Source: Anaerocaecibacter muris (lineage in GTDB: Bacteria > Bacillota > Clostridia > Christensenellales > Pumilibacteraceae). Taken from it: a stretch of DNA of 64,000 nucleotides. Numbering within the stretch: the stretch's first letter is position 1; each line of letters opens with the position of its first letter. A program made the translations under genes and the position numbers. Below the pieces are notes generated by a model that saw only the letters and a list, made by a program, of their open reading frames with translations, did no database searches and was not told the DNA's origin. The stretch spans positions 62,001-126,000 of the forward strand of contig NZ_CALPCE010000004.1 of the NCBI RefSeq assembly GCF_943192945.1. The letters run 5' to 3'. This document shows positions 1 to 64,000 of this stretch, piece by piece.

Positions 1-539
1 AATACGCGTGCTGCGACGAAATCGCGCTCGCGTCCGCGCCCGTCAAAAAACAGATTTCAAACGGCACGGTCAAAATCTCGCTTCTCGACTACCCCGCGCC
101 CGCTCTCGCGTTTAACGGCATTGCCAAAAACGCCGTTGTGCGCGAAGCGGGCAAGGCGATAAAAGCCGCCGCACAGGCTGACTACGCTTGCACGGTAGCC
201 GCCGCCGCAAAAGACGGCGTTACGTTCTATATCGTGTTTGCCGACGGCTTAAAACCCAACGAATTTATCAAGTGCAACGGCTCCGCGCTCGATGTGTGCG
301 GCGTTGTTAAAACCGTAAACTGCCTGCCGCTGTTGTCCGTGCTCGAAAAAGGCACCGCGCTCAACAACGAACTTGCGGAGTTCCGCCCCATATATGACAA
401 GATTGGCGGAGTCAAGCTCGGCGACAAAGCCAAAGCCGAACTTTGCGGCGCGCTTGTCGATATGTATATCCCCTTGCTTAAAGCCGCGGCGACGGCGACC
501 GAAGAACAGGTCGCGGCGCTCGTCGAACCCAAACAGTAA
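1..539 (+). CDS. hypothetical protein, 3' part only
   Basis: The reading frame is open from the left window edge (first full codon at position 3) to a TAA at 537-539, so the gene starts outside the window; the GTG at 138 is internal. The visible roughly 178 residues are rich in Ala and Lys and alternate short hydrophobic stretches with helices, without a signal peptide or membrane segment. It ends six bases before the next gene, so it probably belongs to the same operon. I do not recognise the family and assign no function. Confidence 0.6.
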   Translation, partial: YACCDEIALASAPVKKQISNGTVKISLLDYPAPALAFNGIAKNAVVREAGKAIKAAAQADYACTVAAAAKDGVTFYIVFADGLKPNEFIKCNGSALDVCGVVKTVNCLPLLSVLEKGTALNNELAEFRPIYDKIGGVKLGDKAKAELCGALVDMYIPLLKAAATATEEQVAALVEPKQ

Positions 540-544
540 AATTT

Positions 545-964
545 ATGAACGAAACCGAAATCGCGGCGCTTAAAGCCCGCGCCGACGCGGACGAGCCCGC
601 GGCTCTGTTCGCCTATTCCGAATATCTGCGCGCGACGGACAACGCCGAGGCAGATAAATATTTGACGCTCGCCGCCCAGCTCGGCTATCCGTTTGCCGCC
701 GAAAAACTGGGCGACAAATATTTCGACGCACAGGACTTCGAGCACGCCGCACAGTATTTTAAGGTAGGCGCAAAAGCGGGGCTTGCCGACTGCGCGGTCA
801 AGCTCGCCGTCATGAAATTAGGCGACAACGAAACCGCCGCGCTTCGCGAACTCGAAGAGCTTGCCGAAAGCGGGGTTAAGTCCGCGTGCTCGGCGCTCGC
901 CGCCTATTACAAATCGCAAGGCAACCGCAAAGAACACGTGTTCTGGCGATCGCTTGCAAAGTGA
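545..964 (+). CDS. Sel1/TPR-like repeat protein
   Basis: A 139-residue soluble protein made of helical repeats. Two clear Sel1-type units are visible around residues 35-75 (A-x-K-L-G-D and A-x-x-Y-F-K-x-G-A-x-x-G-x-A motifs) and further degenerate units follow towards the C terminus. Sel1 repeats form solenoid protein-protein interaction surfaces, so a scaffold role is likely but the partner is unknown. Start ATG 545 lies six bases after the preceding stop; the next gene starts four bases after this stop, so the three genes look co-transcribed. Confidence 0.7.
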   Translation: MNETEIAALKARADADEPAALFAYSEYLRATDNAEADKYLTLAAQLGYPFAAEKLGDKYFDAQDFEHAAQYFKVGAKAGLADCAVKLAVMKLGDNETAALRELEELAESGVKSACSALAAYYKSQGNRKEHVFWRSLAK

Positions 965-968
965 TACA

Positions 969-1691
969 ATGAAAAATCCGCACGACAAATCCGAATACAA
1001 AAAAATAGACGAACAGACTTCGCCCGTCGCCGACGGCGCGAGCGAGACTGTCGCGCAAAATTCGGACGGCGGCGGTAACGCCGCGCAAGACGGCGCGCCG
1101 CAACAAGCCGAACCGACAAAAAAGAAAAAGCAACGCTTGTCCGGCGCATATTATTATGTGGACACCGACGAAAAGAAGTTGGCGGAGCAAGCGTTTATCC
1201 GCACCACGCTCACAATCATAGCGTTTATGCTCCAAGTCGTGGTATTGCTCATGCCGCAGGGCGGACTGGAATACGTCACACACAAAATCCCGTCGTACTC
1301 GTATGCGTATATGTGGATAGTGTTCGTCATGCTCGGCACGTCGATTTGGATCGTTATAATGAACATGACTCGGTACAAATTTCGCAAGCGCATACCGATC
1401 GAGTACGCGCCGCGTAACGGGTTTAAATACCGCGCGTTTTTCGGCGCGGAAGTATATATGGTAATAAACGCCGTTATGGTCGTGCTCGAACTGTCGTTCG
1501 TGTGCATACATTACGACGGCGTAGGTTTGGGCGCGCTGTTTGTGTGCGCCGCCGCGCTCGGCTGTGCGATAGCCGCAAGACAGGTTACAAATTTCGCGCT
1601 GAAAAACGCGGAGCTTGTCCCCGCCCCCGACGCGCCGCAGGACGACGACAAAACGGTCGAGAGCGAAAACCCCGACGGCGAACAAAAGTAA
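969..1691 (+). CDS. multi-pass membrane protein with charged N-terminal tail
   Basis: A 240-residue protein. Residues 1-55 are polar and disordered-looking with a KKKK cluster near residue 51. Four hydrophobic segments follow at roughly residues 82-100, 117-137, 163-182 and 187-205, and the last 30 residues are acidic. I chose ATG 969, four bases after the Sel1 gene stop; an in-frame start at 861 would overlap that gene by about 100 bases. It is the last gene before a terminator. Family unknown; an integral cytoplasmic-membrane protein is all that can be said. Confidence 0.65.
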   Translation: MKNPHDKSEYKKIDEQTSPVADGASETVAQNSDGGGNAAQDGAPQQAEPTKKKKQRLSGAYYYVDTDEKKLAEQAFIRTTLTIIAFMLQVVVLLMPQGGLEYVTHKIPSYSYAYMWIVFVMLGTSIWIVIMNMTRYKFRKRIPIEYAPRNGFKYRAFFGAEVYMVINAVMVVLELSFVCIHYDGVGLGALFVCAAALGCAIAARQVTNFALKNAELVPAPDAPQDDDKTVESENPDGEQK

Positions 1692-1710
1692 TCACAAGAA
1701 TAAACGTTTT

Positions 1711-1751
1711 AAAACCGCGCCCCGTAAGCGCGGTTTTACGTTGCTTTTTTT
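1711..1751 (+). terminator. intrinsic terminator
   Basis: Perfect 10-bp stem (1711-1720 with 1728-1737, AAAACCGCGC / GCGCGGTTTT) with a 7-base loop, then a T-rich run at 1741-1751. It ends the three-gene unit at the left edge. Confidence 0.8.
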
Positions 1752-1830
1752 GCCTTTGGTTAGATATTTTCACGCGGAAAATTTTAAAAATTTTCCACTG
1801 CAAATTTTCTCCTTTTTTGTATATTTTTGC

Positions 1831-1859
1831 TTGCATTATACATCTAAACGTTGTATAAT
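1831..1859 (+). promoter_or_regulatory. sigma-70-type promoter of the AraC gene
   Basis: TTGCAT at 1831-1836, 17-base spacer, TATAAT at 1854-1859. Transcription should start near 1866, where an ATG opens a six-codon ORF (MNIRVS, stop at 1884-1886) ahead of the AraC gene; it might be a leader peptide or chance. Confidence 0.65.
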
Positions 1860-1917
1860 TCTCGCATGAATATCCGAGTTTCGTAACACAATACTATTGA
1901 AAGCAGCGAGGCGCGCC

Positions 1918-2787
1918 ATGACCAACGCTAACGACCTTCACGAAACCAAAACGCACGGGCAACTTTCGTTCCCGTATGCGGTTTACAAAAGCGATATACC
2001 GAGAGATATGCGGTCGTTCCCCTTGCATTGGCATGACGATGCGGAAATTATATATATAGAGAGCGGGAGCGGCGTAATAACGGTGCAATCGCACGAGCAA
2101 AAAGTGGGACGCGGCGATATTATAACCGTGCCGCCGCAATCCGTCCACGCGATAGAGAGCGAGCGCGGTATGCGGTATTTTAACGTACTGTTCAATTTTT
2201 CCCTGCTCGACAATTCCGCCAACGACGTGTGCTATGAAAAATACCTAAAACCGCTGTACTGCCAAACCGAACTGCCGCCCATCTTTGCCGAGCGCAAATC
2301 GGAATATTACAAACAGCTTTTGCCGCATGTCGCCTACCTAATAGACAACCGTCACAAAATCCAAACCGACGAGCTAAAAATTAAATCCGAGCTGTTTGCG
2401 ATAATCGACGTACTGCACAGGTTTGCCGTACCCACCGCCGCGGCGGAAATTTCGCTTAAAAACAATTACGACAAGCTGAAAATCCTGCTCGACTACATCA
2501 AGTCCGAATACGCCGATGAGTTGAGCGTGGAAGCGGCGGCGGCTATGTGTTCCTATTCCCCGTCGCATTTTATGAAACTGTTTAAAGACCTTACGGGCAA
2601 AAGTTTCACTCGGTACGTCGTAGATTACAGGCTGGAAATCGCGGCGCAAAAACTCGCCGAGCCTGCCGTCGGCGTGACCGAGGCGGCGGCGACCGTCGGG
2701 TTTAACAACATGTCGTACTTTACGCGCGCGTTTTCGGCAAAGTACGGCGTTACCCCGTCCGAATACAAAAAGCGTTTATCGCAGTAG
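1918..2787 (+). CDS. AraC-family transcriptional regulator with N-terminal cupin domain
   Basis: 289 residues. The N-terminal part carries an AraC-type cupin sensor, with the HWHDDAEIIYIESG motif at about residues 38-51. The last 100 residues hold two helix-turn-helix motifs typical of AraC/XylS proteins; the family signature G-F-N-N-M-S-Y-F-T-R-A-F and the K-Y-G-V-T-P-S-E-Y end are clear. ATG 1918 is preceded by GAGG at 1907-1910; an in-frame TTG at 1897 is the alternative start. It stands alone, with its own promoter. Such regulators usually respond to a sugar or other small ligand, but no transport or catabolic operon is adjacent, so the ligand cannot be inferred. Confidence 0.9.
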   Translation: MTNANDLHETKTHGQLSFPYAVYKSDIPRDMRSFPLHWHDDAEIIYIESGSGVITVQSHEQKVGRGDIITVPPQSVHAIESERGMRYFNVLFNFSLLDNSANDVCYEKYLKPLYCQTELPPIFAERKSEYYKQLLPHVAYLIDNRHKIQTDELKIKSELFAIIDVLHRFAVPTAAAEISLKNNYDKLKILLDYIKSEYADELSVEAAAAMCSYSPSHFMKLFKDLTGKSFTRYVVDYRLEIAAQKLAEPAVGVTEAAATVGFNNMSYFTRAFSAKYGVTPSEYKKRLSQ

Positions 2788-2861
2788 GCTTTTACGGCGC
2801 GCCAATCTGTCACGTTGTTCTGTTACAATTTTTGACAATATTCGACATGCCGGGCAATCGG

Positions 2862-2890
2862 TTGACACTCCTGCCGCACGGTGATATACT
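2862..2890 (+). promoter_or_regulatory. sigma-70-type promoter of lipoprotein gene
   Basis: TTGACA at 2862-2867, exactly 17 bases, TATACT at 2885-2890, followed by an AAAAGGAGATAAGG ribosome binding site at 2921-2934. Confidence 0.8.
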
Positions 2891-2936
2891 GTGTGCATGC
2901 CGTGAAAAAATTATGCGGCAAAAAGGAGATAAGGAA

Positions 2937-3923
2937 ATGAAAAAAAGATTTGCAACTATCGCGGTAGCCGCGGTAATGACGGCGACTTCCGCGTTTGCGT
3001 TTATCGGTTGCGGCGGCGACGCAACCGCCGCCAAGTTTGAGTCTTACGAAAAGCAAGCGGACATGACCGAGGAAGAAATAGCCGAGCTCAACTTGACCGA
3101 CGCCGAAAAAACCGCGGTCGTATCCGCAGAAAAAGGTTTTGTAAACTACACCGAAAGCGCGGTCGCCGCGTATAACGTTTACGCTTCCGCGACGGAAAAC
3201 GTAAAAAAGATTAAAGTTTACGTCGTCAAGATCGGCAACGAGTACAGATATTACGCCCCCGCGCTCGTAGCGGGCGACGTGCTGACGAAAGCGTATTACG
3301 ATCAAGTGTTCGACCCGTCCAAGTACATAAACTGCACCATGGTCTACGACATGACCGTCGTAACCACCGCATCCGCGCAGGGCATGTCCGTAAGCATGAC
3401 TATGAAGACCAACAGCACGTTCAAATGCACTGCCGACAGCGCGCATATAGTAATCGTGTCGTCCGCGTCCATGCTCAATCATACGGAGACGGAAACGACC
3501 GAACTCTATGTCGAGTTTGAAAGCAACAACGGATTTAACGGCGATTATACGCTGTACATGAAAGAGGGCGGCGACGCCGAATGGGTCGAATCGTACATGG
3601 ATTTGTCCGAAGTCGGCTCCGTCGGCGAAATCGAAAACGACTATTCCTATTTTATCAAAACCAACAGCGGCTTTAAGCTCAATTCCGAAAAGTTCGATCT
3701 TTATCTGCAAGACGCGATTGACGACTTGAACGGCGTTGCGGGCTTAAATATGGGCTCGCTCAAAGCAACTGCGGAATACAACGTGTACGACGGCAAACTC
3801 TCCACCGCAACAGCGGTTGTCAGTGCAAACTTCTCCGCCGACGGCACAAACGGCAACGTTAAGGCGACTACTTCCGCCAAATATTCCGACTTCGGCACGA
3901 CCGTCGTGTCCGTGCAAATTTAA
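2937..3923 (+). CDS. secreted lipoprotein of unknown function
   Basis: 328 residues with a typical lipoprotein signal: MKKR start, hydrophobic core and lipobox FIG-Cys25. The mature part is Thr/Ser/Val rich, dominated by alternating beta-strand pattern, with an acidic helical stretch near residues 35-60. It should be anchored on the outer face of the membrane by diacylglycerol on Cys25. ATG 2937 follows a strong Shine-Dalgarno sequence. It is monocistronic between its own promoter and a terminator. I recognise no enzymatic motif; LolA/LppX-like lipid carrier folds share this general look, but that is only a possibility. Confidence 0.8.
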   Translation: MKKRFATIAVAAVMTATSAFAFIGCGGDATAAKFESYEKQADMTEEEIAELNLTDAEKTAVVSAEKGFVNYTESAVAAYNVYASATENVKKIKVYVVKIGNEYRYYAPALVAGDVLTKAYYDQVFDPSKYINCTMVYDMTVVTTASAQGMSVSMTMKTNSTFKCTADSAHIVIVSSASMLNHTETETTELYVEFESNNGFNGDYTLYMKEGGDAEWVESYMDLSEVGSVGEIENDYSYFIKTNSGFKLNSEKFDLYLQDAIDDLNGVAGLNMGSLKATAEYNVYDGKLSTATAVVSANFSADGTNGNVKATTSAKYSDFGTTVVSVQI

Positions 3924-3991
3924 TAGCAAGACGATTGCGGCACAATCCGCAACCGACAAACGGTTATAAACTCAACAAAAAAGCACAAAGC

Positions 3992-4020
3992 AAAAGAGGT
4001 CGATTGTACGACCTCTTTTT
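3992..4020. terminator. bidirectional intrinsic terminator
   Basis: 11-bp stem AAAAGAGGTCG (3992-4002) / CGACCTCTTTT (4009-4019) with hexaloop ATTGTA. A-tract before and T-tract after serve both converging genes. Confidence 0.85.
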
Positions 4021-4049
4021 GTTGTTGAATTTATTTTGCGTTTACTGTT

Positions 4050-5660
4050 TTACGCAACGGGTTGTTGCGCCTCGGCGGGCGCGGGTTGTTTACCCGCGGG
4101 CTTAAACGCCAAGTCGAACACCGCGGCGATTATAAGCATAATCATGGACACCCACACTTGCGCGCGCATCGTCCACTCCATGCTGCGGTCAAACTCCGTA
4201 TTATCGCCAAACACCGCCGCAAGTTTTTCTATTAACATTTCCGACAACGCCAATCCGACGATTATCGAAATAAGCATAAACACGGCGGAAGCTATCATGA
4301 ACGGCGTGCTTTTGGATTTTGATACTTCGCCGAACGCAAGGCGTTTGAGCGACCGCTTCATAGCGGTGAGCGCATACGATATGGCAAACCCCGCCATTAA
4401 GATATAGAAAACTACGCCGATATATCCGCTTGCCACGCGCAACAGCAGACTCGCCGCCGCGTTTTCGCCCATGGCGTCCATTAAGTCGAGCGTGGCGAGC
4501 ATGCCGTAAATGCCGTAACCGGTGGGCACGTTCATAGACTCGGACGCGCCGTCCGAATCGAGCACGGTAATGGAGAAAACGTTGGTTGTAAGCATAAAGA
4601 ACGCAACTATTGCGACGGTCGCTATTATCGCGCGTTTGATAATTATTATCTTGCGATCCTTTCCTGCGAGCAACGCTCCCACGCCGCCGCATATCAAGTA
4701 CGCAATCGCCGAGAACAACGCTACCGCAAACATGCCGCCGCCCGCTTTGAGCATGGGCGCGGCAAACATGCACGCAAGCCCCGAGCCCGACAGAGCGATC
4801 ATAAGTCCGAGATACTTATAAAGTTTTTGTTGCAGTTTCTTTTTTGCCATGCCGATAATCGCGAGTATAAGACGCACTAACGAGAACACGGCAATTACCA
4901 TAGCGATAACGGTTATCGCCAGTCCGAACGCCATGCTCAAAACCGCCGCCCAATAATCGCCCGAAATCGATATGCCGACGTCCTCGCCGTCCACGCCGCT
5001 CGATCCCTTCATAGCCATAATATAGCCCAAATAGTTGAGGTCGGACAAATTATCGGCGACAATATCCGCCATTGCCGACATTTGCTCCACTTCGTCCGCG
5101 TCGGGGTGCGCCAATGCCCACGCCGCTACTTCCATACCGATGTTCTTTTTTATTCCCGAAAGCTGTTCGGCAAACTTTATCTTGTCCTCATCGTTCGCTT
5201 TAATATAGCCTATCGAGCCTATCATCTGCCATATAGACTGATTGACTTCCGTATAACAGTAAGTTACGCTTTTATCGCCTTCGTCAAGGTCTTCCACTTC
5301 CATGTTATAACCGACAACGGAAACGTATTGCACAGTTTTAATAGGCGCAAACAGCGCGACGAGCGCGATTACAAGCGCGCACACCGCAACAATCGCGTTA
5401 AGAATAACGCTGTGCTTTTTTTCAAACTCGACGGTTTTGTTTTTCGCCGAATTGAACTTTGCTTTAAACCCGCCTTTCTGTTCGACGGTCGTCGGCTGTT
5501 GTCCGCCCTCCGACGCGCTCACCGTCGGCATAATCTGCTCGACAAACGGATCGCTTTTGGCAGGCTCGACAGGATCGGACGGAGCAAGCGCCGCGCCACA
5601 CGTGGCGCAAAACTTGGAATCGTCCTCGTTATCGAAGCCGCAACTGAAACACTTTTTCAT
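4050..5660 (-). CDS. zinc-ribbon polytopic membrane protein
   Basis: 536 residues starting at ATG 5660, which has AAAGGAGATAGGT directly upstream; longer in-frame starts lack a ribosome binding site. Residues 4-22 form a zinc ribbon (C-x2-C, 12 residues, C-x2-C). A Pro/Ser/Lys linker follows, then about eight to nine hydrophobic segments spread over residues 80-520, with a large extracellular-looking loop after the first one. The C terminus is Pro/Ala/Gln rich. Zinc-ribbon plus membrane architecture is common in uncharacterised Clostridia proteins and often marks roles in stress sensing or envelope assembly, but no substrate can be named. Confidence 0.75.
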   Translation of the reverse strand: MKKCFSCGFDNEDDSKFCATCGAALAPSDPVEPAKSDPFVEQIMPTVSASEGGQQPTTVEQKGGFKAKFNSAKNKTVEFEKKHSVILNAIVAVCALVIALVALFAPIKTVQYVSVVGYNMEVEDLDEGDKSVTYCYTEVNQSIWQMIGSIGYIKANDEDKIKFAEQLSGIKKNIGMEVAAWALAHPDADEVEQMSAMADIVADNLSDLNYLGYIMAMKGSSGVDGEDVGISISGDYWAAVLSMAFGLAITVIAMVIAVFSLVRLILAIIGMAKKKLQQKLYKYLGLMIALSGSGLACMFAAPMLKAGGGMFAVALFSAIAYLICGGVGALLAGKDRKIIIIKRAIIATVAIVAFFMLTTNVFSITVLDSDGASESMNVPTGYGIYGMLATLDLMDAMGENAAASLLLRVASGYIGVVFYILMAGFAISYALTAMKRSLKRLAFGEVSKSKSTPFMIASAVFMLISIIVGLALSEMLIEKLAAVFGDNTEFDRSMEWTMRAQVWVSMIMLIIAAVFDLAFKPAGKQPAPAEAQQPVA

Positions 5661-5930
5661 ACCTATCTCCTTTGATATTTGATTACTTAAAAACCGCTCG
5701 CGCAAGCCGAACTACGTCTACCGCTATCCGTATATATTTACGAACATACCGCCGCAATAATGCGCGCGCGTAACCTCGATTATTTTACCACCGATTTCCG
5801 CTCCTGTCAACAATTTTCCACAATTATAACGCTTATTTTACAAATTTCGCACTATAATTCCGTAAACAGCCGACAGATTAAAATACGCACAAAAATAAAC
5901 ATATACGATATTTCTTGTACAATTTGTATA

Positions 5931-5959
5931 TTGCTTGCCATTTTTACCTTATATATAAT
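5931..5959 (+). promoter_or_regulatory. candidate promoter of papain-fold protein gene
   Basis: TTGCTT at 5931-5936, 17-base spacer, TATAAT at 5954-5959; GGAGG ribosome binding site at 5986-5990 before ATG 6000. The 5661-5930 stretch between the divergent genes is AT-rich and otherwise shows nothing. Confidence 0.55.
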
Positions 5960-5999
5960 AAACTTGAAAAATTATGCACCCGCTCGGAGGTTCTTACAA

Positions 6000-7196
6000 A
6001 TGACTAAAAAGACAAAGTTTGCGGCTTTGACCGTTGCTTGTTTGTGCGCGGCGACCGCGTTCGCGGCGCCCGCTTGGAGCAACGACGCTCAAGCCAAAAG
6101 CTATGCCAACCAAGACCCTACCGAGTACCTCGAAGTCACGCTGTCCGACATGGGTTATACCCCGGAGGGCGGCTACCAAATAGACTATACATATAATAAA
6201 GACCTCGAAGCGAACGGACTGGAATACGTGTTCACTATTCAAGACGAACAGTGTTACGCGCTTATGACGTCCGAAACGGACTCCGTCGGCAATGTTTATT
6301 ACGACGTAATGGAAATATTTTTCGACGCGCCCTCGCCTTTCGCCGACGCGCAAGGCAAAAAAGTTTACCTCGACATGTTCACTTATATAGATTATAAGGA
6401 CGGCGCGTATTACGAAATTACTTCCGACGCGGAATTGACAAATACACAACTGGACGCGATAGAACAACACGGCTTCGGCGCGGACGACGATTACGAAAAC
6501 TACGACACAGTTTACGAAGAAATAAATTACGCCAGACGCGAAACCGCGACGTTTACTTTTAATTACGGCTTGCCTACTTACAGCATATCGTCTTACCGCA
6601 ACGCGTGCGCAAATATATCGGGCGGTATTATTCTCGGTTATTACGACATATTTTGTCCTAATCTTATACCTAATTACTCTACTATTTATACGGTAAATAA
6701 CAGAACACGATATTATTTACAATCCGCAGAAACGTCCGCGGTTATAGATCAACTGTATTACGACATGAAAACCAACGTGACAAACGGAACGAATGTGCCC
6801 AATTTCAAAACGGGTTTATACAATTACGCCAAAAGACAAGGCTATACGGCAACCTACGCAAGCGTCAAATCGGGCGGCGCGTTCGATTACGACAGCTACA
6901 AAACGCAAGTTAAAAACGGTAAACCCATTGCGCTATTCCTTATGTCGTTTAATGTTAATGACGGGGTGTTGCCTTACGATGATGCGGATCATATCAGCAC
7001 TACATATTACACTGTAAATCATGCGATGGTAGGTTGCGGATATTTGGATGTAGATTACTACAATGCGAGCGGCTCTAAATTCAGAAGCGATAAATATCTA
7101 AAAATTTCCACAGCTCTTTCTAATATAACAAACGGATATATGAGAATAAACGATAAAGAAAACATTTACGAGGCTCTCGCGGTAACTATAGTATAG
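6000..7196 (+). CDS. secreted C39-like (papain-fold) cysteine peptidase
   Basis: 398 residues with a Sec signal peptide (TKKTK start, hydrophobic core, AFA-A at about residue 22). An acidic Tyr-rich N-terminal half of about 170 residues follows. The C-terminal half shows the layout of C39-like peptidases: N-A-C-A-N-I-S-G-G-I-I-L-G-Y-Y-D near residue 202 with a possible nucleophile Cys in place of the usual Cys-x-Pro context, and V-N-H-A-M-V-G-C-G-Y near residue 340 supplying the catalytic His. The Asn/Asp partner would be in the K-Y-L-K-I-S segment. Cargo is unknown. The next gene starts eight bases downstream and is likely co-transcribed. Function as protease or as a pseudo-enzyme surface protein is unresolved. 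Confidence 0.7.
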   Translation: MTKKTKFAALTVACLCAATAFAAPAWSNDAQAKSYANQDPTEYLEVTLSDMGYTPEGGYQIDYTYNKDLEANGLEYVFTIQDEQCYALMTSETDSVGNVYYDVMEIFFDAPSPFADAQGKKVYLDMFTYIDYKDGAYYEITSDAELTNTQLDAIEQHGFGADDDYENYDTVYEEINYARRETATFTFNYGLPTYSISSYRNACANISGGIILGYYDIFCPNLIPNYSTIYTVNNRTRYYLQSAETSAVIDQLYYDMKTNVTNGTNVPNFKTGLYNYAKRQGYTATYASVKSGGAFDYDSYKTQVKNGKPIALFLMSFNVNDGVLPYDDADHISTTYYTVNHAMVGCGYLDVDYYNASGSKFRSDKYLKISTALSNITNGYMRINDKENIYEALAVTIV

Positions 7197-7203
7197 GTGC
7201 TTA

Positions 7204-7893
7204 ATGGCAAAAAGGAACAAAAATTTTATAGGGGAACGGTTGAGCGAACTCACGGAGAATACTCACGACGGAAGCGAACTCGAACCGCCTGCGGAACTCG
7301 AAGTGCGCGCGCATGCGCTTGCACAGGCAAACGCTTTGCCCCCTAAAACTAAAACGCAAACGAACAGAAAAAAGAAGTTTTGGCTTTGCTTTGCGCCGAC
7401 CGCTTCCGCCGTTCTTTGCGCAGTTTTGTGTTGCGTTTTTCTTATTCCGCACAAGTCCGCACCGAGTAACGCCGAGCCTACATTCTATTATGATGTTGAT
7501 TTAACGGCAAGCACTATAACTTACGAGGATTTAACTGGTGAATTTGATATTTTAGTGCCAAATTTAGATTTATATCATTCGTCATATTCACTTCACAGTT
7601 ACAATAAAAATAATAAACCTATTTACACCTCAATGTCTCTACATGTGTTTGACGGTCAACTATCTATATCGATTGTATTTGTAAATAATTATAAAGTCGC
7701 CAACTATCCACGCTTCGAGAACCTCCCCAATAAAGAAACCACAGATTTAGTGGAATACGAATACCGAGTTATAGAGGAAGCGGGCAAAGCGTTTGCAAAG
7801 TTCGAGTATAAAGGGTATCGTTACTATATAGACTACACTTCCGATTATCCCGAAGGTATAACTTATATAATGTCCACGCTCGAAATGAAGTAA
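7204..7893 (+). CDS. single-pass membrane protein, anti-sigma-like architecture
   Basis: 229 residues: a cytoplasmic, charged N-terminal 58 residues, one hydrophobic segment (about 60-82) flanked by KKK, and an extracytoplasmic C-terminal domain. The C-terminal end (A-K-F-E-Y-K-G-Y-R-Y-Y-I) closely resembles that of the protein encoded at 15871-16557 (A-Y-F-E-Y-D-G-Y-E-Y-I-M), which sits beside a sigma factor. I infer the two are paralogues, so this may be an orphan anti-sigma-like or signalling protein. It lies eight bases after the papain-fold gene and shares its transcript. Confidence 0.65.
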   Translation: MAKRNKNFIGERLSELTENTHDGSELEPPAELEVRAHALAQANALPPKTKTQTNRKKKFWLCFAPTASAVLCAVLCCVFLIPHKSAPSNAEPTFYYDVDLTASTITYEDLTGEFDILVPNLDLYHSSYSLHSYNKNNKPIYTSMSLHVFDGQLSISIVFVNNYKVANYPRFENLPNKETTDLVEYEYRVIEEAGKAFAKFEYKGYRYYIDYTSDYPEGITYIMSTLEMK

Positions 7894-7930
7894 ATTCCGC
7901 GATATAAATAATCGAATGACTTAAACCGCC

Positions 7931-7956
7931 AAAGACCCGCAAAACGGGTCTTTTTT
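7931..7956 (+). terminator. intrinsic terminator
   Basis: Stem AAAGACCCG (7931-7939) / CGGGTCTTT (7945-7953) followed by T residues to 7956. Ends the 6000-7893 operon. Confidence 0.85.
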
Positions 7957-7977
7957 GTTGCCGTTGTCGAAAACATA

Positions 7978-8745
7978 TTATTTTTATGTCAACGGTCATG
8001 CTCCCGTCTTTCCGCTTTGACATAAAAATAGTCGTAATTATCATGCGGCTTCGCCTTGATTTCTCCGCTCCGCTCGCTGACGCTCGCTTCGGTCGAAATG
8101 ATGGGGGTGTAGACTTATCTATATTAAATCAAGTTTTGCGCAGAGCAAAACTTCCTCAACTATTATCTTTTATCTCTTATCTATTCACTTAATCTTTCCC
8201 CATCATCCCGAGCAACGCCGAGGGATCAAGGCGAACCGCCGCACAACCGTTAAGCCTTTACCACTCGCCTACATAATGCCCCCCGTTTTCAAAATATGAT
8301 TATTTTTATGTCAACGGTCACGCTCACGTAATTCCGTTTTGACATATAAATAGTCGTAATTAGCATGCGGCTTCGCCTTGATTTCTCCGCCAATCACAGA
8401 TTGGATTCCCTTCGTGTGTTTACTTTAATTGTCGATTTAGTTTTCACCCGATTAAATGCATGCAAAATCATGTGGCTTCGGTCGAAATGATGGGAGTGTA
8501 GACTTATCTATATTAAATCAAGTTTTGCGCAGAGCAAAACTTCCTCAACTATTATCTTTCATCTCTTATCTATTCACTTAATCTTTCCCCATCATCCCGA
8601 GCAACGCCGAGGGATCAAGGCGAACCGCCGCACAACTGTTAAGCCTTTACCGCTCGCCCACATAATGCCCCCCCCATTTTCAAAATATGATTATTTTTAT
8701 GTCAACAGTCACACTCCCGCAATTCCGCTTTGACATAAAAATAAG
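7978..8745. repeat. tandem palindrome-rich repeat array (MITE-like), gene-free
   Basis: The 900 bases between the 7893 and 8808 genes contain no plausible gene. They hold two long near-identical repeat bodies (about 320 and 390 bases) and three copies of a boundary palindrome. Each palindrome is TATTTTTATGTCAA, 24 bases, TTGACATAAAAATA (7979-8030; 8301-8352 with one mismatch; 8692-8742). Each body also has an inner hairpin AAGTTTTGC / GCAAAACTT (8131-8153 and 8520-8542) and an ATGATGGGG / CCCCATCAT pair (8098-8106 with 8198-8206). Copy 2 carries an additional AT-rich stretch around 8385-8480. The fold-back layout suggests a non-autonomous mobile or REP/MITE-like element. Confidence 0.8.
8131..8153. 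repeat. inner hairpin of repeat body, copy 1
   Basis: Perfect 9-bp inverted repeat AAGTTTTGC / GCAAAACTT with 5-base loop, identical to the copy at 8520-8542, 389 bases away. Confidence 0.75.
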
Positions 8746-8807
8746 TCGTTTCAACCAACAAAAAAAGCGCATAAGCGCTTTTTTTGTTTCTATGGTGATA
8801 GGTTTTA

Positions 8808-9935
8808 TTATTTAACTTGTATCTGTTTGCCGTTTTCGGCGCAAACGTAAACGTAATGCACGCCGTCTTCGAGGTCGTAACGATATTCGTAGCAAATGCG
8901 TTCTTTGCCGTTGATGTTGCGCACGACGAGCGTGCCTTTGTCGCCGTCCTTTGTCGCGCGGCGCGCTTCCCTTTCGGTCTTTTTGACGGACGGTATATCC
9001 TTATGTTCGGTTTCGCACTTGCCCGCCGAAAAAGCCACCACTTCGCCGCCGGAAACAACCGCGTTGGCACAGTCGTCGGTTGCGAGCGCGCCGCCGTAGG
9101 ACTTGCACATTATCACGCCGACGGACTTGCCCAAGTCAACGCTCCATTTGACGGTGAGGTGATCGAACCCGCACGCCTTTGCCGCTTCGAGCGCAAGCCG
9201 TTCCGCTTCGTCCACGTCCGTGTGCTCCGCGTCGTCCTCGCGCATTAACGAGTATTCTATTATCTTGCTGTCGCACACAAGCGCATAACCCGTCTTGCCG
9301 TCGCGCTCGATATAAAACTCCATGTGTTCGCCCCACGCGCCGACAAACTCCGAACGCTCTGTTTCGAGCGCGGCTTCCACTATTTTTTGAGCTTCGTCCT
9401 TTTGCTCCTGCGTCACTTCGACCTGTTCTTCGTCTTCCTGCACGCCGTTCGACTCTATAAGCTCGCCGTTGTATTCAAACTCCGCGCCGCCGATAACGCT
9501 GACGTAGAACTTTGCGGAATATTCATAAAGTTTTTCGGAAAGTTCAATCGTCTGTTCGGGCGTGTACGAGTGCAACACCGTCGCAACGTCGTTCAAAAAC
9601 TGTTCCTTACTTCTGTTACCCGCCCAATCGTCGTCGTGACATTCGAGCGCGGTTTCCGCTCTTACCGCATGCACGAGCGCGGTGCGGTTTATTTCCTCGG
9701 CGGGTTCGGGTTCGTTGCACAGCCTTAAAGCCGACATGGAGTTGCGCAGGCTATACGCCGCGTCCGTCAACAAGTATCCCGCAATCAGTCTACTGTCGTC
9801 GGGCGGGGCTTGACGGCGTTCGCGCACTGCGTACACAAGCCCCGTCGCCAGCCCGCAGACCATTACGATCATGGCGGAAACCACCGCCGCTATTATTACC
9901 GCATAACTGCGTTTTTCGTTAAGATTGTTAGTCAT
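8808..9935 (-). CDS. ypeB: germination protein YpeB
   Basis: 375 residues. One N-terminal membrane anchor (about residues 12-36), a helical middle region, and C-terminal PepSY-type repeats with the pattern A-L-E-A-A-K-x-x-G-F and a final Y-V-Y-V-C-A-E-N-G-K-Q-I. In Bacillus, YpeB is needed for stable incorporation of the cortex-lytic enzyme SleB into the spore. The gene directly upstream on the same strand is that partner, which makes the call firm. It is somewhat shorter than typical YpeB (about 450 residues) and has an acidic insertion near residues 165-185. ATG 9935 has a weak AAGGAAA upstream. Confidence 0.85.
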   Translation of the reverse strand: MTNNLNEKRSYAVIIAAVVSAMIVMVCGLATGLVYAVRERRQAPPDDSRLIAGYLLTDAAYSLRNSMSALRLCNEPEPAEEINRTALVHAVRAETALECHDDDWAGNRSKEQFLNDVATVLHSYTPEQTIELSEKLYEYSAKFYVSVIGGAEFEYNGELIESNGVQEDEEQVEVTQEQKDEAQKIVEAALETERSEFVGAWGEHMEFYIERDGKTGYALVCDSKIIEYSLMREDDAEHTDVDEAERLALEAAKACGFDHLTVKWSVDLGKSVGVIMCKSYGGALATDDCANAVVSGGEVVAFSAGKCETEHKDIPSVKKTEREARRATKDGDKGTLVVRNINGKERICYEYRYDLEDGVHYVYVCAENGKQIQVK

Positions 9936-10025
9936 GTGTTTTTCCTTGTTTATTTGTTTTAGTTTAGTTTCGGGATTTTATCGCCCTTTTATCCCGCGCA
10001 CAGCGGCGCGAAACAAAAGTGCGGC

Positions 10026-11165
10026 TTATAACGCAAAGTTGTGTCTGCCTATCTTAATATGCACGGTAAGCGACCAAATCCAGCTCGACGTCGCGGTCGC
10101 GGGATTGTAGTAGTACAGGCACCCGCCCGTCGGATCCCAGCCGTTAAGCGCGTCGCGCGCGGCGTTGTACGCGGTTTGGTTGGGCGTGAGGTTAATTTGC
10201 CCGTCGTTGACCGCAGTAAACGCGTTCTTTTGATAGATAACGCCCGATATTGTGTTGGGGAACTTGGACGACCTTACGCGGTTGAGCACGACTGCCGCGA
10301 CCGCGACCTGACCGTTGTACGGCTCGCCGCGCGATTCGCCGTATACGCACCGCGCAAGCAGGTTGAGGTCGCTGTCGCTCACCGACGAACTTCCGCCGAC
10401 GGTGCCCGACCCGTTACTGCTTCCGCCGCTCGTAAGCGTTATGCCGAGCTTGCGTTCGGTCGCCGAACCCACCACGCCGTCCACGGTCAAGCCCGCGTCC
10501 GACTGGAAGTGCATAACGGCGCACATCGTCCGTCTGCCCCACACGCCGTCCACCGTCGAGGTGAAATACCCCGCCGATTTCAATGCGGACTGGACTTTTT
10601 TGACGTTGTCGTAGGTCTTGCCTTTGTTGATTCCGCCCGATCGGCTCGCCGTGCTCAACGTTATGCCGAGTTTGCTCGCCGTGCCGCCGCCGACCACGCC
10701 GTCCACAGTCAGCCCTGCGTTCGACTGATAGCGAAGCACCGCCGCAAGCGTGCCGTTGCCCCACATGCCGTCCACCGTCGATTTATAATAACCGTAAGTT
10801 TTGAGCCGAGCTTGCACCGCCGCGACGTTCGCGTCCGTTTTGCCGTAGGATATGCCGCCCGTAATCGGCAGGCGTATTCTCAACTTGCTCTCGGTGGAAC
10901 TGCCGACAATGCCGTCCGCTTTAAGTCCGTTGTCCGTCTGAAAGCGTTTGACCGCCGCCGTCGTGCGCGAACCCCACTTGCCGTCAACCGTGGACGAATA
11001 GTAGCCGAGCGTCGCGAGCCGAGCTTGTACCGCCGCGACGTTGGCAAACGTATTGCCTTTCAATACGTCCGCGAACACCGTCGGCGCCGCCGTTAAAAGC
11101 GCGACCGCAAGCACAAGCACCGCCAAGATCGCGGGCATGACCGCGCGTTTGATGTTTGTTGTCAT
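10026..11165 (-). CDS. sleB: spore cortex-lytic enzyme SleB-like, three peptidoglycan-binding repeats
   Basis: 379 residues. N-terminal signal/anchor (about 8-32), then three consecutive PG_binding_1 repeats (about 38-100, 112-175, 185-248), each with V-x-x-V-Q-x-x-L-x-x-x-G-Y-Y/F-x-S-T-V-D-G-x-W-G. A Ser/Gly linker leads to a C-terminal Hydrolase_2 domain (about 265-379) with the L-A-R-C-V-Y-G-E-S-R-G-E motif whose Glu is the likely catalytic residue. Family enzymes are lytic transglycosylases that cut cortex peptidoglycan during germination. Typical SleB has one binding repeat; three is unusual. ypeB follows after 90 bases. Confidence 0.9.
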   Translation of the reverse strand: MTTNIKRAVMPAILAVLVLAVALLTAAPTVFADVLKGNTFANVAAVQARLATLGYYSSTVDGKWGSRTTAAVKRFQTDNGLKADGIVGSSTESKLRIRLPITGGISYGKTDANVAAVQARLKTYGYYKSTVDGMWGNGTLAAVLRYQSNAGLTVDGVVGGGTASKLGITLSTASRSGGINKGKTYDNVKKVQSALKSAGYFTSTVDGVWGRRTMCAVMHFQSDAGLTVDGVVGSATERKLGITLTSGGSSNGSGTVGGSSSVSDSDLNLLARCVYGESRGEPYNGQVAVAAVVLNRVRSSKFPNTISGVIYQKNAFTAVNDGQINLTPNQTAYNAARDALNGWDPTGGCLYYYNPATATSSWIWSLTVHIKIGRHNFAL

Positions 11166-11238
11166 GTAATAGTTTTTCTTCCTTGTTTTTATTCGGCGAC
11201 GGTGCGCCTAACGACTTATCGACCGTATCGCATACGCC

Positions 11239-11267
11239 TGACCGATAGGGCGCGCGCCTATCGGTCA
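11239..11267. other. perfect inverted repeat between spoIIR and sleB
   Basis: 11-bp stem TGACCGATAGG (11239-11249) / CCTATCGGTCA (11257-11267) with a GC loop. It overlaps the spoIIR stop codon. No T-run follows on the minus strand, so it is not a standard terminator; it may be an attenuator or RNA-stability hairpin. Confidence 0.5.
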
Positions 11268-11813
11268 ACCGAACAATTCCGCAAAGAACGACTTATATTC
11301 AAAGTCCTCGCCGTAGCACAGCGGCGGATACACCACGCACCACCAGTTATCGCCCTTGCCGTCGCCCAGTTCGATAATAAGCGCGTCGTAATATCCCGCA
11401 GGCACCGTAACGTCTTTGTACATGCGCGACGGGAAGTACTCGTTGTTGAGCCGCGCCCGCGCGCCGTAATAAAATCCGTTGCGGCGCAGAACGCCGTTCG
11501 CTATGTCGGTTATCGCGCCGAGGTTCGCTCCGATCTCGGCATACGCCTCCTCAAAAGTCGATTTGCGGATATTGTCGGCAATAAAGTCGTTTACCGCGTC
11601 GCGCACCTTCAACTTGACCGTTTGATCGACCGTCGCATTGGAGTGCGCGCGTATGTGTAAGCGCAACAGTTCGCCGTCATAAGTATTATTATCTATGCAC
11701 CCCAAAAATATAGACGGAATGCAAAAAATTATTAAAGCGGACAACAACATACATAGTGTTTTTTTGCATACGGGAATAAGTTTTTTCATACACACGATTA
11801 TTGCCGCAGACAT
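11265..11813 (-). CDS. spoIIR: stage II sporulation protein R
   Basis: 182 residues from ATG 11813 (alternative ATG 11789). An N-terminal hydrophobic export segment (about 17-40) is followed by the SpoIIR hallmark L-R-L-H-I-R-A-H-S-N-x-x-x-D-Q near residue 50, then V-K-L-K-V-R-D-A-V, and G-K-G-D-N-W-W-C-V-V-Y-P-P-L-C-Y near the end. SpoIIR is made in the forespore under sigma F and, once exported, triggers SpoIIGA to process pro-sigma E in the mother cell. It lies upstream of sleB/ypeB on the same strand. Confidence 0.93.
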   Translation of the reverse strand: MSAAIIVCMKKLIPVCKKTLCMLLSALIIFCIPSIFLGCIDNNTYDGELLRLHIRAHSNATVDQTVKLKVRDAVNDFIADNIRKSTFEEAYAEIGANLGAITDIANGVLRRNGFYYGARARLNNEYFPSRMYKDVTVPAGYYDALIIELGDGKGDNWWCVVYPPLCYGEDFEYKSFFAELFG

Positions 11814-11884
11814 GATATATATACCCCGTCCGACATAATTTTTTTATCGGCGGCGCGCAAGGCGTGCGCAATCGCGCGTAACGC

Positions 11885-11913
11885 TTGCCAAATCCCGCGT
11901 TTTACAGTATACT
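11885..11913 (+). promoter_or_regulatory. promoter giving a leaderless transcript
   Basis: TTGCCA (11885-11890), 17 bases, TATACT (11908-11913). The ATG of the next gene is at 11921, exactly where transcription should begin, and no Shine-Dalgarno sequence is present. Confidence 0.65.
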
Positions 11914-11920
11914 TGACGTG

Positions 11921-12643
11921 ATGAAACTTCAACAATTATTGTCCATGGTCAGGCGGTGCGACGCAGACTTCGGTCTTACGGCGGACGGCGACAGGATTGC
12001 CGTCGGGCTGTCGGGCGGAAAAGACTCGCTCGCCCTTTTGTATGCGCTCGCCGCGTACAGACGGTTCTGCCCGAACAAGTACGAGCTTTGCGCCGTCGTT
12101 ATCGATGCGGGCGCGGGCGCGGACTTTTCGCCGCTCGATCCGCTCTGTCAAAGTTTGGACGTGCCTTTGCACATAGTGCGCACCGAGATCGCGCCCATCG
12201 TTTTCGAGGCGCGCAAGGAGAAAAACCCGTGCTCGCTGTGCGCCAAAATGCGACGCGGCGCGCTCGACGGCAAGCTCAACGAGCTGGGCTTTAATACTCT
12301 TGCGCTCGGTCACAACGCCGACGACATGGTGGAAACGTTTTTACTCGGCATGATGTACGAGGGTCGGCTCAACACGCTGCAACCGAAATCTTACCTCGAC
12401 CGCTCGGGCATTAAACTGATACGCCCGTTGCTGTACGTGCGCGAAAAGGAAACCGCCGCGTTCGTCAAGGACGTAGGCGCGCCGATAATCGTCAATCCCT
12501 GCCCCGCAAACGGCTTTACCAAGCGCGAGGTCATGAAGTCCGTTATAGACAAAATGTGCGACGTCACGCCCGCCGCGTTCGAGCGCGTGCACTCCGCGCT
12601 CACTCATCCCGAACGCAATAACCTTTTGCCGATTAAGGAGTAA
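11921..12643 (+). CDS. TtcA-family PP-loop ATPase (tRNA thiolation-like)
   Basis: 240 residues. The PP-loop S-G-G-K-D-S lies at about residues 30-35, and a Cys pair N-P-C-S-L-C near 103, followed by L-G-H-N-A-D-D (residues about 128-134), match the TtcA/TilS N-type ATPase layout. A later N-P-C-P occurs near 195. TtcA enzymes adenylate C32 of tRNA and insert sulfur using an iron-sulfur cluster held by such cysteines; a substrate other than tRNA cannot be excluded for this subgroup. Start is placed at ATG 11921 because of the promoter position. The HAD gene follows after three bases, so they form an operon. Confidence 0.82.
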   Translation: MKLQQLLSMVRRCDADFGLTADGDRIAVGLSGGKDSLALLYALAAYRRFCPNKYELCAVVIDAGAGADFSPLDPLCQSLDVPLHIVRTEIAPIVFEARKEKNPCSLCAKMRRGALDGKLNELGFNTLALGHNADDMVETFLLGMMYEGRLNTLQPKSYLDRSGIKLIRPLLYVREKETAAFVKDVGAPIIVNPCPANGFTKREVMKSVIDKMCDVTPAAFERVHSALTHPERNNLLPIKE

Positions 12644-12646
12644 ACC

Positions 12647-13288
12647 ATGTTCGACAGTATTCTATTCGACCTCGACGGCACGCTGACCGATTCGTTCGAC
12701 GGCATTGCGGGCGGCGTTCTGTACGCGCTCGGCGAACTGGGCGAGCAGGCGCCCGACAAATCGGAATTAAAGTGTTTTGTCGGTCCGCCTCTGCTCGATT
12801 CGTTTACGAAACGGTTTTGCGGCGACGAGCGAAAAGCGGCGCTGGCGGTGGAGTTCTACCGCGAGTATTACAACGACCGCGGCTGGAAAGAGAACAAAGT
12901 ATACGACGGCGTGGAGCAAACGCTCGCCGCGCTCAAAGCCGCGGGCAAAAAGCTGTACGTCGCGACGTCCAAGCCCGAAATCATGTCGGTTAGAATAATC
13001 GAACACTTCGGACTCAACAAATATTTCGATTACGTCGCCGGCGCGTCGCTGGACAAATCCCGCGCGGAAAAAGCGCAGGTGATAGAATACGCGATTGCAA
13101 CTTGCAATATCGATAAGCGCACCGCCGTCATGGTCGGTGACAGACACTTTGACATAGACGGCGCAAAAGCCGTCGGGATAAAATCGATAGGCGTGCTGTA
13201 CGGTTACGGCGACGAAGCCGAACTGAAATCCGCCGGCGCGGACAAAATAGCCAATATTCCCGCCGACATAATAAAACTCGTCCAATAA
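12647..13288 (+). CDS. HAD-family phosphatase (phosphoglycolate phosphatase-like)
   Basis: 213 residues with all HAD motifs: F-D-L-D-G-T-L-T at residue 7, the Thr/Ser motif in V-A-T-S-K-P near residue 105, and V-G-D-R-H-F-D-I-D-G-A near residue 163. The helical cap between motifs I and II is of the HAD-IA (PGP-like) type. It probably dephosphorylates a small phosphometabolite in the cytoplasm. ATG 12647 is preceded by AAGGAG at 12635-12640, and the gene sits three bases after the PP-loop gene. Confidence 0.88.
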   Translation: MFDSILFDLDGTLTDSFDGIAGGVLYALGELGEQAPDKSELKCFVGPPLLDSFTKRFCGDERKAALAVEFYREYYNDRGWKENKVYDGVEQTLAALKAAGKKLYVATSKPEIMSVRIIEHFGLNKYFDYVAGASLDKSRAEKAQVIEYAIATCNIDKRTAVMVGDRHFDIDGAKAVGIKSIGVLYGYGDEAELKSAGADKIANIPADIIKLVQ

Positions 13289-13361
13289 ACCCGTCGCAAC
13301 ACGATTTTATATATCTACATTTAAATAAATCAAAGATTGTTTACAAAAATTTTGCGAACAA

Positions 13362-13410
13362 AAACCCCAAAAAAGAAACAACGCAGATTGTTGATTTTTG
13401 GGGTTTCTTT
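13362..13410 (+). terminator. intrinsic terminator
   Basis: Long stem AAACCCCAAAAA (13362-13373) / TTTTTGGGGTTT (13395-13406) enclosing a smaller AACAA / TTGTT stem. It closes the 11921-13288 operon. The remaining 130 bases up to 13538 show no further gene. Confidence 0.8.
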
Positions 13411-13538
13411 GTTTATATTGTAATTATTCGGCGGGTCTTGTTCCCCTGCCGTCTTTACATAGGGCATTAGCCTTTCTAATTCTTCCTGGCCTATCGAAGA
13501 ATTATTTTTGCGTGCCGTTTTATATCGAGGAGGAAATT

Positions 13539-13877
13539 ATGATTGTCAAGTCCAATGAAACAAAATTGTTATTTTACAAAGCCAAACTCACTCTTAAACT
13601 TTGGGGCGTACCCATTCATTTAGACGGCTTTTCTTTTATCGCAGAAGCCGCCGTCTTAAAATGTTTATTTAACTATCGTAAAAGCAATATCCTTTATTCC
13701 CGCATTGCTTCCTCGCGCGGTATTACTTCAAAGACAGTTTCCAATTCTATTGCTTATGCTTTGGGCAAAAACCGAGAACACATTTGTTCCGTTCTCCGTT
13801 TAGGGCTTAACAACCTTTACGCTTCGAGAGTTATTTCTTTGCTTGCGCTTCATATTAGTGAGGATACGATTCTTTAA
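13539..13877 (+). CDS. stand-alone Spo0A C-terminal (DNA-binding) domain protein
   Basis: 112 residues from ATG 13539, which has CGAGGAGG upstream. The sequence W-G-V-P-I-H-L-D-G-F-S-F-I-A-E-A (about 22-37), I-A-S-S-R-G-I-T-S-K-T-V-S-N-S-I (about 57-72) and a final helix follow the Spo0A effector-domain pattern (G-V-P-x-H-x-x-G-F/Y, I-A-x-x-x-x-T-x-x-x-V). The N-terminal receiver domain with its phosphorylated Asp is absent, so any regulation cannot be by phosphorelay on this polypeptide. It could bind 0A-like boxes or compete with Spo0A. Two related genes lie at 37083 and 37494. Confidence 0.72.
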   Translation: MIVKSNETKLLFYKAKLTLKLWGVPIHLDGFSFIAEAAVLKCLFNYRKSNILYSRIASSRGITSKTVSNSIAYALGKNREHICSVLRLGLNNLYASRVISLLALHISEDTIL

Positions 13878-13936
13878 TAGGAGTGATTTTACGGCGTATT
13901 TTATCATTTGTTCCCTCGCTTTAAATCCGTTTCTTA

Positions 13937-15742
13937 CTATTTTAACGTCGGGTACTTCCCATCCTCGATATTCCAAACATCGGGATCAAACTTTAACGTT
14001 TCTTGTTGCCATGCCGCTGTCTTAATCGTTGCTTCCGCAACAGCAATAGTTTTCTCGGTAACAACGGGAGCAACCAAATTATCGGAATGATAACAATTAT
14101 TTACGGTATACAATGGCAGTAATCCCACAGCCAAACTATTCGACATTGCGAGCTTATCCTCGCCCGCTGTAATCGCAATATTACCTACGAAAAGGCAATT
14201 TTTCAATTCTTGTTCTTTTTTACCCGCTGCAGACCGCGCAATACCTCCGATATATACGTTTTGTACGTCGCCATTAGCCGTAAGATTCATAGCCGCATAG
14301 CACGAAGTTATACTACCATTATTTACATTAGAGACCACCCCACCTATGGAAATAACCGTGTTACTTGCAGTGCTGCCGTCACCGTCCACCACGATTTTCC
14401 CGGTCGCATAACTATTTGTTATATCACCCGTCATATATCCTATAAGCCCACCGACAAGCACAGTACTTACGCCCAATAATTCTATATTCACATTTGCGCC
14501 GCAACCTGAAAATTCGATTTTATGATCCAAATTTGATGATTCTTCGTCAGAGCCAAACAGCCCGCCGACATACAATGATCTTGACGTTTTATTTACCGAA
14601 TAGTATCTGATTTTTACATCGCTATATGAATCTATGACCTTGTATTCATCCAAACCGAGTGCAGAGCGCATTCTACCTACCGCACCGCCTATATAACTAG
14701 TTGCACCGTAAGTGCCTGTATGTGTAATAGTAATTTCTCCGCTTACTTTACAATTTTCCAAGACTTGCGCGCTGCCGGCAATAATGCCCACATAATAATC
14801 GCCCGTATCATCTGGAGTATAATTTATTTTTGCATTATCCACAGTTAGATTTTTAACCGCGCCGATTTCCTTGAAAACAGCGCACTTCTCATTTCTTTTA
14901 TTTAGTGAAATAATAGGATTTATTAACTTATATCCGTTGCCATCAAAATAACTATATTGCAATCCCACTATTGGAGTAACAGCAGTCGCAGGGAAAGTTA
15001 TGTCCGACACAAGTTTATAATATAGTCCTTTTTCATTACCTGATAACGCGCTGAAATTGTCATACGACGCTATTAAATAAGGATCATCCGCCGTACCGAA
15101 TCCGGCATAATAATCACTAATGTAAACGTTTATAATCTGTTCGTCGCTCTTATACTTGTCTGTTGTTTCTTTATATCTTACTTTAATAATTTTTTCGCCT
15201 TTTTCGGCAAATGTAAATATATTTTCATCACCGAATGTTGCTCCGCCGTCAAAAGAATATTCGAGTCGGGAGTTTTTCTCGACGGTCACCGTTTTATTTG
15301 CTTGCGTATATGTTGCTTCGGGTTTGGCTTGAACATATTTCAGCGTCGTCACTGTTTGCGTGTAAGGCTCACTATCGTTATTAGTGGCGTTACCCTTATA
15401 TTTTACGCTTACAATATATTCCGTATTAGGCGATAACCCGCTAAATCGATGCGTGAACATCGGCGCAGGATTGGAAGTTCTATCCGCTTCGTTATTTGCC
15501 TCCTCCCATTGTCCGCCACCGGGTGTAATCATAAATAACAACGGCGTATCGTCATACGGCATATATGTAACTTGTACATCAATATGGTCGTCAAACGCAT
15601 CAATAAAAACATGTTCGGCTTCCGGCGCGCTCAACGTGTAATGTTTTTTACCGTTACCGCACGCCAAAAAAGCCATTGCCGAAAGGCTCAACAAAATCGT
15701 AAATACGATTACCCAAACTACTGTTTTTTTGTTCTTTTTCAT
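13937..15742 (-). CDS. large surface lipoprotein, fibronectin-like plus beta-helix repeats
   Basis: 601 residues. ATG 15742 has AAGGAG upstream; the earlier in-frame ATG 15772 lacks one. Lipoprotein signal with Cys28 (FLA-C). Residues about 45-135 look like a fibronectin type III module (G-L-S-P-N-T-E-Y-I-V-S-V-K-Y). From about residue 225 a G-x-G-T-A-D-D-P-Y-L-I motif introduces repeated G-G-L/A-x-G and D-S-Y/C-Y/S units of the GLUG/right-handed beta-helix kind found in bacterial surface adhesins. Cell-surface display and carbohydrate or host contact are likely, without a specific ligand. It converges with the Spo0A-like gene. Confidence 0.8.
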   Translation of the reverse strand: MKKNKKTVVWVIVFTILLSLSAMAFLACGNGKKHYTLSAPEAEHVFIDAFDDHIDVQVTYMPYDDTPLLFMITPGGGQWEEANNEADRTSNPAPMFTHRFSGLSPNTEYIVSVKYKGNATNNDSEPYTQTVTTLKYVQAKPEATYTQANKTVTVEKNSRLEYSFDGGATFGDENIFTFAEKGEKIIKVRYKETTDKYKSDEQIINVYISDYYAGFGTADDPYLIASYDNFSALSGNEKGLYYKLVSDITFPATAVTPIVGLQYSYFDGNGYKLINPIISLNKRNEKCAVFKEIGAVKNLTVDNAKINYTPDDTGDYYVGIIAGSAQVLENCKVSGEITITHTGTYGATSYIGGAVGRMRSALGLDEYKVIDSYSDVKIRYYSVNKTSRSLYVGGLFGSDEESSNLDHKIEFSGCGANVNIELLGVSTVLVGGLIGYMTGDITNSYATGKIVVDGDGSTASNTVISIGGVVSNVNNGSITSCYAAMNLTANGDVQNVYIGGIARSAAGKKEQELKNCLFVGNIAITAGEDKLAMSNSLAVGLLPLYTVNNCYHSDNLVAPVVTEKTIAVAEATIKTAAWQQETLKFDPDVWNIEDGKYPTLK

Positions 15743-15870
15743 AATGAACTCCTTAAATTGCAACAGACCCAATCAAATGCCGACTTATAAATATGTCACG
15801 CATAGCGCTTCTCGCCCTCATTAATAAATAGTAAATTATGAATGGTTTTTTCCCCCAAAAATAAAAATTT

Positions 15871-16557
15871 TTATAATTTTTTTTGCAACATATCTTTCGC
15901 TATATCCAATATTGCCTCTCTTTCCGTCGGTTCAAATAAACGCATTATATATTCATACCCATCATACTCAAAGTATGCTTGTGACGCAGCTGTATCGTAT
16001 GACCATTTTATAAGGATATTATTGTACTCGAAAGTTAAACCACATGATTCCTTTATAAATTCAAAAGCATCTATATCTATACTATTCTCGATAATGAGCA
16101 TGCGGACATGATCTCCGGTTTCCCCGTTGCATAAATCTTCTGAAATGTAAATAATATTATTTTCATCATTAGGCAAAAAGTATTTTGACGTTATGCAATC
16201 ATCGGCAATATCGTACCAATCTACATATAATAAATTTTTGCCTAACAGTTCAGCATATTCCTTAACGTTATATCCTAAATCTGAATGTGAAAGTTCAGAC
16301 GAAGTATATTTATATCTATCTTGCTTATTTGGAGCCGTATCACGAAATGCAATAGGCAATATTATGGCAAGACATACTGCGCATAAGCCTATGCTACCGA
16401 ACGCAATGGCTTTATAATCAAAAAACCGTCGCCGTCTTTTTATTGGCTTTTCATCGCATACTTGTATACCAAGACGAGCATGTAATTGCGCACGCATCTC
16501 CGTCTTTTTTTCGTTATTGACGCTTTCAATAGCGTCGTCTATCTTATTACCTTTCAT
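15871..16557 (-). CDS. putative anti-sigma factor, single-pass membrane protein
   Basis: 228 residues: cytoplasmic N terminus of about 50 residues ending in KRRRR, one membrane segment (about 52-72), and an extracytoplasmic C-terminal domain. It lies 52 bases downstream of an ECF-type sigma gene on the same strand, the classical arrangement of sigma/anti-sigma pairs. No ZAS zinc motif (H-x3-C-x2-C) is visible, so it is not a canonical ZAS anti-sigma. Its C-terminal end resembles that of the protein at 7204-7893. ATG 16557 is preceded by TTAGGAG. Confidence 0.65.
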   Translation of the reverse strand: MKGNKIDDAIESVNNEKKTEMRAQLHARLGIQVCDEKPIKRRRRFFDYKAIAFGSIGLCAVCLAIILPIAFRDTAPNKQDRYKYTSSELSHSDLGYNVKEYAELLGKNLLYVDWYDIADDCITSKYFLPNDENNIIYISEDLCNGETGDHVRMLIIENSIDIDAFEFIKESCGLTFEYNNILIKWSYDTAASQAYFEYDGYEYIMRLFEPTEREAILDIAKDMLQKKL

Positions 16558-16609
16558 AAATACTCCTAATTAAAAACTGATAATAGATATAACCGTTTAT
16601 GCGCATAAT

Positions 16610-17146
16610 CTATTCCAAAACCTTTTTTAATTTTTTTAAAATCTGCTGTAAACGCTTATGTACCGCCGAACTACTCAACTTAACCTTGTTCGCAATTTCA
16701 TTAAGCGTTCTCCGTTCAAAATAATATAAAAACACTATTTGTTTATCGCTATCACTCAAATCCGAAACTGCTTCCGCCAAACCGATAGTTTCGTATATGT
16801 CATTTAACTGTGTCGCGTTTATATCATCCTCAATAGCTTGCTCGTGCTTTTTCTTATCAAATTCGTCGCTGTTTAAATTATAAATTACCCTGTTTAAAAT
16901 CTTAACCATCCAGCCGACGCCGCCTTTATCGGGGTCAAATGAATCTATATATTTTAATATATTTTCATACATTCCCATTACGGCGTCTTCGGCTCTCGTT
17001 TTATTGTATGTACGATACAGCGCATACGCGTAAAAATGGTTGAACGACTTTAAGAACAACTCATCCATTTTGTTTTTATCTCCGTTTTTTACGCATTTCA
17101 ATATTTTATTTATAGAAACATTAAATTTTTCTCGGTCGTTTTCCAT
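16610..17146 (-). CDS. ECF-type RNA polymerase sigma factor
   Basis: 178 residues. Region 2 covers about residues 25-95 (A-x-D-A-V-M-G-M-Y-E-N-I-L-K-Y, G-G-V-G-W-M-V-K-I-L-N-R-V) and region 4 about 120-175, with a helix-turn-helix in the segment R-R-T-L-N-E-I-A-N-K-V-K-L-S-S-S-A-V. It redirects RNA polymerase to a small regulon, probably controlled by the membrane protein encoded downstream. The promoter ends six bases before the ATG, so the mRNA is probably leaderless. Confidence 0.85.
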   Translation of the reverse strand: MENDREKFNVSINKILKCVKNGDKNKMDELFLKSFNHFYAYALYRTYNKTRAEDAVMGMYENILKYIDSFDPDKGGVGWMVKILNRVIYNLNSDEFDKKKHEQAIEDDINATQLNDIYETIGLAEAVSDLSDSDKQIVFLYYFERRTLNEIANKVKLSSSAVHKRLQQILKKLKKVLE

Positions 17147-17152
17147 AAAAAG

Positions 17153-17181
17153 ATTATATCCTAAAAATAACCTCTTGTCAA
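17153..17181 (-). promoter_or_regulatory. consensus promoter of the sigma factor gene, leaderless
   Basis: On the minus strand TTGACA (17181-17176), 17 bases, TATAAT (17158-17153). The predicted start of transcription coincides with the ATG at 17146; there is no ribosome binding site. Confidence 0.75.
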
Positions 17182-17230
17182 ACCTATATTATGCAATATT
17201 TCGACACTATAATTTATCGCATGCTCAAAA

Positions 17231-17980
17231 TTATTTAATGTCGGTTATATTAGACAACGCTCTATCTTCTTTTTTCTTTCTTCCGCGTGTTGTCAATTTA
17301 TTTAAAGCTCTAATTTCTGACAATGCGTTTTCTATTCTGGAATAAAACGCATTTTTGCTATATTTATAAAATATTGTTCTATAAATATATAAAACTAATA
17401 AATATACAATAAAAATTAAAATCAAAATAATAATAACTATAATTTTGGAAAAATTCATTTGAATGTTTTCGTAATTAAGAAAAAAACTAATTATACTGAC
17501 ACCCGATGTAAATAAAGCTAAAAAATTTACAGATATATGGGCAGAATTGTTTAATTTAAATCTATAATGCTCAATTGCTTCTTCCAATCCATCTTTAGTA
17601 GTTATACCGAATTGTTTTAATATTTCTAACATATTCGGCTTACAAGTTTTTAATTTTTTTGCTATTAGATCAACTTTTTTTAAGTTAAATATTTCCGAAC
17701 GTTTCACCGTACTTTCAGGGTCTTCATTGTTCAAATTATGTAAACGAGAAATTTGATAGACCAATTTAAACTTTATAATATGCATTATAAATGCAAATAA
17801 AAGAATTTCAAACACAAGGACTATCCACCCTATATACTTATATAATACAACAAGCCAAACATTCATAGGTAGCACAATACAAAGCGCAATATATACAACA
17901 CTATTTAAAAAACTCTCACGCATATAATAATCTTTTGTTTTAATTTCCGTTTCAATTTTTTCGTAAACAGATGCGTCCAT
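17231..17980 (-). CDS. membrane protein of unknown function, AT-rich
   Basis: 249 residues. Two pairs of hydrophobic segments (about 25-47 and 50-70; 150-170 and 180-205) flank a cytoplasmic charged helical middle. The C-terminal tail is basic with RGRKKK. Codon use is markedly AT-rich compared with genes before 13 kb, suggesting later acquisition. ATG 17980 has AAAAGAGG upstream. No family recognised. Confidence 0.65.
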   Translation of the reverse strand: MDASVYEKIETEIKTKDYYMRESFLNSVVYIALCIVLPMNVWLVVLYKYIGWIVLVFEILLFAFIMHIIKFKLVYQISRLHNLNNEDPESTVKRSEIFNLKKVDLIAKKLKTCKPNMLEILKQFGITTKDGLEEAIEHYRFKLNNSAHISVNFLALFTSGVSIISFFLNYENIQMNFSKIIVIIILILIFIVYLLVLYIYRTIFYKYSKNAFYSRIENALSEIRALNKLTTRGRKKKEDRALSNITDIK

Positions 17981-18097
17981 AATACCTCTTTTGCTTATAA
18001 TATAAAAATATAAAGTTCAACTTGTCACTACTAATAAGATTTATGTCATTTCCAACGGCACAAACGGGTTTTACAATTTGAATCCCGAATATAAAAA

Positions 18098-18139
18098 TGA
18101 ACAGTACCATTATTTTATAATAAAAAGTCGTACTGTTCA
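18098..18139 (-). terminator. inverted repeat downstream of tRNA-Ser, probable terminator
   Basis: TGAACAGTAC (18098-18107) pairs with GTACTGTTCA (18130-18139), with a 22-base AT-rich loop. On the minus strand it is followed by TTTTTAT. Confidence 0.6.
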
Positions 18140-18144
18140 CAGAT

Positions 18145-18235
18145 TGGCGGAGAAGGCGGGATTTGAACCCGCGCTCCGTGTTACCGAACTACTCCCTTAG
18201 CAGGGGAGCCCCTTGAGCCACTTGGGTACTTCTCC
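18145..18235 (-). tRNA. tRNA-Ser (GCU)
   Basis: 91-nt class II tRNA. Acceptor GGAGAAG pairs with CTTCTCC, followed by discriminator G and an encoded CCA (TGG at 18145-18147 on the plus strand). The T loop sequence GGTTCAAATCC, a long variable arm and the anticodon loop CTGCTAA are clear; the anticodon GCU is at 18199-18201, reading AGC/AGU serine codons. Confidence 0.96.
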
Positions 18236-18247
18236 ATTCGTTTTTAC

Positions 18248-18276
18248 ATTATAAATTAAACATCGGCGTTTGTCAA
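18248..18276 (-). promoter_or_regulatory. consensus tRNA promoter
   Basis: Minus strand TTGACA (18276-18271), 17 bases, TATAAT (18253-18248); transcription would begin about six bases before the mature tRNA end. Confidence 0.85.
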
Positions 18277-18291
18277 GCATTTTGCCGACGT

Positions 18292-18320
18292 TTGACAATC
18301 CTTTGGTTATATGCTATTTT
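18292..18320 (+). promoter_or_regulatory. candidate promoter
   Basis: TTGACA (18292-18297), 17 bases, TATTTT (18315-18320), pointing to the gene starting at 18420. Confidence 0.5.
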
Positions 18321-18419
18321 ATTTAAGTAACCTATCCTGCGGCACATTTGCGGATTTATTCCGCATATTCCGCGCCGCACGCGCTTTCGCCTTTTCTCTT
18401 TTTTCGGAGTATTTTTCGT

Positions 18420-19286
18420 ATGGATAACAACCGACCCGTTCGCGACGACGGCGACAGTTCTGCTTCGTCGTCGCAAAAAACTCATTTTAAAGACAAACGC
18501 TCGTGCGCGTTTGGTATAATATTTGCTGTCGTTTACATCGGATTGCTATTCGGCAGTATGTTTCTGTTTGGTTTCGGCTTTTACGTTGCGGGCGGAATTG
18601 CGTTCGGCTGTTCTTGCCTTATGATAATATTATCACTCGTCATTTCCAAACTGATAGATTTTTCTCGTAAACGCAAAGAGCAAAAGGAACTTGAATCATA
18701 CCGCAGTTTTATCGCCTCAATCCCCGACGACAATGAATTACGCGAGGTAAGCAAAATTATTTCCTGCACGCCCATCACCTCGCCCGATGCGTCTTCGCCT
18801 CCGCCCGAAATAAAAGTCTATCGACTGATTTTGGAAAATGACGGTAATCGTTACGAAAAAATCGTTGGCAAACAGTATCCGCCCGACGATTTCATTCCGA
18901 CGCGCATAAATATCGAAACGGGCTTTGTCAAACTGCTCGACAAACACTCTTTAAGCTCGCCCGCCTCCTATCAGTCGCGTCTCGACAGCATTGCTTACGC
19001 CATAGAACACCCGCCCGCTCGTGCCGTTCCCCGCGCCGACGGCGGTCGTTACTCCCCCGTTAAACCCGACGCGCCTGCGCTTTCCCACATAACGGACGAC
19101 GATTCGCCCTCGACATTAAGTTCTATGCCGTTGTCTTCCGAATCAAATCAATCTCAATCTAACGCGACGTCGAAACCTATTTCCGAAAACCCTACGCCCG
19201 ACACACCGTTACGCACGCAAGACGACGCGCGGCGCACGCCGCGTCCAAACGTCGGCTACAAGGGCATAAAACGCAAAAAACCGTAG
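18420..19286 (+). CDS. membrane protein with disordered cytoplasmic tail
   Basis: 288 residues from ATG 18420 with GGAG upstream. Two hydrophobic segments (about 30-50 and 55-78), a basic stretch (K-R-K-E-Q-K-E), then a moderately folded region to about 195 and a Ser/Pro/Asp-rich low-complexity tail ending in basic KGIKRKKP. It converges with the 20071 minus-strand gene. Family not recognised; integral membrane location is the only supported statement. Confidence 0.65.
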   Translation: MDNNRPVRDDGDSSASSSQKTHFKDKRSCAFGIIFAVVYIGLLFGSMFLFGFGFYVAGGIAFGCSCLMIILSLVISKLIDFSRKRKEQKELESYRSFIASIPDDNELREVSKIISCTPITSPDASSPPPEIKVYRLILENDGNRYEKIVGKQYPPDDFIPTRINIETGFVKLLDKHSLSSPASYQSRLDSIAYAIEHPPARAVPRADGGRYSPVKPDAPALSHITDDDSPSTLSSMPLSSESNQSQSNATSKPISENPTPDTPLRTQDDARRTPRPNVGYKGIKRKKP

Positions 19287-19297
19287 ACCGCTCGCGC

Positions 19298-20071
19298 TTA
19301 TAGAATAGGCTCGGCGTACTCGAAAACTTCGGTATATTGCGCCGTGCAATGCGTTCCGCCGAAGTTATCCACTCGAAATTTTTCAGTTGCGGTAATTTTG
19401 ACGGCGCGCTCGCCGTCAGCGGTCAGCGTAAACTCGACCGATTCGTAATCGGGACAAGACTTTGATCCGAGCATGGTTTTTATTTCGTTGCGCGAATACT
19501 GCGTGGCGCGGCGCACGTCCAGCACATAACGGTAAACATTTTCGCCCACGCACTCGGCGACAATAATCGAATCGTCCAAATTATACTTGACCAAACCCGT
19601 CGCGGGCATGCCGTAAGCGGCGACATACCCGTCGCGGTCGAGCGAATCGGGCGCGCCGTACACAAACGTTTTGTTCTTGTACTTGCCGCGCGCCGCCGTA
19701 TATTTGCCGTCCGCGCACGCGCGTTTAATCCCCGCTTTGACAAAAGCGGAAACGCTTTCCGTAACGTCGGCAAACTCCTCGCCGCACACTCTGCGAGTGC
19801 CGTGGACGTTTTGAGTATACGGCACTCCGAACACCTTGGCTTTGATTTTTCCGTTCATGACAGTTTGAAAATCGTGAACGGCGGCATATGCTCGACAGCT
19901 TTCGAGGACGCGCAACGCTTCGCCGTCCACTCCCCCCGCCGAAGTCGCCGCGGTTTTGGGCGTTTTTCTCACTGCGGGCAAAAACGACAGTCCCGCGAGC
20001 AACACTACAAGCGCAAGCAACGCCAACGACAGCAACGCTTTTTTAAACTTACTTCTAACCGCTGTACTCAT
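19298..20071 (-). CDS. membrane-anchored extracytoplasmic protein
   Basis: 257 residues from ATG 20071. One N-terminal membrane segment (about 12-32: A-L-L-S-L-A-L-L-A-L-V-V-L-L-A-G), then an exported domain with several Cys residues (for example R-V-C-G-E, R-A-C-A-D, A-E-C-V-G) and a beta-rich C-terminal half. An alternative upstream in-frame start at 20137 would add a positively charged extension. It lies downstream of the collagen-like gene but is separated from it by a terminator. No family assigned. Confidence 0.65.
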   Translation of the reverse strand: MSTAVRSKFKKALLSLALLALVVLLAGLSFLPAVRKTPKTAATSAGGVDGEALRVLESCRAYAAVHDFQTVMNGKIKAKVFGVPYTQNVHGTRRVCGEEFADVTESVSAFVKAGIKRACADGKYTAARGKYKNKTFVYGAPDSLDRDGYVAAYGMPATGLVKYNLDDSIIVAECVGENVYRYVLDVRRATQYSRNEIKTMLGSKSCPDYESVEFTLTADGERAVKITATEKFRVDNFGGTHCTAQYTEVFEYAEPIL

Positions 20072-20123
20072 ATAACGTATTATGCCCGTTTGCCGAAATT
20101 TAATTTCTTTGCGGACGATAAAA

Positions 20124-20150
20124 CCGCGCGCGAACAAAAATCGCGCGCGG
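20124..20150 (-). terminator. intrinsic terminator after collagen-like gene
   Basis: Stem of 10 bp CCGCGCGCGA / TCGCGCGCGG with a 7-base loop; on the minus strand it runs into TTTTAT. Confidence 0.75.
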
Positions 20151-20219
20151 CTTGAATATAACGTTATAACGTTGCCGAAGTTTACCGAATTCTTTAATTA
20201 ACCTGTTGCCGAAAAAACG

Positions 20220-21689
20220 TTACACACCGATTTGCTTTACGGTCAAGGTCGTGTTTACGCCGCCGCCGAGCGTTACGCCGACAGCGAGCAAAGCGGAGAG
20301 CGCCATATCTATTACGTCGCCCGCATTGAGCGCTATTATTATACTTCCGTTATAGAGCGACCCCACGCCTACCGACAACACGCGCGAAATTGTCGCTTGC
20401 GGAATAGCCGTGCCGTTTATACGCACCGACATGGTAACGGTGGTTCCGAGCGCCGCCGACACGTTGGTATAGTAGTTGATTTCGTACACGCCCGCACTTT
20501 CGACAGTTATGCTGTTCGCGGGCGCGGCGGTAGTGTTTTTAAGCGGCATTGCCGTCGGAATAGGCAACTGCGTCGTGCCGCCGACAGTCAAGTTTAAAGT
20601 TTGCGGGGTCGTGTTATACAAACCGCCGTAAGCGTTTAAATCGGCAACGCCCGTTGCACCTGTTGCGCCTGTGGGTCCCGTCGCGCCGACTGCACCGTCT
20701 ACACCTGCCGCACCTGTTGCACCTGTTGCGCCCGTCGCACCCGTTGCACCCGTCGGTCCGGTTATACCTTGTATGCCTTGCGGTCCTTGAATACCCTGCG
20801 CACCCGTTGCGCCTGTTGCGCCGACTGCACCGTCTACACCTGCCGCACCTGTTGCGCCCGTCGCACCTGTTGCACCCGTCGGTCCGGTTATACCCTGTAT
20901 GCCTTGCGGTCCTTGAATACCCTGCGCACCCGTTGCGCCCGTCGCGCCCTGTATGCCTTGCGGTCCTGTGGCACCTGTTGCGCCTGTTGCGCCGACTGCA
21001 CCGTCTACACCTGCCGCACCTGTTGCGCCCGTCGCACCTGTCGGTCCGGTTATACCCTGTATGCCTTGCGGCCCTTGAATACCCTGTGCACCCGTTGCGC
21101 CTGTTGCGCCTGTTGCACCTGTCGCACCGACTGCTCCGTCAACGCCGTTTGCGCCCGTCGCACCGGTAACGCCCTGTATACCTTGCGGTCCTTGAATACC
21201 CTGTGCGCCCGTTGCGCCGGTAGCTCCCGTTGCACCCGTTACGCCTTGCAACCCTTGCGGACCCTGTATACCTTGCGCGCCCGTCGCGCCTGTTGCGCCC
21301 GTGGGTCCGACTGCGCCGTCGGCTCCGTTTGCGCCCGTTGCGCCCGTCGCGCCGGTAACGCCCTGTATGCCTTGCACGCCTTGAATACCCTGCGGACCTG
21401 TCGCGCCCGTCGCGCCGCGCTCACCCGCAACGCCCTGAATACCCTGCACGCCTTGCGGACCCGTCGCGCCTGTTGCGCCGCGTTCGCCGTTCATGCCGGG
21501 ATAGCCGCGCGGACCGATGGGACCGGGCGCGCCCGTCGGGCCGGTAGGACCTACGCAACACGGGGTCGGACGGGGCGGAAGCGGACAGCTCGGCTTATCG
21601 CAACAGCATTTGCACTCGCAATCGGGTTCACGGTCGCAATCGCAGTCGCAATCGTCGCCGCACGGTCGGTTGAAGAAATTGAAAAACAT
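20220..21689 (-). CDS. collagen-like spore surface (BclA-type) protein
   Basis: 489 residues. The N terminus (1-45) is Cys/Asp rich with CDCDCD and CKCCCD clusters. From about residue 46 to 345 come nearly uninterrupted Gly-x-y triplets, dominated by GATGATGATG and GPQGIQG blocks. The last 130 residues form a non-repetitive beta-rich C-terminal domain with [10 protein letters not shown], like the trimerising TNF-like head of Bacillus BclA. Such proteins build the hair-like nap of the exosporium or spore coat, and Thr residues in GAT triplets are glycosylation sites. AAAGGAGG precedes ATG 21689. The internal DNA repeats make copy-number variation likely. Confidence 0.9.
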
Positions 21690-21758
21690 AGATGACCTCC
21701 TTTTGTTAAATGACTTTTTCTATCGGTATACGAAATCGCCGAGCGAAGCGTTACAATA

Positions 21759-22835
21759 TTACGAAAAGCCCAGCTTGGAAAAGTAGCGTTCGTTGGCAAC
21801 GACGCTCGGATGTTCGGGTGAAAGTTTGCGCGCGCGGCAGTGATAGCGGTATGCTTTTTTGCGGTCGCCCAGCCTGTCGTAACAAACGGACAGCCATACA
21901 AGCGGGATAAATCCGTAACACGCGCCGTCCACGAACGCGCCCGACGAAATATCGGGTTTTGCTCGCGCCGCGCGCTCGTACCAGTACGCCGAGGCGCGGT
22001 AGTCTTTTAGCGTGAAAAACAGCGAACCTATTTCGCAACACGCTTCGCCCGTCGGCAAGCCGAACGCAAACCCCGAGAACGCCGCGTCGAGCGCGCCGCG
22101 CAAGTCGCCCGATTTTTGCCGACAGCGCGACAGCATAAGACACGCGTCCGCCTTGTTGACGGCGAAACCGTCGGGCAAGGCAATAAACTCCGAAAACCGT
22201 TCCGCCGCGTCCGAAATAAATCCGTTGTAATACAGTTCGCGCGCAAAATAGTAAAGTTCGCGCGCTTCCAGTTTGACGCCCTCGTCTATCATCTTACGGT
22301 AAATATCTAGGTTACGCGTGCCCGAGCTTCGCCCCTCGGGTTTTGCGTGCATAATTCTGTACGGCAACCGCACGACGTTGCCCCGCACCGCGACCGCCTC
22401 GTGCACCCGCCCCTGCCAACGCATGCTCGGCGTATTTTTTATAATGCGCTCGCGGAAATACGAAAAAGTCGGCTTGCCGTTGCCGTCCGTGCCCAGCACG
22501 TAAGGAAGCATAACCGCGTCTACGCTTCCGTCCGCGCCGCGCATGAACTTGGCGACGGCTTTGGCGGTTTCGGTCGGAACGACGTCGTCCGCGTCCAACC
22601 ACATCCAATAGTCGGACTTGATTTTGGACAGAGCGAAATTGCGCGCGGCGGCAAAATCGTCGCGCCACTCGAACGAATAGACCTTGTCTGTGTACTTCAA
22701 CGCAATATCCGCCGTGCCGTCGGTCGAACCCGTATCGACAACGACAATTTCGTCGGCGAACTTTTGCGCAACGTCGAGCACGCGAGCAAGCACTTCGCTT
22801 TCGTTTTTGACAATCATGCAAAGACCGAGCGTCAT
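21759..22835 (-). CDS. family 2 glycosyltransferase with TPR-like C-terminal part
   Basis: 358 residues. The N-terminal GT-A domain shows M-I-V-K-N-E (about 7-12), V-V-D-T-G-S-T-D-G-T (about 32-41) and the metal-binding W-L-D-A-D-D-V (about 78-84). The C-terminal half is helical with TPR-like A-x-x-Y-R-Y-H and A-Y-W-Y-E-R-A-A units. The gene lies 69 bases upstream of the collagen-like gene on the same strand, so it most likely glycosylates that protein. GGAGAGTG precedes ATG 22835. Confidence 0.88.
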   Translation of the reverse strand: MTLGLCMIVKNESEVLARVLDVAQKFADEIVVVDTGSTDGTADIALKYTDKVYSFEWRDDFAAARNFALSKIKSDYWMWLDADDVVPTETAKAVAKFMRGADGSVDAVMLPYVLGTDGNGKPTFSYFRERIIKNTPSMRWQGRVHEAVAVRGNVVRLPYRIMHAKPEGRSSGTRNLDIYRKMIDEGVKLEARELYYFARELYYNGFISDAAERFSEFIALPDGFAVNKADACLMLSRCRQKSGDLRGALDAAFSGFAFGLPTGEACCEIGSLFFTLKDYRASAYWYERAARAKPDISSGAFVDGACYGFIPLVWLSVCYDRLGDRKKAYRYHCRARKLSPEHPSVVANERYFSKLGFS

Positions 22836-23030
22836 TTCACTCTCCGAAAATCCGCCTGCGCAAAAATCTGTCGAAAAGTCGATAAACGGTTGCGCGGCGG
22901 TTCTTATACTTCATGATATGACCGCCGCCGCCGTAAAGTTCCACTTTATAAAATACAATATATTTATTATATATAAGTTAATGCGCCGACACGTCGCCGC
23001 TTTCCGAAGCGCGAGTTTAACGCGTCGCGC

Positions 23031-23061
23031 TATTCTAACCGCGCGCCGTCGGGCATACAAT
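23031..23061 (+). promoter_or_regulatory. possible sigma E-type promoter of yabP
   Basis: CATACAAT at 23054-23061 matches the sigma E -10 pattern, with a weak TATTCTAA at 23031-23038 as -35, 15 bases away. Bacillus yabP is sigma E dependent; here it is inference from short motifs. The sequence 22836-23030 shows nothing else. Confidence 0.35.
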
Positions 23062-23067
23062 ATCGAT

Positions 23068-23355
23068 ATGAAAGAACTCAAAACTATTGCGCAAACCGCG
23101 CCCAAATTCACGTCGCACGGCATAAACATGTCCGACCGCAAAAAAGCGTCGCTGACGGGCGTCGTCCGTGTGGACAGCTCCAACGAAACCGAAATATCTC
23201 TGACCACGTGCATGGGCAGACTGATAATCACGGGCAGCGAACTTAAAATCGTCAAGTTCGACGACGCAGACGGCAATCTGTCGTTCTGCGGCAACATAGA
23301 CTGCATGAAGTACGCGCAAGCCAAAGTGCCGCTTTTAAAGAGAATTTTCAAATGA
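23068..23355 (+). CDS. yabP: sporulation protein YabP
   Basis: 95 residues, the usual YabP/YqfC size. The family pattern is visible: L-T-G-V-V-R-V-D-S-S-N-E-T-E-I-S-L-T-T, G-R-L-I-I-T-G-S-E-L-K-I and G-N-L-S-F-C-G-N-I. YabP-family proteins act in the mother cell at the forespore membrane during spore envelope assembly. ATG 23068 chosen because upstream in-frame starts lack sequence similarity and would overlap the divergent gene. The stop overlaps the start of yabQ (ATGA), indicating translational coupling, as in Bacillus. Confidence 0.88.
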   Translation: MKELKTIAQTAPKFTSHGINMSDRKKASLTGVVRVDSSNETEISLTTCMGRLIITGSELKIVKFDDADGNLSFCGNIDCMKYAQAKVPLLKRIFK

Positions 23356-23693
23356 GCGAAATGTACTCTTTTTTGTTCTGCCTCGGTCTGGGCATATTCG
23401 CGCGGTTGCTTTTTATCGGCACGAACGCGCTCGCCAAGCGAACGAATATTTTGCCCGTAACGTTCGTGCTCGACGCGTTGACCGTCATAACGGTGGGCGC
23501 GGGGTTCACGCTGTATGTAATATTTTCGGGCGCGGTTCTCGCGCCGTACATGTTTGCCGCGCTGTGTTCGGGCTATCTTTTTACCTACTGGCTGACCAAG
23601 TACAAGCCAAAGCCCGAAAAAACCAAGCCAGATAAACGCAAGCGCGCTCGCGCCAAACGCGCGACTGCCTCACGTCGGCAAACCAACGCGTAA
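23352..23693 (+). CDS. yabQ: spore cortex biosynthesis protein YabQ
   Basis: 113 residues with about three hydrophobic segments (5-25, 38-60, 62-82) and a very basic tail (K-R-K-R-A-R-A-K-R). YabQ proteins are small membrane proteins needed for cortex formation; their sequences are poorly conserved, and the assignment rests mainly on topology and the overlapping position after yabP. Confidence 0.75.
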   Translation: MSEMYSFLFCLGLGIFARLLFIGTNALAKRTNILPVTFVLDALTVITVGAGFTLYVIFSGAVLAPYMFAALCSGYLFTYWLTKYKPKPEKTKPDKRKRARAKRATASRRQTNA

Positions 23694-23725
23694 AACCTAT
23701 TTATCTTTAATATACCGACTTACGC

Positions 23726-23760
23726 CCCGCGCCGAACGCAGTATTCGGTCGCGGGTTTTA
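23726..23760 (+). terminator. intrinsic terminator after yabPQ
   Basis: CCCGCGCCGAA (23726-23736) pairs with TTCGGTCGCGGG (23744-23755) with one bulged T, followed by TTTTATT. Confidence 0.75.
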
Positions 23761-23877
23761 TTGTGCCTATTAACTTTTAAATAGATATGCGCCCGCCGCC
23801 CGATCGGCGATTTGCCTTAAAACAAGGGCGGTTGCGCGCCAAAATAGGGCTAATTCGGCTATTCGCCGCACAATCGC

Positions 23878-23906
23878 TTGACGGCGTTTTGGCGATTTGG
23901 TAAAAT
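23878..23906 (+). promoter_or_regulatory. promoter of the 24.0-32.4 kb operon
   Basis: TTGACG (23878-23883), 17 bases, TAAAAT (23901-23906), about 90 bases before the first start codon. The 23760-23877 interval has no gene. Confidence 0.6.
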
Positions 23907-24003
23907 ATCCGTATATATTCAAAGGCGCCGAACCTTTGCTCGACACGTCCGATTAACGCTCAAGCGCGGCCGCGGTCGGCAAAATTCGGAACACGGAACG
24001 TTC

Positions 24004-24594
24004 ATGAAAAGAATGATTTTGGTAACGTCGCCGCCTGCATGCGGAAAGACCTACATATCGAAGCAACTCGCGCAAAACTTGAAGCATGTCGTGTATCTTG
24101 ACAAAGACACGCTTATTCCGCTGTCCAAACAGATATTTCGCGTGGCAAAAAAGCCTTACGATCGCAGTTCCGACTTTTTCGAAGAACAGATACGCGATTA
24201 CGAATACGAGGTAATTCTCAACCTCGGGTTCGAGGCTCTGCTGTACGACGATACGGTGCTTATCAACGCGCCGTTCACGCGCGAGATCCGCGACGAAGCG
24301 TATATCAAAAAGCTGACAGACAAGCTGGCTAAATACAAAGCTCGGCTTACGGTAATTTGGGTAGTCACGTCGCCCGCGGTCTGCCGCGAGCGCATGCTTC
24401 GGCGCAACTCCGATCGCGACGTGTACAAAATAAAGCACTGGGACGAATATATAAAGACCGTGGACTTTTCTATCCCGTCGCACCTCGACAACCCCGACGT
24501 AAAAGACGACCTGCTGTTGTTTTACAATTCGTCGGAGGCGGAATACGTTAAATCCATGCACGACGTGCTTGCCGTGCTCGAACACGGCGAATAG
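24004..24594 (+). CDS. P-loop ATPase/kinase-like protein
   Basis: 196 residues. Walker A variant S-P-P-A-C-G-K-T-Y at residues 9-17, and an R-x-x-M-L-R-R-N lid-like motif near residue 140, in the order of the zeta-toxin/AAA_33 nucleoside-kinase group. Likely phosphorylates a small molecule in the cytosol; the substrate is unknown. First gene of a long plus-strand operon continuing with envelope genes, so a link with cell-surface metabolism is possible. ATG 24004; a second ATG is at 24013. Confidence 0.75.
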   Translation: MKRMILVTSPPACGKTYISKQLAQNLKHVVYLDKDTLIPLSKQIFRVAKKPYDRSSDFFEEQIRDYEYEVILNLGFEALLYDDTVLINAPFTREIRDEAYIKKLTDKLAKYKARLTVIWVVTSPAVCRERMLRRNSDRDVYKIKHWDEYIKTVDFSIPSHLDNPDVKDDLLLFYNSSEAEYVKSMHDVLAVLEHGE

Positions 24595-24623
24595 CGCATA
24601 CTATAACGGAACGGCACTAACTT

Positions 24624-25415
24624 ATGACAGAAGCAACTCCCGATACGAATATCCCTGCCGCAAGCAACGTCGCGGCGACGGGCGGCGAAACGGAACAACC
24701 CGTTTACGCCGATTTTCGTGTTGCAAACCGCGCCGTGCCGCCGTCCGAAAAGCGCAAGGCTTACGGCATGCTGGTCGCGGCGGGGGTCACGCTTGCCGTA
24801 CTGTTCCTGTCGCGGCTTATATGGTATTTGGAACCCGCGCTCGACAAAGTCTATTACGGCACGCTTTCCGAAATACTGTACTATATAATAATAGGCGTGC
24901 TGTTTACGGCGTATATCGTCGGGCTTAACATATGCGTCAAAAAAGCGTGCGACACGCGCATGTTCAAACCCAAAAAACCGCAAATGACAATCACGCGCGC
25001 GCTCGGCGTTATAGCCGTCGCCGCCGTTGCTGTGTTTATTGCAAGCGCGTCGTTCAAGTTTAAACTCAAACTTCAAATAGAAATGGGCACGGGCGTGACA
25101 ATGGCGACCGCGCTCACCAATATAGCCGTATATTTTTACTATGCGTTCCATTTGTGGCTGGGGCTTGCGGCGGCGGCGCTCGTACAGCGCGCAATGACGA
25201 TACTCGTGCCCGCAAAGTATTCTCTGCCTTGGGGCTCTATATTTTTGGTAGCCGTGTTCGGACTGTTGGAGTTTGTCTGCGAACTGGAACTGACCGACCA
25301 CCTCTATCCGTCGATGTATTATCTGTTCACGCTGGCTTACGCCGCGGTTTTCGAACTTACCGACCACAGTTTTCACCTGACCTACTGGACGTCGGTCGCT
25401 ATTTTGGTGCTGTAA
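24624..25415 (+). CDS. polytopic membrane protein
   Basis: 263 residues with a 45-residue polar N terminus and about six hydrophobic segments (about 49-68, 85-105, 128-145, 160-180, 195-215, 235-255). It precedes the LtaS-like gene by one base, so it could assist phosphoglycerol polymer synthesis or export. No named family recognised. Confidence 0.7.
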   Translation: MTEATPDTNIPAASNVAATGGETEQPVYADFRVANRAVPPSEKRKAYGMLVAAGVTLAVLFLSRLIWYLEPALDKVYYGTLSEILYYIIIGVLFTAYIVGLNICVKKACDTRMFKPKKPQMTITRALGVIAVAAVAVFIASASFKFKLKLQIEMGTGVTMATALTNIAVYFYYAFHLWLGLAAAALVQRAMTILVPAKYSLPWGSIFLVAVFGLLEFVCELELTDHLYPSMYYLFTLAYAAVFELTDHSFHLTYWTSVAILVL

Positions 25416-25416
25416 T

Positions 25417-27522
25417 ATGGAAGAACAAACCGAACAAAAACAACCGTTTAAAACGAAGTTAAAAAACTTCTTCAAAAAATCGGGCGTAACGCTTCGGACT
25501 TTTTTACTGACCAACTATTTGATGTGCGCTTACATCGTCGCGTCGCTCTTAATCGAACTTACGGGCATTGCGGTCACCGCGGGCAAGTTTTACATGACCG
25601 AACCGTGGCTGTATTTGACGCTTATAGCGTTTGCGTGTTTGATTTCGCAATTCCTTCCCGGACACAAATCGCGCTACGCCCTGTTTTTGGTCGCGTTGCT
25701 TGCCAATTTTACACTCGATCTCATTTTTATCGTAGTGTACGACAGCACGGGCGGAACGGTATTCGACTTTGCAATGTTAAATCTTCGTCAAGACGCAATG
25801 ATGATTGTAGAGAGCCTGCCGTTCAGTTTTACTTATGTGTTTGTGAGCGCGCTTATAATCGCGCTGTACGGCACGATAGGGTTTATGTTGCGCAAGCGCA
25901 TACCCGCGCCCAATGTAGCCAACTCCGCGCGCATAACGACAGCCGCGCTCACCGCGCTCGTTCTGGGCGGAAACTTCTTGCTGTCCTACTTCGGCAACTT
26001 TAAATACGACTCCAACGATTTGAGCTACATGCTCGAACAGACCGAAACGGGCACGTATTCAAACAAAGGCATAGTCGGCAACTTCTACAACGAACTCGTG
26101 CGCGGGCTGTGGTTTTCGGAAATCGACGTCGGCGACAAAAAGGAACTTCACGATTATATATACAAAGAAATAACCGACACCACGCCCATGACGGGCAAAG
26201 CCGCGGACTACAACGTGGTCACGATACTGTGCGAGAGCTTTGAATGGTTTACTTTCCTATACGACGCGCAACGCTATCCCAACGGTTTTGCGCGCGCGGC
26301 GGCGGTAAAAAACGACGATATGCAATCCGTCGTAAACAACCTTAAAAAGTTATTCCCCAATCTTTACAGATTTTACGATTCGGACGCGACCGTCGTACTC
26401 GATAACTCGTATTCGCTCAACAAGACGGACATATCCGAAAACGAATCTATAATCGGCAATTATCCGCTGTACGAATATATCAACTATGCGTATCCCGAAA
26501 ACACTTTGCCGTACAGCTTGCCCAACATTTTGAAAAACATGTACGGGGTGGAGAGCAATTCGTTCCACGACGGCACAAAGACGTTTTACAACCGCAATAT
26601 TCACCACGTCAAAGCGTTGGGCTTTAACAGCTACACCTCGTCGGAGGACATGGACATGGTGACAGACGACACGGGCTTGGGCGAACGCAATCTGGACTCG
26701 ATGATGTTCGAGGCGTGCAAAGAAGACATGTTCCCCACCGACAGGCGGTTCAACACGTACATCACGACCATTACGCAACACGGTCAGTACGCCTATCGCG
26801 AAAACCTCCAACCGTACTATGAAAAAATGGACGCGCTCGGCATACTCCCCTATAACGAGGACGACGACGATGCCAACGCGTTGCGCTTTTACTGCGCGGC
26901 GGGCATGGATTTAGACAAAGCGATAGGAATAATGCTCGACTACCTCGAAGAAAACGGGCTTGCCGACAACACGTTGATTACGCTGTTCGGCGACCACAAC
27001 GTTTACTATCAAGGCGTCAGCAACTACGTAAAGAACATATATAATTCGGACGCGCCCAACTATACGGAGTTATACCGCGTGCCCGTAATGATGAAGGTGG
27101 GCAATCAAACGCTCGGCAATCCGCATATCAAAAAGTTTACGTGCGTGCTGGACATTTACCCCACGATACTCGACTTGCTCGGCGTCACGGTGTTTTCCAA
27201 CTTGACATACGGCGTGAGCGCGTTCTCGGAGCAAACGTCGGTGCTGTATTCTCGCGCGTACAGTAAGTTTATGACCGATAAAATTTACTTCAACAGCATG
27301 AGCAATATTATATACCTGTCCGCAGACGCAGACGAAGATTATTTACGGCAAATCAAGCGGTCGGCGACCGTATTACTCGATAAAATTTCGCACGTCAACC
27401 GAATTTTCGCCGACGATTATTTTAAGGGCGCAAACGCGACCGAATATTACAACCTCCTTAAAGCCGTCAACGACGCGCCCGCGCTCTCTGCGCATACCGC
27501 CCAACGGCAACGGTTGGCATAA
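25417..27522 (+). CDS. LtaS-family phosphoglycerol transferase (sulfatase fold)
   Basis: 701 residues. Five membrane segments in residues 25-195 are followed by an extracellular sulfatase-fold domain. The metal/nucleophile region is recognisable: L-C-E-S-F-E-W (about 270) supplies the conserved Glu, and L-N-K-T-D-I-S-E-N-E (about 338) supplies the Thr nucleophile expected in LtaS enzymes. I-T-Q-H-G-Q-Y (about 453) and L-F-G-D-H-N-V-Y (about 527) complete the site. Enzymes of this family transfer glycerol phosphate from phosphatidylglycerol to build lipoteichoic acid or decorate surface glycans. The product of this subgroup is not certain. The second gene before it ends one base upstream. Confidence 0.85.
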   Translation: MEEQTEQKQPFKTKLKNFFKKSGVTLRTFLLTNYLMCAYIVASLLIELTGIAVTAGKFYMTEPWLYLTLIAFACLISQFLPGHKSRYALFLVALLANFTLDLIFIVVYDSTGGTVFDFAMLNLRQDAMMIVESLPFSFTYVFVSALIIALYGTIGFMLRKRIPAPNVANSARITTAALTALVLGGNFLLSYFGNFKYDSNDLSYMLEQTETGTYSNKGIVGNFYNELVRGLWFSEIDVGDKKELHDYIYKEITDTTPMTGKAADYNVVTILCESFEWFTFLYDAQRYPNGFARAAAVKNDDMQSVVNNLKKLFPNLYRFYDSDATVVLDNSYSLNKTDISENESIIGNYPLYEYINYAYPENTLPYSLPNILKNMYGVESNSFHDGTKTFYNRNIHHVKALGFNSYTSSEDMDMVTDDTGLGERNLDSMMFEACKEDMFPTDRRFNTYITTITQHGQYAYRENLQPYYEKMDALGILPYNEDDDDANALRFYCAAGMDLDKAIGIMLDYLEENGLADNTLITLFGDHNVYYQGVSNYVKNIYNSDAPNYTELYRVPVMMKVGNQTLGNPHIKKFTCVLDIYPTILDLLGVTVFSNLTYGVSAFSEQTSVLYSRAYSKFMTDKIYFNSMSNIIYLSADADEDYLRQIKRSATVLLDKISHVNRIFADDYFKGANATEYYNLLKAVNDAPALSAHTAQRQRLA

Positions 27523-27543
27523 CGACGGTGCGGAGGTAGACGC

Positions 27544-28203
27544 GTGACGACAGACAATTCGACAATCGCATCGTCATTTACGTGCGCGAGCGAATTTACG
27601 CTCACGGTAACGTTGGTCGTGTTCGTAATGGTTACGGCGGTTTTGCTGTTTATAATTTTGCTGTTATGCGTCAGCAAGAGTTTTCGCGCGTTCTTTTTCC
27701 GCGACGCGGCAAAGCGCAAAAAAGCCGCCGCAAAAAAAGCCGCGAAGCAAGCCGCCGAACAAAATGCGCAAGCAATAGATCAACAGTCGGGCGCGCCGAC
27801 GCAAACGCGCGCAAGCCGCACTGTCGAAAGAACGCACGACTGCGCCACGACAGAAACGACGGCGCGCCGCAATTCTCGCTCGGACAAAAACAATCGTCAA
27901 GACGTGCTCGACGCGGTTATAACCGTTCCGCTCGACTGCCCCGCGCCCGAAATCGGCGCGGATGCGTCCAAAAAATCGCGCGGAAAACGCTCGGGCAAGG
28001 TCGAGGACGAAGTTCCTACAATCGCGTTGCCCAAAACCGCGCCGCAATCGCAACAAACAACGGATCGCAAACGCGTGTACACGCCGCGCACCGTAACCAT
28101 AACTCGCGCACGCGCCTCATCCGAGTCCGTGCAAACGCCTCCGACCGATAAAAGCACGCCGAAAAACAGCGAACGCAACGGGCAGTCGCGTAAAAAGAAT
28201 TAA
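27544..28203 (+). CDS. single-pass membrane protein with basic disordered tail
   Basis: 219 residues starting at GTG 27544, which follows GCGGAGG. One membrane segment (about 17-43) is followed by a long tail rich in Lys, Ala, Arg, Ser and Thr (K-K-A-A-A-K-K-A-A-K clusters) with no hydrophobic core. Codons are strongly GC-rich. It sits between the LtaS-like and ClC genes in the operon. The tail could bind nucleic acid, polyphosphate or anionic polymer; nothing more specific is supported. Confidence 0.6.
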   Translation: MTTDNSTIASSFTCASEFTLTVTLVVFVMVTAVLLFIILLLCVSKSFRAFFFRDAAKRKKAAAKKAAKQAAEQNAQAIDQQSGAPTQTRASRTVERTHDCATTETTARRNSRSDKNNRQDVLDAVITVPLDCPAPEIGADASKKSRGKRSGKVEDEVPTIALPKTAPQSQQTTDRKRVYTPRTVTITRARASSESVQTPPTDKSTPKNSERNGQSRKKN

Positions 28204-28227
28204 CGGTAGTACGGGAGTCTTGCGCAA

Positions 28228-29859
28228 GTGAAACGAAAAAACGGAAACAGACTGCGCGCCGCGCGGCTTTTGCTGTACGGTTGCGCCACAGGCATAGCGT
28301 GCGGCGGAGTAATTTCGCTGTTTTTGACGTGCGCCAAGATTGTTATATCGTTTGCGTTCGGCATGTACGAAGCGGCAAAAACCCCGCTCGCAATAGTGTG
28401 CGTAATTGCGCTTGCCATAGTGTGCTGTCTGTTGACGGCGGTTGTGCAAACGCTCGCGCCCTCCGCCAAAGGCAGCGGTATTCCGCTCGCCGAGGGTTGC
28501 GCGCGCGGCATTTTGCGCGTTAAGTGGTTGCGTACCGCGGGCGCGCTGATCGCGGGCAGTCTTTTGTCCTTTACCTGCGGCATGCCGCTCGGCAGCGAGG
28601 GACCGTCCATAGGCGTGGGCGGGCTTATTGGCGACGGCATAGGCAGAACGGCTAAAAAACCGTTGGAGTTCAGACGTTATTTAATAACGGGCGGGTCGAG
28701 CGCGGGGCTTGCGGTTGCGTTCAACGCGCCGCTTACGGGCGTTGCGTTTGCGCTCGAAGAAACGCACCGACGCTTTTCGCCGAACATTTTGCTCGCGGCG
28801 TTTTCCGCCGTCGTGCCCGCAGTGCTTGTTTCCCAACTGATATTCTGGGGACTGGGGCACGACCCGTATCTCTATTCCATAGGCATACGCGCGGGCGCAT
28901 CCATACTTCCCTTTCTCGCGCAAACCCAATACGCCGACGTGGGCGTGTTCTTTTCGGTGTGCGGCATCGCCGCTGTATGCGGTGCGGTGACAGCCGCGTT
29001 TGCCGTCGCGTTCAACTGCGCGATAGCCGTGCTCGGCAAGTCGTTTTCCAAAATTAAAAGCAGAACGTTGCGACTTTTGCCCGCGTTCCTGTTTACGTGC
29101 GCGATCGGTTTCGCGTTGTTCAAAACGGTGGGAAGCGGCGAAAAAACGCTCGAATCGGCGCTCCACGGCGCGGCGCTGTGGATGCTTTTCGCCCTGCTCG
29201 TCGCGCGGTTCGTCACAACCGCGGTAGCGAGCGGAAGCGGCGCGACGGGCGGACTGTTTATTCCCATGATAGCTATCGGCGGCATACTCGGCGCGATATT
29301 CGTCAAGGTGTGCGCGCTGTGCGGTCTGCCCGCCGAGTATGCGGGCAACATCGTCATGCTGTGCATATCGGCGTTTTTCGCCGCGTCCGTGCGCGCGCCC
29401 ATAAGCGCGATTGCCATGGCGTTGGAACTGACGGCGAGCTTTGCCAACCTTTTGCCCTGCGCCATAGCTGTCGCGGTGGCAACGGCAATAGCGGGCGTTG
29501 CGCGGTCGGAACCGCTGTACGAACGCATGATGAAAGAAATGCAAAACGCCGCGCCGACAAGCTCGGGGCGAAAAAACGTCGCGGTGCGCGGGCTTGTAAC
29601 AAGCGATTCCATAGCGTGCGGAAAACTTATCCGCGACGTGCTGTGGCCGTATAATTCGCTCGTCACCGAACTAATCCGCGGCGACCTCGACATAGTGCCA
29701 GACGGCGAAACAAAGCTGTCCGAGGGAGATATTTTGGTAATCCGCGCGGAGCTTGTAGAACCGCAAGCGTTCCGCGACGAACTTAAAGACTATATCGACG
29801 AAACAGCTGCGGCGGGCGAAAATCGCACCGCGGACGTTGTCGCGCACGATAGAAATTAA
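28228..29859 (+). CDS. ClC-family chloride channel/transporter with C-terminal TrkA-C domain
   Basis: 543 residues starting at GTG 28228 with GGGAG upstream. Ten or more hydrophobic helices carry the ClC selectivity motifs: K-G-S-G-I-P (about 79-84), G-S-E-G-P-S-I-G (about 120-127, with the gating Glu) and G-G-L-F-I-P-M (about 346-352). The proton-glutamate region reads A-L-E-E-T-H. Residues about 455-530 form a TrkA-C-like regulatory domain (E-L-I-R-G-D-L-D-I-V-P-D-G). It is probably a Cl-/H+ antiporter or channel of the cytoplasmic membrane. Confidence 0.92.
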   Translation: MKRKNGNRLRAARLLLYGCATGIACGGVISLFLTCAKIVISFAFGMYEAAKTPLAIVCVIALAIVCCLLTAVVQTLAPSAKGSGIPLAEGCARGILRVKWLRTAGALIAGSLLSFTCGMPLGSEGPSIGVGGLIGDGIGRTAKKPLEFRRYLITGGSSAGLAVAFNAPLTGVAFALEETHRRFSPNILLAAFSAVVPAVLVSQLIFWGLGHDPYLYSIGIRAGASILPFLAQTQYADVGVFFSVCGIAAVCGAVTAAFAVAFNCAIAVLGKSFSKIKSRTLRLLPAFLFTCAIGFALFKTVGSGEKTLESALHGAALWMLFALLVARFVTTAVASGSGATGGLFIPMIAIGGILGAIFVKVCALCGLPAEYAGNIVMLCISAFFAASVRAPISAIAMALELTASFANLLPCAIAVAVATAIAGVARSEPLYERMMKEMQNAAPTSSGRKNVAVRGLVTSDSIACGKLIRDVLWPYNSLVTELIRGDLDIVPDGETKLSEGDILVIRAELVEPQAFRDELKDYIDETAAAGENRTADVVAHDRN

Positions 29860-29889
29860 ACTGGCATAAGCCGAAAGGAAGTACTGTTT

Positions 29890-31425
29890 ATGACAATCGC
29901 AATCACCGGAATTACGGGCAATATGGGTCAAGCCGCGCTCGCACAACTGTCGAACGCGCCGAACATAGGCAAAATAAAACTGCTGTGCCACAGCAAAAAG
30001 CGCATGAAAAAACTGCTTAAACGGCACAAAAGTTTGCGACCCAGAATCGAACTCGTCGAGGGCGGCATGTCCGACCGTAATGCGATACGGCGCCTTATAA
30101 GCGACGCGGCTATTGTCATAAACATGGCGGCGGTTATTCCGCCGCGCTCCGACCAAAACCCCAAAGCCGCCGTCGCGTGCAACCAAATAGGCACGCAGAT
30201 TTTGGTGGAGGAAATAGAACGAGTGCAAGCCGATCAGCCCGCGCTCGTTCACGTTTCCACCGTCGCGGTATACGGCAACCGTTCGGGGGCGCACCCGTTT
30301 GCGCGCGTGGGCGACCCGCTTTTGGTCAGTCCGCTCGACGTGTATTCCGCGACGAAACTGCGCGGCGAATTTTGCGTGCTCGAAAGCGCGATTGAAAAAT
30401 GGGCAGTGCTTCGTCAATCGGCAATGCTCCACCCGCAAATGCTCACCGACAATATTCACGACGGGCTTATGTTCCACACGACGTTCGATTCCCCGCTCGA
30501 ATGGGTCACGGCGCACGACAGCGGCGTGCTTATTCGCAACATTGTGCAAAAGTTTGTCGACGGCACAATGCCCGATAAGTTTTGGAAACGCTGTTACAAC
30601 ATAGCGGGCGGCGCGAGCAACAGGAATTACGGCGTAAACTCGTTTGACGACGGGTTTCAAATTATAGGCGGCAAAACAACAGACTACTTCCGCCCCGGCG
30701 ATAACGCAACGCGCAACTTCCACGGCGTTTGGTATCTCGACGGCGACGAGCTAAACGACATGTTCGAATTTCAATCGCAGACCACGAGCGACTATTGGCA
30801 AGAAGTGTTCCGCGCGCACCCCGTATTCAAACTGGGCAGAGCGGTGCCCAAACGCGTTATAGGCTACTTCATGTTCCGCCGCCTGTACAAGGACAAGAAC
30901 GCGCCGCACTACTGGGCGAAACACCGCGACGAAGCGCGATTGACAGCGTACTTCGGCGGACGCGAGAATTACGAAAAACTGCAACGCGCCAAGTGGAAAG
31001 ATTTTACTCTCCCCGACCGCAACTCGATAGCGACCAAATCGGACAACGACACGCCCGTATATTACGGCTTCGATTTCGGCAAAGCGGACAACGACCTTAC
31101 CGCGGCGGACGTCGCGGCGGCGGCGACCGCGCACGGCGGCAAACTTTTGAGCGAGTTTGACGGCGATATGTATAAAAAGCTCGACTGGCTCACACAGGAC
31201 GGCGAAAAGTTTACCGCTTCGGCATATACGGTATTGCGCGCGGGGCATTGGTTTAATCCCATATATACGGACTTCGTGTGGGATTTCGACAGGCTCGCCA
31301 AAAACGATAAGGTTTTCGCCTCGGTGTGGTACGACACGCACGCCGCGGACGAGGACGTAACCTATTCGCTGGACGACGATTTCAAAGCGCACGCGACCGT
31401 ATTTTCCGCAAAGGCAGCGCAATAA
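29890..31425 (+). CDS. NAD(P)-binding SDR/epimerase-like protein with long C-terminal extension
   Basis: 511 residues. N-terminal Rossmann fold with I-T-G-I-T-G-N-M-G (about 4-12) and the S-T-V-A-V-Y-G / Y-S-A-T-K active-site pattern (Ser about 121, Tyr-x3-Lys about 156-160) of extended SDR proteins. The C-terminal 240 residues do not resemble standard epimerases and contain many aromatic residues. The stop codon overlaps the start of the EFR1 gene (TAATG), so a joint redox function is plausible. AAAGGAAG lies upstream of ATG 29890. Confidence 0.8.
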   Translation: MTIAITGITGNMGQAALAQLSNAPNIGKIKLLCHSKKRMKKLLKRHKSLRPRIELVEGGMSDRNAIRRLISDAAIVINMAAVIPPRSDQNPKAAVACNQIGTQILVEEIERVQADQPALVHVSTVAVYGNRSGAHPFARVGDPLLVSPLDVYSATKLRGEFCVLESAIEKWAVLRQSAMLHPQMLTDNIHDGLMFHTTFDSPLEWVTAHDSGVLIRNIVQKFVDGTMPDKFWKRCYNIAGGASNRNYGVNSFDDGFQIIGGKTTDYFRPGDNATRNFHGVWYLDGDELNDMFEFQSQTTSDYWQEVFRAHPVFKLGRAVPKRVIGYFMFRRLYKDKNAPHYWAKHRDEARLTAYFGGRENYEKLQRAKWKDFTLPDRNSIATKSDNDTPVYYGFDFGKADNDLTAADVAAAATAHGGKLLSEFDGDMYKKLDWLTQDGEKFTASAYTVLRAGHWFNPIYTDFVWDFDRLAKNDKVFASVWYDTHAADEDVTYSLDDDFKAHATVFSAKAAQ

Positions 31426-32357
31426 TGAAAGTTCTTTTAATTTACTTTTCGGGCACGGGCAACACCGAGCGCATAACCGAACTGTACAAAAACGAATTTG
31501 CAAAACTCGGTTATCAAACGGACGAAGTAAAACTGCCCGCCGATAATCGGGCGGTAAACTGTATCAATCCCGACGAATACGACTTTATAGGCTTCGGCTA
31601 CCCCATACACGCGTTTAACGCGCCCAAAACCGTATTAAACGCGTGCAAGGCGTTGCAAAACCGTCGCAAAGCCCTCGGACGCAAAACACCCCGAAAAAAA
31701 GTTTTCGTATACAAAACGTCGGGCGAGCCTGTGAGAATGAGCGACGTTTCTTCGTTGAAAATGCGCGGCATACTCAAACGCCGCGGCTACGCGCTTACCA
31801 ACGAATATCAGTACGTCATGCCGTACAACATAATTTTCAGGCACACGGACGCGCAGGTCTATAAAATGTGGCAGACCGCGCAAGCCTTAACGCCCGTGCA
31901 TGTAAACGAAATAGTAAACGGCACGCCGAGCTTGCCCAAAAAAATGTTTATGGGCGGATTTTTGGCATGGATACTCCGCGCCGAACACTGGGGCGCGCAT
32001 ATCGTCGGCAAAACCTACAAAGCAAACAAAACGTGCGTGCACTGCGGCAAATGCGTTAAGCTGTGCCCCGTAAACAATATACGCGTAAATAAGCGCGGCA
32101 AAATAAAATTCGGCGGCAAGTGCATAATGTGCATGCGTTGCGCAATGTTCTGCCCAAAAAACTCGATAGAGCTCGGCATATTGAAAAGCTGGAAAGTTAA
32201 CGGCGAATATTCGTTTGCGCCGCCGACCGACGCGCCGCAGGCGAGCAAGCACGACAAATATTGCTTAAAAGCCTACAATCGCTATTACGCCCGTGCCGAA
32301 AAGACGATAACCGAGTTTTACGGCGAAACCCCGCCGCCGCAAGACCCCGCCGAATAA
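31425..32357 (+). CDS. EFR1-family flavodoxin-ferredoxin protein
   Basis: 310 residues. The N-terminal flavodoxin-like domain has the FMN phosphate loop Y-F-S-G-T-G-N-T-E (about 7-15). Near residue 205 two 4Fe-4S motifs occur in series, C-V-H-C-G-K-C-V-K-L-C-P and C-I-M-C-M-R-C-A-M-F-C-P. Such EFR1 proteins carry electrons in anaerobic Bacillota. Start ATG 31425 overlaps the upstream stop by one base and gives the exact N terminus of the family. Last gene of the operon. Confidence 0.92.
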   Translation: MKVLLIYFSGTGNTERITELYKNEFAKLGYQTDEVKLPADNRAVNCINPDEYDFIGFGYPIHAFNAPKTVLNACKALQNRRKALGRKTPRKKVFVYKTSGEPVRMSDVSSLKMRGILKRRGYALTNEYQYVMPYNIIFRHTDAQVYKMWQTAQALTPVHVNEIVNGTPSLPKKMFMGGFLAWILRAEHWGAHIVGKTYKANKTCVHCGKCVKLCPVNNIRVNKRGKIKFGGKCIMCMRCAMFCPKNSIELGILKSWKVNGEYSFAPPTDAPQASKHDKYCLKAYNRYYARAEKTITEFYGETPPPQDPAE

Positions 32358-32375
32358 GTTTTATATAACGCATAC

Positions 32376-32400
32376 AAAAGCTCGCAAAAGCGAGCTTTTT
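32376..32400. terminator. bidirectional intrinsic terminator
   Basis: AAAAGCTCGC (32376-32385) / GCGAGCTTTT (32390-32399) with AAAA loop, between the converging EFR1 and ppk genes. Confidence 0.88.
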
Positions 32401-32428
32401 AATTTAAATTTTTATCGTTATAATCGCG

Positions 32429-34489
32429 CTACTTAATCCCCTTTAAAAAGGTTTCTTGACTGTTTATAGGTTCGCCTATTATATTGGGCAAGGCGTAAGT
32501 TCCTTCCGCAGTCAAGCGTCGCGCCTTGACGTTGTCGGACAGCATTACGCACAGCATGTCGCAGATCTTGCGCTCAATCTCTTTGTCGAGTACGGGCGTC
32601 GCTATTTCCACGCGCTTGTCGGTGTTGCGCGTCATAAGATCGGCGCTCGAAATAAACGTAACGCGATCGTCGCCCGACCCGAACGAATATATACGCGAGT
32701 GTTCCAAAAATCTGCCGACTATACTTATAACCGAAATGTTTTCCGTAACGCCCTTGACCTGCGGAACAAGACAGCAAATGCCGCGCACGACCAGTTTTAT
32801 TTGCACGCCCGCTTTGCTCGCCGCGATGAGTTTGTCTATAATGGTCTTGTCGGTAAGGCTGTTCATCTTGGCGTTGATACACGCGGGCAACCCGCTCTCC
32901 GCCTTTTGCGTTTCGCGTTCTATATATTTAATCAAGCCGCCTTTGAGCGACTTGGGCGCGATAAGCAACCGTTCGTAATCGTAATCGGTATTGCAGATTG
33001 CTATATTGCGAAAAAACGCGACCGCGTCCCTACCTATCCCGTCGTCGGACGTTATGATGTTTAGGTCGGTGTACAGTTTGGAAGTTTGCTCGTTATAGTT
33101 GCCCGTACCGAGGTGAGTGACGTATCGCAGATTTTCGCCGTCCGTCAGTACAATAGAAATTATTTTGGAATGGACTTTGTAATTGCCCATGCCGTAAATA
33201 ATAGTGCAACCCGCGTCGCGCAACACTTCCGAAAAATACAGGTTGTTTTCCTCGTCGAATCGCGCGCACAGTTCTATTACGACGGTCACGTCCTTGCCGT
33301 TCTCGCTCGCTTTTTTAAGCGCCTCGACAATACGCGAACGGTGGTCGAGCCTGTATATGGTTATCTTGACGGCGGCGACGCGCGGGTCGTCCGCGCACTC
33401 GTCCAACAGTCTGACCAATGTGTCCATGCTGTCAAACGGATACGCCAAAAATATATCCGACCGCAACGCCGTTTCCAGCACGGACGCGCCCTGCGGCACG
33501 GGCGGCGGGAGCGGGCGCGCGGGCTTGTATTTAAGCGTGGGCAAAACGTCCGGCGAAATAAACCCGCCCAATGCCGTCATGAATCCGAAATCGAATCCGT
33601 GTTTGACCGTAAAGCAAAACTGTTTTTTGATATTAAGCAGTTTCAGCGCAAACGCCCTTATTCCGTCCGCACCCGCGTCTATCTGCAAGCGCACAGCGTC
33701 CTGCGACCCGCGTAGCTCCACTTTGCGCTTTAAAAACTTGGAAAAATCGAAGTCGCGTTCGATATCCGCATCGTCTATATTAGCGTCGAAATCGGCGTTG
33801 CGCGTCACGCGCAGCATCGCTTGGCTTTGGATTTTATACCCGTCGAACGCTGTCGCGCCGAACGTGCGTATTAGTTCTTCCGTCGTGATTACGTTTACTT
33901 TTTTTCCGCCGTCTATCCGATACACGCGCGGAAGTTTGGGGCTTATCGCCATAACGCCGTACATGGGTCTGTCCGCCTTTGTCAGCTCGAGCAGCATGTA
34001 ACAGTTCATACTTTCGAATCTTATCATAGGGTGCTTGGCGTCGAGCACCATGGGCGACAGCAACGGAAGCACCTGCGTTTCAAAATGCCGCTTACACTTG
34101 GCGTACTGCTTTTGAGACAGTTCCGCGCCCGTTCTTATTCTCAACCCGTTTTTCGCAAGCTCGCTTTTCAGCTTGCAATACACCGCGTCCGCCGCGCGGT
34201 AGTAACCTTTGGCAAGCCGCAATATCCCGTCGATCTGTTCGCGCGCAGTTAAGTCCGTCTTGTTCTCCGTCGCGTCGGGGTGCGCCTTTGCGTCGTTCAA
34301 AAGACTGCCGACGCGCACCATAAAAAATTCGTCGAAGTTGGAATGAAATATCGACAAAAACTTGCACCGCTCCAACAACGGATTGGTTCCGTCAGTCGCT
34401 TGGTCGAGCACCCGCTTGTTAAACGCCAACCACGAATATTCGCGGTTGACATATACGCCTTTTATGAATTTGTTTTTTTCGTTATCCAT
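32429..34489 (-). CDS. ppk1: polyphosphate kinase 1
   Basis: 686 residues, normal PPK1 length. N-terminal Y-S-W-L-A-F-N-x-R-V-L (about 18-28), the two active-site histidines in Y-K-V-H-S-K-I and E-H-S-R-I-Y-S-F, and C-A-R-F-D-E-E-N-N are all present. The enzyme reversibly polymerises the gamma phosphate of ATP into polyphosphate through a phosphohistidine. ppx lies 145 bases upstream on the same strand, the usual polyphosphate pairing. GGAGAG precedes ATG 34489. Confidence 0.95.
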   Translation of the reverse strand: MDNEKNKFIKGVYVNREYSWLAFNKRVLDQATDGTNPLLERCKFLSIFHSNFDEFFMVRVGSLLNDAKAHPDATENKTDLTAREQIDGILRLAKGYYRAADAVYCKLKSELAKNGLRIRTGAELSQKQYAKCKRHFETQVLPLLSPMVLDAKHPMIRFESMNCYMLLELTKADRPMYGVMAISPKLPRVYRIDGGKKVNVITTEELIRTFGATAFDGYKIQSQAMLRVTRNADFDANIDDADIERDFDFSKFLKRKVELRGSQDAVRLQIDAGADGIRAFALKLLNIKKQFCFTVKHGFDFGFMTALGGFISPDVLPTLKYKPARPLPPPVPQGASVLETALRSDIFLAYPFDSMDTLVRLLDECADDPRVAAVKITIYRLDHRSRIVEALKKASENGKDVTVVIELCARFDEENNLYFSEVLRDAGCTIIYGMGNYKVHSKIISIVLTDGENLRYVTHLGTGNYNEQTSKLYTDLNIITSDDGIGRDAVAFFRNIAICNTDYDYERLLIAPKSLKGGLIKYIERETQKAESGLPACINAKMNSLTDKTIIDKLIAASKAGVQIKLVVRGICCLVPQVKGVTENISVISIVGRFLEHSRIYSFGSGDDRVTFISSADLMTRNTDKRVEIATPVLDKEIERKICDMLCVMLSDNVKARRLTAEGTYALPNIIGEPINSQETFLKGIK

Positions 34490-34634
34490 GTAACTCTCCG
34501 CCGAATTTGCACACGGCTCGCGTGCTTTTCCGCCGCCGCCGTCAACCGTTTCGCGCCTGACATTTTCGCCCGCAATCGGCGCATTAACAGTATCCGCGCG
34601 CCCGACTGATTATCATATTCGCGGTAATCGCGCG

Positions 34635-35645
34635 CTATGCCTTTTTGCTCTTTGAGCGCGTCTTGGGCTTGGACGACGCTACGGTCTGCGCAACCGTTTC
34701 CGCAGTCGGCGCGCCGCCGTCGAGGTTGATAGGCACGCCCTTTTCCTCGCCCGTCGCAACGAGCGTCATATATCCTTCCTTAACGCCGCAATCGCTTACA
34801 ACGACGTTGTCGGGTTTGAACCGCCGCAACAACTCTTTAAGCACAAGCGTAGCGACGGGCAATACGTGTATTTTTTCGGGCGCGACTTTCATGATAAGCC
34901 GCGTGCGATCGGATGAATTCATGAGCCACTTGGTAAACTGTTTAAACTTGCTGTAATCGAATTCGGTGCCCAGCTTTTCCATTTCGCAATATTCCCGATA
35001 CACGGCATAAATCGCCGTACTTATCGTTCCGACAAGCACCGCCGTCGTAAACTTGCTCTTGCCCGCGAGCTTGGATTCGTCCGACTTTTTGCGCACATAC
35101 TTTTTGATGTGCTTGGCTTGGTCTTCGGTCGGATAAATATCGGTGACGTACTTGTTGCGAAGTTTAATCGGTCCGAAGTCCAAACATATCATTTCGTCCT
35201 TGCGATCGTTGGCAAGGTCGCACAGCTCCACGCTCCCGCCGCCTATGTCGATAAGTATGACCTTGTCGTATGCCGCATACTTGCGGTTGGAAACAAAGTC
35301 GCAGTACGCTTCGGTCGGTCCGTCGAGATAGTTTATAACAATGCCCGTGCGCATGCGTATGCGCTCCGCAACCTCCGCAATGTTGTCTATGTTGCGCAAG
35401 CCCGCCGTGGATATGCAATAGCACTCCTCCACGCCCATGGCTTTGCACGTCGAACGCGCCGTGATAAGCGCGTCGATAATCTTTTCTATGCCGCGCTTGG
35501 AAATGGAACGCCCGTCGAAATAATCGGCAACCGCGATATTCGTCCTGTCCTTGTATACGGACGAAAATATGCCCGTCGCCTTTTCGCCCTCGGCTATCAC
35601 CGTGGACACTCCCGTCGAGCTCAAATCTATAACAGCAAACTTCAT
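34635..35645 (-). CDS. ppx: Ppx/GppA-family exopolyphosphatase
   Basis: 336 residues from ATG 35645 with AAGGAG upstream. Actin-like ATPase fold: phosphate-1 motif A-V-I-D-L-S-S-T-G-V-S (the usual Gly-Ser-Asn is Ser-Ser-Thr here), E-A-Y-C-D-F near 135 and phosphate-2 motif I-D-I-G-G-G-S-V-E-L near 153. The C terminus is a Lys/Ser-rich tail. It would hydrolyse terminal phosphate from polyphosphate or pppGpp. The neighbouring ppk1 makes polyphosphate the more likely substrate. Confidence 0.88.
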   Translation of the reverse strand: MKFAVIDLSSTGVSTVIAEGEKATGIFSSVYKDRTNIAVADYFDGRSISKRGIEKIIDALITARSTCKAMGVEECYCISTAGLRNIDNIAEVAERIRMRTGIVINYLDGPTEAYCDFVSNRKYAAYDKVILIDIGGGSVELCDLANDRKDEMICLDFGPIKLRNKYVTDIYPTEDQAKHIKKYVRKKSDESKLAGKSKFTTAVLVGTISTAIYAVYREYCEMEKLGTEFDYSKFKQFTKWLMNSSDRTRLIMKVAPEKIHVLPVATLVLKELLRRFKPDNVVVSDCGVKEGYMTLVATGEEKGVPINLDGGAPTAETVAQTVASSKPKTRSKSKKA

Positions 35646-35771
35646 TATTACTCCTTGAAAAACGTTTACGTCCGCGCGAACGATTACTCCGCGTAACATA
35701 TATACAATTTCAACGCCGAATTTGGATTTTTATTCCAAACGCTTGACAATCGCCGCGGCGTTGATTACAAA

Positions 35772-36836
35772 CTATCGACCGAGCGCTATTCCTATGCTTT
35801 CCGCCGTAAGGACTTCTTGACAGTCGGTCGGCACGAGCTTGGCTTTGCCCGCTATTTCGGAGAGCGCGTTATAAGTCACCTTGCCGTTGACGAGCGCGAC
35901 CGTCACGCCGAACTTGCCCTGCTCGGCGAGCTTGCCTGCGTAACTGCCGAACATGGTGGAGAGAACTCGGTCGTAAGCCGACGGACTGCCGCCGCGCTGA
36001 ATATGCCCGGGGATTACGACGCGCGTTTCGACGTCGGCTTTTTCGGCAATGTAACGCGCGAGCGCATTGGTCGCGGTTACATCGTTGCCGCGCGCCGCCG
36101 CACGCTCTTTCTTTTTCATCTTGCTTTCCTCGACGGTCATCGCACCCTCGGCAATCGCCACTATGCTGAACGCCTTGCCCGAGTCTGCGCGCTTGGCGAC
36201 CGCCTTGGCGACCTTTTCGGGCGAAAACGGGATCTCGGGCAAAAGTATCACGTCCGCGCCGCCCGCAAGCCCCGCGTACAGCGTGAGCCAGCCCGCCTTG
36301 TTGCCCATAATCTCCACGAGCATGGTGCGCCCGTGACTCGCCGCCGTCGTGTGTATGCGGTCGATACACTCGGTCGCAATGTCCACGGCGGTGTGGAACC
36401 CGAACGTAACGTCGGTGCCCCAAATATCGTTGTCTATGGTCTTGGGCAGACCTATGACGTTGCAACCCTCGGCGGACAACAGTGCGGCGGTCTTGTGCGT
36501 GCCCGCGCCGCCCAAGGTCAACAGACAGTCAAGCCCCATTTTTTTGTAATTGCGCTTCATCAAATCAAGCCGCGAAACGCTGTTCTCGTCCTCCACCGTC
36601 ATCAGTTTAAACGGTTGACGGCTTGTCCCGAGGATTGTTCCGCCAAGCGTCAGTATTCCCGTGAAATCGGACTTTCGCATTTCCCGACACTCGCCGCGAA
36701 TAAGCCCGCCGTACCCGTCGGCAATGCCGATAAGCTCGACGTTTTTAATGTTTTCAAACGCATACTTGCCAAACCCGCGGATTACGGCGTTAAGTCCGGG
36801 ACAATCCCCGCCCGAGGTGAGTATTCCTATTCTCAT
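35772..36836 (-). CDS. pfkA: 6-phosphofructokinase
   Basis: 354 residues. Glycolytic PFK motifs: L-T-S-G-G-D-C-P-G-L-N-A at the N terminus, P-K-T-I-D-N-D (about 131), M-G-N-K-A-G-W-L-T (about 176) and G-H-I-Q-R-G-G-S-P-S (about 281). The nucleotide loop reads L-G-G-A-G-T-H-K-T: Gly is kept at the position equivalent to E. coli 104 (ATP type), but the preceding Asp is Ala, and Lys replaces Gly124. Donor (ATP or pyrophosphate) therefore needs assay. A good promoter lies upstream; CGGAGG precedes ATG 36836. Confidence 0.92.
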   Translation of the reverse strand: MRIGILTSGGDCPGLNAVIRGFGKYAFENIKNVELIGIADGYGGLIRGECREMRKSDFTGILTLGGTILGTSRQPFKLMTVEDENSVSRLDLMKRNYKKMGLDCLLTLGGAGTHKTAALLSAEGCNVIGLPKTIDNDIWGTDVTFGFHTAVDIATECIDRIHTTAASHGRTMLVEIMGNKAGWLTLYAGLAGGADVILLPEIPFSPEKVAKAVAKRADSGKAFSIVAIAEGAMTVEESKMKKKERAAARGNDVTATNALARYIAEKADVETRVVIPGHIQRGGSPSAYDRVLSTMFGSYAGKLAEQGKFGVTVALVNGKVTYNALSEIAGKAKLVPTDCQEVLTAESIGIALGR

Positions 36837-36868
36837 AAATCCTCCGAAATTTACATTAGCCTGAAAAT

Positions 36869-36898
36869 ATTATATCACCTTTTCGCGCTTATAGTCAA
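36869..36898 (-). promoter_or_regulatory. promoter of pfkA
   Basis: Minus strand TTGACT (36898-36893), 18 bases, TATAAT (36874-36869). Confidence 0.75.
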
Positions 36899-37082
36899 TC
36901 GAAAATATAAAATATCGCCGTATCGCAATGCGCGACACAGCTCGTCACGATAAACTTCAATTCGGTAAAAAAGAAAAATAAAAAAATTTGAACTTTTTTC
37001 AAAAAACATCGCCAAAACGCACCTCGTAAAACGTCTTATATAATGAGAGGGAAATTTTACAAAAGCCAAAACGGAGAACCCA

Positions 37083-37460
37083 ATGTCCAATACAAAAGAA
37101 TTCGACGCGATAGCCGAGTTTGTCGGCAATATTTTAGACTGTTGCGGAATACCGCCCGACTCGCTCGGATACAAAATGCTGACGGAAGTCGTCGCGCACA
37201 AAGTAATTTACAAATCACGCGCGTTGCTTGAAGCCTACAAGTACGTAGCAAATAAGCACCGAATAGACGTGCGCGCCATCCCGAAGCTAATCGACACGAT
37301 AATTCAGTCGTACAAGTCGGAGCTGTGCGCCAATTTGGACATGCCAAAAAAATACATGTTCCCCAAGGCGTTTATAACATCGTTCGCGATTTATATTAAA
37401 ATGAACTATTATAACGACGCCGAATATCAGTCGAACAACAATCACGCGACAGATAAATAA
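37083..37460 (+). CDS. Spo0A C-terminal-domain-like protein
   Basis: 125 residues. Residues about 17-32 (L-D-C-C-G-I-P-P-D-S-L-G-Y-K-M-L) and the helical pattern up to M-F-P-K-A-F-I-T-S-F-A-I-Y-I resemble the Spo0A effector domain, with the recognition-helix region around I-D-V-R-A-I-P-K-L-I. No receiver domain is encoded. TATAAT at 37039-37044 and CGGAGA before the ATG support expression. A frameshifted relative follows directly at 37494. Confidence 0.6.
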   Translation: MSNTKEFDAIAEFVGNILDCCGIPPDSLGYKMLTEVVAHKVIYKSRALLEAYKYVANKHRIDVRAIPKLIDTIIQSYKSELCANLDMPKKYMFPKAFITSFAIYIKMNYYNDAEYQSNNNHATDK

Positions 37461-37493
37461 CCCCGCACCCCCGCCCGTAAATACAAAAATCCC

Positions 37494-37833
37494 ATGTCAT
37501 ACAAACGCTATTCAAATCACCTATTCGAGTTTGCGGAAATAATGCTGTTCGCACTCGACGTGCCGCCGCACCTGCAAGGCTTTCTTTTCCTTGCGGAAGC
37601 CCGCGATCCGCGCCAAGGATAAGCGTTCGAGATTTAAAGCAATTTATGCTCGTATTGCCGCTACTTACGGTATTTCAAGAAAAACCGTTAGTAGCGCAAT
37701 GTCCTATGCGATTTTCCACTCGCCCGACGTGCTTTGCGCCACCCTGCGCACCACTCGCGGCGAACTCTTTATCGGCAAAGTCATTTCGTCCCTTGCCCTA
37801 TTTATCAACAACTTTGTCCTCAACTCCGACTGA
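37494..37833 (+). pseudogene. frameshifted Spo0A-C-domain-like gene
   Basis: The frame from ATG 37494 encodes L-D-V-P-P-H-L-Q-G-F-L-F-L-A-E-A and then hits a stop at 37619-37621. The +1 frame continues with A-R-I-A-A-T-Y-G-I-S-R-K-T-V-S-S and ends at 37833. Removing one C from the CCC at about 37600-37602 restores a single 112-residue protein, exactly the length of the intact paralogue at 13539-13877, and similar to it throughout. Either a recent inactivating insertion or a sequencing error. Confidence 0.75.
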
Positions 37834-37863
37834 CCGATTTTTCGATAAGCTGATTACTCACAA

Positions 37864-38376
37864 TCAACCATCATAATTTAGCAACGCAATAAGTTTTGAT
37901 GTTATTCTTTCTCTTTCTCCACTTCCAACAGTACTTAACCTTAAAATCGGAATATTGTATTTATCAAGAATTCCATCTTTAAGCTTATCTCGCTCACGTT
38001 GTTTATCTGTGTTATGATAAATGAACCCATCTACTTCGATTACAAGCACGGGTTTATGCGTCAACTTTGAAAATACCACAAAGTCCACATGGGTTAAATG
38101 GTTAGTTGCGAACCCGAATTCTCGTTCATTTAAGCTCGACAGGTCATTAAGCAATAAATGCAATGGTACATGCATTACAACATTAAGTTTAGAAAACCGA
38201 TCGTTTTTCAATATATCTTTTATCAATAATTGCATTAAATTTTCGCTATCGAATTCGCTCACTCTGCCATACTTACGCAAAATATTTTCTCTTGCTTCCG
38301 CATTAGCCTCATAAAGATAATCAAAAACTGAATTGATTTTACTATCGATTATATCATGGTTACCTTGATTCAACAT
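37864..38376 (-). CDS. DUF2726-like (PD-(D/E)xK-type) protein, possibly a fragment
   Basis: 170 residues. H-V-D-F-V-V-F (about 102), V-L-V-I-E-V-D-G-F (about 117-125), a following Q-R-E-R-D-K-L-K-D-G-I-L and I-P-I-L-R-L match DUF2726, a restriction-endonuclease-like fold. In full-length relatives this domain is often the C-terminal end of larger helicases or restriction enzymes. The weak ribosome binding site at ATG 38376 and neighbouring decayed genes suggest a remnant. First gene with AT-rich accessory texture. Confidence 0.65.
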   Translation of the reverse strand: MLNQGNHDIIDSKINSVFDYLYEANAEARENILRKYGRVSEFDSENLMQLLIKDILKNDRFSKLNVVMHVPLHLLLNDLSSLNEREFGFATNHLTHVDFVVFSKLTHKPVLVIEVDGFIYHNTDKQRERDKLKDGILDKYNIPILRLSTVGSGERERITSKLIALLNYDG

Positions 38377-38568
38377 TAAGTTCTAATTTGTATTCTTTAA
38401 GCGGTTGGCGTTTTACGAACTGGAATACAAAAGCAAATGGCTCCGGTACTATTTATACGAATAATGCCACTATAAAAACTCTACTGGATCAAGACGATGC
38501 AATCGTACAAGATGGCAATACCGTAACATGCTTAGGCATTGAGAAATGCTACCATTTTGGGATGTCAT

Positions 38569-38795
38569 ATCTTTATTGAACGGATCCATATATTCCTTTA
38601 TGCTTATCTGGTCTGCCATTATATCCTCTTTTTCTTGGTTTCGTATGTATTCCTGTACAGCTTTTTCGTTCTTTCCTACTGTACTCACATAATATCCGCG
38701 ACACCAGAAATCTGTGTGAATTGACCAAAATCCATTTTTTCAATATATTTTTCGGGTGTTTGTTGTACAAAAAGCCAACTTTTCAAAAGACACAA
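38569..38795 (-). pseudogene. IS200/IS605 TnpA transposase remnant
   Basis: Reading the minus strand, F-W-C-R-G-Y-Y-V-S-T-V-G-K-N-E and E-Y-I-R-N-Q-E-K-E-D reproduce the C-terminal part of IS200/IS605 TnpA, including the region of the catalytic Tyr. The N-terminal HUH motif is missing, and the frame changes at a run of six A near 38740. About 150 residues of the usual enzyme are not covered. The rest of 38377-38938 shows only fragments. Confidence 0.7.
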
Positions 38796-38799
38796 AAGA

Positions 38800-38822
38800 A
38801 CTCGCCCGTTTTTCGAGCGAGT
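38800..38822 (-). terminator. possible terminator of phosphoesterase gene
   Basis: ACTCGC (38800-38805) / GCGAGT (38817-38822) extended by G-C pairs; on the minus strand it runs into TTCTTTTG. Confidence 0.45.
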
Positions 38823-38938
38823 CCTAAATAATTCTTTTGTTAATATGTCTTCAAAATCTTCCCCAAGAGTTCTCTATAGCGTCAGTGTTAAAAGTTAGTT
38901 TAGTCTTCCCTTGTTCCCTGCTGTTCGTTTCCATCGGC

Positions 38939-39756
38939 TTACGCATCTTGGAGTTCGTCGTCCTCTATCACGATACAGTTAACTTTTTTACTGTGAATCG
39001 TGCAAGCATCGAGCGCAATTATCCCGTCGGCATAGTACGGTGAAAAGTCTGCATCAGCCCCAAACTCCGAGCCTTTCTCTTCGAAATGAGAGTGCCCATA
39101 GATGCGTGCCAATGTCCGCACACGATTGTTTTGCCAGGTTCTACGTCGCCTTGGTGCGCTGCCAACATTCCATTGTACCACCGAGCGTATGCCCACCCTA
39201 TTGGATCATCTTCTCTCCAATTAACCTTGTAATTAAACCACAATCCTTGACCGCCAAAGCCACTTGCATCAGATGGAATCCACCCATGCACAAAAATGTA
39301 CCTTTGCGTCTCATAATAATTTTTCATCGCCGAGAGTATCTTAGTGAATACGCCAGACTGCTTCATTTGTTTTGAGACAAAGTCCGGGTATAAAACCATC
39401 TTATTCATTGACGAGCCCGTAATCTGGAGCACGGTATCAACTGTACCATTGGTTTGGTCATGTGAGTATCGTATATCTAATTCGCTCATACTCGGTAGCG
39501 TTTCCACGAAAGAAACCAAGAGGTCTTCGTGATTGCCTCGTATAAGAATAACCTCATCCCGTGCCAAGAGGTCGAGTACAAACTTTTCTATATCCTTATT
39601 TTGTGATCCGCGGTCAAACAAATCACCGCATATAATCAATTTGTGTGGCGATGTATCGGTGTAGTACCCTTTTTCGGTTAGAGCCTCCACCATTTCCTTA
39701 TAGAACCCGTGGGTATCTGCTATAACGTAATATTTCAAGATTTCGTCCTTTTGCAA
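38939..39756 (-). pseudogene. calcineurin-like phosphoesterase, frameshifted near the 3' end
   Basis: From ATG 39756 the metallophosphatase motifs are in order: A-D-T-H-G (about 13), G-D-L-F-D-R-G (about 44), G-N-H-E-D (about 74), H-G-W (about 158) and G-H-W-H (about 215). After G-H-W-H-A-S-M-G the frame changes: the family ending (F-S-P-Y-Y-A-D-G-I-I-A-L-D-A-C) is in the neighbouring frame down to 38939. One G missing from the GGG at 39094-39096 explains it; restored length is 272 residues. All metal ligands precede the break, so residual activity is possible. Related proteins are lambda-type Ser/Thr phosphatases and Ap4A hydrolases. Confidence 0.8.
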
Positions 39757-39780
39757 CCTTGCAATGAGTGTTTTCTTGCA

Positions 39781-41136
39781 TCATTTCCACTTTATAATAG
39801 TTGAATCGTCATTTAGCGCACCCATCGGATATTCATAAATTGCCCCGGAAATTTCGAACTGTTTTCCGCAGCGCGGGCATTCCCCATTGTGAGAAATTGT
39901 ATGTTCTATTTCTGGTCCCATACCTCTGTCTGCTATTGCTGATGATGTTTCAGCATAATCTATCAAATCGATGCAAATTTTATGTCCACATTGCTCACAT
40001 TGATATACTTGTTTATAAGAAAAGAAACCATCGAAATTTTTACTGTGACATCCAGTGCGCGTTTCTGTGTCAAAATGAAGCATCTTATTTTTAATAAACG
40101 GCTCAATTTTCTTTACACCGTCCACTTCTCCATCCTTGATCGAAAAAGTAATTGCAACACTCAAGTTTAAGATATGTTCTTCTATAATAGGAATAAATTC
40201 TTCATAGCAATAATCCTTATCATCAGCATCCCATATAGATTTATTTTCATCCCTACAAACACACTCAATACAAAAGTCAGCCTGCGTGAACAAGCGTGCT
40301 ATAACTTCTCCTTCACCAATGTAATCTATCCCACTTATTTTTGACCGTACACTTATTTCTTGTATATCGCTACTTATATAATCCACACCTCCAACGACGC
40401 CTTTATTATCATATTCCAAACCATCTACATCGCACGGAATTTCAAATAGTCGATTTTCAATATGGCTCTCAATTTCATTACGATGCATAGAAAAATATTC
40501 TTGTGTCTTTTGAGTTAACGCTTTCTCCTTTGTAATCGAAGAAAATAAATCTTCCAGATTAGAATAAAAAATAAAACGCTGATCATCTTTTAATGCATCC
40601 TTCCAATCGCCATCCGTACTTACCGATACTATTTCTCCATAAACATCGACCACTTCTCGCAGCCGTCTAATAATAATATCGTCACGGAATTCATGCGTTT
40701 TCTTTCCCGTACCAAATGGCGGTCTTATATTGTAATAATCATCCAATACATCCTTTAGCTTTATTTTATTGGTTTTCAAAATTGTAGCACTGGTTGCGCT
40801 AAGATAAGCATTCATTACCCCAACCATCTCCGAAAACAATTTGGAATCATCTATACGTCTAACATAATTGCATAAACTCTTAGTTGCGGAGAATGGCCTA
40901 AGCTCGCGTCCATCAAGTAGCGCATCAATTCTTTCATTCGCTTTCTTTATACGATCTCGAAAATGCTTTTGCGATTCTCCAATTACAATATCAGGAATAA
41001 TAAGCCGGGCTATCGTTCCGTCTTGCGTATACTGCTTTAATATAGACAAATCATGGCTATTAAAGTTGAAATTTTCATTTTCAAAAATACAGGTATCTAA
41101 AACGACATATAAAGGCTTAGTAGTCAAGGATGGCAT
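39781..41136 (-). CDS. PIN-domain (DUF4935-like) protein with C-terminal zinc ribbon
   Basis: 451 residues. N-terminal PIN-like nuclease fold: V-L-D-T-C-I-F at about residues 11-17, an I-P-D-I-V-I-G-E segment near 53, F-R-D-D-I-I-I near 168, and S-T-D-G-D-W near 190 provide acidic residues at the usual spacing. The C-terminal part carries C-E-Q-C and, 35 residues on, C-P-R-C, a zinc ribbon. PIN proteins are Mg-dependent RNases. A larger, monocistronic PIN plus zinc-ribbon protein in a mobile region is compatible with a defence or toxin role, but this is inference. TTAGAGGA precedes the ATG. Confidence 0.7.
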   Translation of the reverse strand: MPSLTTKPLYVVLDTCIFENENFNFNSHDLSILKQYTQDGTIARLIIPDIVIGESQKHFRDRIKKANERIDALLDGRELRPFSATKSLCNYVRRIDDSKLFSEMVGVMNAYLSATSATILKTNKIKLKDVLDDYYNIRPPFGTGKKTHEFRDDIIIRRLREVVDVYGEIVSVSTDGDWKDALKDDQRFIFYSNLEDLFSSITKEKALTQKTQEYFSMHRNEIESHIENRLFEIPCDVDGLEYDNKGVVGGVDYISSDIQEISVRSKISGIDYIGEGEVIARLFTQADFCIECVCRDENKSIWDADDKDYCYEEFIPIIEEHILNLSVAITFSIKDGEVDGVKKIEPFIKNKMLHFDTETRTGCHSKNFDGFFSYKQVYQCEQCGHKICIDLIDYAETSSAIADRGMGPEIEHTISHNGECPRCGKQFEISGAIYEYPMGALNDDSTIIKWK

Positions 41137-41166
41137 AATTTAATTCCTCTAATAAAAATTGAATAT

Positions 41167-41195
41167 ATTATAGCACTTATCCAAGAAAAAATCAA
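41167..41195 (-). promoter_or_regulatory. promoter of the PIN-domain gene
   Basis: Minus strand TTGATT (41195-41190), 17 bases, TATAAT (41172-41167). Confidence 0.75.
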
Positions 41196-41201
41196 TCCAT
41201 C

Positions 41202-41576
41202 CTATTCCCATTGCTCTTTATAATATCGAATATAGTCCTGCACAAGTTGCGGATGCTGTGCCACCGCCACCTGGCATAATTCATTGAAAAGTTTTACAAC
41301 CTCGTCATTGTAACAATGCTCTAAAAGGCGGTCAAAAAGCCTTTCTATGGTTTGTTCGCTTACTTGCTCGCCTTTTTCGAACAAATGGCACACTGCCGCA
41401 ATTTCGGGCTCACAAATCGAGATAACCGTTTCGGCTATCTTGTTTCTTTCACTAATAAGACAACCGATTTTTTTGTCCATATCCATTACCTCAAAAAGTT
41501 CCTTCCCATCCACCAATCTATCGATTGTATGCTGGCACATATAGGGCGGTAGTGTTCCCTGTGGTTTCTTGGTCAT
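41202..41576 (-). CDS. hypothetical helical protein of accessory element
   Basis: 124 residues from ATG 41576 (a GTG at 41588 is possible). Mostly helical and acidic, with two Cys-containing stretches (S-I-C-E-P-E, E-H-C-Y-N-D) and no membrane segment. Weak ribosome binding site. It is on the same strand as the recombinase cassette and follows it. I do not recognise the family. Confidence 0.5.
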   Translation of the reverse strand: MTKKPQGTLPPYMCQHTIDRLVDGKELFEVMDMDKKIGCLISERNKIAETVISICEPEIAAVCHLFEKGEQVSEQTIERLFDRLLEHCYNDEVVKLFNELCQVAVAQHPQLVQDYIRYYKEQWE

Positions 41577-41659
41577 GGTTATTTGCACTTACCATAATCG
41601 CCGGGCCTACGGAAAGGGGTTTATATACGCCGTGCATGGCGGATATAGCAATGCGGTTT

Positions 41660-41959
41660 CTAATCGGAGCCGTGTTCATAGCTATCGAATGTATCAACAA
41701 ATTTTACAATCTCTCGCGCAAGTTCATCGCTTATATGTAGCGATACGTGCTTTGATAAGTCAAAAAGCATCTCTGTAAGTTTGCCGTATGCTTTGAAACC
41801 TGCCTTTGTCCAATATCGGAATTCGGGAGAAGGCGGATCATAATCACCCGCGCTCCGATTCCCTCCGACATAACCTTCTGCAATAGGCTTTTTCAAGTAT
41901 AATGCACCTTTTAGTCCAAAATGCCTTTGTAGTAGGTCTTCCAATGTAATGTTTTCCAT
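41660..41959 (-). CDS. hypothetical protein of accessory element
   Basis: 99 residues from ATG 41959, chosen because GGAGGCGAAT lies just upstream; the longer frame from 42007 would overlap the preceding gene. Begins M-E-N-I-T-L-E-D-L-L-Q-R-H-F-G-L, a pattern found at the start of small helical mobile-element proteins. No motif gives a function. It is the fifth minus-strand gene after the RecA-like ATPase and probably shares its transcript. Confidence 0.6.
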   Translation of the reverse strand: MENITLEDLLQRHFGLKGALYLKKPIAEGYVGGNRSAGDYDPPSPEFRYWTKAGFKAYGKLTEMLFDLSKHVSLHISDELAREIVKFVDTFDSYEHGSD

Positions 41960-42015
41960 ATTCGCCTCCAAGCAAGTTGAGCTGTTGCATTTTTTGCAAC
42001 AGCTCACATAAAAAA

Positions 42016-42378
42016 TTATCTATCATCGGCAGGAATAAGTTCCGCTTTATTCAGATCGAATAAAACGACATTTTGCCTGATTAAATGCGTACCCAAAACA
42101 CGGTATGACCAGTCCTTATTCCACCCCATTCGTTGTGCCAAAGCATCTACCATACTTTTGCTGTACACTTCCATTCCTATTTCCTCTTTATCTAATGACG
42201 GTGGTACACGGAATGATGTCAAAGTAATCCTGTCGAACGGTTCGAGTATTATAGACGTTACGTCCTGGCTAATACGAAATCGAATAAACCTCGGCATTCC
42301 GATAGCTCGTACCGACTGTTTGTATATGCGTATACAGCTTGTCTTCACATAAAATGATATGTATGTCTGCTCATTCAT
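42016..42378 (-). CDS. companion-domain protein D of serine recombinase cassette
   Basis: 120 residues. The C-terminal half (M-G-W-N-K-D-W-S-Y-R-V-L-G-T, then V-V-L-F-D-L-N-K-A-E) matches the same stretch in the recombinase C terminus (M-D-W-N-P-D-F-N-Y-R-I-L-G-T ... M-T-F-N-L-M-K-A). The N-terminal half has alternating strands with R-F-R-I and S-I-I-L-E-P, equivalent to the I-A-I-R-P of the recombinase. It overlaps the upstream gene by eight bases, so translation is coupled. Likely a DNA-binding or protein-protein module acting in trans with the recombinase; this is inference. Confidence 0.65.
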   Translation of the reverse strand: MNEQTYISFYVKTSCIRIYKQSVRAIGMPRFIRFRISQDVTSIILEPFDRITLTSFRVPPSLDKEEIGMEVYSKSMVDALAQRMGWNKDWSYRVLGTHLIRQNVVLFDLNKAELIPADDR

Positions 42379-42817
42379 TGTTTCTTACAACCTTATCGCC
42401 ATACCATTTTTCGGCATTGGCGAATTCGAAAAGTATCATTACTTTCTTCTCCGCTTGAACCATACGTCCGATTGCTTTGTATCGCGCTTCACTGTCCAAT
42501 CCCCATTCCTCGAATAGTTGACGAGTAAATGTTGCACAGCTTATTTTGCTGTACTTCACCACCTCCTTACCTTTTTTCCAAGCAACAGCATTGGGACTGC
42601 TTGACTGTACCGTACCTATAAGAATAGAACGGGTTTTATGGTTTACCATTATAGAGATTGCCTCACAATTATTTAATGCTATATATGTCGCTTGGCTGAA
42701 AGATATCGAATCATTCCAAATCGACATAGTCGGTGAGCTCATACTACAAAACAATGAGCTGTTTACTACTTGGAAACCGTCGAGATCCAATTGTTTAAGT
42801 GTTGATGCGTCAATCAT
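42371..42817 (-). CDS. companion-domain protein C of serine recombinase cassette
   Basis: 148 residues. Opens with L-D-L-D-G-F-Q-V-V, matching F-D-L-S-G-Y-Q-V-V of the recombinase C-terminal domain, and ends with W-G-L-D-S-E-A-R-Y-K-A-I-G-R and F-E-F-A-N-A-E-K. Same domain layout as the 42814 gene, with more diverged middle (the I-x-R-P-C motif is lost). Overlaps both neighbours (4 and 8 bases). Function unknown; coupled expression with the recombinase is clear from the overlaps. Confidence 0.68.
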   Translation of the reverse strand: MIDASTLKQLDLDGFQVVNSSLFCSMSSPTMSIWNDSISFSQATYIALNNCEAISIMVNHKTRSILIGTVQSSSPNAVAWKKGKEVVKYSKISCATFTRQLFEEWGLDSEARYKAIGRMVQAEKKVMILFEFANAEKWYGDKVVRNNE

Positions 42818-43407
42818 TTGACTTCTCCTCCATTCGTTGAGATATAACCCTCGGCTAAATTAATTTTATATTGCTCTTCATGTTCTTCAACAGGTATGCC
42901 GAAACATTCTCGCCAATCAGCAGGCAAATATGACCGTTTACGTTTTGTACCTGTTCCTACGAACAACTCAAAGTCCGTGAGTTTAAAAAGGTATAAGCCC
43001 TCATTATTATACACGGCGGGTTTACCAAGCATCTTATACCTATATTGCTTATCCCATCCCATAAGCTCGAATAACTTTGCGGCAAAAATTTGGCATATCA
43101 TATCCCTGGCTTTGATTTCTTTTTCGCCGCCTCCGCTTGCCCACCGTAAGGAATCTGGAGCATCGGCATCGCACGGTCGCACGATTAACCGCTTTTCATC
43201 GGGATGTATCAATAATTGAATATGCGTTACCCCAGGGAAACGCTTAAGACACGCCATATTAAATTTAATCTTTGTATCCCAGACTGTTATGGCGGGTTCT
43301 CGCGTATGCGCAAACAATTCCGCCTTTGCGACCTGAAAGCCTGCAAGGTTTACCGTCTCGGCTTCCTCGCCTTCTCTTAATTCTTGAATGTATTCGTTAT
43401 CATTCAT
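42814..43407 (-). CDS. companion-domain protein B of serine recombinase cassette
   Basis: 197 residues and the closest relative of the recombinase C-terminal domain: V-N-L-A-G-F-Q-V-A, I-K-F-N-M-A-C, H-I-Q-L-L-I-H-P-D-E-K-R-L-I-V-R-P-C and M-G-W-D-K-Q-Y-R-Y-K-M-L-G line up with F-N-T-A-C, Y-I-Q-L-L-L-H-P-T-E-R-K-I-A-I-R-P-C and M-D-W-N-P-D-F-N-Y-R-I-L-G. It also keeps the following L-P-A-D-W-R-E-C-F-G segment (recombinase: C-P-E-E-W-E-E-S-F-G). It overlaps the recombinase gene by eight bases. Confidence 0.72.
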   Translation of the reverse strand: MNDNEYIQELREGEEAETVNLAGFQVAKAELFAHTREPAITVWDTKIKFNMACLKRFPGVTHIQLLIHPDEKRLIVRPCDADAPDSLRWASGGGEKEIKARDMICQIFAAKLFELMGWDKQYRYKMLGKPAVYNNEGLYLFKLTDFELFVGTGTKRKRSYLPADWRECFGIPVEEHEEQYKINLAEGYISTNGGEVK

Positions 43408-45238
43408 CTGTAGTTTTTACTCCCGTTCGTATTTGAGTTGCGCTTTCTATTATCTCCTCACGAGATAATAGCGTCAACTGTTGCTGTCCTTCCACATCCC
43501 GGCACTTTACGCTGCTTTGCAGGCTCGGTACGGATTTCAAATAATATAATTCATTGTCCATGCTAAATTCATAGAATTCATCGCCAAAGGATTCCTCCCA
43601 TTCTTCTGGACATATCGCCATTCGACGTTTACGTATCGATTCTTGCTCTTCAGCGTTGGTTATCTCTACAATAGGCATTGCTTTCATAAGGTTGAAAGTC
43701 ATAATGCAATCGGGACCTTTTTCTATCCAAGTACCCAATATCCTATAATTGAAATCGGGATTCCAATCCATTATTTGCATTAACGCTTTAATGAAAAACG
43801 GGCAAGACAGCACCTTAATTAGGACAGGCTCTCCCGTCTTTTTTCGCAACCAAGAAATACTGAAAGCGTCATCCTTTTCGCAAGGTCGAATGGCTATTTT
43901 TCTCTCGGTTGGATGTAGCAGTAATTGTATGTACGAAAAATCTTGCAGTTTCTTTCCGCAAGCTGTATTAAACATTATTTTCTCTGACGATATTGTCATA
44001 CAAGGCAATTCGCTCCGAGCCGTAAGAAATTGCCCTCGTACTACTTGGTATCCAGATAAATCGAATGCACTAAACGCCGACCGACGTATTCTTCGAGCCG
44101 CTGTTTTTCTTTCTTCCACGCTATCCGATGCATTGTAATATGCTGTCGGATCGTCATTTGTCCAACGGTGATTGATTGGCACATACCCTCGAAAAATGCC
44201 GTCATCAATCACTTGCATTACATGAAAACCGCCGCGCATACCGTGACGCCTATTATATAATAGTTGTTGCGCCGCCTCGAATACTTCCACCGATATTATC
44301 GGCTCATGATGATTTTCGTAATAGCATTGATCGCGATTATTGCGATTTTTTTTCTTTTTATGCTCAAATATATCCGCAGTGAAAGTTTTCCAAGTCAGAA
44401 CACTCCCACAATACCTTTCATTACGAATAATGTAGCCTATCGTTCCACTATTCCAATTGGTATTTCCAAGCATAGTCTTTACATTCATTTCTGTGAGCAT
44501 TTCAGCTATTCGTTCCAAAGAAAAGCCCGTAAGAAAAGCATTAAAAATCCAACGGACGATTGCCGCTTCTTTTTCTTCTATTTGCAGTATGCCGTACTTT
44601 ATATAATTCCCTGCTCCATCACGTGGACGCCTATAACCGAATAATTCTGGCGTAAGGAGTTTATTGTGCCTGAAACGTTCATTTAGCGACCAATTCATCG
44701 CCTCGCTTTTCTTTTCCGACTCAGCCTGCGCTATGCTTGCAAACAACGACAGCTTTAATTCCGACTCCTCCGAAAGCGTGTAGATAGAGTCCGTTTCAAA
44801 TAAAACGCCAACAGGTGGAGTTTGACTTTTCAGTTCTCGAACCAACGATAAACAGTCCACGATGTTTCTTGCAAAACGCGAGACGCTTTTTGTTATAATG
44901 AGGTCATATTCGCCCCTTCGACAAGCTGCTATCATTTCATTGAAATTATCTCGATGCTTTAAGGATGTACCAGATATGCCCTCGTCTGCGTAGACGTGCT
45001 TCAAATCCCAATTTTTGTGCGCCCCGGCAAGATGCGAATAATGTTCCTGTTGCAAGACAAAAGAGGACAACTGCTCATCGTTGCCCGTCGATACACGACA
45101 ATATGCGCACACGCGCATTGCTCGATTATCTTCGTGGATATCGATTTTTCTTTGAGCTGGAATTGTCCTTGTCGGAGCATCGTCAGCACTTATTTTGTAT
45201 GCTTGCCGAATTTGGTCACGGCTCTCGTTTTCAACCAT
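43400..45238 (-). CDS. large serine recombinase with atypical C-terminal domain
   Basis: 612 residues. Catalytic domain at about 38-185 (Y-C-R-V-S-T-G-N-D-E-Q with the nucleophile Ser, then S-R-F-A-R-N) and a Recombinase domain at about 200-310 (F-G-Y-R-R-P, I-V-R-W-I-F-N-A-F, I-G-Y-I-I-R-N-E-R-Y). Instead of the usual zinc beta-ribbon with C-x2-C and a coiled coil, residues about 395-560 form a domain repeated as separate proteins in the next three genes. It would integrate, excise or invert DNA at specific att sites. Overlaps its downstream neighbour and follows the ATPase gene by 11 bases. Confidence 0.88.
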   Translation of the reverse strand: MVENESRDQIRQAYKISADDAPTRTIPAQRKIDIHEDNRAMRVCAYCRVSTGNDEQLSSFVLQQEHYSHLAGAHKNWDLKHVYADEGISGTSLKHRDNFNEMIAACRRGEYDLIITKSVSRFARNIVDCLSLVRELKSQTPPVGVLFETDSIYTLSEESELKLSLFASIAQAESEKKSEAMNWSLNERFRHNKLLTPELFGYRRPRDGAGNYIKYGILQIEEKEAAIVRWIFNAFLTGFSLERIAEMLTEMNVKTMLGNTNWNSGTIGYIIRNERYCGSVLTWKTFTADIFEHKKKKNRNNRDQCYYENHHEPIISVEVFEAAQQLLYNRRHGMRGGFHVMQVIDDGIFRGYVPINHRWTNDDPTAYYNASDSVEERKTAARRIRRSAFSAFDLSGYQVVRGQFLTARSELPCMTISSEKIMFNTACGKKLQDFSYIQLLLHPTERKIAIRPCEKDDAFSISWLRKKTGEPVLIKVLSCPFFIKALMQIMDWNPDFNYRILGTWIEKGPDCIMTFNLMKAMPIVEITNAEEQESIRKRRMAICPEEWEESFGDEFYEFSMDNELYYLKSVPSLQSSVKCRDVEGQQQLTLLSREEIIESATQIRTGVKTTDE

Positions 45239-45249
45239 GCGTACCTCCT

Positions 45250-46242
45250 TTACTCCGCATCGTCCGATTGATTGTCTTCATCTAATACCCAATACCATCC
45301 GTCCTTTCTTTTAACCGATGCTATATTCAACCGCACTTTTGCTGCATTGACTGTACGCTTGGATATTCCGTTCATTTCGCATTGTTGCAGAATTTGATTT
45401 GCGGAACACTCGCCCGACTCCATATTCTTTTTAATAATAAGGATAGCGTGGTCCGTCTTACTGTATTCATCATCATATGACTCATCCAATACTTGTTCTG
45501 CGGTTATTTTACTTCTTCGCATCCAAGAGACCACCGACTTATTATCCACCGAAAACAGTATTGAATCGCCTAACGGTGCGAGATTGCTTTTCACATGAGA
45601 AAGTACACGCATATTGGGTTGACTGCTCAATTTCGCAACAAGCAAAACACTTCTTGCGGCGGCCGCTATATCAATCGAGCCAAGTCCTCGGTACAGCCCT
45701 TTCCCATTAGCCTTATTCATATGTCCGACCATAATAATCGCGCAATGCCTACGTTCGGCTATGTGCGCCAAATGGTTCATTATAGGTCTAATCGCCCCGG
45801 CACGATTCATGTCGGTATTTGCTCCCCAATAGGCTTGAATCGGATCAAGTATTAACACTCGCGCCCCTGTTTCTTCAATGACTTTTTCCAAGCGCTCATC
45901 GCCGAGTTCAACCGTTGCCTCGTCCTCATCGATATAAGAAACCTTGTCCAAATTCGCCCCACAAGCTATTAAGCGTGGCACGATCGTGTCCTCTTTCCCA
46001 TCTTCGCTATTTTGATATACTACCGCCTGCGGCTCTATCTTTTCGTTCTCTAACGGCATCGGTTCACCGTTGGATATTGCCGCCGCCAGATTAATTGCAA
46101 CCGTAGACTTTCCCTCGCCGGGATCGCCTTGTATTATTGTAATTTTGCCGTATGCGATGTACGGATACCACAGCCACTCGACCGCCTTGGCGTTGACTTC
46201 TTTGTAATATTTAATTGGATAGGGCTGCGTTTTGCTGTCCAT
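45250..46242 (-). CDS. RepA-like RecA-fold ATPase
   Basis: 330 residues from ATG 46242, which has TTGGAGG upstream. Walker A G-D-P-G-E-G-K-S-T (about 38-46), Walker B V-L-I-L-D-P-I-Q-A-Y (about 130-139), and a G-H-M-N-K motif (about 171) match the hexameric RepA/AAA_25 helicase group of plasmids and mobile elements. The C-terminal 80 residues look like a winged-helix domain. It likely unwinds or remodels element DNA during replication or excision. It heads the recombinase operon. Confidence 0.85.
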   Translation of the reverse strand: MDSKTQPYPIKYYKEVNAKAVEWLWYPYIAYGKITIIQGDPGEGKSTVAINLAAAISNGEPMPLENEKIEPQAVVYQNSEDGKEDTIVPRLIACGANLDKVSYIDEDEATVELGDERLEKVIEETGARVLILDPIQAYWGANTDMNRAGAIRPIMNHLAHIAERRHCAIIMVGHMNKANGKGLYRGLGSIDIAAAARSVLLVAKLSSQPNMRVLSHVKSNLAPLGDSILFSVDNKSVVSWMRRSKITAEQVLDESYDDEYSKTDHAILIIKKNMESGECSANQILQQCEMNGISKRTVNAAKVRLNIASVKRKDGWYWVLDEDNQSDDAE

Positions 46243-46268
46243 AAAGCCTCCAATTTTCAACTATAACT

Positions 46269-46277
46269 ATTATACCA
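46269..46277 (-). promoter_or_regulatory. extended -10 promoter of ATPase-recombinase operon
   Basis: Minus strand TGGTATAAT with no good -35; the TG motif can replace it. About 25 bases before the ribosome binding site. Confidence 0.5.
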
Positions 46278-46395
46278 TCTTCATAAAACGCACCGCGAAT
46301 ACTTAATTCTAATTTTCGCACCGAATTCTTGAAAATTCAGATAAAAAACTTGAAAAAAATCTAAAATGCATTTTTTCAAAACACCGCCAAATCGC

Positions 46396-46424
46396 TTGGT
46401 TAATTTTCACAGATGCTGTACAAA
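46396..46424 (+). promoter_or_regulatory. possible promoter of XRE gene
   Basis: TTGGTT (46396-46401), 17 bases, TACAAA (46419-46424), in the divergent intergenic region with AAAAGGAGG just before the ATG. Confidence 0.45.
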
Positions 46425-46477
46425 TCAATTTGGCTGCACTCCCAAGTTGGCAGACTACTGAAAAGGAGGTATTTCTT

Positions 46478-46804
46478 ATGTACAGCAACATGACGATTTG
46501 GGATTCGGAACACTTTTTCAAACGGCTCGAATTTGTTCTGGCAGAACACAAAATGTCTTTACACGAGTTAAGTTGTCGGGCGAATATAAATATATCCACT
46601 CTTTATAAAACTCGCGCTAATAAGTCGATGCCCAATCTTCAAACCATTTGCTCTATCTGCGATATTCTCGGCATTAAGCTGTGGGAATTCTTTGCACCCG
46701 AAGATGAAATCACACCCGAAATGCGAAGCGTTATTGCTGATATGCAAAGCATTTCTATCGATGGACAAAGAATGCTGACACAAATGGTGAAGTATATTAA
46801 ATAG
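46478..46804 (+). CDS. XRE-family transcriptional regulator
   Basis: 108 residues. The helix-turn-helix is around residues 15-65 (M-S-L-H-E-L-S-C-R-A-N-I-N-I-S-T-L-Y-K, N-L-Q-T-I-C-S-I-C-D-I-L-G). The C-terminal 40 residues are a dimerisation tail. AAGGAGG precedes ATG 46478. Divergent from the ATPase-recombinase operon, the position of a repressor for mobile-element functions. Confidence 0.88.
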   Translation: MYSNMTIWDSEHFFKRLEFVLAEHKMSLHELSCRANINISTLYKTRANKSMPNLQTICSICDILGIKLWEFFAPEDEITPEMRSVIADMQSISIDGQRMLTQMVKYIK

Positions 46805-47005
46805 TCGAAAAGTATTCCCTCGGTATTCTTGCAACCTTGCAAACCGAAATATTGATTTCTATTGGCTTTACCAATAAAATCGTGCCTTTATCGGTGGTAT
46901 TTTGTCTTTTGTAAGGTTGCAACGTACCACGCTTTTTTTGCAACCTTGCGGCCACGTTTCAGCGTCGGTCTATTTTCCTTTTCGCTAAATATTTCATATT
47001 AGCTA

Positions 47006-47034
47006 TTGACTTTCACCTGTTTTTTTGTTATAAT
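47006..47034 (+). promoter_or_regulatory. strong consensus promoter of candidate ncRNA
   Basis: TTGACT (47006-47011), 17 bases, TATAAT (47029-47034). No ribosome binding site and start codon combination follows for more than 350 bases. 46805-47005 shows no gene. Confidence 0.85.
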
Positions 47035-47040
47035 ATATAA

Positions 47041-47372
47041 GTAAGCCATAGGTACTTTAGTTAGAAGACCGTGCTGGTTCTCCCTACAAGGGTTTGACGA
47101 GGACTCCCCCATAGGTTTGAAGACAATCGGGATTGAGGAAAGCACGACGTACCTATGACAGCATTTCGTAACCTCATCGGTACTGACGTGGTCATTGAAA
47201 ATTCTCGTTAAGCCACGGAAATGGTTCAACTTAGCTTCGTTGCCCGTACCGCTGCGTTACACCCTACAAAAAAATATAGCATTGGTTTATTCCTTTGCCA
47301 ATTTTTTGTTGCGTGTAACGTAGAAAACTTCCAAATCGGTTTCTTCCCCACACACGCAACGTGTGGGGTTTT
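47041..47372 (+). ncRNA. structured RNA candidate, about 330 nt
   Basis: A consensus promoter and a terminator bracket a stretch with no credible ORF. Visible pairing: an outer helix CATAGGTAC (47047-47055) / GTACCTATG (47149-47157), inside it CGTGCT (47070-47075) / AGCACG (47141-47146) and a small CCCT / AGGG hairpin near 47082-47092. A separate long hairpin has CGTTACAC (47255-47262) / GTGTAACG (47313-47320) continued by ACAAAAA / TTTTTGT and ATTGG / CCAAT. The layout looks like a multidomain RNA, not an mRNA leader, since a terminator precedes the HNH gene. Family unknown. Confidence 0.6.
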
Positions 47373-47373
47373 T
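47346..47373 (+). terminator. intrinsic terminator of the ncRNA
   Basis: CCCCACAC (47346-47353) / GTGTGGGG (47361-47368), 7-base loop, then TTTTTC. Confidence 0.8.
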
Positions 47374-47403
47374 CTATTCTGATTTGGAAAGGAGGTGAAG
47401 CAA

Positions 47404-47745
47404 GTGAAAATCAATCGCACCAATGCCATGCAGTTGTGGTATGAGAGTTTCGGGGATAAGGAGTATGCCGAAGACTTTCACGGCAATCTTATGTGTCGAT
47501 CCGCTTACGGCGATGCCGACTATTTCATTCGGGAAAACGGGCAGCGGATATATTGCGGATGGAATATCCACCACATCCTTCCGAAAACACATGGCGGTAC
47601 AGATGCTACCGAAAACCTTATCTGTACCAATATTATTACCAATGAGTCTGCGTCCGACAAAATCACTTACTGGATAGACGACTCGCAATACCAAGTAAAA
47701 AAGATTTTCGGCACTCATAAGTACCAAATCGTCCAACTGCAATAA
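47404..47745 (+). CDS. small HNH endonuclease-like protein
   Basis: 113 residues from GTG 47404, preceded by AAAGGAGG; a GTG at 47395 lies inside the ribosome binding site. HNH motif near residues 50-75: W-N-I-H-H-I-L-P, G-G-T-D-A-T-E-N-L and a following Asn. There is no RuvC-like or transposon-encoded partner domain, so it is not IsrB/IscB. Phage HNH proteins nick DNA in packaging or as homing enzymes. The gene is separated from the candidate ncRNA by its terminator; transcription may be by read-through. Confidence 0.78.
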   Translation: MKINRTNAMQLWYESFGDKEYAEDFHGNLMCRSAYGDADYFIRENGQRIYCGWNIHHILPKTHGGTDATENLICTNIITNESASDKITYWIDDSQYQVKKIFGTHKYQIVQLQ

Positions 47746-47750
47746 CGACA

Positions 47751-47790
47751 AAAGCACCCCATAGCATTGAGCTATGAGGTGCTTTCTTTT
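47751..47790. terminator. intrinsic terminator
   Basis: AAAGCACC...ATAGC (47751-47765) pairs with GCTATG...GGTGCTTT (47771-47785), then TCTTTT. It lies between the converging HNH and recombinase genes. Confidence 0.8.
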
Positions 47791-47797
47791 GTTGATC

Positions 47798-49384
47798 CTA
47801 CACGGATTCTATAATGTTAACGCCGCATTTAAATTGGAATTCCAACTCGTGCTTGCCGTTAACTTTTATGACATCGACTATCTTACGCATCACATCCCTA
47901 TCCAGACGGTTTTCGCCTGCATTGACAAGTAATTCATATGCCTCATCCAATTTTCGTTGCGCAAGCTGATTTTGCAGGTTTTGCTCGCTGATTACCTTTT
48001 CGCGCTCTTCGAGCTCTATTATCGTTCGGCTGTATTCTTCGTATTTTTTCTCGTACTCGCTCGACGAAATGTAGCCGTCCTTTCGTGCTTTGAATAAATC
48101 CAGGACTTCTTTCCTTGCTTGCATAAGTGCCTCGCGCACTTCCTCGATACCATCGCTTTCATTAACTTGCAAGCCTTCTTGCGTAGATTGCCTTACGATT
48201 TCGATGATTTCGCTTGCATCTCCTATAAGCCGCTCTATTGCGCGTTCGTATGCTGCGTACACGTCATCCTCTTTCAACGGTTTCATTCCACACTTATCTC
48301 GATCCAACTGGTGCGTGATGCATACCCAGGTCGGAACGGACTCACCACTTGCAAGCTTTCTGCTGTTGCGCCTAAACTTGCCTCCGCATTGTCCGCACAC
48401 CAGAAGACCGCTTAAGATGTACTTTTGGCTATATTTTCCTTTCCCTGTTTTCGCGGTCGAACGTAGTGCTTTTCGGTTTGCCTTTTCCGCTTGCGCCATG
48501 TCGAACATCTCCTGGGTGATTATTGCAGGGTGACTGTTCGGCATATAATAACTCGGTGCTTGCCCTTCGTTCTTTACTCGCCGCGGCGATAAAACGTCGG
48601 GTTTGAATGATTTCCCCATGACGGCGTTACCTGTGTACTTATCGTTAGCAAGGATGTTCAGTACGGAATTTGCTTTCCACGGGTATCCGCATTTAGTACG
48701 TTTCCCTTCGACATTTAACATTTCGGCTATTTGCCTTACGGAATCGCCTGCAATATAGCTTCGGAATATAGTTCGAACTATTTCCGCCTCTTCCTCTACT
48801 ATCGCATAGTTATCGCCATCCTTCTTATAACCGAGCGTGTTTGCGTTTATAAGCACACGCCCATCTTTGAATCGCTTTTGGAATGACCACTTAATGTTTG
48901 TTGACATCGTGCGACTTTCTTGTTCCGCCATCGCCGCGAGAATAGTTATAAGCACGTCACCGCCCGCCGTCATCGTGTCTATTTGCTGTGTTTCGAAGAA
49001 TATGCTGATTCCGAGATCGCGGAGTTCGCGCACATACTTTAATGTATCAACTGTATTGCGGCCGAATCGGGATATCGATTTACATAGGATACGATTGATT
49101 TTTCCTGCTCGACAATCATCTATCATACGCATGAAATTCTTGCGTGTTTCGGCGCGAGTTCCCGTTGCACCCCAATCGGCGTAGCCCTCTATGTAGTTCC
49201 ATTTCGGGTTCGACTTTATCTTCGCCTCGAAGTGTTCTTTTTGCCGTTCGTAGGATTCCTCTTGTTCATCGCTATCCGTACTAACACGCGCATAGTAAGT
49301 CACATTTTCTAATGCCGTCACCGCAGTCATGTTCGGACGATATATGGCTGGACGTTCGACTACTATTCTACCGTTTATTGCCAT
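47798..49384 (-). CDS. large serine recombinase (prophage integrase candidate 1)
   Basis: 528 residues. Catalytic domain with Y-Y-A-R-V-S-T-D-S-D-E-Q near residue 30, S-R-F-G-R-N near 105, Recombinase domain around 180-290, zinc beta-ribbon C-G-Q-C ... C ... C near 345-385, and a coiled coil at about 425-495. All conserved parts are present. The start overlaps the end of the next recombinase by 17 bases, so the pair is co-translated and may act together as at some Bacillota prophages. Confidence 0.93.
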   Translation of the reverse strand: MAINGRIVVERPAIYRPNMTAVTALENVTYYARVSTDSDEQEESYERQKEHFEAKIKSNPKWNYIEGYADWGATGTRAETRKNFMRMIDDCRAGKINRILCKSISRFGRNTVDTLKYVRELRDLGISIFFETQQIDTMTAGGDVLITILAAMAEQESRTMSTNIKWSFQKRFKDGRVLINANTLGYKKDGDNYAIVEEEAEIVRTIFRSYIAGDSVRQIAEMLNVEGKRTKCGYPWKANSVLNILANDKYTGNAVMGKSFKPDVLSPRRVKNEGQAPSYYMPNSHPAIITQEMFDMAQAEKANRKALRSTAKTGKGKYSQKYILSGLLVCGQCGGKFRRNSRKLASGESVPTWVCITHQLDRDKCGMKPLKEDDVYAAYERAIERLIGDASEIIEIVRQSTQEGLQVNESDGIEEVREALMQARKEVLDLFKARKDGYISSSEYEKKYEEYSRTIIELEEREKVISEQNLQNQLAQRKLDEAYELLVNAGENRLDRDVMRKIVDVIKVNGKHELEFQFKCGVNIIESV

Positions 49385-50873
49385 TTTTCACCTCTTGCTC
49401 CTTAGCCAATCTTTCTTGCCTTCGTTCCGCCCACCCAGGTCTATTCCCCGATGGACCGTTTGTGTATTCTCTACTGATTCGCGCCCCATTGATGAATACG
49501 AATGTTATGTTGTATGGGACTATTTCGACATGATCCAAGAATTTCTCCACCTTGTCGGCTTCGAACTCGGTTATTGGGACATAATCCGATTTGTCTATTC
49601 CTCGTATTTCGCGCATATCGATGTCGTGCGTTATCTCATCAATCTTTACCTTGAGTTCTTTCCATTCCGCATTATAATCGGCGATTTCTATCATGCGGTT
49701 AATTTTCAGCGCATTCAGTTCGCGTTCTTGTTCAAGTAGTTCGGCTCTTTGTTGCCGCAGTTTAAGCGTTGCGTCATCATTGCCACGCTGTGCTATAAAT
49801 TCGTTATAGCACTCCACAAACTTCTCTTTGAGAACCTTGTCTTTTATTCGCGTGGTGTTGCAGGCCTCTTGCCCGAATGTGTCCTTTTTACAGCATACCC
49901 ACACCTCGACTCGATATGGTAAATTCGGATTTTGCACCTTACGAGTATAGCCGCCGCCACACACTCCGCATCTTATCTTTCCTGTAAACTCATAGTGTTG
50001 CGGAGTCTTGCCGAACTCATTCTCGCTTGCTCTATCGTGCATTAGCTTTTGGACAAGCTGAAAGTCCTCAACGGATATGATCGGCTCGTGCGTATGCTGC
50101 ATATAATATTGCCTTACCTCGCCCTTGTTTCGGATGCTTGCGCCGTCTACAGTATGGTATTTTTGCGAGAGCGCATCACCGATATATTTCTCGTTTGTAA
50201 GGATATATTGTAATGTGCCTCGGCTCCATGTTTCCTTTGTCTTGAATTTCACACCCTCTTTACGGAGTTGCTTACTTATGGCTATCATCCCCATACCGCC
50301 GATATACATTTTGAATATTCTCTTTACTAACTCGGCTTCGGTCGGTTCTATTTCGAGGGTGTTTGTTTCTTTGTTCATCTTGTATCCTAAAATTCCTGCA
50401 CCGACGCTGATATAACCTTCTTTGAATTTTTCTCGCATCGACCACATTTGGTTTTCCGAGTAAATCTTTAGATCATTCTCGGCAACCGATGCGGCTATGG
50501 TTAAAAACACCTCACTATTGGGATTAAAGGTATCGATTTGTTCTTTCTCGAATATAACCTTTACGCCTTCTTCGCGTAATTCCCTTACCATCGTGAGTAA
50601 TTCCTCGGTATTCCTTGCAAACCTTGCGACGGACTTGGTGAAAATCACTTCGAACCGCTTGTCTTTTGCATCGGCTAACATCTTTAATAGCTGCGGTCGT
50701 TTACGCATCCATCGACCGCCTATTCCTGCATCGGCATAGATTCCGCTAAACTCATACTCTTCGCTCTCTGCCATTTGACTCTTCCAATACTCGGTCTGGT
50801 ATCCCAAGCTGTGCATTTGCGCGTTGCTTTTTGTGGAAACCCTACAATATGCAACGGCTTTCTTTTTAAGCAT
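49368..50873 (-). CDS. large serine recombinase (prophage integrase candidate 2)
   Basis: 501 residues. Catalytic domain Y-C-R-V-S-T-K-S-N-A-Q near residue 9, A-R-F-A-R-N near 85, Recombinase domain around 165-270, zinc ribbon C-G-V-C ... C-C ... C near 310-345, and a coiled coil at about 370-420. It ends in a basic tail. First gene of the integrase pair, about 130 bases after the holin region. Confidence 0.93.
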   Translation of the reverse strand: MLKKKAVAYCRVSTKSNAQMHSLGYQTEYWKSQMAESEEYEFSGIYADAGIGGRWMRKRPQLLKMLADAKDKRFEVIFTKSVARFARNTEELLTMVRELREEGVKVIFEKEQIDTFNPNSEVFLTIAASVAENDLKIYSENQMWSMREKFKEGYISVGAGILGYKMNKETNTLEIEPTEAELVKRIFKMYIGGMGMIAISKQLRKEGVKFKTKETWSRGTLQYILTNEKYIGDALSQKYHTVDGASIRNKGEVRQYYMQHTHEPIISVEDFQLVQKLMHDRASENEFGKTPQHYEFTGKIRCGVCGGGYTRKVQNPNLPYRVEVWVCCKKDTFGQEACNTTRIKDKVLKEKFVECYNEFIAQRGNDDATLKLRQQRAELLEQERELNALKINRMIEIADYNAEWKELKVKIDEITHDIDMREIRGIDKSDYVPITEFEADKVEKFLDHVEIVPYNITFVFINGARISREYTNGPSGNRPGWAERRQERLAKEQEVKNGNKR

Positions 50874-50924
50874 TATTACCTCCTGTTCAACTACACCTTT
50901 GCATTATCGGACTTGAATGTAGTG

Positions 50925-50965
50925 TAAAAAAATTTGTCCTACCCATTCATCGTGGGTAGGACAAA
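50925..50965 (-). terminator. intrinsic terminator of the phage late operon
   Basis: 13-bp stem TTTGTCCTACCCA / TGGGTAGGACAAA (50933-50945 with 50953-50965), loop of 7; on the minus strand it runs into TTTTTTT. Confidence 0.9.
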
Positions 50966-51009
50966 CAATACCGTAAAAAGCGATTTGAGCCCAGCGAAAC
51001 ATCGCCAAA

Positions 51010-51138
51010 TCACGAAAGAATTTTAGAAAGAATTATTCCGCATATCTTTTCTTTTTCGACATCGTTTATTATGCCCTTCAGCCACATCTTTTCGACAATG
51101 GCATTCGCGTATGCTATTTTAATCGCCTTGCTTTCCAT
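51010..51138 (-). CDS. SHOCT-like small phage protein
   Basis: 42 residues, too short for most gene lists. Reads M-E-S-K-A-I-K-I-A-Y-A-N-A-I-V-E-K-M-W-L-K-G-I-I-N-D and matches the short helical SHOCT pattern (helix, G-I/L-I, D/E, E-K). AGGAGGA lies upstream; it overlaps the holin gene end by 20 bases. Such tiny proteins often sit next to phage holins; role unknown. Confidence 0.6.
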   Translation of the reverse strand: MESKAIKIAYANAIVEKMWLKGIINDVEKEKICGIILSKILS

Positions 51139-51430
51139 CGGAGTCTTCCTCCTTTTTGCCAAGCTGCTTGATGATCTGGTTTGTTCCCGTTGCGGTGAGT
51201 CCGCTTGCTATTCCGATGAGTATTGCCACAAACACGTTTTCCGCCGGGACGATACTCGGTACAGCATAAAATGCCACCACACCGAGAACGGCTCCGAGAG
51301 CCGCCGCCACAAGCGGAATAAACCGCTTAAACTTTTCGTTTTGCTTTGTTGCGTACTTTATGAGATTGACCACCCAATAAACAATCGCCGCAATCACGGG
51401 TACGCTTATGAGTTCGAGATATTGTTCCAT
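51119..51430 (-). CDS. phage holin-like protein
   Basis: 103 residues. Two or three hydrophobic segments (about 8-25, 40-60, 65-85) and a charged tail K-K-E-E-D-S-D-G-K. The pattern matches Bacillota holins, which form membrane lesions for endolysin exit. Located at the end of the late operon. No endolysin gene is adjacent. Confidence 0.75.
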   Translation of the reverse strand: MEQYLELISVPVIAAIVYWVVNLIKYATKQNEKFKRFIPLVAAALGAVLGVVAFYAVPSIVPAENVFVAILIGIASGLTATGTNQIIKQLGKKEEDSDGKQGD

Positions 51431-51439
51431 TGTTACCTC

Positions 51440-51736
51440 CTATTTATTTGCGTTTTGTTCCAAAAGGTATTCGTACATTTCGTCCTTGCTTTCGTTGTAA
51501 CTTTCCATCGCTTCGTGCATCTCACCGTTGGTCTTTCCGTCGCGGATTGCTATCGCATTGGCGTATGTCAGTTTTCCGACCGCATCGATACTTTTCAGTA
51601 TGAGTATGTTTTCCTTAGCCTTTGCCGCATCGCGCTCTTCTTCGCTTTTCGCTCTCTTCTTGAAAAACCGCTGCAAGAAAAAAAGCACCATACCGCTGAT
51701 GATGCTCGATGCAATGCTTATAATGATTGCTACCAT
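51440..51736 (-). CDS. small phage membrane protein
   Basis: 98 residues from ATG 51736, preceded by AGGAGG. One N-terminal hydrophobic segment (about 3-22) followed by a helical charged region with K-R-A-K-S-E-E-E-R-D. Similar small proteins occur next to holins and may be a second holin or a spanin-like part. Not recognised in detail. Confidence 0.65.
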   Translation of the reverse strand: MVAIIISIASSIISGMVLFFLQRFFKKRAKSEEERDAAKAKENILILKSIDAVGKLTYANAIAIRDGKTNGEMHEAMESYNESKDEMYEYLLEQNANK

Positions 51737-51744
51737 ATTGCCTC

Positions 51745-52074
51745 CTATGCCTTTCTCTCCCAATAAAAAAGAGCGGTATCATCCGCCGCCGTGCGTTCCC
51801 ACACTCCGCCCACACTGCTTTCGGGATTGGCGTTTATCGATGTAACCTTGACCGATCCGACGGGAAAGAAACAATCGAGTATTTCTTCTTGACTCATCCC
51901 CGTTATAAGGTATGGCAGTACCCGCCACTTGGCTTGACCGTTGCCCACCTTCATCTTGCCCGTGTCCGCCTCGATTCCTATTTCCCCGGCAAGCAGTACG
52001 GGATTGGCTTTGAGCCAATTCGTCGCACTGTCCGAGCGAAGACGGAGTTTGACTTGTACTTCTTTTTCCGCCAT
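51745..52074 (-). CDS. phage tail/receptor-binding small protein with Mtd-type N-terminal module
   Basis: 109 residues. Residues 10-55 (R-L-R-S-D-S-A-T-N-W, P-V-L-L-A-G-E-I-G-I-E, K-V-G-N-G) form the short module that opens many phage tail fibres. The same module begins the 354-residue gene upstream. Only a short C-terminal part remains, so it may be an accessory fibre piece or a truncated fibre. Confidence 0.7.
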   Translation of the reverse strand: MAEKEVQVKLRLRSDSATNWLKANPVLLAGEIGIEADTGKMKVGNGQAKWRVLPYLITGMSQEEILDCFFPVGSVKVTSINANPESSVGGVWERTAADDTALFYWERKA

Positions 52075-52084
52075 AGCCGCCGCC

Positions 52085-53149
52085 TTATGCGTTGCCGCCG
52101 TTGAGAATTATAGTGTCGGTCGCGTGGAGAATGGTTTCGCCGTCGGTAAGATCCGTCGAACTTGTCTGTGCAAAATTGTCCGCAAACGATGCTTTCGCAC
52201 GGTCTTCGGTAAAGTATAGATTGTCTTTCTCTTCGATGTCCGCCGTGGTCAATACAACCGCGCCGATTTTTCCGTTGACCGAGTTTATCTTGCAATCGGG
52301 CGATTGCAGTTCAAGCCAATTCTCTAATTTCGATGCCGGGACGGTTTTGAGAATATACGACTTGCTTTCGTCAGAACGTATTGCCACATCGCCCTTTTGA
52401 CAGTTGAGCGCAAGCATTTCTTCTTCGCTCGACACCGCAAACGGCTCCGTTATTGCAATGGGCGGAAGGTACTTTTTGTCTATCTTGCCGCCTGCACCGA
52501 GTTCGAGCAAATCCCCCGCTTTGCTACCGACATTTCTTGCCGCCGCCGTGCCTGCATCGGTTATCTTGGCAAGCGTGAGTTCGGGAATGTCTTCCGCCGT
52601 AAGCAATTCGCTCTTAATGACCAAGCCTTTTTCGTTGATCGTAAACTTGGTAAACGTGCCTTCGGTCGCCCCGCTGTTCTTCAGCACGATTTCGATGTTT
52701 GCGTCTTCGCTACCGTCGAAATCCGCCGAGCCTTCCGCATCCCCGCTTATCTCGATTTTGCGCGGCGTTTTAAGCCTTTGTGCTGTTTCCGCTTCCGCAA
52801 CGACAGCGAGTTCATCCGCCGTTGCGATGCGCGTCCATACCGCCGCCGTATCCGTTTTGGCGATGAGAATGTATATCTTTCCGTCCGCTTGATTGAGCCA
52901 CAGTTCGCCCAAGTCATACTGCGCATCGCTGTCGGTCGGATTGGTTTCCGACAGCACGATGTCGTCCGACAAGTATTTGAGCGACTCCCAATCCGTCGTG
53001 CCGTCGCCCACCTTAATCTTTCGCGTGTCGAGTTCGATGCCTATCTCGCCTTTTAAGAGGACGGGATTTGCCGCCGCCCAATTCGCCGCCGTGTCGTTTC
53101 GCAGTTGTATCCTGCTCTCCAACACTCTTTCCGTTGTTTCGTTAGCCAT
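52085..53149 (-). CDS. phage tail fibre protein
   Basis: 354 residues. Starts with the module I-Q-L-R-N-D-T-A-A-N-W, L-L-K-G-E-I-G-I-E, K-V-G-D-G-T-T-D-W, then a long beta-rich Asp/Ala/Thr region and a C terminus with E-D-R-A-K-A-S-F. Fits a receptor-binding fibre of the distal tail. Overlaps the neighbouring gene by eight bases. No template/variable repeat of a diversity-generating retroelement is seen. Confidence 0.75.
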   Translation of the reverse strand: MANETTERVLESRIQLRNDTAANWAAANPVLLKGEIGIELDTRKIKVGDGTTDWESLKYLSDDIVLSETNPTDSDAQYDLGELWLNQADGKIYILIAKTDTAAVWTRIATADELAVVAEAETAQRLKTPRKIEISGDAEGSADFDGSEDANIEIVLKNSGATEGTFTKFTINEKGLVIKSELLTAEDIPELTLAKITDAGTAAARNVGSKAGDLLELGAGGKIDKKYLPPIAITEPFAVSSEEEMLALNCQKGDVAIRSDESKSYILKTVPASKLENWLELQSPDCKINSVNGKIGAVVLTTADIEEKDNLYFTEDRAKASFADNFAQTSSTDLTDGETILHATDTIILNGGNA

Positions 53150-53462
53150 TTGCGTTACCTCCGTTAATGATTTTTATTTGACTGTAATCCGCGCCGATGC
53201 AAATATACGTTCCCGTAATCTCATCCCATCGGTACGCTCTGTTTGCCGCCGTGTCCATATACACCACGGCTTTATCCCCACGATTAGGAAATGCGTATTT
53301 GCTCGCGTATTGCTGTGGTTTGAGTTTAACTTCTACCGTTCGCAAATCGTTATCCACCACCGTTTCCGCAACGTCGTTTTCCGTTCCCTCGTAGGATCGC
53401 GTAATCGCCTTGAATTCTTCGACGTGTATGCAATCTTCGCAATTGCAATTTTGTTCGCTCAC
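53142..53462 (-). CDS. hypothetical phage tail protein
   Basis: 106 residues. Cys-rich start (N-C-N-C-E-D-C-I-H), then a beta-rich body with A-Y-R-W-D-E-I-T-G-T-Y. The A-Y-R-W-x-x-x-T-G-x-Y unit is common in phage fibre parts. Position between two fibre genes, overlapping both ends; function not known. Confidence 0.6.
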   Translation of the reverse strand: MSEQNCNCEDCIHVEEFKAITRSYEGTENDVAETVVDNDLRTVEVKLKPQQYASKYAFPNRGDKAVVYMDTAANRAYRWDEITGTYICIGADYSQIKIINGGNANG

Positions 53463-53791
53463 TTTGCTATCACCTCCAATTCTTTATCTACAAGCGTGTA
53501 CACATCTTTCCCTTTGCCGCCGATATCTATCGTCAGTTGCATTCGGTACAACAAGCACGAGAGCCGTGCGGTTTCTTCGGCAGTTAGAAACACGAAAAAC
53601 GAATCGCCCGACCACTCGATGCCGTCGGGAAATGTCTTTTCTATGTCGGGCGAACGGTTACGGCGTGCTATCGAAAATGTCAGTTTATCCGAATCGCGGA
53701 TTCGCCAATCGCTCTCTCCCTCGATGGGTATTTTGATATGAAAAAAGGCGATGCTGAATGCCTCGCCTTGCGTTATTATTCGTCTTGACAT
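53459..53791 (-). CDS. hypothetical phage baseplate/tail protein
   Basis: 110 residues, beta-strand rich (F-S-I-A-F-F-H-I-K-I, L-T-F-S-I-A-R-R), with a hydrophilic end. Similar in layout to the N-terminal domains of baseplate upper proteins. It overlaps the fibre gene at 53776 by 16 bases. No firm family. Confidence 0.55.
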   Translation of the reverse strand: MSRRIITQGEAFSIAFFHIKIPIEGESDWRIRDSDKLTFSIARRNRSPDIEKTFPDGIEWSGDSFFVFLTAEETARLSCLLYRMQLTIDIGGKGKDVYTLVDKELEVIAK

Positions 53792-54711
53792 TTTCGCCTC
53801 CTATGACGCCTCGAATCCAAACAGAGATTTTGGCTTAGGTTACCATTTTTCGACGATGTGACATCCCCATTGGTCTTAAACGTGACCGTGGTACGCACGT
53901 CAACATATACTCTCGTGCCAGAGTTGTATGACTGCGTACCATAGACGCCGCTCACTTCGGTTTTGGGTCGAAAGCCTTCGGGCAAAGTAAAAAGTTTCGA
54001 TGTCTTATTGCTTGCAGTCACATAACCTATTACGAGTTTGCCTTGCCGTATGAGGGTAGCATTAGAGACACCGCTAATACTACCCGTTCTAAAACCCAAG
54101 TCGGCGATTTTATCATTCAGCACTTTCCCTTGATATGCGGACAATGCCGCAGTTCGACTTGTCGAAGAAAGGTTATCCACAACGGACACCGAATCGGGAA
54201 CGCTCGGCTTATCTGCAAGGTCGTTGTAACTGCCACTTGTCGCTACCTTATGTAACCCCGTTACTTTGCTTGCTGAAACCGAGTCTATTTTTACATCGGT
54301 CACAGCTCCGTTTGCGATTTTTACGGTCGTTACGGCAAGGTCTTTTATTTTCGACGTTTCCACTGCATTTGCCGCTATCTTCGAAACCGTTACCGCACTC
54401 GATGCTATTTTTGCAGATGTCACGGCTAATGCGTCGATATTCGCCGTGGCAACGGTACTCTTAAACGCGAGAGTACGCAAGTCCGAAAACCACTTTCGTA
54501 CCTTTCCAAAGCCGTCTTTTATGCTTTCTATAGCTGCAATATTATCTCTCGCTTGCGCCTCGGTGCTGTTTACAAACGCATCTTGCACTTGGTCAATAAT
54601 AATCTTTACCTCTTGTAGATAGCGTTCGTTTTCCGCAAGCGTATTAAATATATCGGGTGTTACCTGACTCCCAGCGTGATAATCGTTCTTCGGTATTTTC
54701 CATTTAGCCAT
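53776..54711 (-). CDS. phage tail fibre with repeat stalk, version 1
   Basis: 311 residues. N-terminal block V-T-P-D-I-F-N-T-L-A-E-N-E-R-Y-L (residues about 17-32), then a stalk of short repeats A-V-x-x-x-K-I (about residues 90-150: A-V-T-S-A-K-I, A-V-T-V-S-K-I, A-V-E-T-S-K-I) and a block S-A-S-K-V-T-G-L-H-K-V-A-T-S-G. The C-terminal 130 residues differ from those of the next fibre and should bind the receptor. The gene ends with an arginine-rich tail overlapping the next gene. Confidence 0.78.
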   Translation of the reverse strand: MAKWKIPKNDYHAGSQVTPDIFNTLAENERYLQEVKIIIDQVQDAFVNSTEAQARDNIAAIESIKDGFGKVRKWFSDLRTLAFKSTVATANIDALAVTSAKIASSAVTVSKIAANAVETSKIKDLAVTTVKIANGAVTDVKIDSVSASKVTGLHKVATSGSYNDLADKPSVPDSVSVVDNLSSTSRTAALSAYQGKVLNDKIADLGFRTGSISGVSNATLIRQGKLVIGYVTASNKTSKLFTLPEGFRPKTEVSGVYGTQSYNSGTRVYVDVRTTVTFKTNGDVTSSKNGNLSQNLCLDSRRHRRRKCQDE

Positions 54712-54722
54712 ATTATCTCCTC

Positions 54723-55568
54723 TCAGTACGCCTTACCGAGTTCTATCACTCGCTTTATTGCAGGGCAGCTTTGCCCATTGATTTCGATATATCCTGCATC
54801 GCCATCTAAACCGCCGCCGTCGATTGTTGCATCGCCTTCGGTATAAATACTACCGCCGCCGTGATATACCGCAGTACCATCGTATCCCGTAGTAAGGCAG
54901 ATGATATTGATGTTTGTCATGTGGTCGGCAGCATAGCAATCGCCGGGTATAAGAACACGCAAGGATGCATCTCGCCCAGACCCAAGCGCAATTCCTTCTC
55001 CGACGGCATCACTGAGTTCGACGGCATATCGGTATCCGCCCTTTATGACAAATCCGAGATCGGTATCGAAATAATTTGCATTGCCGCTAAATACCACCGT
55101 TCCCGAACCGCCGCCCAAATTGGGTTTGTTTTTTAAGTCGTTGTAATCTCCGCTCGTCGCTACTTTATGTAGACCTGTGACCTTGCTTGCCGACACCGAA
55201 GATATCTTAGCGTCGGTTACCGCGCTTGCATTTATCTTTGCAGTTGTCACGGAATTAGTGCCGAGCTTCGACGACGTTACCGCATAGTTGTCTATGTCGG
55301 ATGTTCCGACTGTGGACTTAAATGCCAAAGCTTTGAGGTCGGCAAACCATTTTCGTATTTTAGCTATGCACACCTTTAATACCTCCGTTCCGCTTATATT
55401 TGTCCGAGTAGCATACTCGGTACTTGTAATGCTTGCATCTTGCACTTGCTCGGTCGTTATTTTCTTTTCCTTCAAATATCGTTCGTTTTCACCGAGCGTA
55501 TTGAAAATGCTCGGCGTTACCTGCGCCTCCGCCGTATAATCGGTTTTCGGTTCTTTCCATTCCGCCAT
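54723..55568 (-). CDS. phage tail fibre with repeat stalk, version 2
   Basis: 281 residues. Shares the N-terminal block (V-T-P-S-I-F-N-T-L-G-E-N-E-R-Y-L), a shorter stalk and S-A-S-K-V-T-G-L-H-K-V-A-T-S-G with the gene downstream, but the C-terminal part (about residues 150-281, with G-L-D-G-D-A-G-Y-I-E) is unrelated. The duplication with new tip suggests receptor-range diversification. Confidence 0.78.
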   Translation of the reverse strand: MAEWKEPKTDYTAEAQVTPSIFNTLGENERYLKEKKITTEQVQDASITSTEYATRTNISGTEVLKVCIAKIRKWFADLKALAFKSTVGTSDIDNYAVTSSKLGTNSVTTAKINASAVTDAKISSVSASKVTGLHKVATSGDYNDLKNKPNLGGGSGTVVFSGNANYFDTDLGFVIKGGYRYAVELSDAVGEGIALGSGRDASLRVLIPGDCYAADHMTNINIICLTTGYDGTAVYHGGGSIYTEGDATIDGGGLDGDAGYIEINGQSCPAIKRVIELGKAY

Positions 55569-55577
55569 CGTAACCTC

Positions 55578-57353
55578 CTATATTTTTCTACCACGGGTTT
55601 CTTGTTTTAGGCCTCCGTCATAACTGAATTTACTATACTCGCACAAAAGCCGTTGTTTTTCACCAAAACGGTCTATACAGTCATAAGCGAGTCCTATTTC
55701 AAGTTCGGGATTTCCGCGCCACGTAGCCGTTATACTGCCTTGACCTGCCTGCATCTTTTTGAGTAGTACCGTGGCGATATATTCGGCGTGTTCGTGAGAC
55801 TGAACAAGTTCGCTTGCAGGATGCGAATATTCCGCTACGCCGTAGTATTCGATGCTTTCCTCGTCGCGCTTTGTTATCTTACGCGACTTTATTTCGATGG
55901 CATAGCCCGACACCGTAATAATTCCTGTTTGCTGTATAGCCGATGTATTGGTTACCGTACAAGTGCAAGAGTTAACACCGCTTTGAAAGTTGGTTATTCG
56001 CACACTTGCATTATTCGTGACCGCCGAAGCATCGGATATTTCCGACGTGTAATCTATTGTCATGTCTACCGACTGACCTGCATCCAACCGTACCTCGGTA
56101 TCCGTTACGTCTATTACGTCATCGGAGACCGACACATCGCTGTACTCAACGGATATGCTGTTTGCAAACTCGGTCAGCGATACATTCGATGTGTAACCGA
56201 ACGCATTTCCTGGGTGTATTACTATCGGACTGACCGCCGCTACGTCATCTTCGTTGTTTATGCATATTCGGTTTTGTCTATCCACGAATATCTTGCACAG
56301 CCCGGCATTGGCTATTTCTTGTAGCGCATCCCACGCTGCCATTTTAGGCAAGAACGCCAAGTCCACCACGATGTCTTTTAGCATATCGGATATGATATAC
56401 TCATCGGAGCTATGCCCTGTCTTTTGCAAGATATCTTCAGCTATCTCATACAGCGTTGCGTAATATGTGAGCGGAAAGCCAATATACATCTTGGCTTGTA
56501 AGCGCATCAACCTATCCGTTGCGCTGCACTTGACCCACTGACTGTCTTGCTCGATTGACCATTCGTCCGAGTAAAATGTGCCAAGCGCAGTGTACTCTAC
56601 TTTGCCATTGTTATCGACGCCGATAAACGGCAACAACTTGCGATCGAGGAGCATTAGCGTCCGCAAGTAGCCTTTGTCAAACTTGCGGCCTTCGTTATAA
56701 ATGCTGACTGTCATCGTGTCCGAATTGATATTGTAATTCCCCTCTACGGAACATAACTCTTCGCCAACCTCAAACGACTGCAAGGCATTCCCCTCGTATA
56801 TCTCGTACAAACGCTCGTAAAACCGCAAGATTTTGGCACAGGCGTTCGGAATGCTCCATTTGGCTATTGTTAGTCGAACAGATGTGATATCCGCGATTCT
56901 CGGCTCTAACACGCACTCCAAATCGGTATTCCCCTCTATCTTCTCCGTCTTAACAACCACACCGTTCCGCTTATAGTCAACGGTGAAATCCATGGGATAT
57001 TGATTGAGCTTACTATCCCCAATTACCTTCCAATAAATGATTGGGCGGTTCGTGAATTTCAGCTCGATGTACGGTTTATCCGCGAATACTCCATTGTTGT
57101 CGGAAAGCTTTCCACTCCACCAACCGCATAGAACGCTGTCATCCATCATTTGAAAACTGCCGTCCATCGTGGCGTTACCGTCCATAGTACACGCTTTAAC
57201 TGTCGGGACACTCGGCAAGTGATACACTTCGGTCGGATGACTTATTTCCGAATTACCGCTCTCCTCGGTCGTTATATCCCGACTCAATTCTTCATCGGCA
57301 TATATTACTTCAACCTTGCCGTATATCTTTCGAGGATTATCCGAGTACGCCAT
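55578..57353 (-). CDS. phage baseplate/tail-associated protein
   Basis: 591 residues from ATG 57353 (AGAGAGGTAGG upstream). Beta-rich with many W/Y/D residues; the middle carries Y-S-D-E-W-S-I-E-Q-D and T-D-R-L-M-R-L-Q-A-K, and the C terminus H-A-E-Y-I-A-T-V-L-L-K-K-M. The layout and place between distal tail protein and fibres match tail-hub/baseplate proteins (gp27-like) of siphoviruses. A Thr/Ser-rich insert occurs around 400-480. Confidence 0.72.
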   Translation of the reverse strand: MAYSDNPRKIYGKVEVIYADEELSRDITTEESGNSEISHPTEVYHLPSVPTVKACTMDGNATMDGSFQMMDDSVLCGWWSGKLSDNNGVFADKPYIELKFTNRPIIYWKVIGDSKLNQYPMDFTVDYKRNGVVVKTEKIEGNTDLECVLEPRIADITSVRLTIAKWSIPNACAKILRFYERLYEIYEGNALQSFEVGEELCSVEGNYNINSDTMTVSIYNEGRKFDKGYLRTLMLLDRKLLPFIGVDNNGKVEYTALGTFYSDEWSIEQDSQWVKCSATDRLMRLQAKMYIGFPLTYYATLYEIAEDILQKTGHSSDEYIISDMLKDIVVDLAFLPKMAAWDALQEIANAGLCKIFVDRQNRICINNEDDVAAVSPIVIHPGNAFGYTSNVSLTEFANSISVEYSDVSVSDDVIDVTDTEVRLDAGQSVDMTIDYTSEISDASAVTNNASVRITNFQSGVNSCTCTVTNTSAIQQTGIITVSGYAIEIKSRKITKRDEESIEYYGVAEYSHPASELVQSHEHAEYIATVLLKKMQAGQGSITATWRGNPELEIGLAYDCIDRFGEKQRLLCEYSKFSYDGGLKQETRGRKI

Positions 57354-57355
57354 AC

Positions 57356-57712
57356 CTACCTCTCTTTGAAAGACAGCGTCACACTCTTCCACATCATTCG
57401 CGCCTTGACCCAATCGTAATGCGGCATATATGTTAAGCCATCGGAGCGAGCCGTAATTTCTACAAGCTCACCCGTGGCATTGTCGTGAAACTCTATTTCG
57501 GAGAAAGCGCCGCCGCCTATCTCCGCTTGCAGTATCGCCATGTCTTCTTGGCTCATGTATTCCCAACTCAAATCGACCTTACGTTTAGTGCCGATAATGT
57601 CAACTACAAGTGTTCCGTCTGCCGTGCGCTCCGACTTATCCAAGACTTCGGGCGATACGGATATTTCTTTCGGCGGCTTGATCTGCTTACCGTTTATCTT
57701 GAAAAAGTCCAC
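57356..57712 (-). CDS. phage distal tail protein-like
   Basis: 118 residues. Starts D-F-F-K-I-N-G-K-Q-I-K-P-P-K-E, followed by D-L-S-W-E-Y-M-S and F-S-E-I-E-F-H-D. Small beta-sandwich tail proteins with this start commonly lie between tape measure and baseplate genes. ATG 57712 follows a short gap after the tape measure gene; the next gene starts within its end region. Confidence 0.68.
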   Translation of the reverse strand: MDFFKINGKQIKPPKEISVSPEVLDKSERTADGTLVVDIIGTKRKVDLSWEYMSQEDMAILQAEIGGGAFSEIEFHDNATGELVEITARSDGLTYMPHYDWVKARMMWKSVTLSFKER

Positions 57713-57713
57713 G

Positions 57714-60404
57714 CTATTCCTCCTGTAATATTACGCCGTTGCGTTTATATTCCTTTGTGAGCTTGGGCATTATGAGCCGCGCAAAAGTTTGTCCGTCGAT
57801 TTGCAATACTATGTCTTTGCCGTCCTCGCCCGGCATATCATTCATTGCCGCCATGCCTTGCAGTAGGCCGTTTAAGAGGTCCCCATTGGGACTACTACCA
57901 GTGCCTACTACCGCTTGGTTTGGCGATACCGAGAGATTGAGAACCGATGCGACTTGCATTGCCGCACGTTGCATGAGCGGAATGTCAGCGTACATACCCT
58001 CCGCCATCATTTCCATAAGGTTAGGTATCCACTCGTCTGCGGTATGCCCCGGTCCTTTCTTTGTCGGCGAACCGAATCCGAGAAAATCCGCGATAGATTG
58101 ACCTACCGATTTCACCCCATCGACTACCCAATCCCAACCTTTCTTGATTCCGTCACCGATGTTGCTTATAAGGTTCTTGCCCCAATTGAACGCATCCTTG
58201 AATAAGTTGGCAAAATAATCGCCGATCTTGCCGAACAGGTTAGTTATTGTATCCCATATCCATCCGCAAGCCGACTTTATACCGTTCCAAATGTTCGTAA
58301 AAAAGCCGCTTATACCTTCCCACGCTTTCTTGAAAATTCTGGTGATTGTTTCGCCGCAATTGCCGAAAAAGTTGGCTATACCCTCGCAAAACCCCTTGAT
58401 AAATTCCCAAATGCCGAGGAATATGTTCTTGATTCCCGACCATATATTCCCGGCAAAGTCTTGCATATACTGCCAAGCTGCCGACCAATCGCCGCGCAAC
58501 ACCGCACAAACGATCTTGATTATGTCGAGAATTGCGTTTACCACATCGATTACCGCTTCAAGGAACGATCCAAGCGCATCGATTATTCCCGCGATTACGC
58601 TCGATACCACGCCGTACAGCGACATTATAACGCCGCCGAGCAGTTCGAATATCGGCTTTAAGGTTTCGTATAGCTGTACAATCGTATCCCATAGCGAGGC
58701 AAACAGCGTTTTGAGCTTTTCCCATATCGGCTTGACATAGCTGAAAAACTTGGCAAGGGCATCCCCTATGTTCGCATATGCGGCTTTAATACATTCCCAA
58801 ATGGCTGTGAATATTTTCTTAACCGTTGCCCAAATCTTAGCTCCGTTCTTTTCCCAAAACCTTTGGATCGCTTTCACCGCATCGATTACGATGTCTTTGA
58901 CTGTTCCCCATATTTTGGTCGCTATGCTCCATATCTTTTTGAATACGGTGCTTACCACTTTCCATACGGTTTGCAAAGCCTTTACCACGGCGTTTATTAC
59001 TTTCTCGCCGTTCTTTTCCCACCACGCTTTGATGCGCTCTACCGCCGATAATATTACCGACTTGATTTTTTCCCAAATCTTCCCGACGGCATTTCGGAAT
59101 CCTTCATTGGTCTTCCATAGGTAAGTCAGCACACCGACAACGGCGGCGATGATACCAATAATAAGTCCGACCTTGCTAAACAGCATCGATCCGACTTTTG
59201 CTATTGTTCCCACGCTACCGATTAGTTTACCGATTACGAGCAATAACGGTCCTATTGCCGCCGCTAAGAGCGCGATTGTGACGATATTCTTTTTCGTCCC
59301 CATCGACAGCCCCATTAGCTTGGCGGTCAGCGGTGAGATATACTTTTGTATGAACTGTCGGATTATTGGTATCAACACGTTGCCGAACGATATTGCGATC
59401 TCCTCAACTTCCGACTTGAGTATTTTCATTTGCCCTTGTAGCGTGTTGAGCTGTATGTCCGCCATTTCGGTCGCTTTATTCGTTCCCGTTATGGATGCGG
59501 TCATATCTCTCACAGCGTCACCGCCTGCCGACAAAAGCGCAAGCATTCCCGGTCCTGCTCTCGCGCCAAACACCTTCATGGCTTGCGAGGTGTCCATACC
59601 CGCCGCACCGAGCCTGTCAATGATTGTTGCGAGGTCGTTCGTTGCCGGGTTGACATCTTCAAATGCAATACCCAATTCTTCGAACACGTCAAGTGCCGCG
59701 GTGGACGGATTCATTAACGCTACAAGTGATTGCCGTAGAGCAGTACCTGCCGTAGAGCCGTCGTAGCCTGCGTTGTACAACACAGCCAATGCGCCCGTCG
59801 TTTCTTCTATGGTATAGCCGAGACTATTTGCCACAGGCCCGACGTATCCCATCGAATTGGCGAGTTTATCCATGTTCGCCATCGAATTACCGATTGCCGA
59901 TGCGAAAACGTTAGTCACGCGCTCGGCTTGGTTCGCTTCAAGTCCGAACTGATTGAGGGTTGCTATTACCGTATCCGTAGTGAATGCGAGATCGCTTTGC
60001 GTTGCGCTTGCAAGATTCAGCGTTGCCTCGATGGAGTCAGCCATCTGGTCGACCTTATAACCTGCCGACGCCATGTAGTATAGTGCATCCGCCGCATCCG
60101 ATGCCGAGAACACGGTCTTGCTTCCCATCTCTCTGGCAATTGCCGTCATACGCGCAAGCTCTTCGCTTGTCGCGCCTGCGACAGATGCAGCATTCGCCAT
60201 ACTTTGCTCGAACTTTTGCGAGACGTTGACCGCCGCCGTGCCTAATGCCACAAGCGGTGCGGTTATGCTTGCCGTCAGTTTCGTTCCCGCCTTTGTAAAC
60301 GATGCCGACACTTTTTGGATTGATTTTTGTGCGTTGGATAATCCTTTCGAAAGCGAGGAGATGTCCGCCGCTATCTTGATGACAAGGTTTCTAATAACAG
60401 CCAA
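57714..60404 (-). CDS. phage tail tape measure protein
   Basis: 896 residues. N-terminal I-K-I-A-A-D-I-S-S-L-S-K-G-L-S-N-A-Q and A-A-V-N-V-S-Q-K-F-E-Q-S-M, then the PhageMin_Tail core with S-V-A-G-A-T, Y-M-A-S-A-G-Y-K and G-S-T-A-G-T-A-L-R-Q-S, then several hydrophobic segments (about 375-430) and a long helical W-x-x-I/V-K repeat stalk (about 450-780). The length sets tail length, around 130-140 nm by the usual 1.5 A per residue, which is an estimate. Confidence 0.93.
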   Translation of the reverse strand: MAVIRNLVIKIAADISSLSKGLSNAQKSIQKVSASFTKAGTKLTASITAPLVALGTAAVNVSQKFEQSMANAASVAGATSEELARMTAIAREMGSKTVFSASDAADALYYMASAGYKVDQMADSIEATLNLASATQSDLAFTTDTVIATLNQFGLEANQAERVTNVFASAIGNSMANMDKLANSMGYVGPVANSLGYTIEETTGALAVLYNAGYDGSTAGTALRQSLVALMNPSTAALDVFEELGIAFEDVNPATNDLATIIDRLGAAGMDTSQAMKVFGARAGPGMLALLSAGGDAVRDMTASITGTNKATEMADIQLNTLQGQMKILKSEVEEIAISFGNVLIPIIRQFIQKYISPLTAKLMGLSMGTKKNIVTIALLAAAIGPLLLVIGKLIGSVGTIAKVGSMLFSKVGLIIGIIAAVVGVLTYLWKTNEGFRNAVGKIWEKIKSVILSAVERIKAWWEKNGEKVINAVVKALQTVWKVVSTVFKKIWSIATKIWGTVKDIVIDAVKAIQRFWEKNGAKIWATVKKIFTAIWECIKAAYANIGDALAKFFSYVKPIWEKLKTLFASLWDTIVQLYETLKPIFELLGGVIMSLYGVVSSVIAGIIDALGSFLEAVIDVVNAILDIIKIVCAVLRGDWSAAWQYMQDFAGNIWSGIKNIFLGIWEFIKGFCEGIANFFGNCGETITRIFKKAWEGISGFFTNIWNGIKSACGWIWDTITNLFGKIGDYFANLFKDAFNWGKNLISNIGDGIKKGWDWVVDGVKSVGQSIADFLGFGSPTKKGPGHTADEWIPNLMEMMAEGMYADIPLMQRAAMQVASVLNLSVSPNQAVVGTGSSPNGDLLNGLLQGMAAMNDMPGEDGKDIVLQIDGQTFARLIMPKLTKEYKRNGVILQEE

Positions 60405-60437
60405 TTCCCCACCTCCTTATTTGATTTGGTACACGAA

Positions 60438-60466
60438 AAAAGCAAGCACCTTTCGATACTTGCTTT
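60438..60466 (-). terminator. terminator of the ART moron
   Basis: AAAAGCAAG (60438-60446) / CTTGCTTT (60459-60466) stem; on the minus strand it ends in CTTGCTTTTTTCG. It lies between the moron and the tape measure gene. Confidence 0.7.
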
Positions 60467-60486
60467 GTTCTTATTTTGTTATCATT

Positions 60487-60912
60487 TTACGATTTCTTTT
60501 GCTTGTAAATTTCTTTCAAATCATCAATCGCCATTTCAGGTGACATCGTATGAAACATATAATAGTTTATTTTCATTGTTTCTACGGGTGCTTGCTTATA
60601 AATTTTTCTGCTATCTTCACCAGTATAAAAATGCCAATATCTATAAATATATCCCATCCAAAAAAGTTCGTCTTTTGTAAAAAGCGTACCGTGGTGCGTA
60701 AGTAACTGCGCACATTCGTCAGCAAGCTCTTCCATGAGATATTCTTCTCCTGCCCATTGCATACGATTGTATTCCGAATCGAGATTGTGCGCCAAATTCG
60801 AATTCATAAACTGTTTTATAAATGTCACACTGTCATATTCTTTATCTGCGGACATCTCAAACAACCGCCCTTGAATATCGCATAACTTAGACTGCAATAT
60901 ATCCATAATCAT
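60487..60912 (-). CDS. partner protein of ADP-ribosyltransferase fusion (antitoxin candidate)
   Basis: 141 residues, helical and acidic, with W-A-G-E-E-Y-L-M-E-E-L and E-L-F-W-M-G-Y-I-Y-R-Y-W-H segments. It overlaps the upstream gene by four bases (ATGA), the close coupling typical of toxin-antitoxin pairs. I do not recognise the family; the antitoxin role rests on context only. Confidence 0.6.
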   Translation of the reverse strand: MIMDILQSKLCDIQGRLFEMSADKEYDSVTFIKQFMNSNLAHNLDSEYNRMQWAGEEYLMEELADECAQLLTHHGTLFTKDELFWMGYIYRYWHFYTGEDSRKIYKQAPVETMKINYYMFHTMSPEMAIDDLKEIYKQKKS

Positions 60913-61784
60913 ACATCACCTCGCAATGCCGCTTCCAAAATTTCATCAAAAAACCGACCTTCTCTGCGATAGTTTTTACAAATATCGTTCGCCATAGAAA
61001 TGCCCTTTGCTCGGTTTTCTTCACTGACCGCTTGCAAGCATTTCCGCTCTAACGGCGACAGCTCGACTTCCCTTTCCACTCTTACTGCATCACACGCTTT
61101 TTGCGTTTTTGCAACATACTGCTTTCCGAGTTGTAATGCCGATAAACTGTTTACGAGTGCCTGATCGGTTATAAGTTCTTGAAAGAAATTATCTATGACA
61201 AAGAACATTCTGTCGTTTGCTATGCTACCTATAATCAAATCTCTGCTTTCGGAATAGTTTTTGTATTTTTGATATAAAGCCGTGGATTTTATTTTTTCCA
61301 TTCTTCCGCGATGATATGCTACAAGCATTGCCCACTCGATATCCGCAGGTACTTCCACTGTTGCAAGTCCACCGATCTTGATAGACACTATATAAAACCT
61401 CGACTTGGCAAAATCGCACACCAATGTCAGCGGTTGCCCCGGTTCCGTACCCATATAAAAGCCTTGTCCGAAATCACACCGACTGCGACTTATGGGCGCT
61501 ATTTTTCCTTTGAGCCCCTCTTTCGAGCCGTGGTATAAAACAATTCTATCCGTTTCGAGTTCTATTGCCGCTGCCGCTTTTTTCACCTTTTGAATGATCA
61601 TTTCGTAAAGCGGCACGGAATGCCGAACGCAAAAATCGTACACCTTCATTTGTGCAAGATTATTCGGCATAGCGTGACCGTTTTCCCAACGATTTATTGT
61701 TGCAAACGTGACACCCAGCTCATCCGCCATTTCAGCTTGACTTAACTTTGTATATTCACGAATCTGTTTAATTATTTCGTTCAT
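60909..61784 (-). CDS. XRE helix-turn-helix fused to DUF3990-type ADP-ribosyltransferase domain
   Basis: 291 residues. N-terminal XRE domain (about 1-60: L-S-Q-A-E-M-A-D-E-L-G-V-T-F-A-T-I-N-R-W-E). The second domain starts about residue 80 with V-L-Y-H-G-S-K-E-G-L, followed by F-G-Q-G-F-Y-M-G (about 125), the H-Y pattern of ADP-ribosyltransferase folds. This fits DUF3990 toxins that modify a target using NAD. Unlike the separate HTH antitoxins of many systems, here DNA binding and catalytic domains are in one chain. Own promoter with an operator-like inverted repeat upstream. Confidence 0.78.
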   Translation of the reverse strand: MNEIIKQIREYTKLSQAEMADELGVTFATINRWENGHAMPNNLAQMKVYDFCVRHSVPLYEMIIQKVKKAAAAIELETDRIVLYHGSKEGLKGKIAPISRSRCDFGQGFYMGTEPGQPLTLVCDFAKSRFYIVSIKIGGLATVEVPADIEWAMLVAYHRGRMEKIKSTALYQKYKNYSESRDLIIGSIANDRMFFVIDNFFQELITDQALVNSLSALQLGKQYVAKTQKACDAVRVEREVELSPLERKCLQAVSEENRAKGISMANDICKNYRREGRFFDEILEAALRGDV

Positions 61785-61797
61785 AGCCGCACTCCGA

Positions 61798-61838
61798 ATA
61801 TAACATTTCGTTTGAATTTATTATATACTATGTTATAT
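61798..61838. promoter_or_regulatory. operator-like inverted repeat of the ART moron
   Basis: ATATAACAT (61798-61806) and ATGTTATAT (61830-61838), 9-bp arms with centres about 32 bases apart, flanking the -10 box. Probably the binding site of the XRE domain. Confidence 0.5.
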
Positions 61839-61848
61839 GAATTGTCAA
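61820..61848 (-). promoter_or_regulatory. consensus promoter of the ART moron
   Basis: Minus strand TTGACA (61848-61843), 17 bases, TATAAT (61825-61820). Confidence 0.85.
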
Positions 61849-61935
61849 GCTTTCTCGAAGAGAAAATTGTATCTATTTTTAGCAACTCGCTGTTTTGCAT
61901 GGGTTTATACTGATTTGCTCTATAAGTGCAGAGAT

Positions 61936-62270
61936 TTATTTTACTATGATTCCCTTTTCCGCCGCCATTGCCTTTAATATTGCGTCGCTTTTGTTAGCCT
62001 GCTTTTTCGGCTTCTTTCGCGCATCGCGCAAGACTTTGCCAAGCGTCGGCAATCGCTTTTGCCTGGCAAATGCCTCGGTATGCCACGCAAGGCATAGCAG
62101 ATTCTCAAACTCATCTTGGTCGCGCCGTTGTTTTTGCTGTGCAAGGAGAGTTAATTCATACGGCGTATATTCGCCGACCGATAAAGGATCGAGTCCGAAT
62201 TGCACGACAGCACGGTCTAAAAGCGCCGCAAGGTCAAAAACGGCGGCTACGCTTCCCCCGTGCCGCCACC
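61936..62270 (-). CDS. tail assembly chaperone extension (gpT-like), probably made by -1 frameshift
   Basis: About 105 residues, with E-Y-T-P-Y-E-L-T-L-L-A-Q-Q-K and E-N-L-L-C-L-A-W-H-T-E-A-F-A-R-Q, the pattern of the second tail chaperone in siphoviruses. No ATG or GTG with a ribosome binding site opens the frame near the end of the gpG-like gene, whose frame is exactly one base out (-1). A run of five G lies at the changeover (about 62251-62256). As in lambda G/GT, the product is likely the fusion of both frames. Confidence 0.65.
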
Positions 62271-62561
62271 CTCCGCCTTCGTCGTACCGAATGCCTCGGT
62301 CAGCGCATCGCCTATCTTTTCGGCTATCGTGTTGAGGTCGGTGTACTCGTCGATTAAATCGCCGACCTTTTCGATAGTCAGCGACTTGTCTTCGTGGCAA
62401 AGTCCTGCGTACACGATGGCGAGCAGGTCTTTAATGCCGACGTTGCCGAGGTCGAGAGACATCAGCGTTTTGCCCGTGATGTCTTCGATCTTGGCGAGCG
62501 CATTCATTCCGTAGCGCAACGTGCGCGGTTTATCCAGTGTTATGGTGATTCCCTTTTTCAT
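62247..62561 (-). CDS. tail assembly chaperone (gpG-like)
   Basis: 104 residues from ATG 62561 with AGGAGG upstream. Short helical protein (G-I-T-I-T-L-D-K-P-R-T-L-R, T-L-M-S-L-D-L, I-V-Y-A-G-L-C-H). It lies between the major tail protein and the tape measure region; chaperones of this type coat the tape measure protein during tail assembly. Its end overlaps the gpT-like frame. Confidence 0.75.
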   Translation of the reverse strand: MKKGITITLDKPRTLRYGMNALAKIEDITGKTLMSLDLGNVGIKDLLAIVYAGLCHEDKSLTIEKVGDLIDEYTDLNTIAEKIGDALTEAFGTTKAEGGGTGEA

Positions 62562-62569
62562 ATCGCCTC

Positions 62570-62971
62570 CTATTCGCCGAGTTCGAACGACAGTGCGCCC
62601 GTCCCCGTGCATTCGATGCTGATGGACACAACGTCATCGACCGGGTCTTCTATGGAAAGACTGTTGATGTACGCCTCGCCCGTGTAGTAGTTCTTTTCGT
62701 CCACGAACAGTTTCAAAGTGACCGTCGTGCCGTGCAGATATGCGTATTGCAAAGCCGCTTGCCCTTGCCCGTCCAAAGGTACTTCGTAATCGCCTTCGCT
62801 CGACGCCGACCACTCTTTGAGACCCGTGATATAGTTCTTCCAATCGTCGCCGAGCGAGGTCGTTTCGAGCGTGTCGAGCGAAAGTTCGAGCGACCAATTC
62901 TTGATGCCGACCACCTTTTGGTCGCTTTCCGTGCCTATGACGACTTTGCCGTTTTTGCCTGCTACCGCCAT
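62570..62971 (-). CDS. phage major tail protein
   Basis: 133 residues from ATG 62971 (AGGAGG upstream). G-K-N-G-K-V-V-I-G-T, L-S-L-D-T-L-E-T-T-S-L-G and the final V-S-I-S-I-E-C-T-G-T-G beta pattern match siphovirus tail-tube proteins, which polymerise around the tape measure protein. Confidence 0.85.
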   Translation of the reverse strand: MAVAGKNGKVVIGTESDQKVVGIKNWSLELSLDTLETTSLGDDWKNYITGLKEWSASSEGDYEVPLDGQGQAALQYAYLHGTTVTLKLFVDEKNYYTGEAYINSLSIEDPVDDVVSISIECTGTGALSFELGE

Positions 62972-62981
62972 ATTTACCTCC

Positions 62982-63392
62982 TTATTTTTCGTTGAAATGT
63001 ATCTCAAATTCGATGCTTGACATGTATTCCTCGGTATCGAATTTGAGCGCCGTGTTTCCGTTATACTCGTAGTCGGATTTGATGAACACGGCTTGAATGT
63101 TCAGTCCGCACATATCCCCTTTGTAATCTTGCAATGCTTTCTTTATGAGCCGCGAGAGTTCGCGTGTTTTCTTATAAGTCGTATCGTGGCTGACAAACTG
63201 CACCGTTTGCCGCACATAGCCTGTGTCGCCTTGCAATGCGCTGTCGTAGTTGGCAAGCACTGGCGCGTACACGATTGCCGGGAGCGGCGCAGACTGCGGC
63301 AAGATTATGGGATATATCCTGTCCTTGACGCGAGCCGTAATATCTTTTCTCGAACACAGATACTCATAAACCGCTTGGCAAATATCTTTCAT
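62982..63392 (-). CDS. phage tail completion (DUF3168-like) protein
   Basis: 136 residues. I-C-Q-A-V-Y-E-Y-L, V-K-D-R-I-Y-P-I-I-L-P-Q-S-A-P-L-P-A-I-V-Y and a C-terminal beta pattern (I-E-F-E-I-H-F) match tail terminator proteins of siphoviruses, which cap the tail tube at the neck. Overlaps the HK97 gp10-like gene by four bases. Confidence 0.8.
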   Translation of the reverse strand: MKDICQAVYEYLCSRKDITARVKDRIYPIILPQSAPLPAIVYAPVLANYDSALQGDTGYVRQTVQFVSHDTTYKKTRELSRLIKKALQDYKGDMCGLNIQAVFIKSDYEYNGNTALKFDTEEYMSSIEFEIHFNEK

Positions 63393-63790
63393 ATCTTGCG
63401 ACCTACCGCTCTCGACAGTTCCGCCGTGATAGCATCGTTGATTTTATTTTGGTTGTCGTCAACGGCGTTACGCATAAACGGATTGGCGGGACGGTTTCGG
63501 CTGCCGAGTTCGACGTGCGTACCGTATTTGAGCGATTTATCGTAGTCGACTTGCACAGTCGCTTTTACCGCCGTCGCTTTGCCGTCGGTCAAATGCAGAC
63601 TTTGTTTGAGTGCGCCCGTATCCACGGGACAGTTGCGCTTGGCATCTTCGAGTGCGATTTTACCGCCCGCTTTCGCCGCCGCCATCAGCGCATCCGCCGC
63701 CGCTTCCTCCATTGCTTTCAGGTCTTTTACAAGCGCATCCGCACCCTCCACCGTAGTCTTGACTTTTAGCTGTTTTGCACTGTAGCCCAT
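63389..63790 (-). CDS. HK97 gp10-like head-tail connector protein
   Basis: 133 residues. A-K-R-N-C-P-V-D-T-G-A-L-K-Q-S-L (about 53-68) and R-N-R-P-A-N-P-F-M-R-N-A (about 98-109) are the hallmark of the HK97 gp10-like family, located at the head-tail joint. The head closure frame overlaps it by 131 bases. Confidence 0.9.
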   Translation of the reverse strand: MGYSAKQLKVKTTVEGADALVKDLKAMEEAAADALMAAAKAGGKIALEDAKRNCPVDTGALKQSLHLTDGKATAVKATVQVDYDKSLKYGTHVELGSRNRPANPFMRNAVDDNQNKINDAITAELSRAVGRKI

Positions 63791-64000
63791 CGTTTACCTT
63801 CTCCTTGCAGTTGATTATAGTTTCCGTGTGCGCCGTATCCGCGTCAATCGCACCCACTATTTCGTACAGTTTTTTGCCGTAACGAATGCGGTGCAATACT
63901 GTCAACCACGGCAAAAACCGCATTGTTATTTTCGCTACCGCCTCCGCAGTCACTTGTTGCGAAACAAGTTGCTCCGTGCCGCTTACGGTCACAATGCTCG
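63660..64000 (-). CDS. phage head closure protein, 5' end outside the window
   Basis: The frame is open to the right edge, so the N terminus is missing. The visible part (V-S-G-T-E-Q-L, Q-V-T-A-E, I-T-M-R-F, R-I-R-Y-G-K-K-L-Y-E-I-V-G-A-I) matches the C-terminal two-thirds of head closure/adaptor proteins. The normal end would be near 63790, but the frame continues 43 codons into the gp10-like gene with a Gly/Cys-rich tail, so a stop codon was lost or misread. Confidence 0.7.
   Translation of the reverse strand, partial: SIVTVSGTEQLVSQQVTAEAVAKITMRFLPWLTVLHRIRYGKKLYEIVGAIDADTAHTETIINCKEKVNDGLQCKTAKSQDYGGGCGCACKRPESNGGSGGGCADGGGESGR

Follow-up and report, generated by a model that had tools for sequence, protein, structure and literature searches.

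Large serine recombinases are single-protein machines that rely on a coiled coil and a small separate factor for their direction. To our knowledge, none of the known directionality factors of serine integrases is a copy of a domain of the recombinase itself. PMC4701971 describes Streptococcus elements that carry serine integrase triplets, and 10 of the serine integrases there lack the zinc ribbon. The locus described here lies in a 64,000-nucleotide stretch of the Anaerocaecibacter muris genome (the window), and encodes a serine recombinase (R) whose C-terminal domain recurs in three stand-alone genes (B, C and D) directly behind it.

The recombinase and the copies of its C-terminal domain

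R (43400..45238, minus strand, 612 aa) comprises a catalytic domain (residues ~42-188), a recombinase domain (~222-332) and a new domain (~393-552). The first two matched the resolvase catalytic domain PF00239 (E=5.9e-24) and the recombinase domain PF07508 (E=5.5e-26) in Pfam searches, and residues 32-332 align to serine integrases in the VIA-align structure comparison. Residues S50, R48, R121 and R124 are conserved in 111 to 113 of 113 sequences; the active site is intact, and R looks like an intact enzyme. The zinc ribbon PF13408 was absent from R at E values up to 1, and was found in the neighboring recombinases R2 (2e-11) and R3 (3e-8); R was therefore classified as a variant of the large serine recombinases rather than a standard member. 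The place of the zinc ribbon is taken by a domain without a name in any library searched. This C-terminal part is barely covered by VIA-align because most rows end near residue 332, with three (9dxd, 9dxf and 9rae) reaching 587-612. A coiled-coil check of the R model revealed no helix longer than 11 residues in residues 333-592, where pLDDT is uneven.

B (42814..43407, 197 aa), C (42371..42817, 148 aa) and D (42016..42378, 120 aa), all on the minus strand, follow with overlaps of 8 (R/B), 4 (B/C) and 8 (C/D) bases; the positions, lengths and 4-8-base overlaps given for the four genes in the initial annotation are correct. In BLASTP, B matched R residues 393-552 with E=3e-24, C matched B with E=6e-19, and D matched both R and B at ~1e-5. 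Shuffling (500 shuffles for each pair) gave z-scores of 38 for R-B, 27 for B-C, 19 for R-C, 9.7 for R-D and 10 for B-D; the C-D pair reached only 1.3, within the range of the unrelated neighbors E and F (-1.4 to 1.4). Comparison of family profiles gave probabilities of 100% for R-B (E 2.8e-51), 99.85% for R-C, 99.1% for R-D and 98.2% for C-D, and the negative control, the ATPase family against D, gave 0.1%. The relationship of R residues ~395-560 to B, C and D that had been proposed from shared motifs is confirmed. The motifs do not hold in one point: D, the shortest and most diverged copy, starts at the second strand of the domain and lacks both the G-F/Y-Q-V-V start and the R-P-C core. In the domain tree, B, C and D fall into separate groups, C and D each forming their own clade (support 100/99 and 97/84, respectively). 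They are separate, old, position-specific lineages of the R domain.

The new domain is predicted to be two-lobed and beta-rich, and the AlphaFold2 model of B has a pLDDT of 80-94 across residues 41-150. The best VIA-align row for the B/C/D domain is the regulator MraZ, a weak match to a DNA-binding protein. This row, together with the strand order, had prompted AbrB/MraZ homology as a candidate; the corresponding profiles scored below 1%, and the likeness was therefore retained only as a weak hint of that tandem swapped-hairpin fold. Sliding clamps were likewise rejected as relatives, as the best Foldseek match against the PDB (E 9e-3, TM 0.12) was judged meaningless. Foldseek against BFVD retrieved uncharacterised phage proteins with probability 1.00 and E values no better than 5.5e-4, and a PDB sequence search with the R-domain and D profiles gave no match.

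Conservation of the gene order in other loci

The locus set consisted of 178 sequences, of which 24 were dropped as overlapping sub-loci. Among the remaining 154, 17 contain no R longer than 450 residues and are excluded from the counts of 137, 96 and 89. The scan for relatives covered the best 80 of 122, and the R-led retrieval the best 80 of at least 565 matches. Since ORF starts were set mechanically, the overlaps measured in loci beyond the window are maximum values. The module was found at 66 genome-contig loci and in phages deposited as Ca. Heliusvirales, and Clostridia and their phages share the conserved order R-B-(C)-D. In 84 of 89 clusters, R has at least two domain copies immediately after it; in the two clusters without a chain (L064 and L142), copies do follow the R frame, at a distance of over 60 bases. 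In the R-led search, at least two copies come after R in 61 of 63 cases (from the best 80 of at least 565 matches). The initial view of the small proteins as the C-terminal domain of the recombinase itself, encoded by separate genes, is supported, with a strongly conserved gene order. Of the constant order ATPase-recombinase-B-C-D also envisaged there, the R-B-(C)-D part is kept, but the ATPase gene (A) is present in just 31 of 96 loci.

Other genes accompany the module to varying degrees. A gene of the HTH family occurs in the compared stretch of 86 of 96 loci, at a median of ~1 kb upstream of R, and two further genes follow D in about half of the loci (48 and 47 of 96). The second of these is DUF6551 in the three examples scanned, which by its motifs may be ParB-like. 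At 16 distinct loci, R is directly preceded by a catalytic domain that stands alone; the serine is kept in none of them, and 14 of the 16 have no A. Over all loci, the distances of B and D track those of the catalytic half of R (r 0.88 and 0.76, 86 loci) better than does the neighboring HTH gene (r 0.54, 77 loci); the stronger co-variation of R with B than with the HTH gene is not clear inside the window's own branch.

Small genes without any recombinase, named beforehand as evidence against the initial reading, were found in a few places and count in part against it. Relatives of 116-136 residues stand alone, some beside ordinary chromosomal genes, and these chromosomal relatives group with D in the domain tree. 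Six of the 17 sequences without a long R were inspected. Copies without R are present in L086 and L100, and L086 encodes B and D with no resolvase match within its 20.6 kb; L031 is a stand-alone relative, L047 contains an R remnant lacking the catalytic domain, and in L039 and L157 the locus is cut by contig ends.

Prophage setting and prophage ends

A (45250..46260, minus strand) lies directly upstream of R with a gap of 11 bases, and encodes a RadA/RepA-type ATPase (AAA_25; PF13481, E=1.1e-27). Its family matched RadA (2e-11) and RepA (1.8e-6) among PDB sequences, and its best PHROG is named DNA transposition protein (E 1.8e-18), with primase families close behind. A Cro/CI-type HTH regulator (46430..46804, plus strand; PF13443, E=9e-9) is divergent from A-R-B-C-D. 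Beyond it lie R2 (47798..49384, 528 aa) and R3 (49368..50873, 501 aa), two overlapping genes on the minus strand for ordinary large serine recombinases with PF00239, PF07508 and the zinc ribbon PF13408, which places three serine recombinases within 8 kb. On the other side, D is followed on the minus strand by the small genes E (41660..42007) and F (41202..41588), both unrelated to the domain by shuffles. An E homologue also follows D in a Pumilibacter prophage (L029:12935-13234), and F homologues lie downstream of D in L015, L016 and L029.

The part of the prophage in the window spans 38950..64000, its left limit being approximate and the true end perhaps somewhat lower, and the prophage extends to at least 91.5 kb from the window start. 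Homology to other copies stops at 38952-38966. A free mobile cassette was ruled out because tail genes lie to the right (52085-63790) and the match to a related prophage extends over 38966 to 91460. The module is not a stand-alone cassette; it belongs to a tailed prophage, next to its repressor gene, and the prophage also encodes two ordinary serine recombinases.

No convincing direct repeat between the two prophage ends was found in the window genome, nor was there a conserved empty site beside the phosphofructokinase gene, whose neighbors are not the same in the sister genomes that were compared. One end, with two TTTTGGTCA-like repeats spaced 42 bases apart, is common to four related prophages with different flanks; the common end TTTYRGTCAANACACGCA occurs in L102, L103, L104 and the Pumilibacter prophage. 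Its sole match in the window, with 2 mismatches, lies inside a putative IS200-type tnpA frame and was taken as chance. Six records, four of them contigs that may be fragments, contained no second perfect copy of this end, and mismatched hits were at the level of the reversed control; repeated transposon-like insertion was rejected on these grounds.

Possible functions and relation to known systems

We tentatively propose, with a probability of roughly 0.42, that R, B, C and D together form a heteromeric serine recombinase belonging to a temperate tailed phage, in which B, C and D control R. In favor of this are the domain homology, the conserved gene order, the separate groups of B, C and D, the co-variation of B and D with R over all loci, the intact active site, the match of residues 32-332 to serine integrases, the catalytic domains without serine, the frequent HTH gene nearby, and the retention of the module in loci whose nearby integration enzymes differ. 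The operon would be expressed early, once repression is lifted, and R and B/C/D would assemble through their like domains, joined by A or the dead catalytic domain in loci that have one. As DNA-binding or architectural subunits, B/C/D might attach to sites at the ends of the phage DNA or bridge them, taking over the roles that the zinc ribbon, coiled coil and directionality factor have in other enzymes. R would recombine phage DNA upon induction only, most likely in excision or circularisation, and integration would be left to R2/R3 here, or to a tyrosine recombinase in other phages.

It is doubtful that R instead joins R2 and R3 as the third part of a single integration machine, like the triplets of conjugative elements, with B/C/D merely helping. 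The three serine recombinases within 8 kb are in its favor, as are the 35 of 96 clusters whose fetched flanks hold two more large serine recombinases (three in one further cluster) and the zinc-ribbon-less integrases and triplets described in PMC4701971. However, the HTH gene and A separate R from R2/R3, the flanks of 17 of the 31 clusters with long ones lack any further large serine recombinase, and several R loci are accompanied by tyrosine recombinases, or by none that could be seen on the contig. A role in phage replication, multimer resolution or partition, in which A would be a RadA/RepA-type helicase and B/C/D would mark a replication site for R to resolve or open the DNA there, is unlikely. 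A does match RadA and RepA, the module lies beside the repressor, and about half of the loci carry the two genes after D, the second (in the three examples) possibly ParB-like; most loci, however, lack A, R is by its sequence a predicted strand-exchange enzyme, and A is not the sole helicase-like ATPase of the prophage, because a separate 654-residue protein has an A-like domain.

Stand-alone chromosomal relatives that group with D, the weak MraZ match and the adjacent repressor would also suit transcription regulators of the phage switch, kin to those chromosomal proteins and fused to R by chance. This is improbable given the 61 of 63 R-led cases (among the best 80 of at least 565 matches) with at least two copies behind R, and over all loci the variation of R follows B more closely than it follows the repressor gene, if not clearly in the window's branch. 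Least of all do we expect a transposition-like system, in which A would select targets like MuB/TnsC, and R and B/C/D would insert the phage at many sites. An ATPase-recombinase pair next to a repressor, the best PHROG of A (with primase families near) and the four prophages with a common end, paired repeats and different flanks fit such a system, but A is optional, the six records (four contigs, maybe fragments) hold no second perfect end copy, and different flanks are expected too from site-specific integration in different hosts.

If R-B-C-D is a heteromeric recombinase, the same chemistry would be controlled another way, with standard parts swapped for a new domain and dedicated subunits, and separable subunits would be on offer for genome-engineering enzymes. 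Slightly more tentatively still, it may be the first serine recombinase holoenzyme built from trans-acting specialised copies of its own domains (B/C/D and sometimes a dead catalytic subunit), to which a RadA-type ATPase is added in some cases, this multi-protein layer replacing the zinc ribbon, coiled coil and directionality factor. A literature search, with subscription papers mostly outside its scope, found no account of such a module.

Similarity to CcrA, CcrB and CcrC is detectable in the shared domains, but R scores far below the cut-offs of the NCBIfam models (81 bits for CcrB, 69 for CcrA and 65 for CcrC, against 900, 700 and 900), and we know of no B/C/D-like genes in these systems. 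Like recombination directionality factors, B/C/D are small phage proteins, although their trans action on a serine recombinase is only proposed. Three serine recombinases, some without a zinc ribbon, are found here as in the Streptococcus conjugative-element triplets described in PMC4701971. Compared with those, R stands apart from R2-R3, has the new domain and B/C/D, and sits in a tailed prophage; the three genes share one orientation, but with the HTH gene and A between R2 and R they are not three tandem integrases. The Ca. Heliusvirales comparison covers the recombinase region of three records (PV036424, PV036458 and PV036453). There, R, B and D, deposited as hypothetical proteins, are ordered R-B-D, and the opposite strand encodes another two serine recombinases; A and C were not found in these regions, and two other genes follow D. 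With the large serine recombinases of the phiC31, Bxb1, A118/LI and TP901-1 type, R shares the catalytic and recombinase domains and the key residues, but it differs in having a new C-terminal domain in place of the zinc ribbon, and two to three stand-alone copies of that domain in its operon.

Separate genes for the recombinase C-terminal domain

The initial annotation had described a serine recombinase (R, 43400-45238) coupled to three small genes, B (42814-43407), C (42371-42817) and D (42016-42378), all on the minus strand. These coordinates were confirmed, with 612 residues for R and overlaps of 8 (R/B), 4 (B/C) and 8 (C/D) bases. By sequence comparison, residues 393-552 of R matched B (E=3e-24) and C matched B (E=6e-19), and the match of D was weaker (~1e-5). 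Compared as single sequences, C and D resembled each other no better than unrelated neighbour genes did (z 1.3). Family profiles decided the question: B, C and D matched the R domain at 100%, 99.85% and 99.1%, and C matched D at 98.2%, versus 0.1% for an ATPase family profile against D as negative control, supporting the proposal that the small proteins are R's own C-terminal domain encoded as separate genes. The next two small genes, E (41660-42007, minus) and F (41202-41588, minus), bear no relation to this domain (z -1.4 to 1.4).

A tree was built from 88 domain sequences, taken from 24 of 86 loci and from five stand-alone relatives, and in it each gene position formed its own group. Support was 100/99 for C, whose group includes one sequence labelled D since its locus shows just two copies, 97/84 for D, and 90/66 for B, which is not firm. 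The R domains formed two neighbouring branches and the stand-alone relatives grouped with D; position labels required 5 changes, versus 49.6 when shuffled. Pairwise distances correlated with those of the R catalytic half at 0.88 for B and 0.76 for D (86 loci), 0.85 for R's own C-terminal half, 0.58 for C (27 loci), 0.54 for the Cro/CI-type HTH gene (77) and 0.41 for the RadA/RepA-type ATPase A (24). In the 27-locus branch that includes the window, the contrast was small (B 0.64, D 0.66, HTH 0.61 in 22, A 0.56 in 17). B, C and D are thus old and specialised genes that have largely been passed on together with R.

Distribution and conservation of the gene order

With B as bait, relatives were found in 5 of 151 genomes (own genome included; in one of the five the relative stands alone), 21 of 50,697 phage records and 1 of 72,556 plasmid records. 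A single peptide pattern yielded 66 loci in genome contigs, with record titles naming Clostridia or their families, or loosely Bacillota/Firmicutes, plus one Selenomonadales and one uncultured bacterium. Searched with a B profile, 12 of 391 genomes from the class and 4 of 398 from the phylum contained the domain, counting the own genome and stand-alone relatives. After removal of sub-loci, R exceeded 450 residues in 137 of 154 sequences, forming 96 clusters at 90% identity. Among the 89 clusters with at least 600 bases behind R, to which chain counts were restricted, two stand-alone copies directly followed R in 58, three in 26 and one in 3; two had none within 60 bases. Because B had served as bait, the search was repeated with R: 80 of at least 565 relatives were kept and 63 had enough DNA, many on the same contigs as before, with two copies in 44, three in 17 and one in 2. 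The expected order of R followed by small genes is thus conserved, with at least two copies in 84/89 clusters and, among the best 80 of at least 565 relatives, in 61/63 loci. ATPase A (45250-46260, minus), assigned to the same order, is not a constant member (31/96 loci). At L047 (9244-11866), R is cut down to its C-terminal domain (152 residues), and four stand-alone copies, rather than three, lie behind it.

At 16 distinct loci (L074-L076, L078, L079, L081, L082, L087, L088, L095, L099, L141, L163, L166, L171, L177), a resolvase catalytic domain alone (160-246 residues) lies directly upstream of R. The nucleophile serine is kept in none, and the equivalents of R48, R124 and R121 in 15, 3 and 1, respectively; A was not found at 14, and L095 and L099 carry both. 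Together with B, C and D, these dead domains mean that in the R family, although not in the window itself, each end of the recombinase also occurs as a protein of its own. A circular record of 247 kb, labelled as a Subdoligranulum variabile plasmid (OY725878.1, 209077-214112), carries A, a weak small resolvase-like domain (E 8e-5), R, B and D.

The small genes occur mostly with R, but not always. Stand-alone relatives of 116-136 residues occupy five places (L031, L244-L247), and two weaker relatives exist (L248, L249); the stretches fetched for L031, L244 and L245 gave no resolvase match, and the neighbouring genes include spoIVA, a flavin reductase and a GNAT acetyltransferase. L086 has B and D although its 20.6 kb gave no resolvase match, and in L100 there are copy fragments without R. 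The range of the domain therefore extends past the recombinase.

Prophage setting and variable neighbours

In this 1.97-Mb genome, the HTH gene (46430-46804, plus) is divergent from A-R-B-C-D, and beyond it lie the ordinary large serine recombinases R2 (47798-49384, minus) and R3 (49368-50873, minus), both with zinc ribbons. Right of R3 are tail fibre, tape measure, tail terminator and neck genes, and a related prophage in the same-family genome G020 is largely collinear with 38966-91460 except for one insertion there, so the module belongs to a prophage at least 52 kb long. That insertion (G020 C3:94380-119935, ~25.5 kb) splits R at its YADEG motif in the Pumilibacter prophage; both junctions share GACGAG, and the insert encodes a 540-residue large serine recombinase adjoining the 3' part of R. 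The N-terminal domain of a tail protein at 52085-53149 is of the major tropism determinant type (Mtd_N, E 1.2e-15); such proteins are known targets of diversity-generating retroelements. By eye, a frame at 38600-38750, between the prophage end and a phosphofructokinase gene, resembles IS200-type tnpA. In one phage (L102:3232-6400), cargo genes lie between R2 and the HTH gene, and a 460-residue cargo protein weakly matches PADLOC candidate HEC-07 (E 1.3e-6); in the almost identical L103, ~4 kb is missing at this place and the beginning of R2 is joined to the final part of the last cargo gene.

The module might be merely part of an R2-R3 integration machine. The flanks hold two additional large serine recombinases in 35 of the 96 clusters, one in 15, three in 1 and none in 45; of the 31 clusters whose flanks are long to left and right, 17 have none. 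An HTH-family gene is present in 86/96 loci; of two additional genes downstream of D, found in 48/96 and 47/96, the second is DUF6551 in all three examples scanned. In 13 whole records, viewed with positions matched by hand, other recombinases, where present, share the contig of R, not necessarily its element. A tyrosine recombinase lies ~3 kb from R in L067, 4.5 kb in OY725878 (with another serine recombinase ~60 kb off), ~12 kb in L046 (where a short serine recombinase frame is also on the contig) and 17 kb in L063; L058 and L061 have three consecutive ones at 9-12 kb from the module (G913:C49:42008-45754, G914:C12:426963-430707). L106 has a serine recombinase pair 44 kb away, and neither type occurs on the contigs (25-143 kb) of L041, L048, L071, L078, L080 and L085. 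These varying integration enzymes argue for R-B-(C)-D as a unit of its own.

Possible function, candidate site and known systems

The composition and conservation of the module, the intact R active site, the serine loss in the extra catalytic domain and the adjacent repressor were observed. Upon induction the module would be expressed, R, B, C and D may assemble through their like domains, B, C and D may bind DNA, and the module could act in excision or circularisation. A candidate site for the recombinase is the prophage end on the operon side, TTTYRGTCAANACACGCA, common to L102 and L103 (nearly identical phages), L104 and G020. Further into the prophage, at a distance of 42 bases, lies a second TTTTGGTCA-like copy; past the shared end the sequences diverge, and a terminator-like hairpin, judged by eye, opens three of the four flanks. 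No second perfect copy of this end was found in six records, four of them perhaps fragments, and no copy in the window. A single perfect copy would be expected, since the two half-sites of serine integrases differ.

In the literature searched, no description was found of a recombinase whose own domains recur as stand-alone copies, and the words integrase and recombinase are absent from the main text of the Heliusviridae paper (PMC9226167). Serine integrase triplets have been described (PMC4701971), and so has a C. difficile island with three serine recombinases (PMC6814731).
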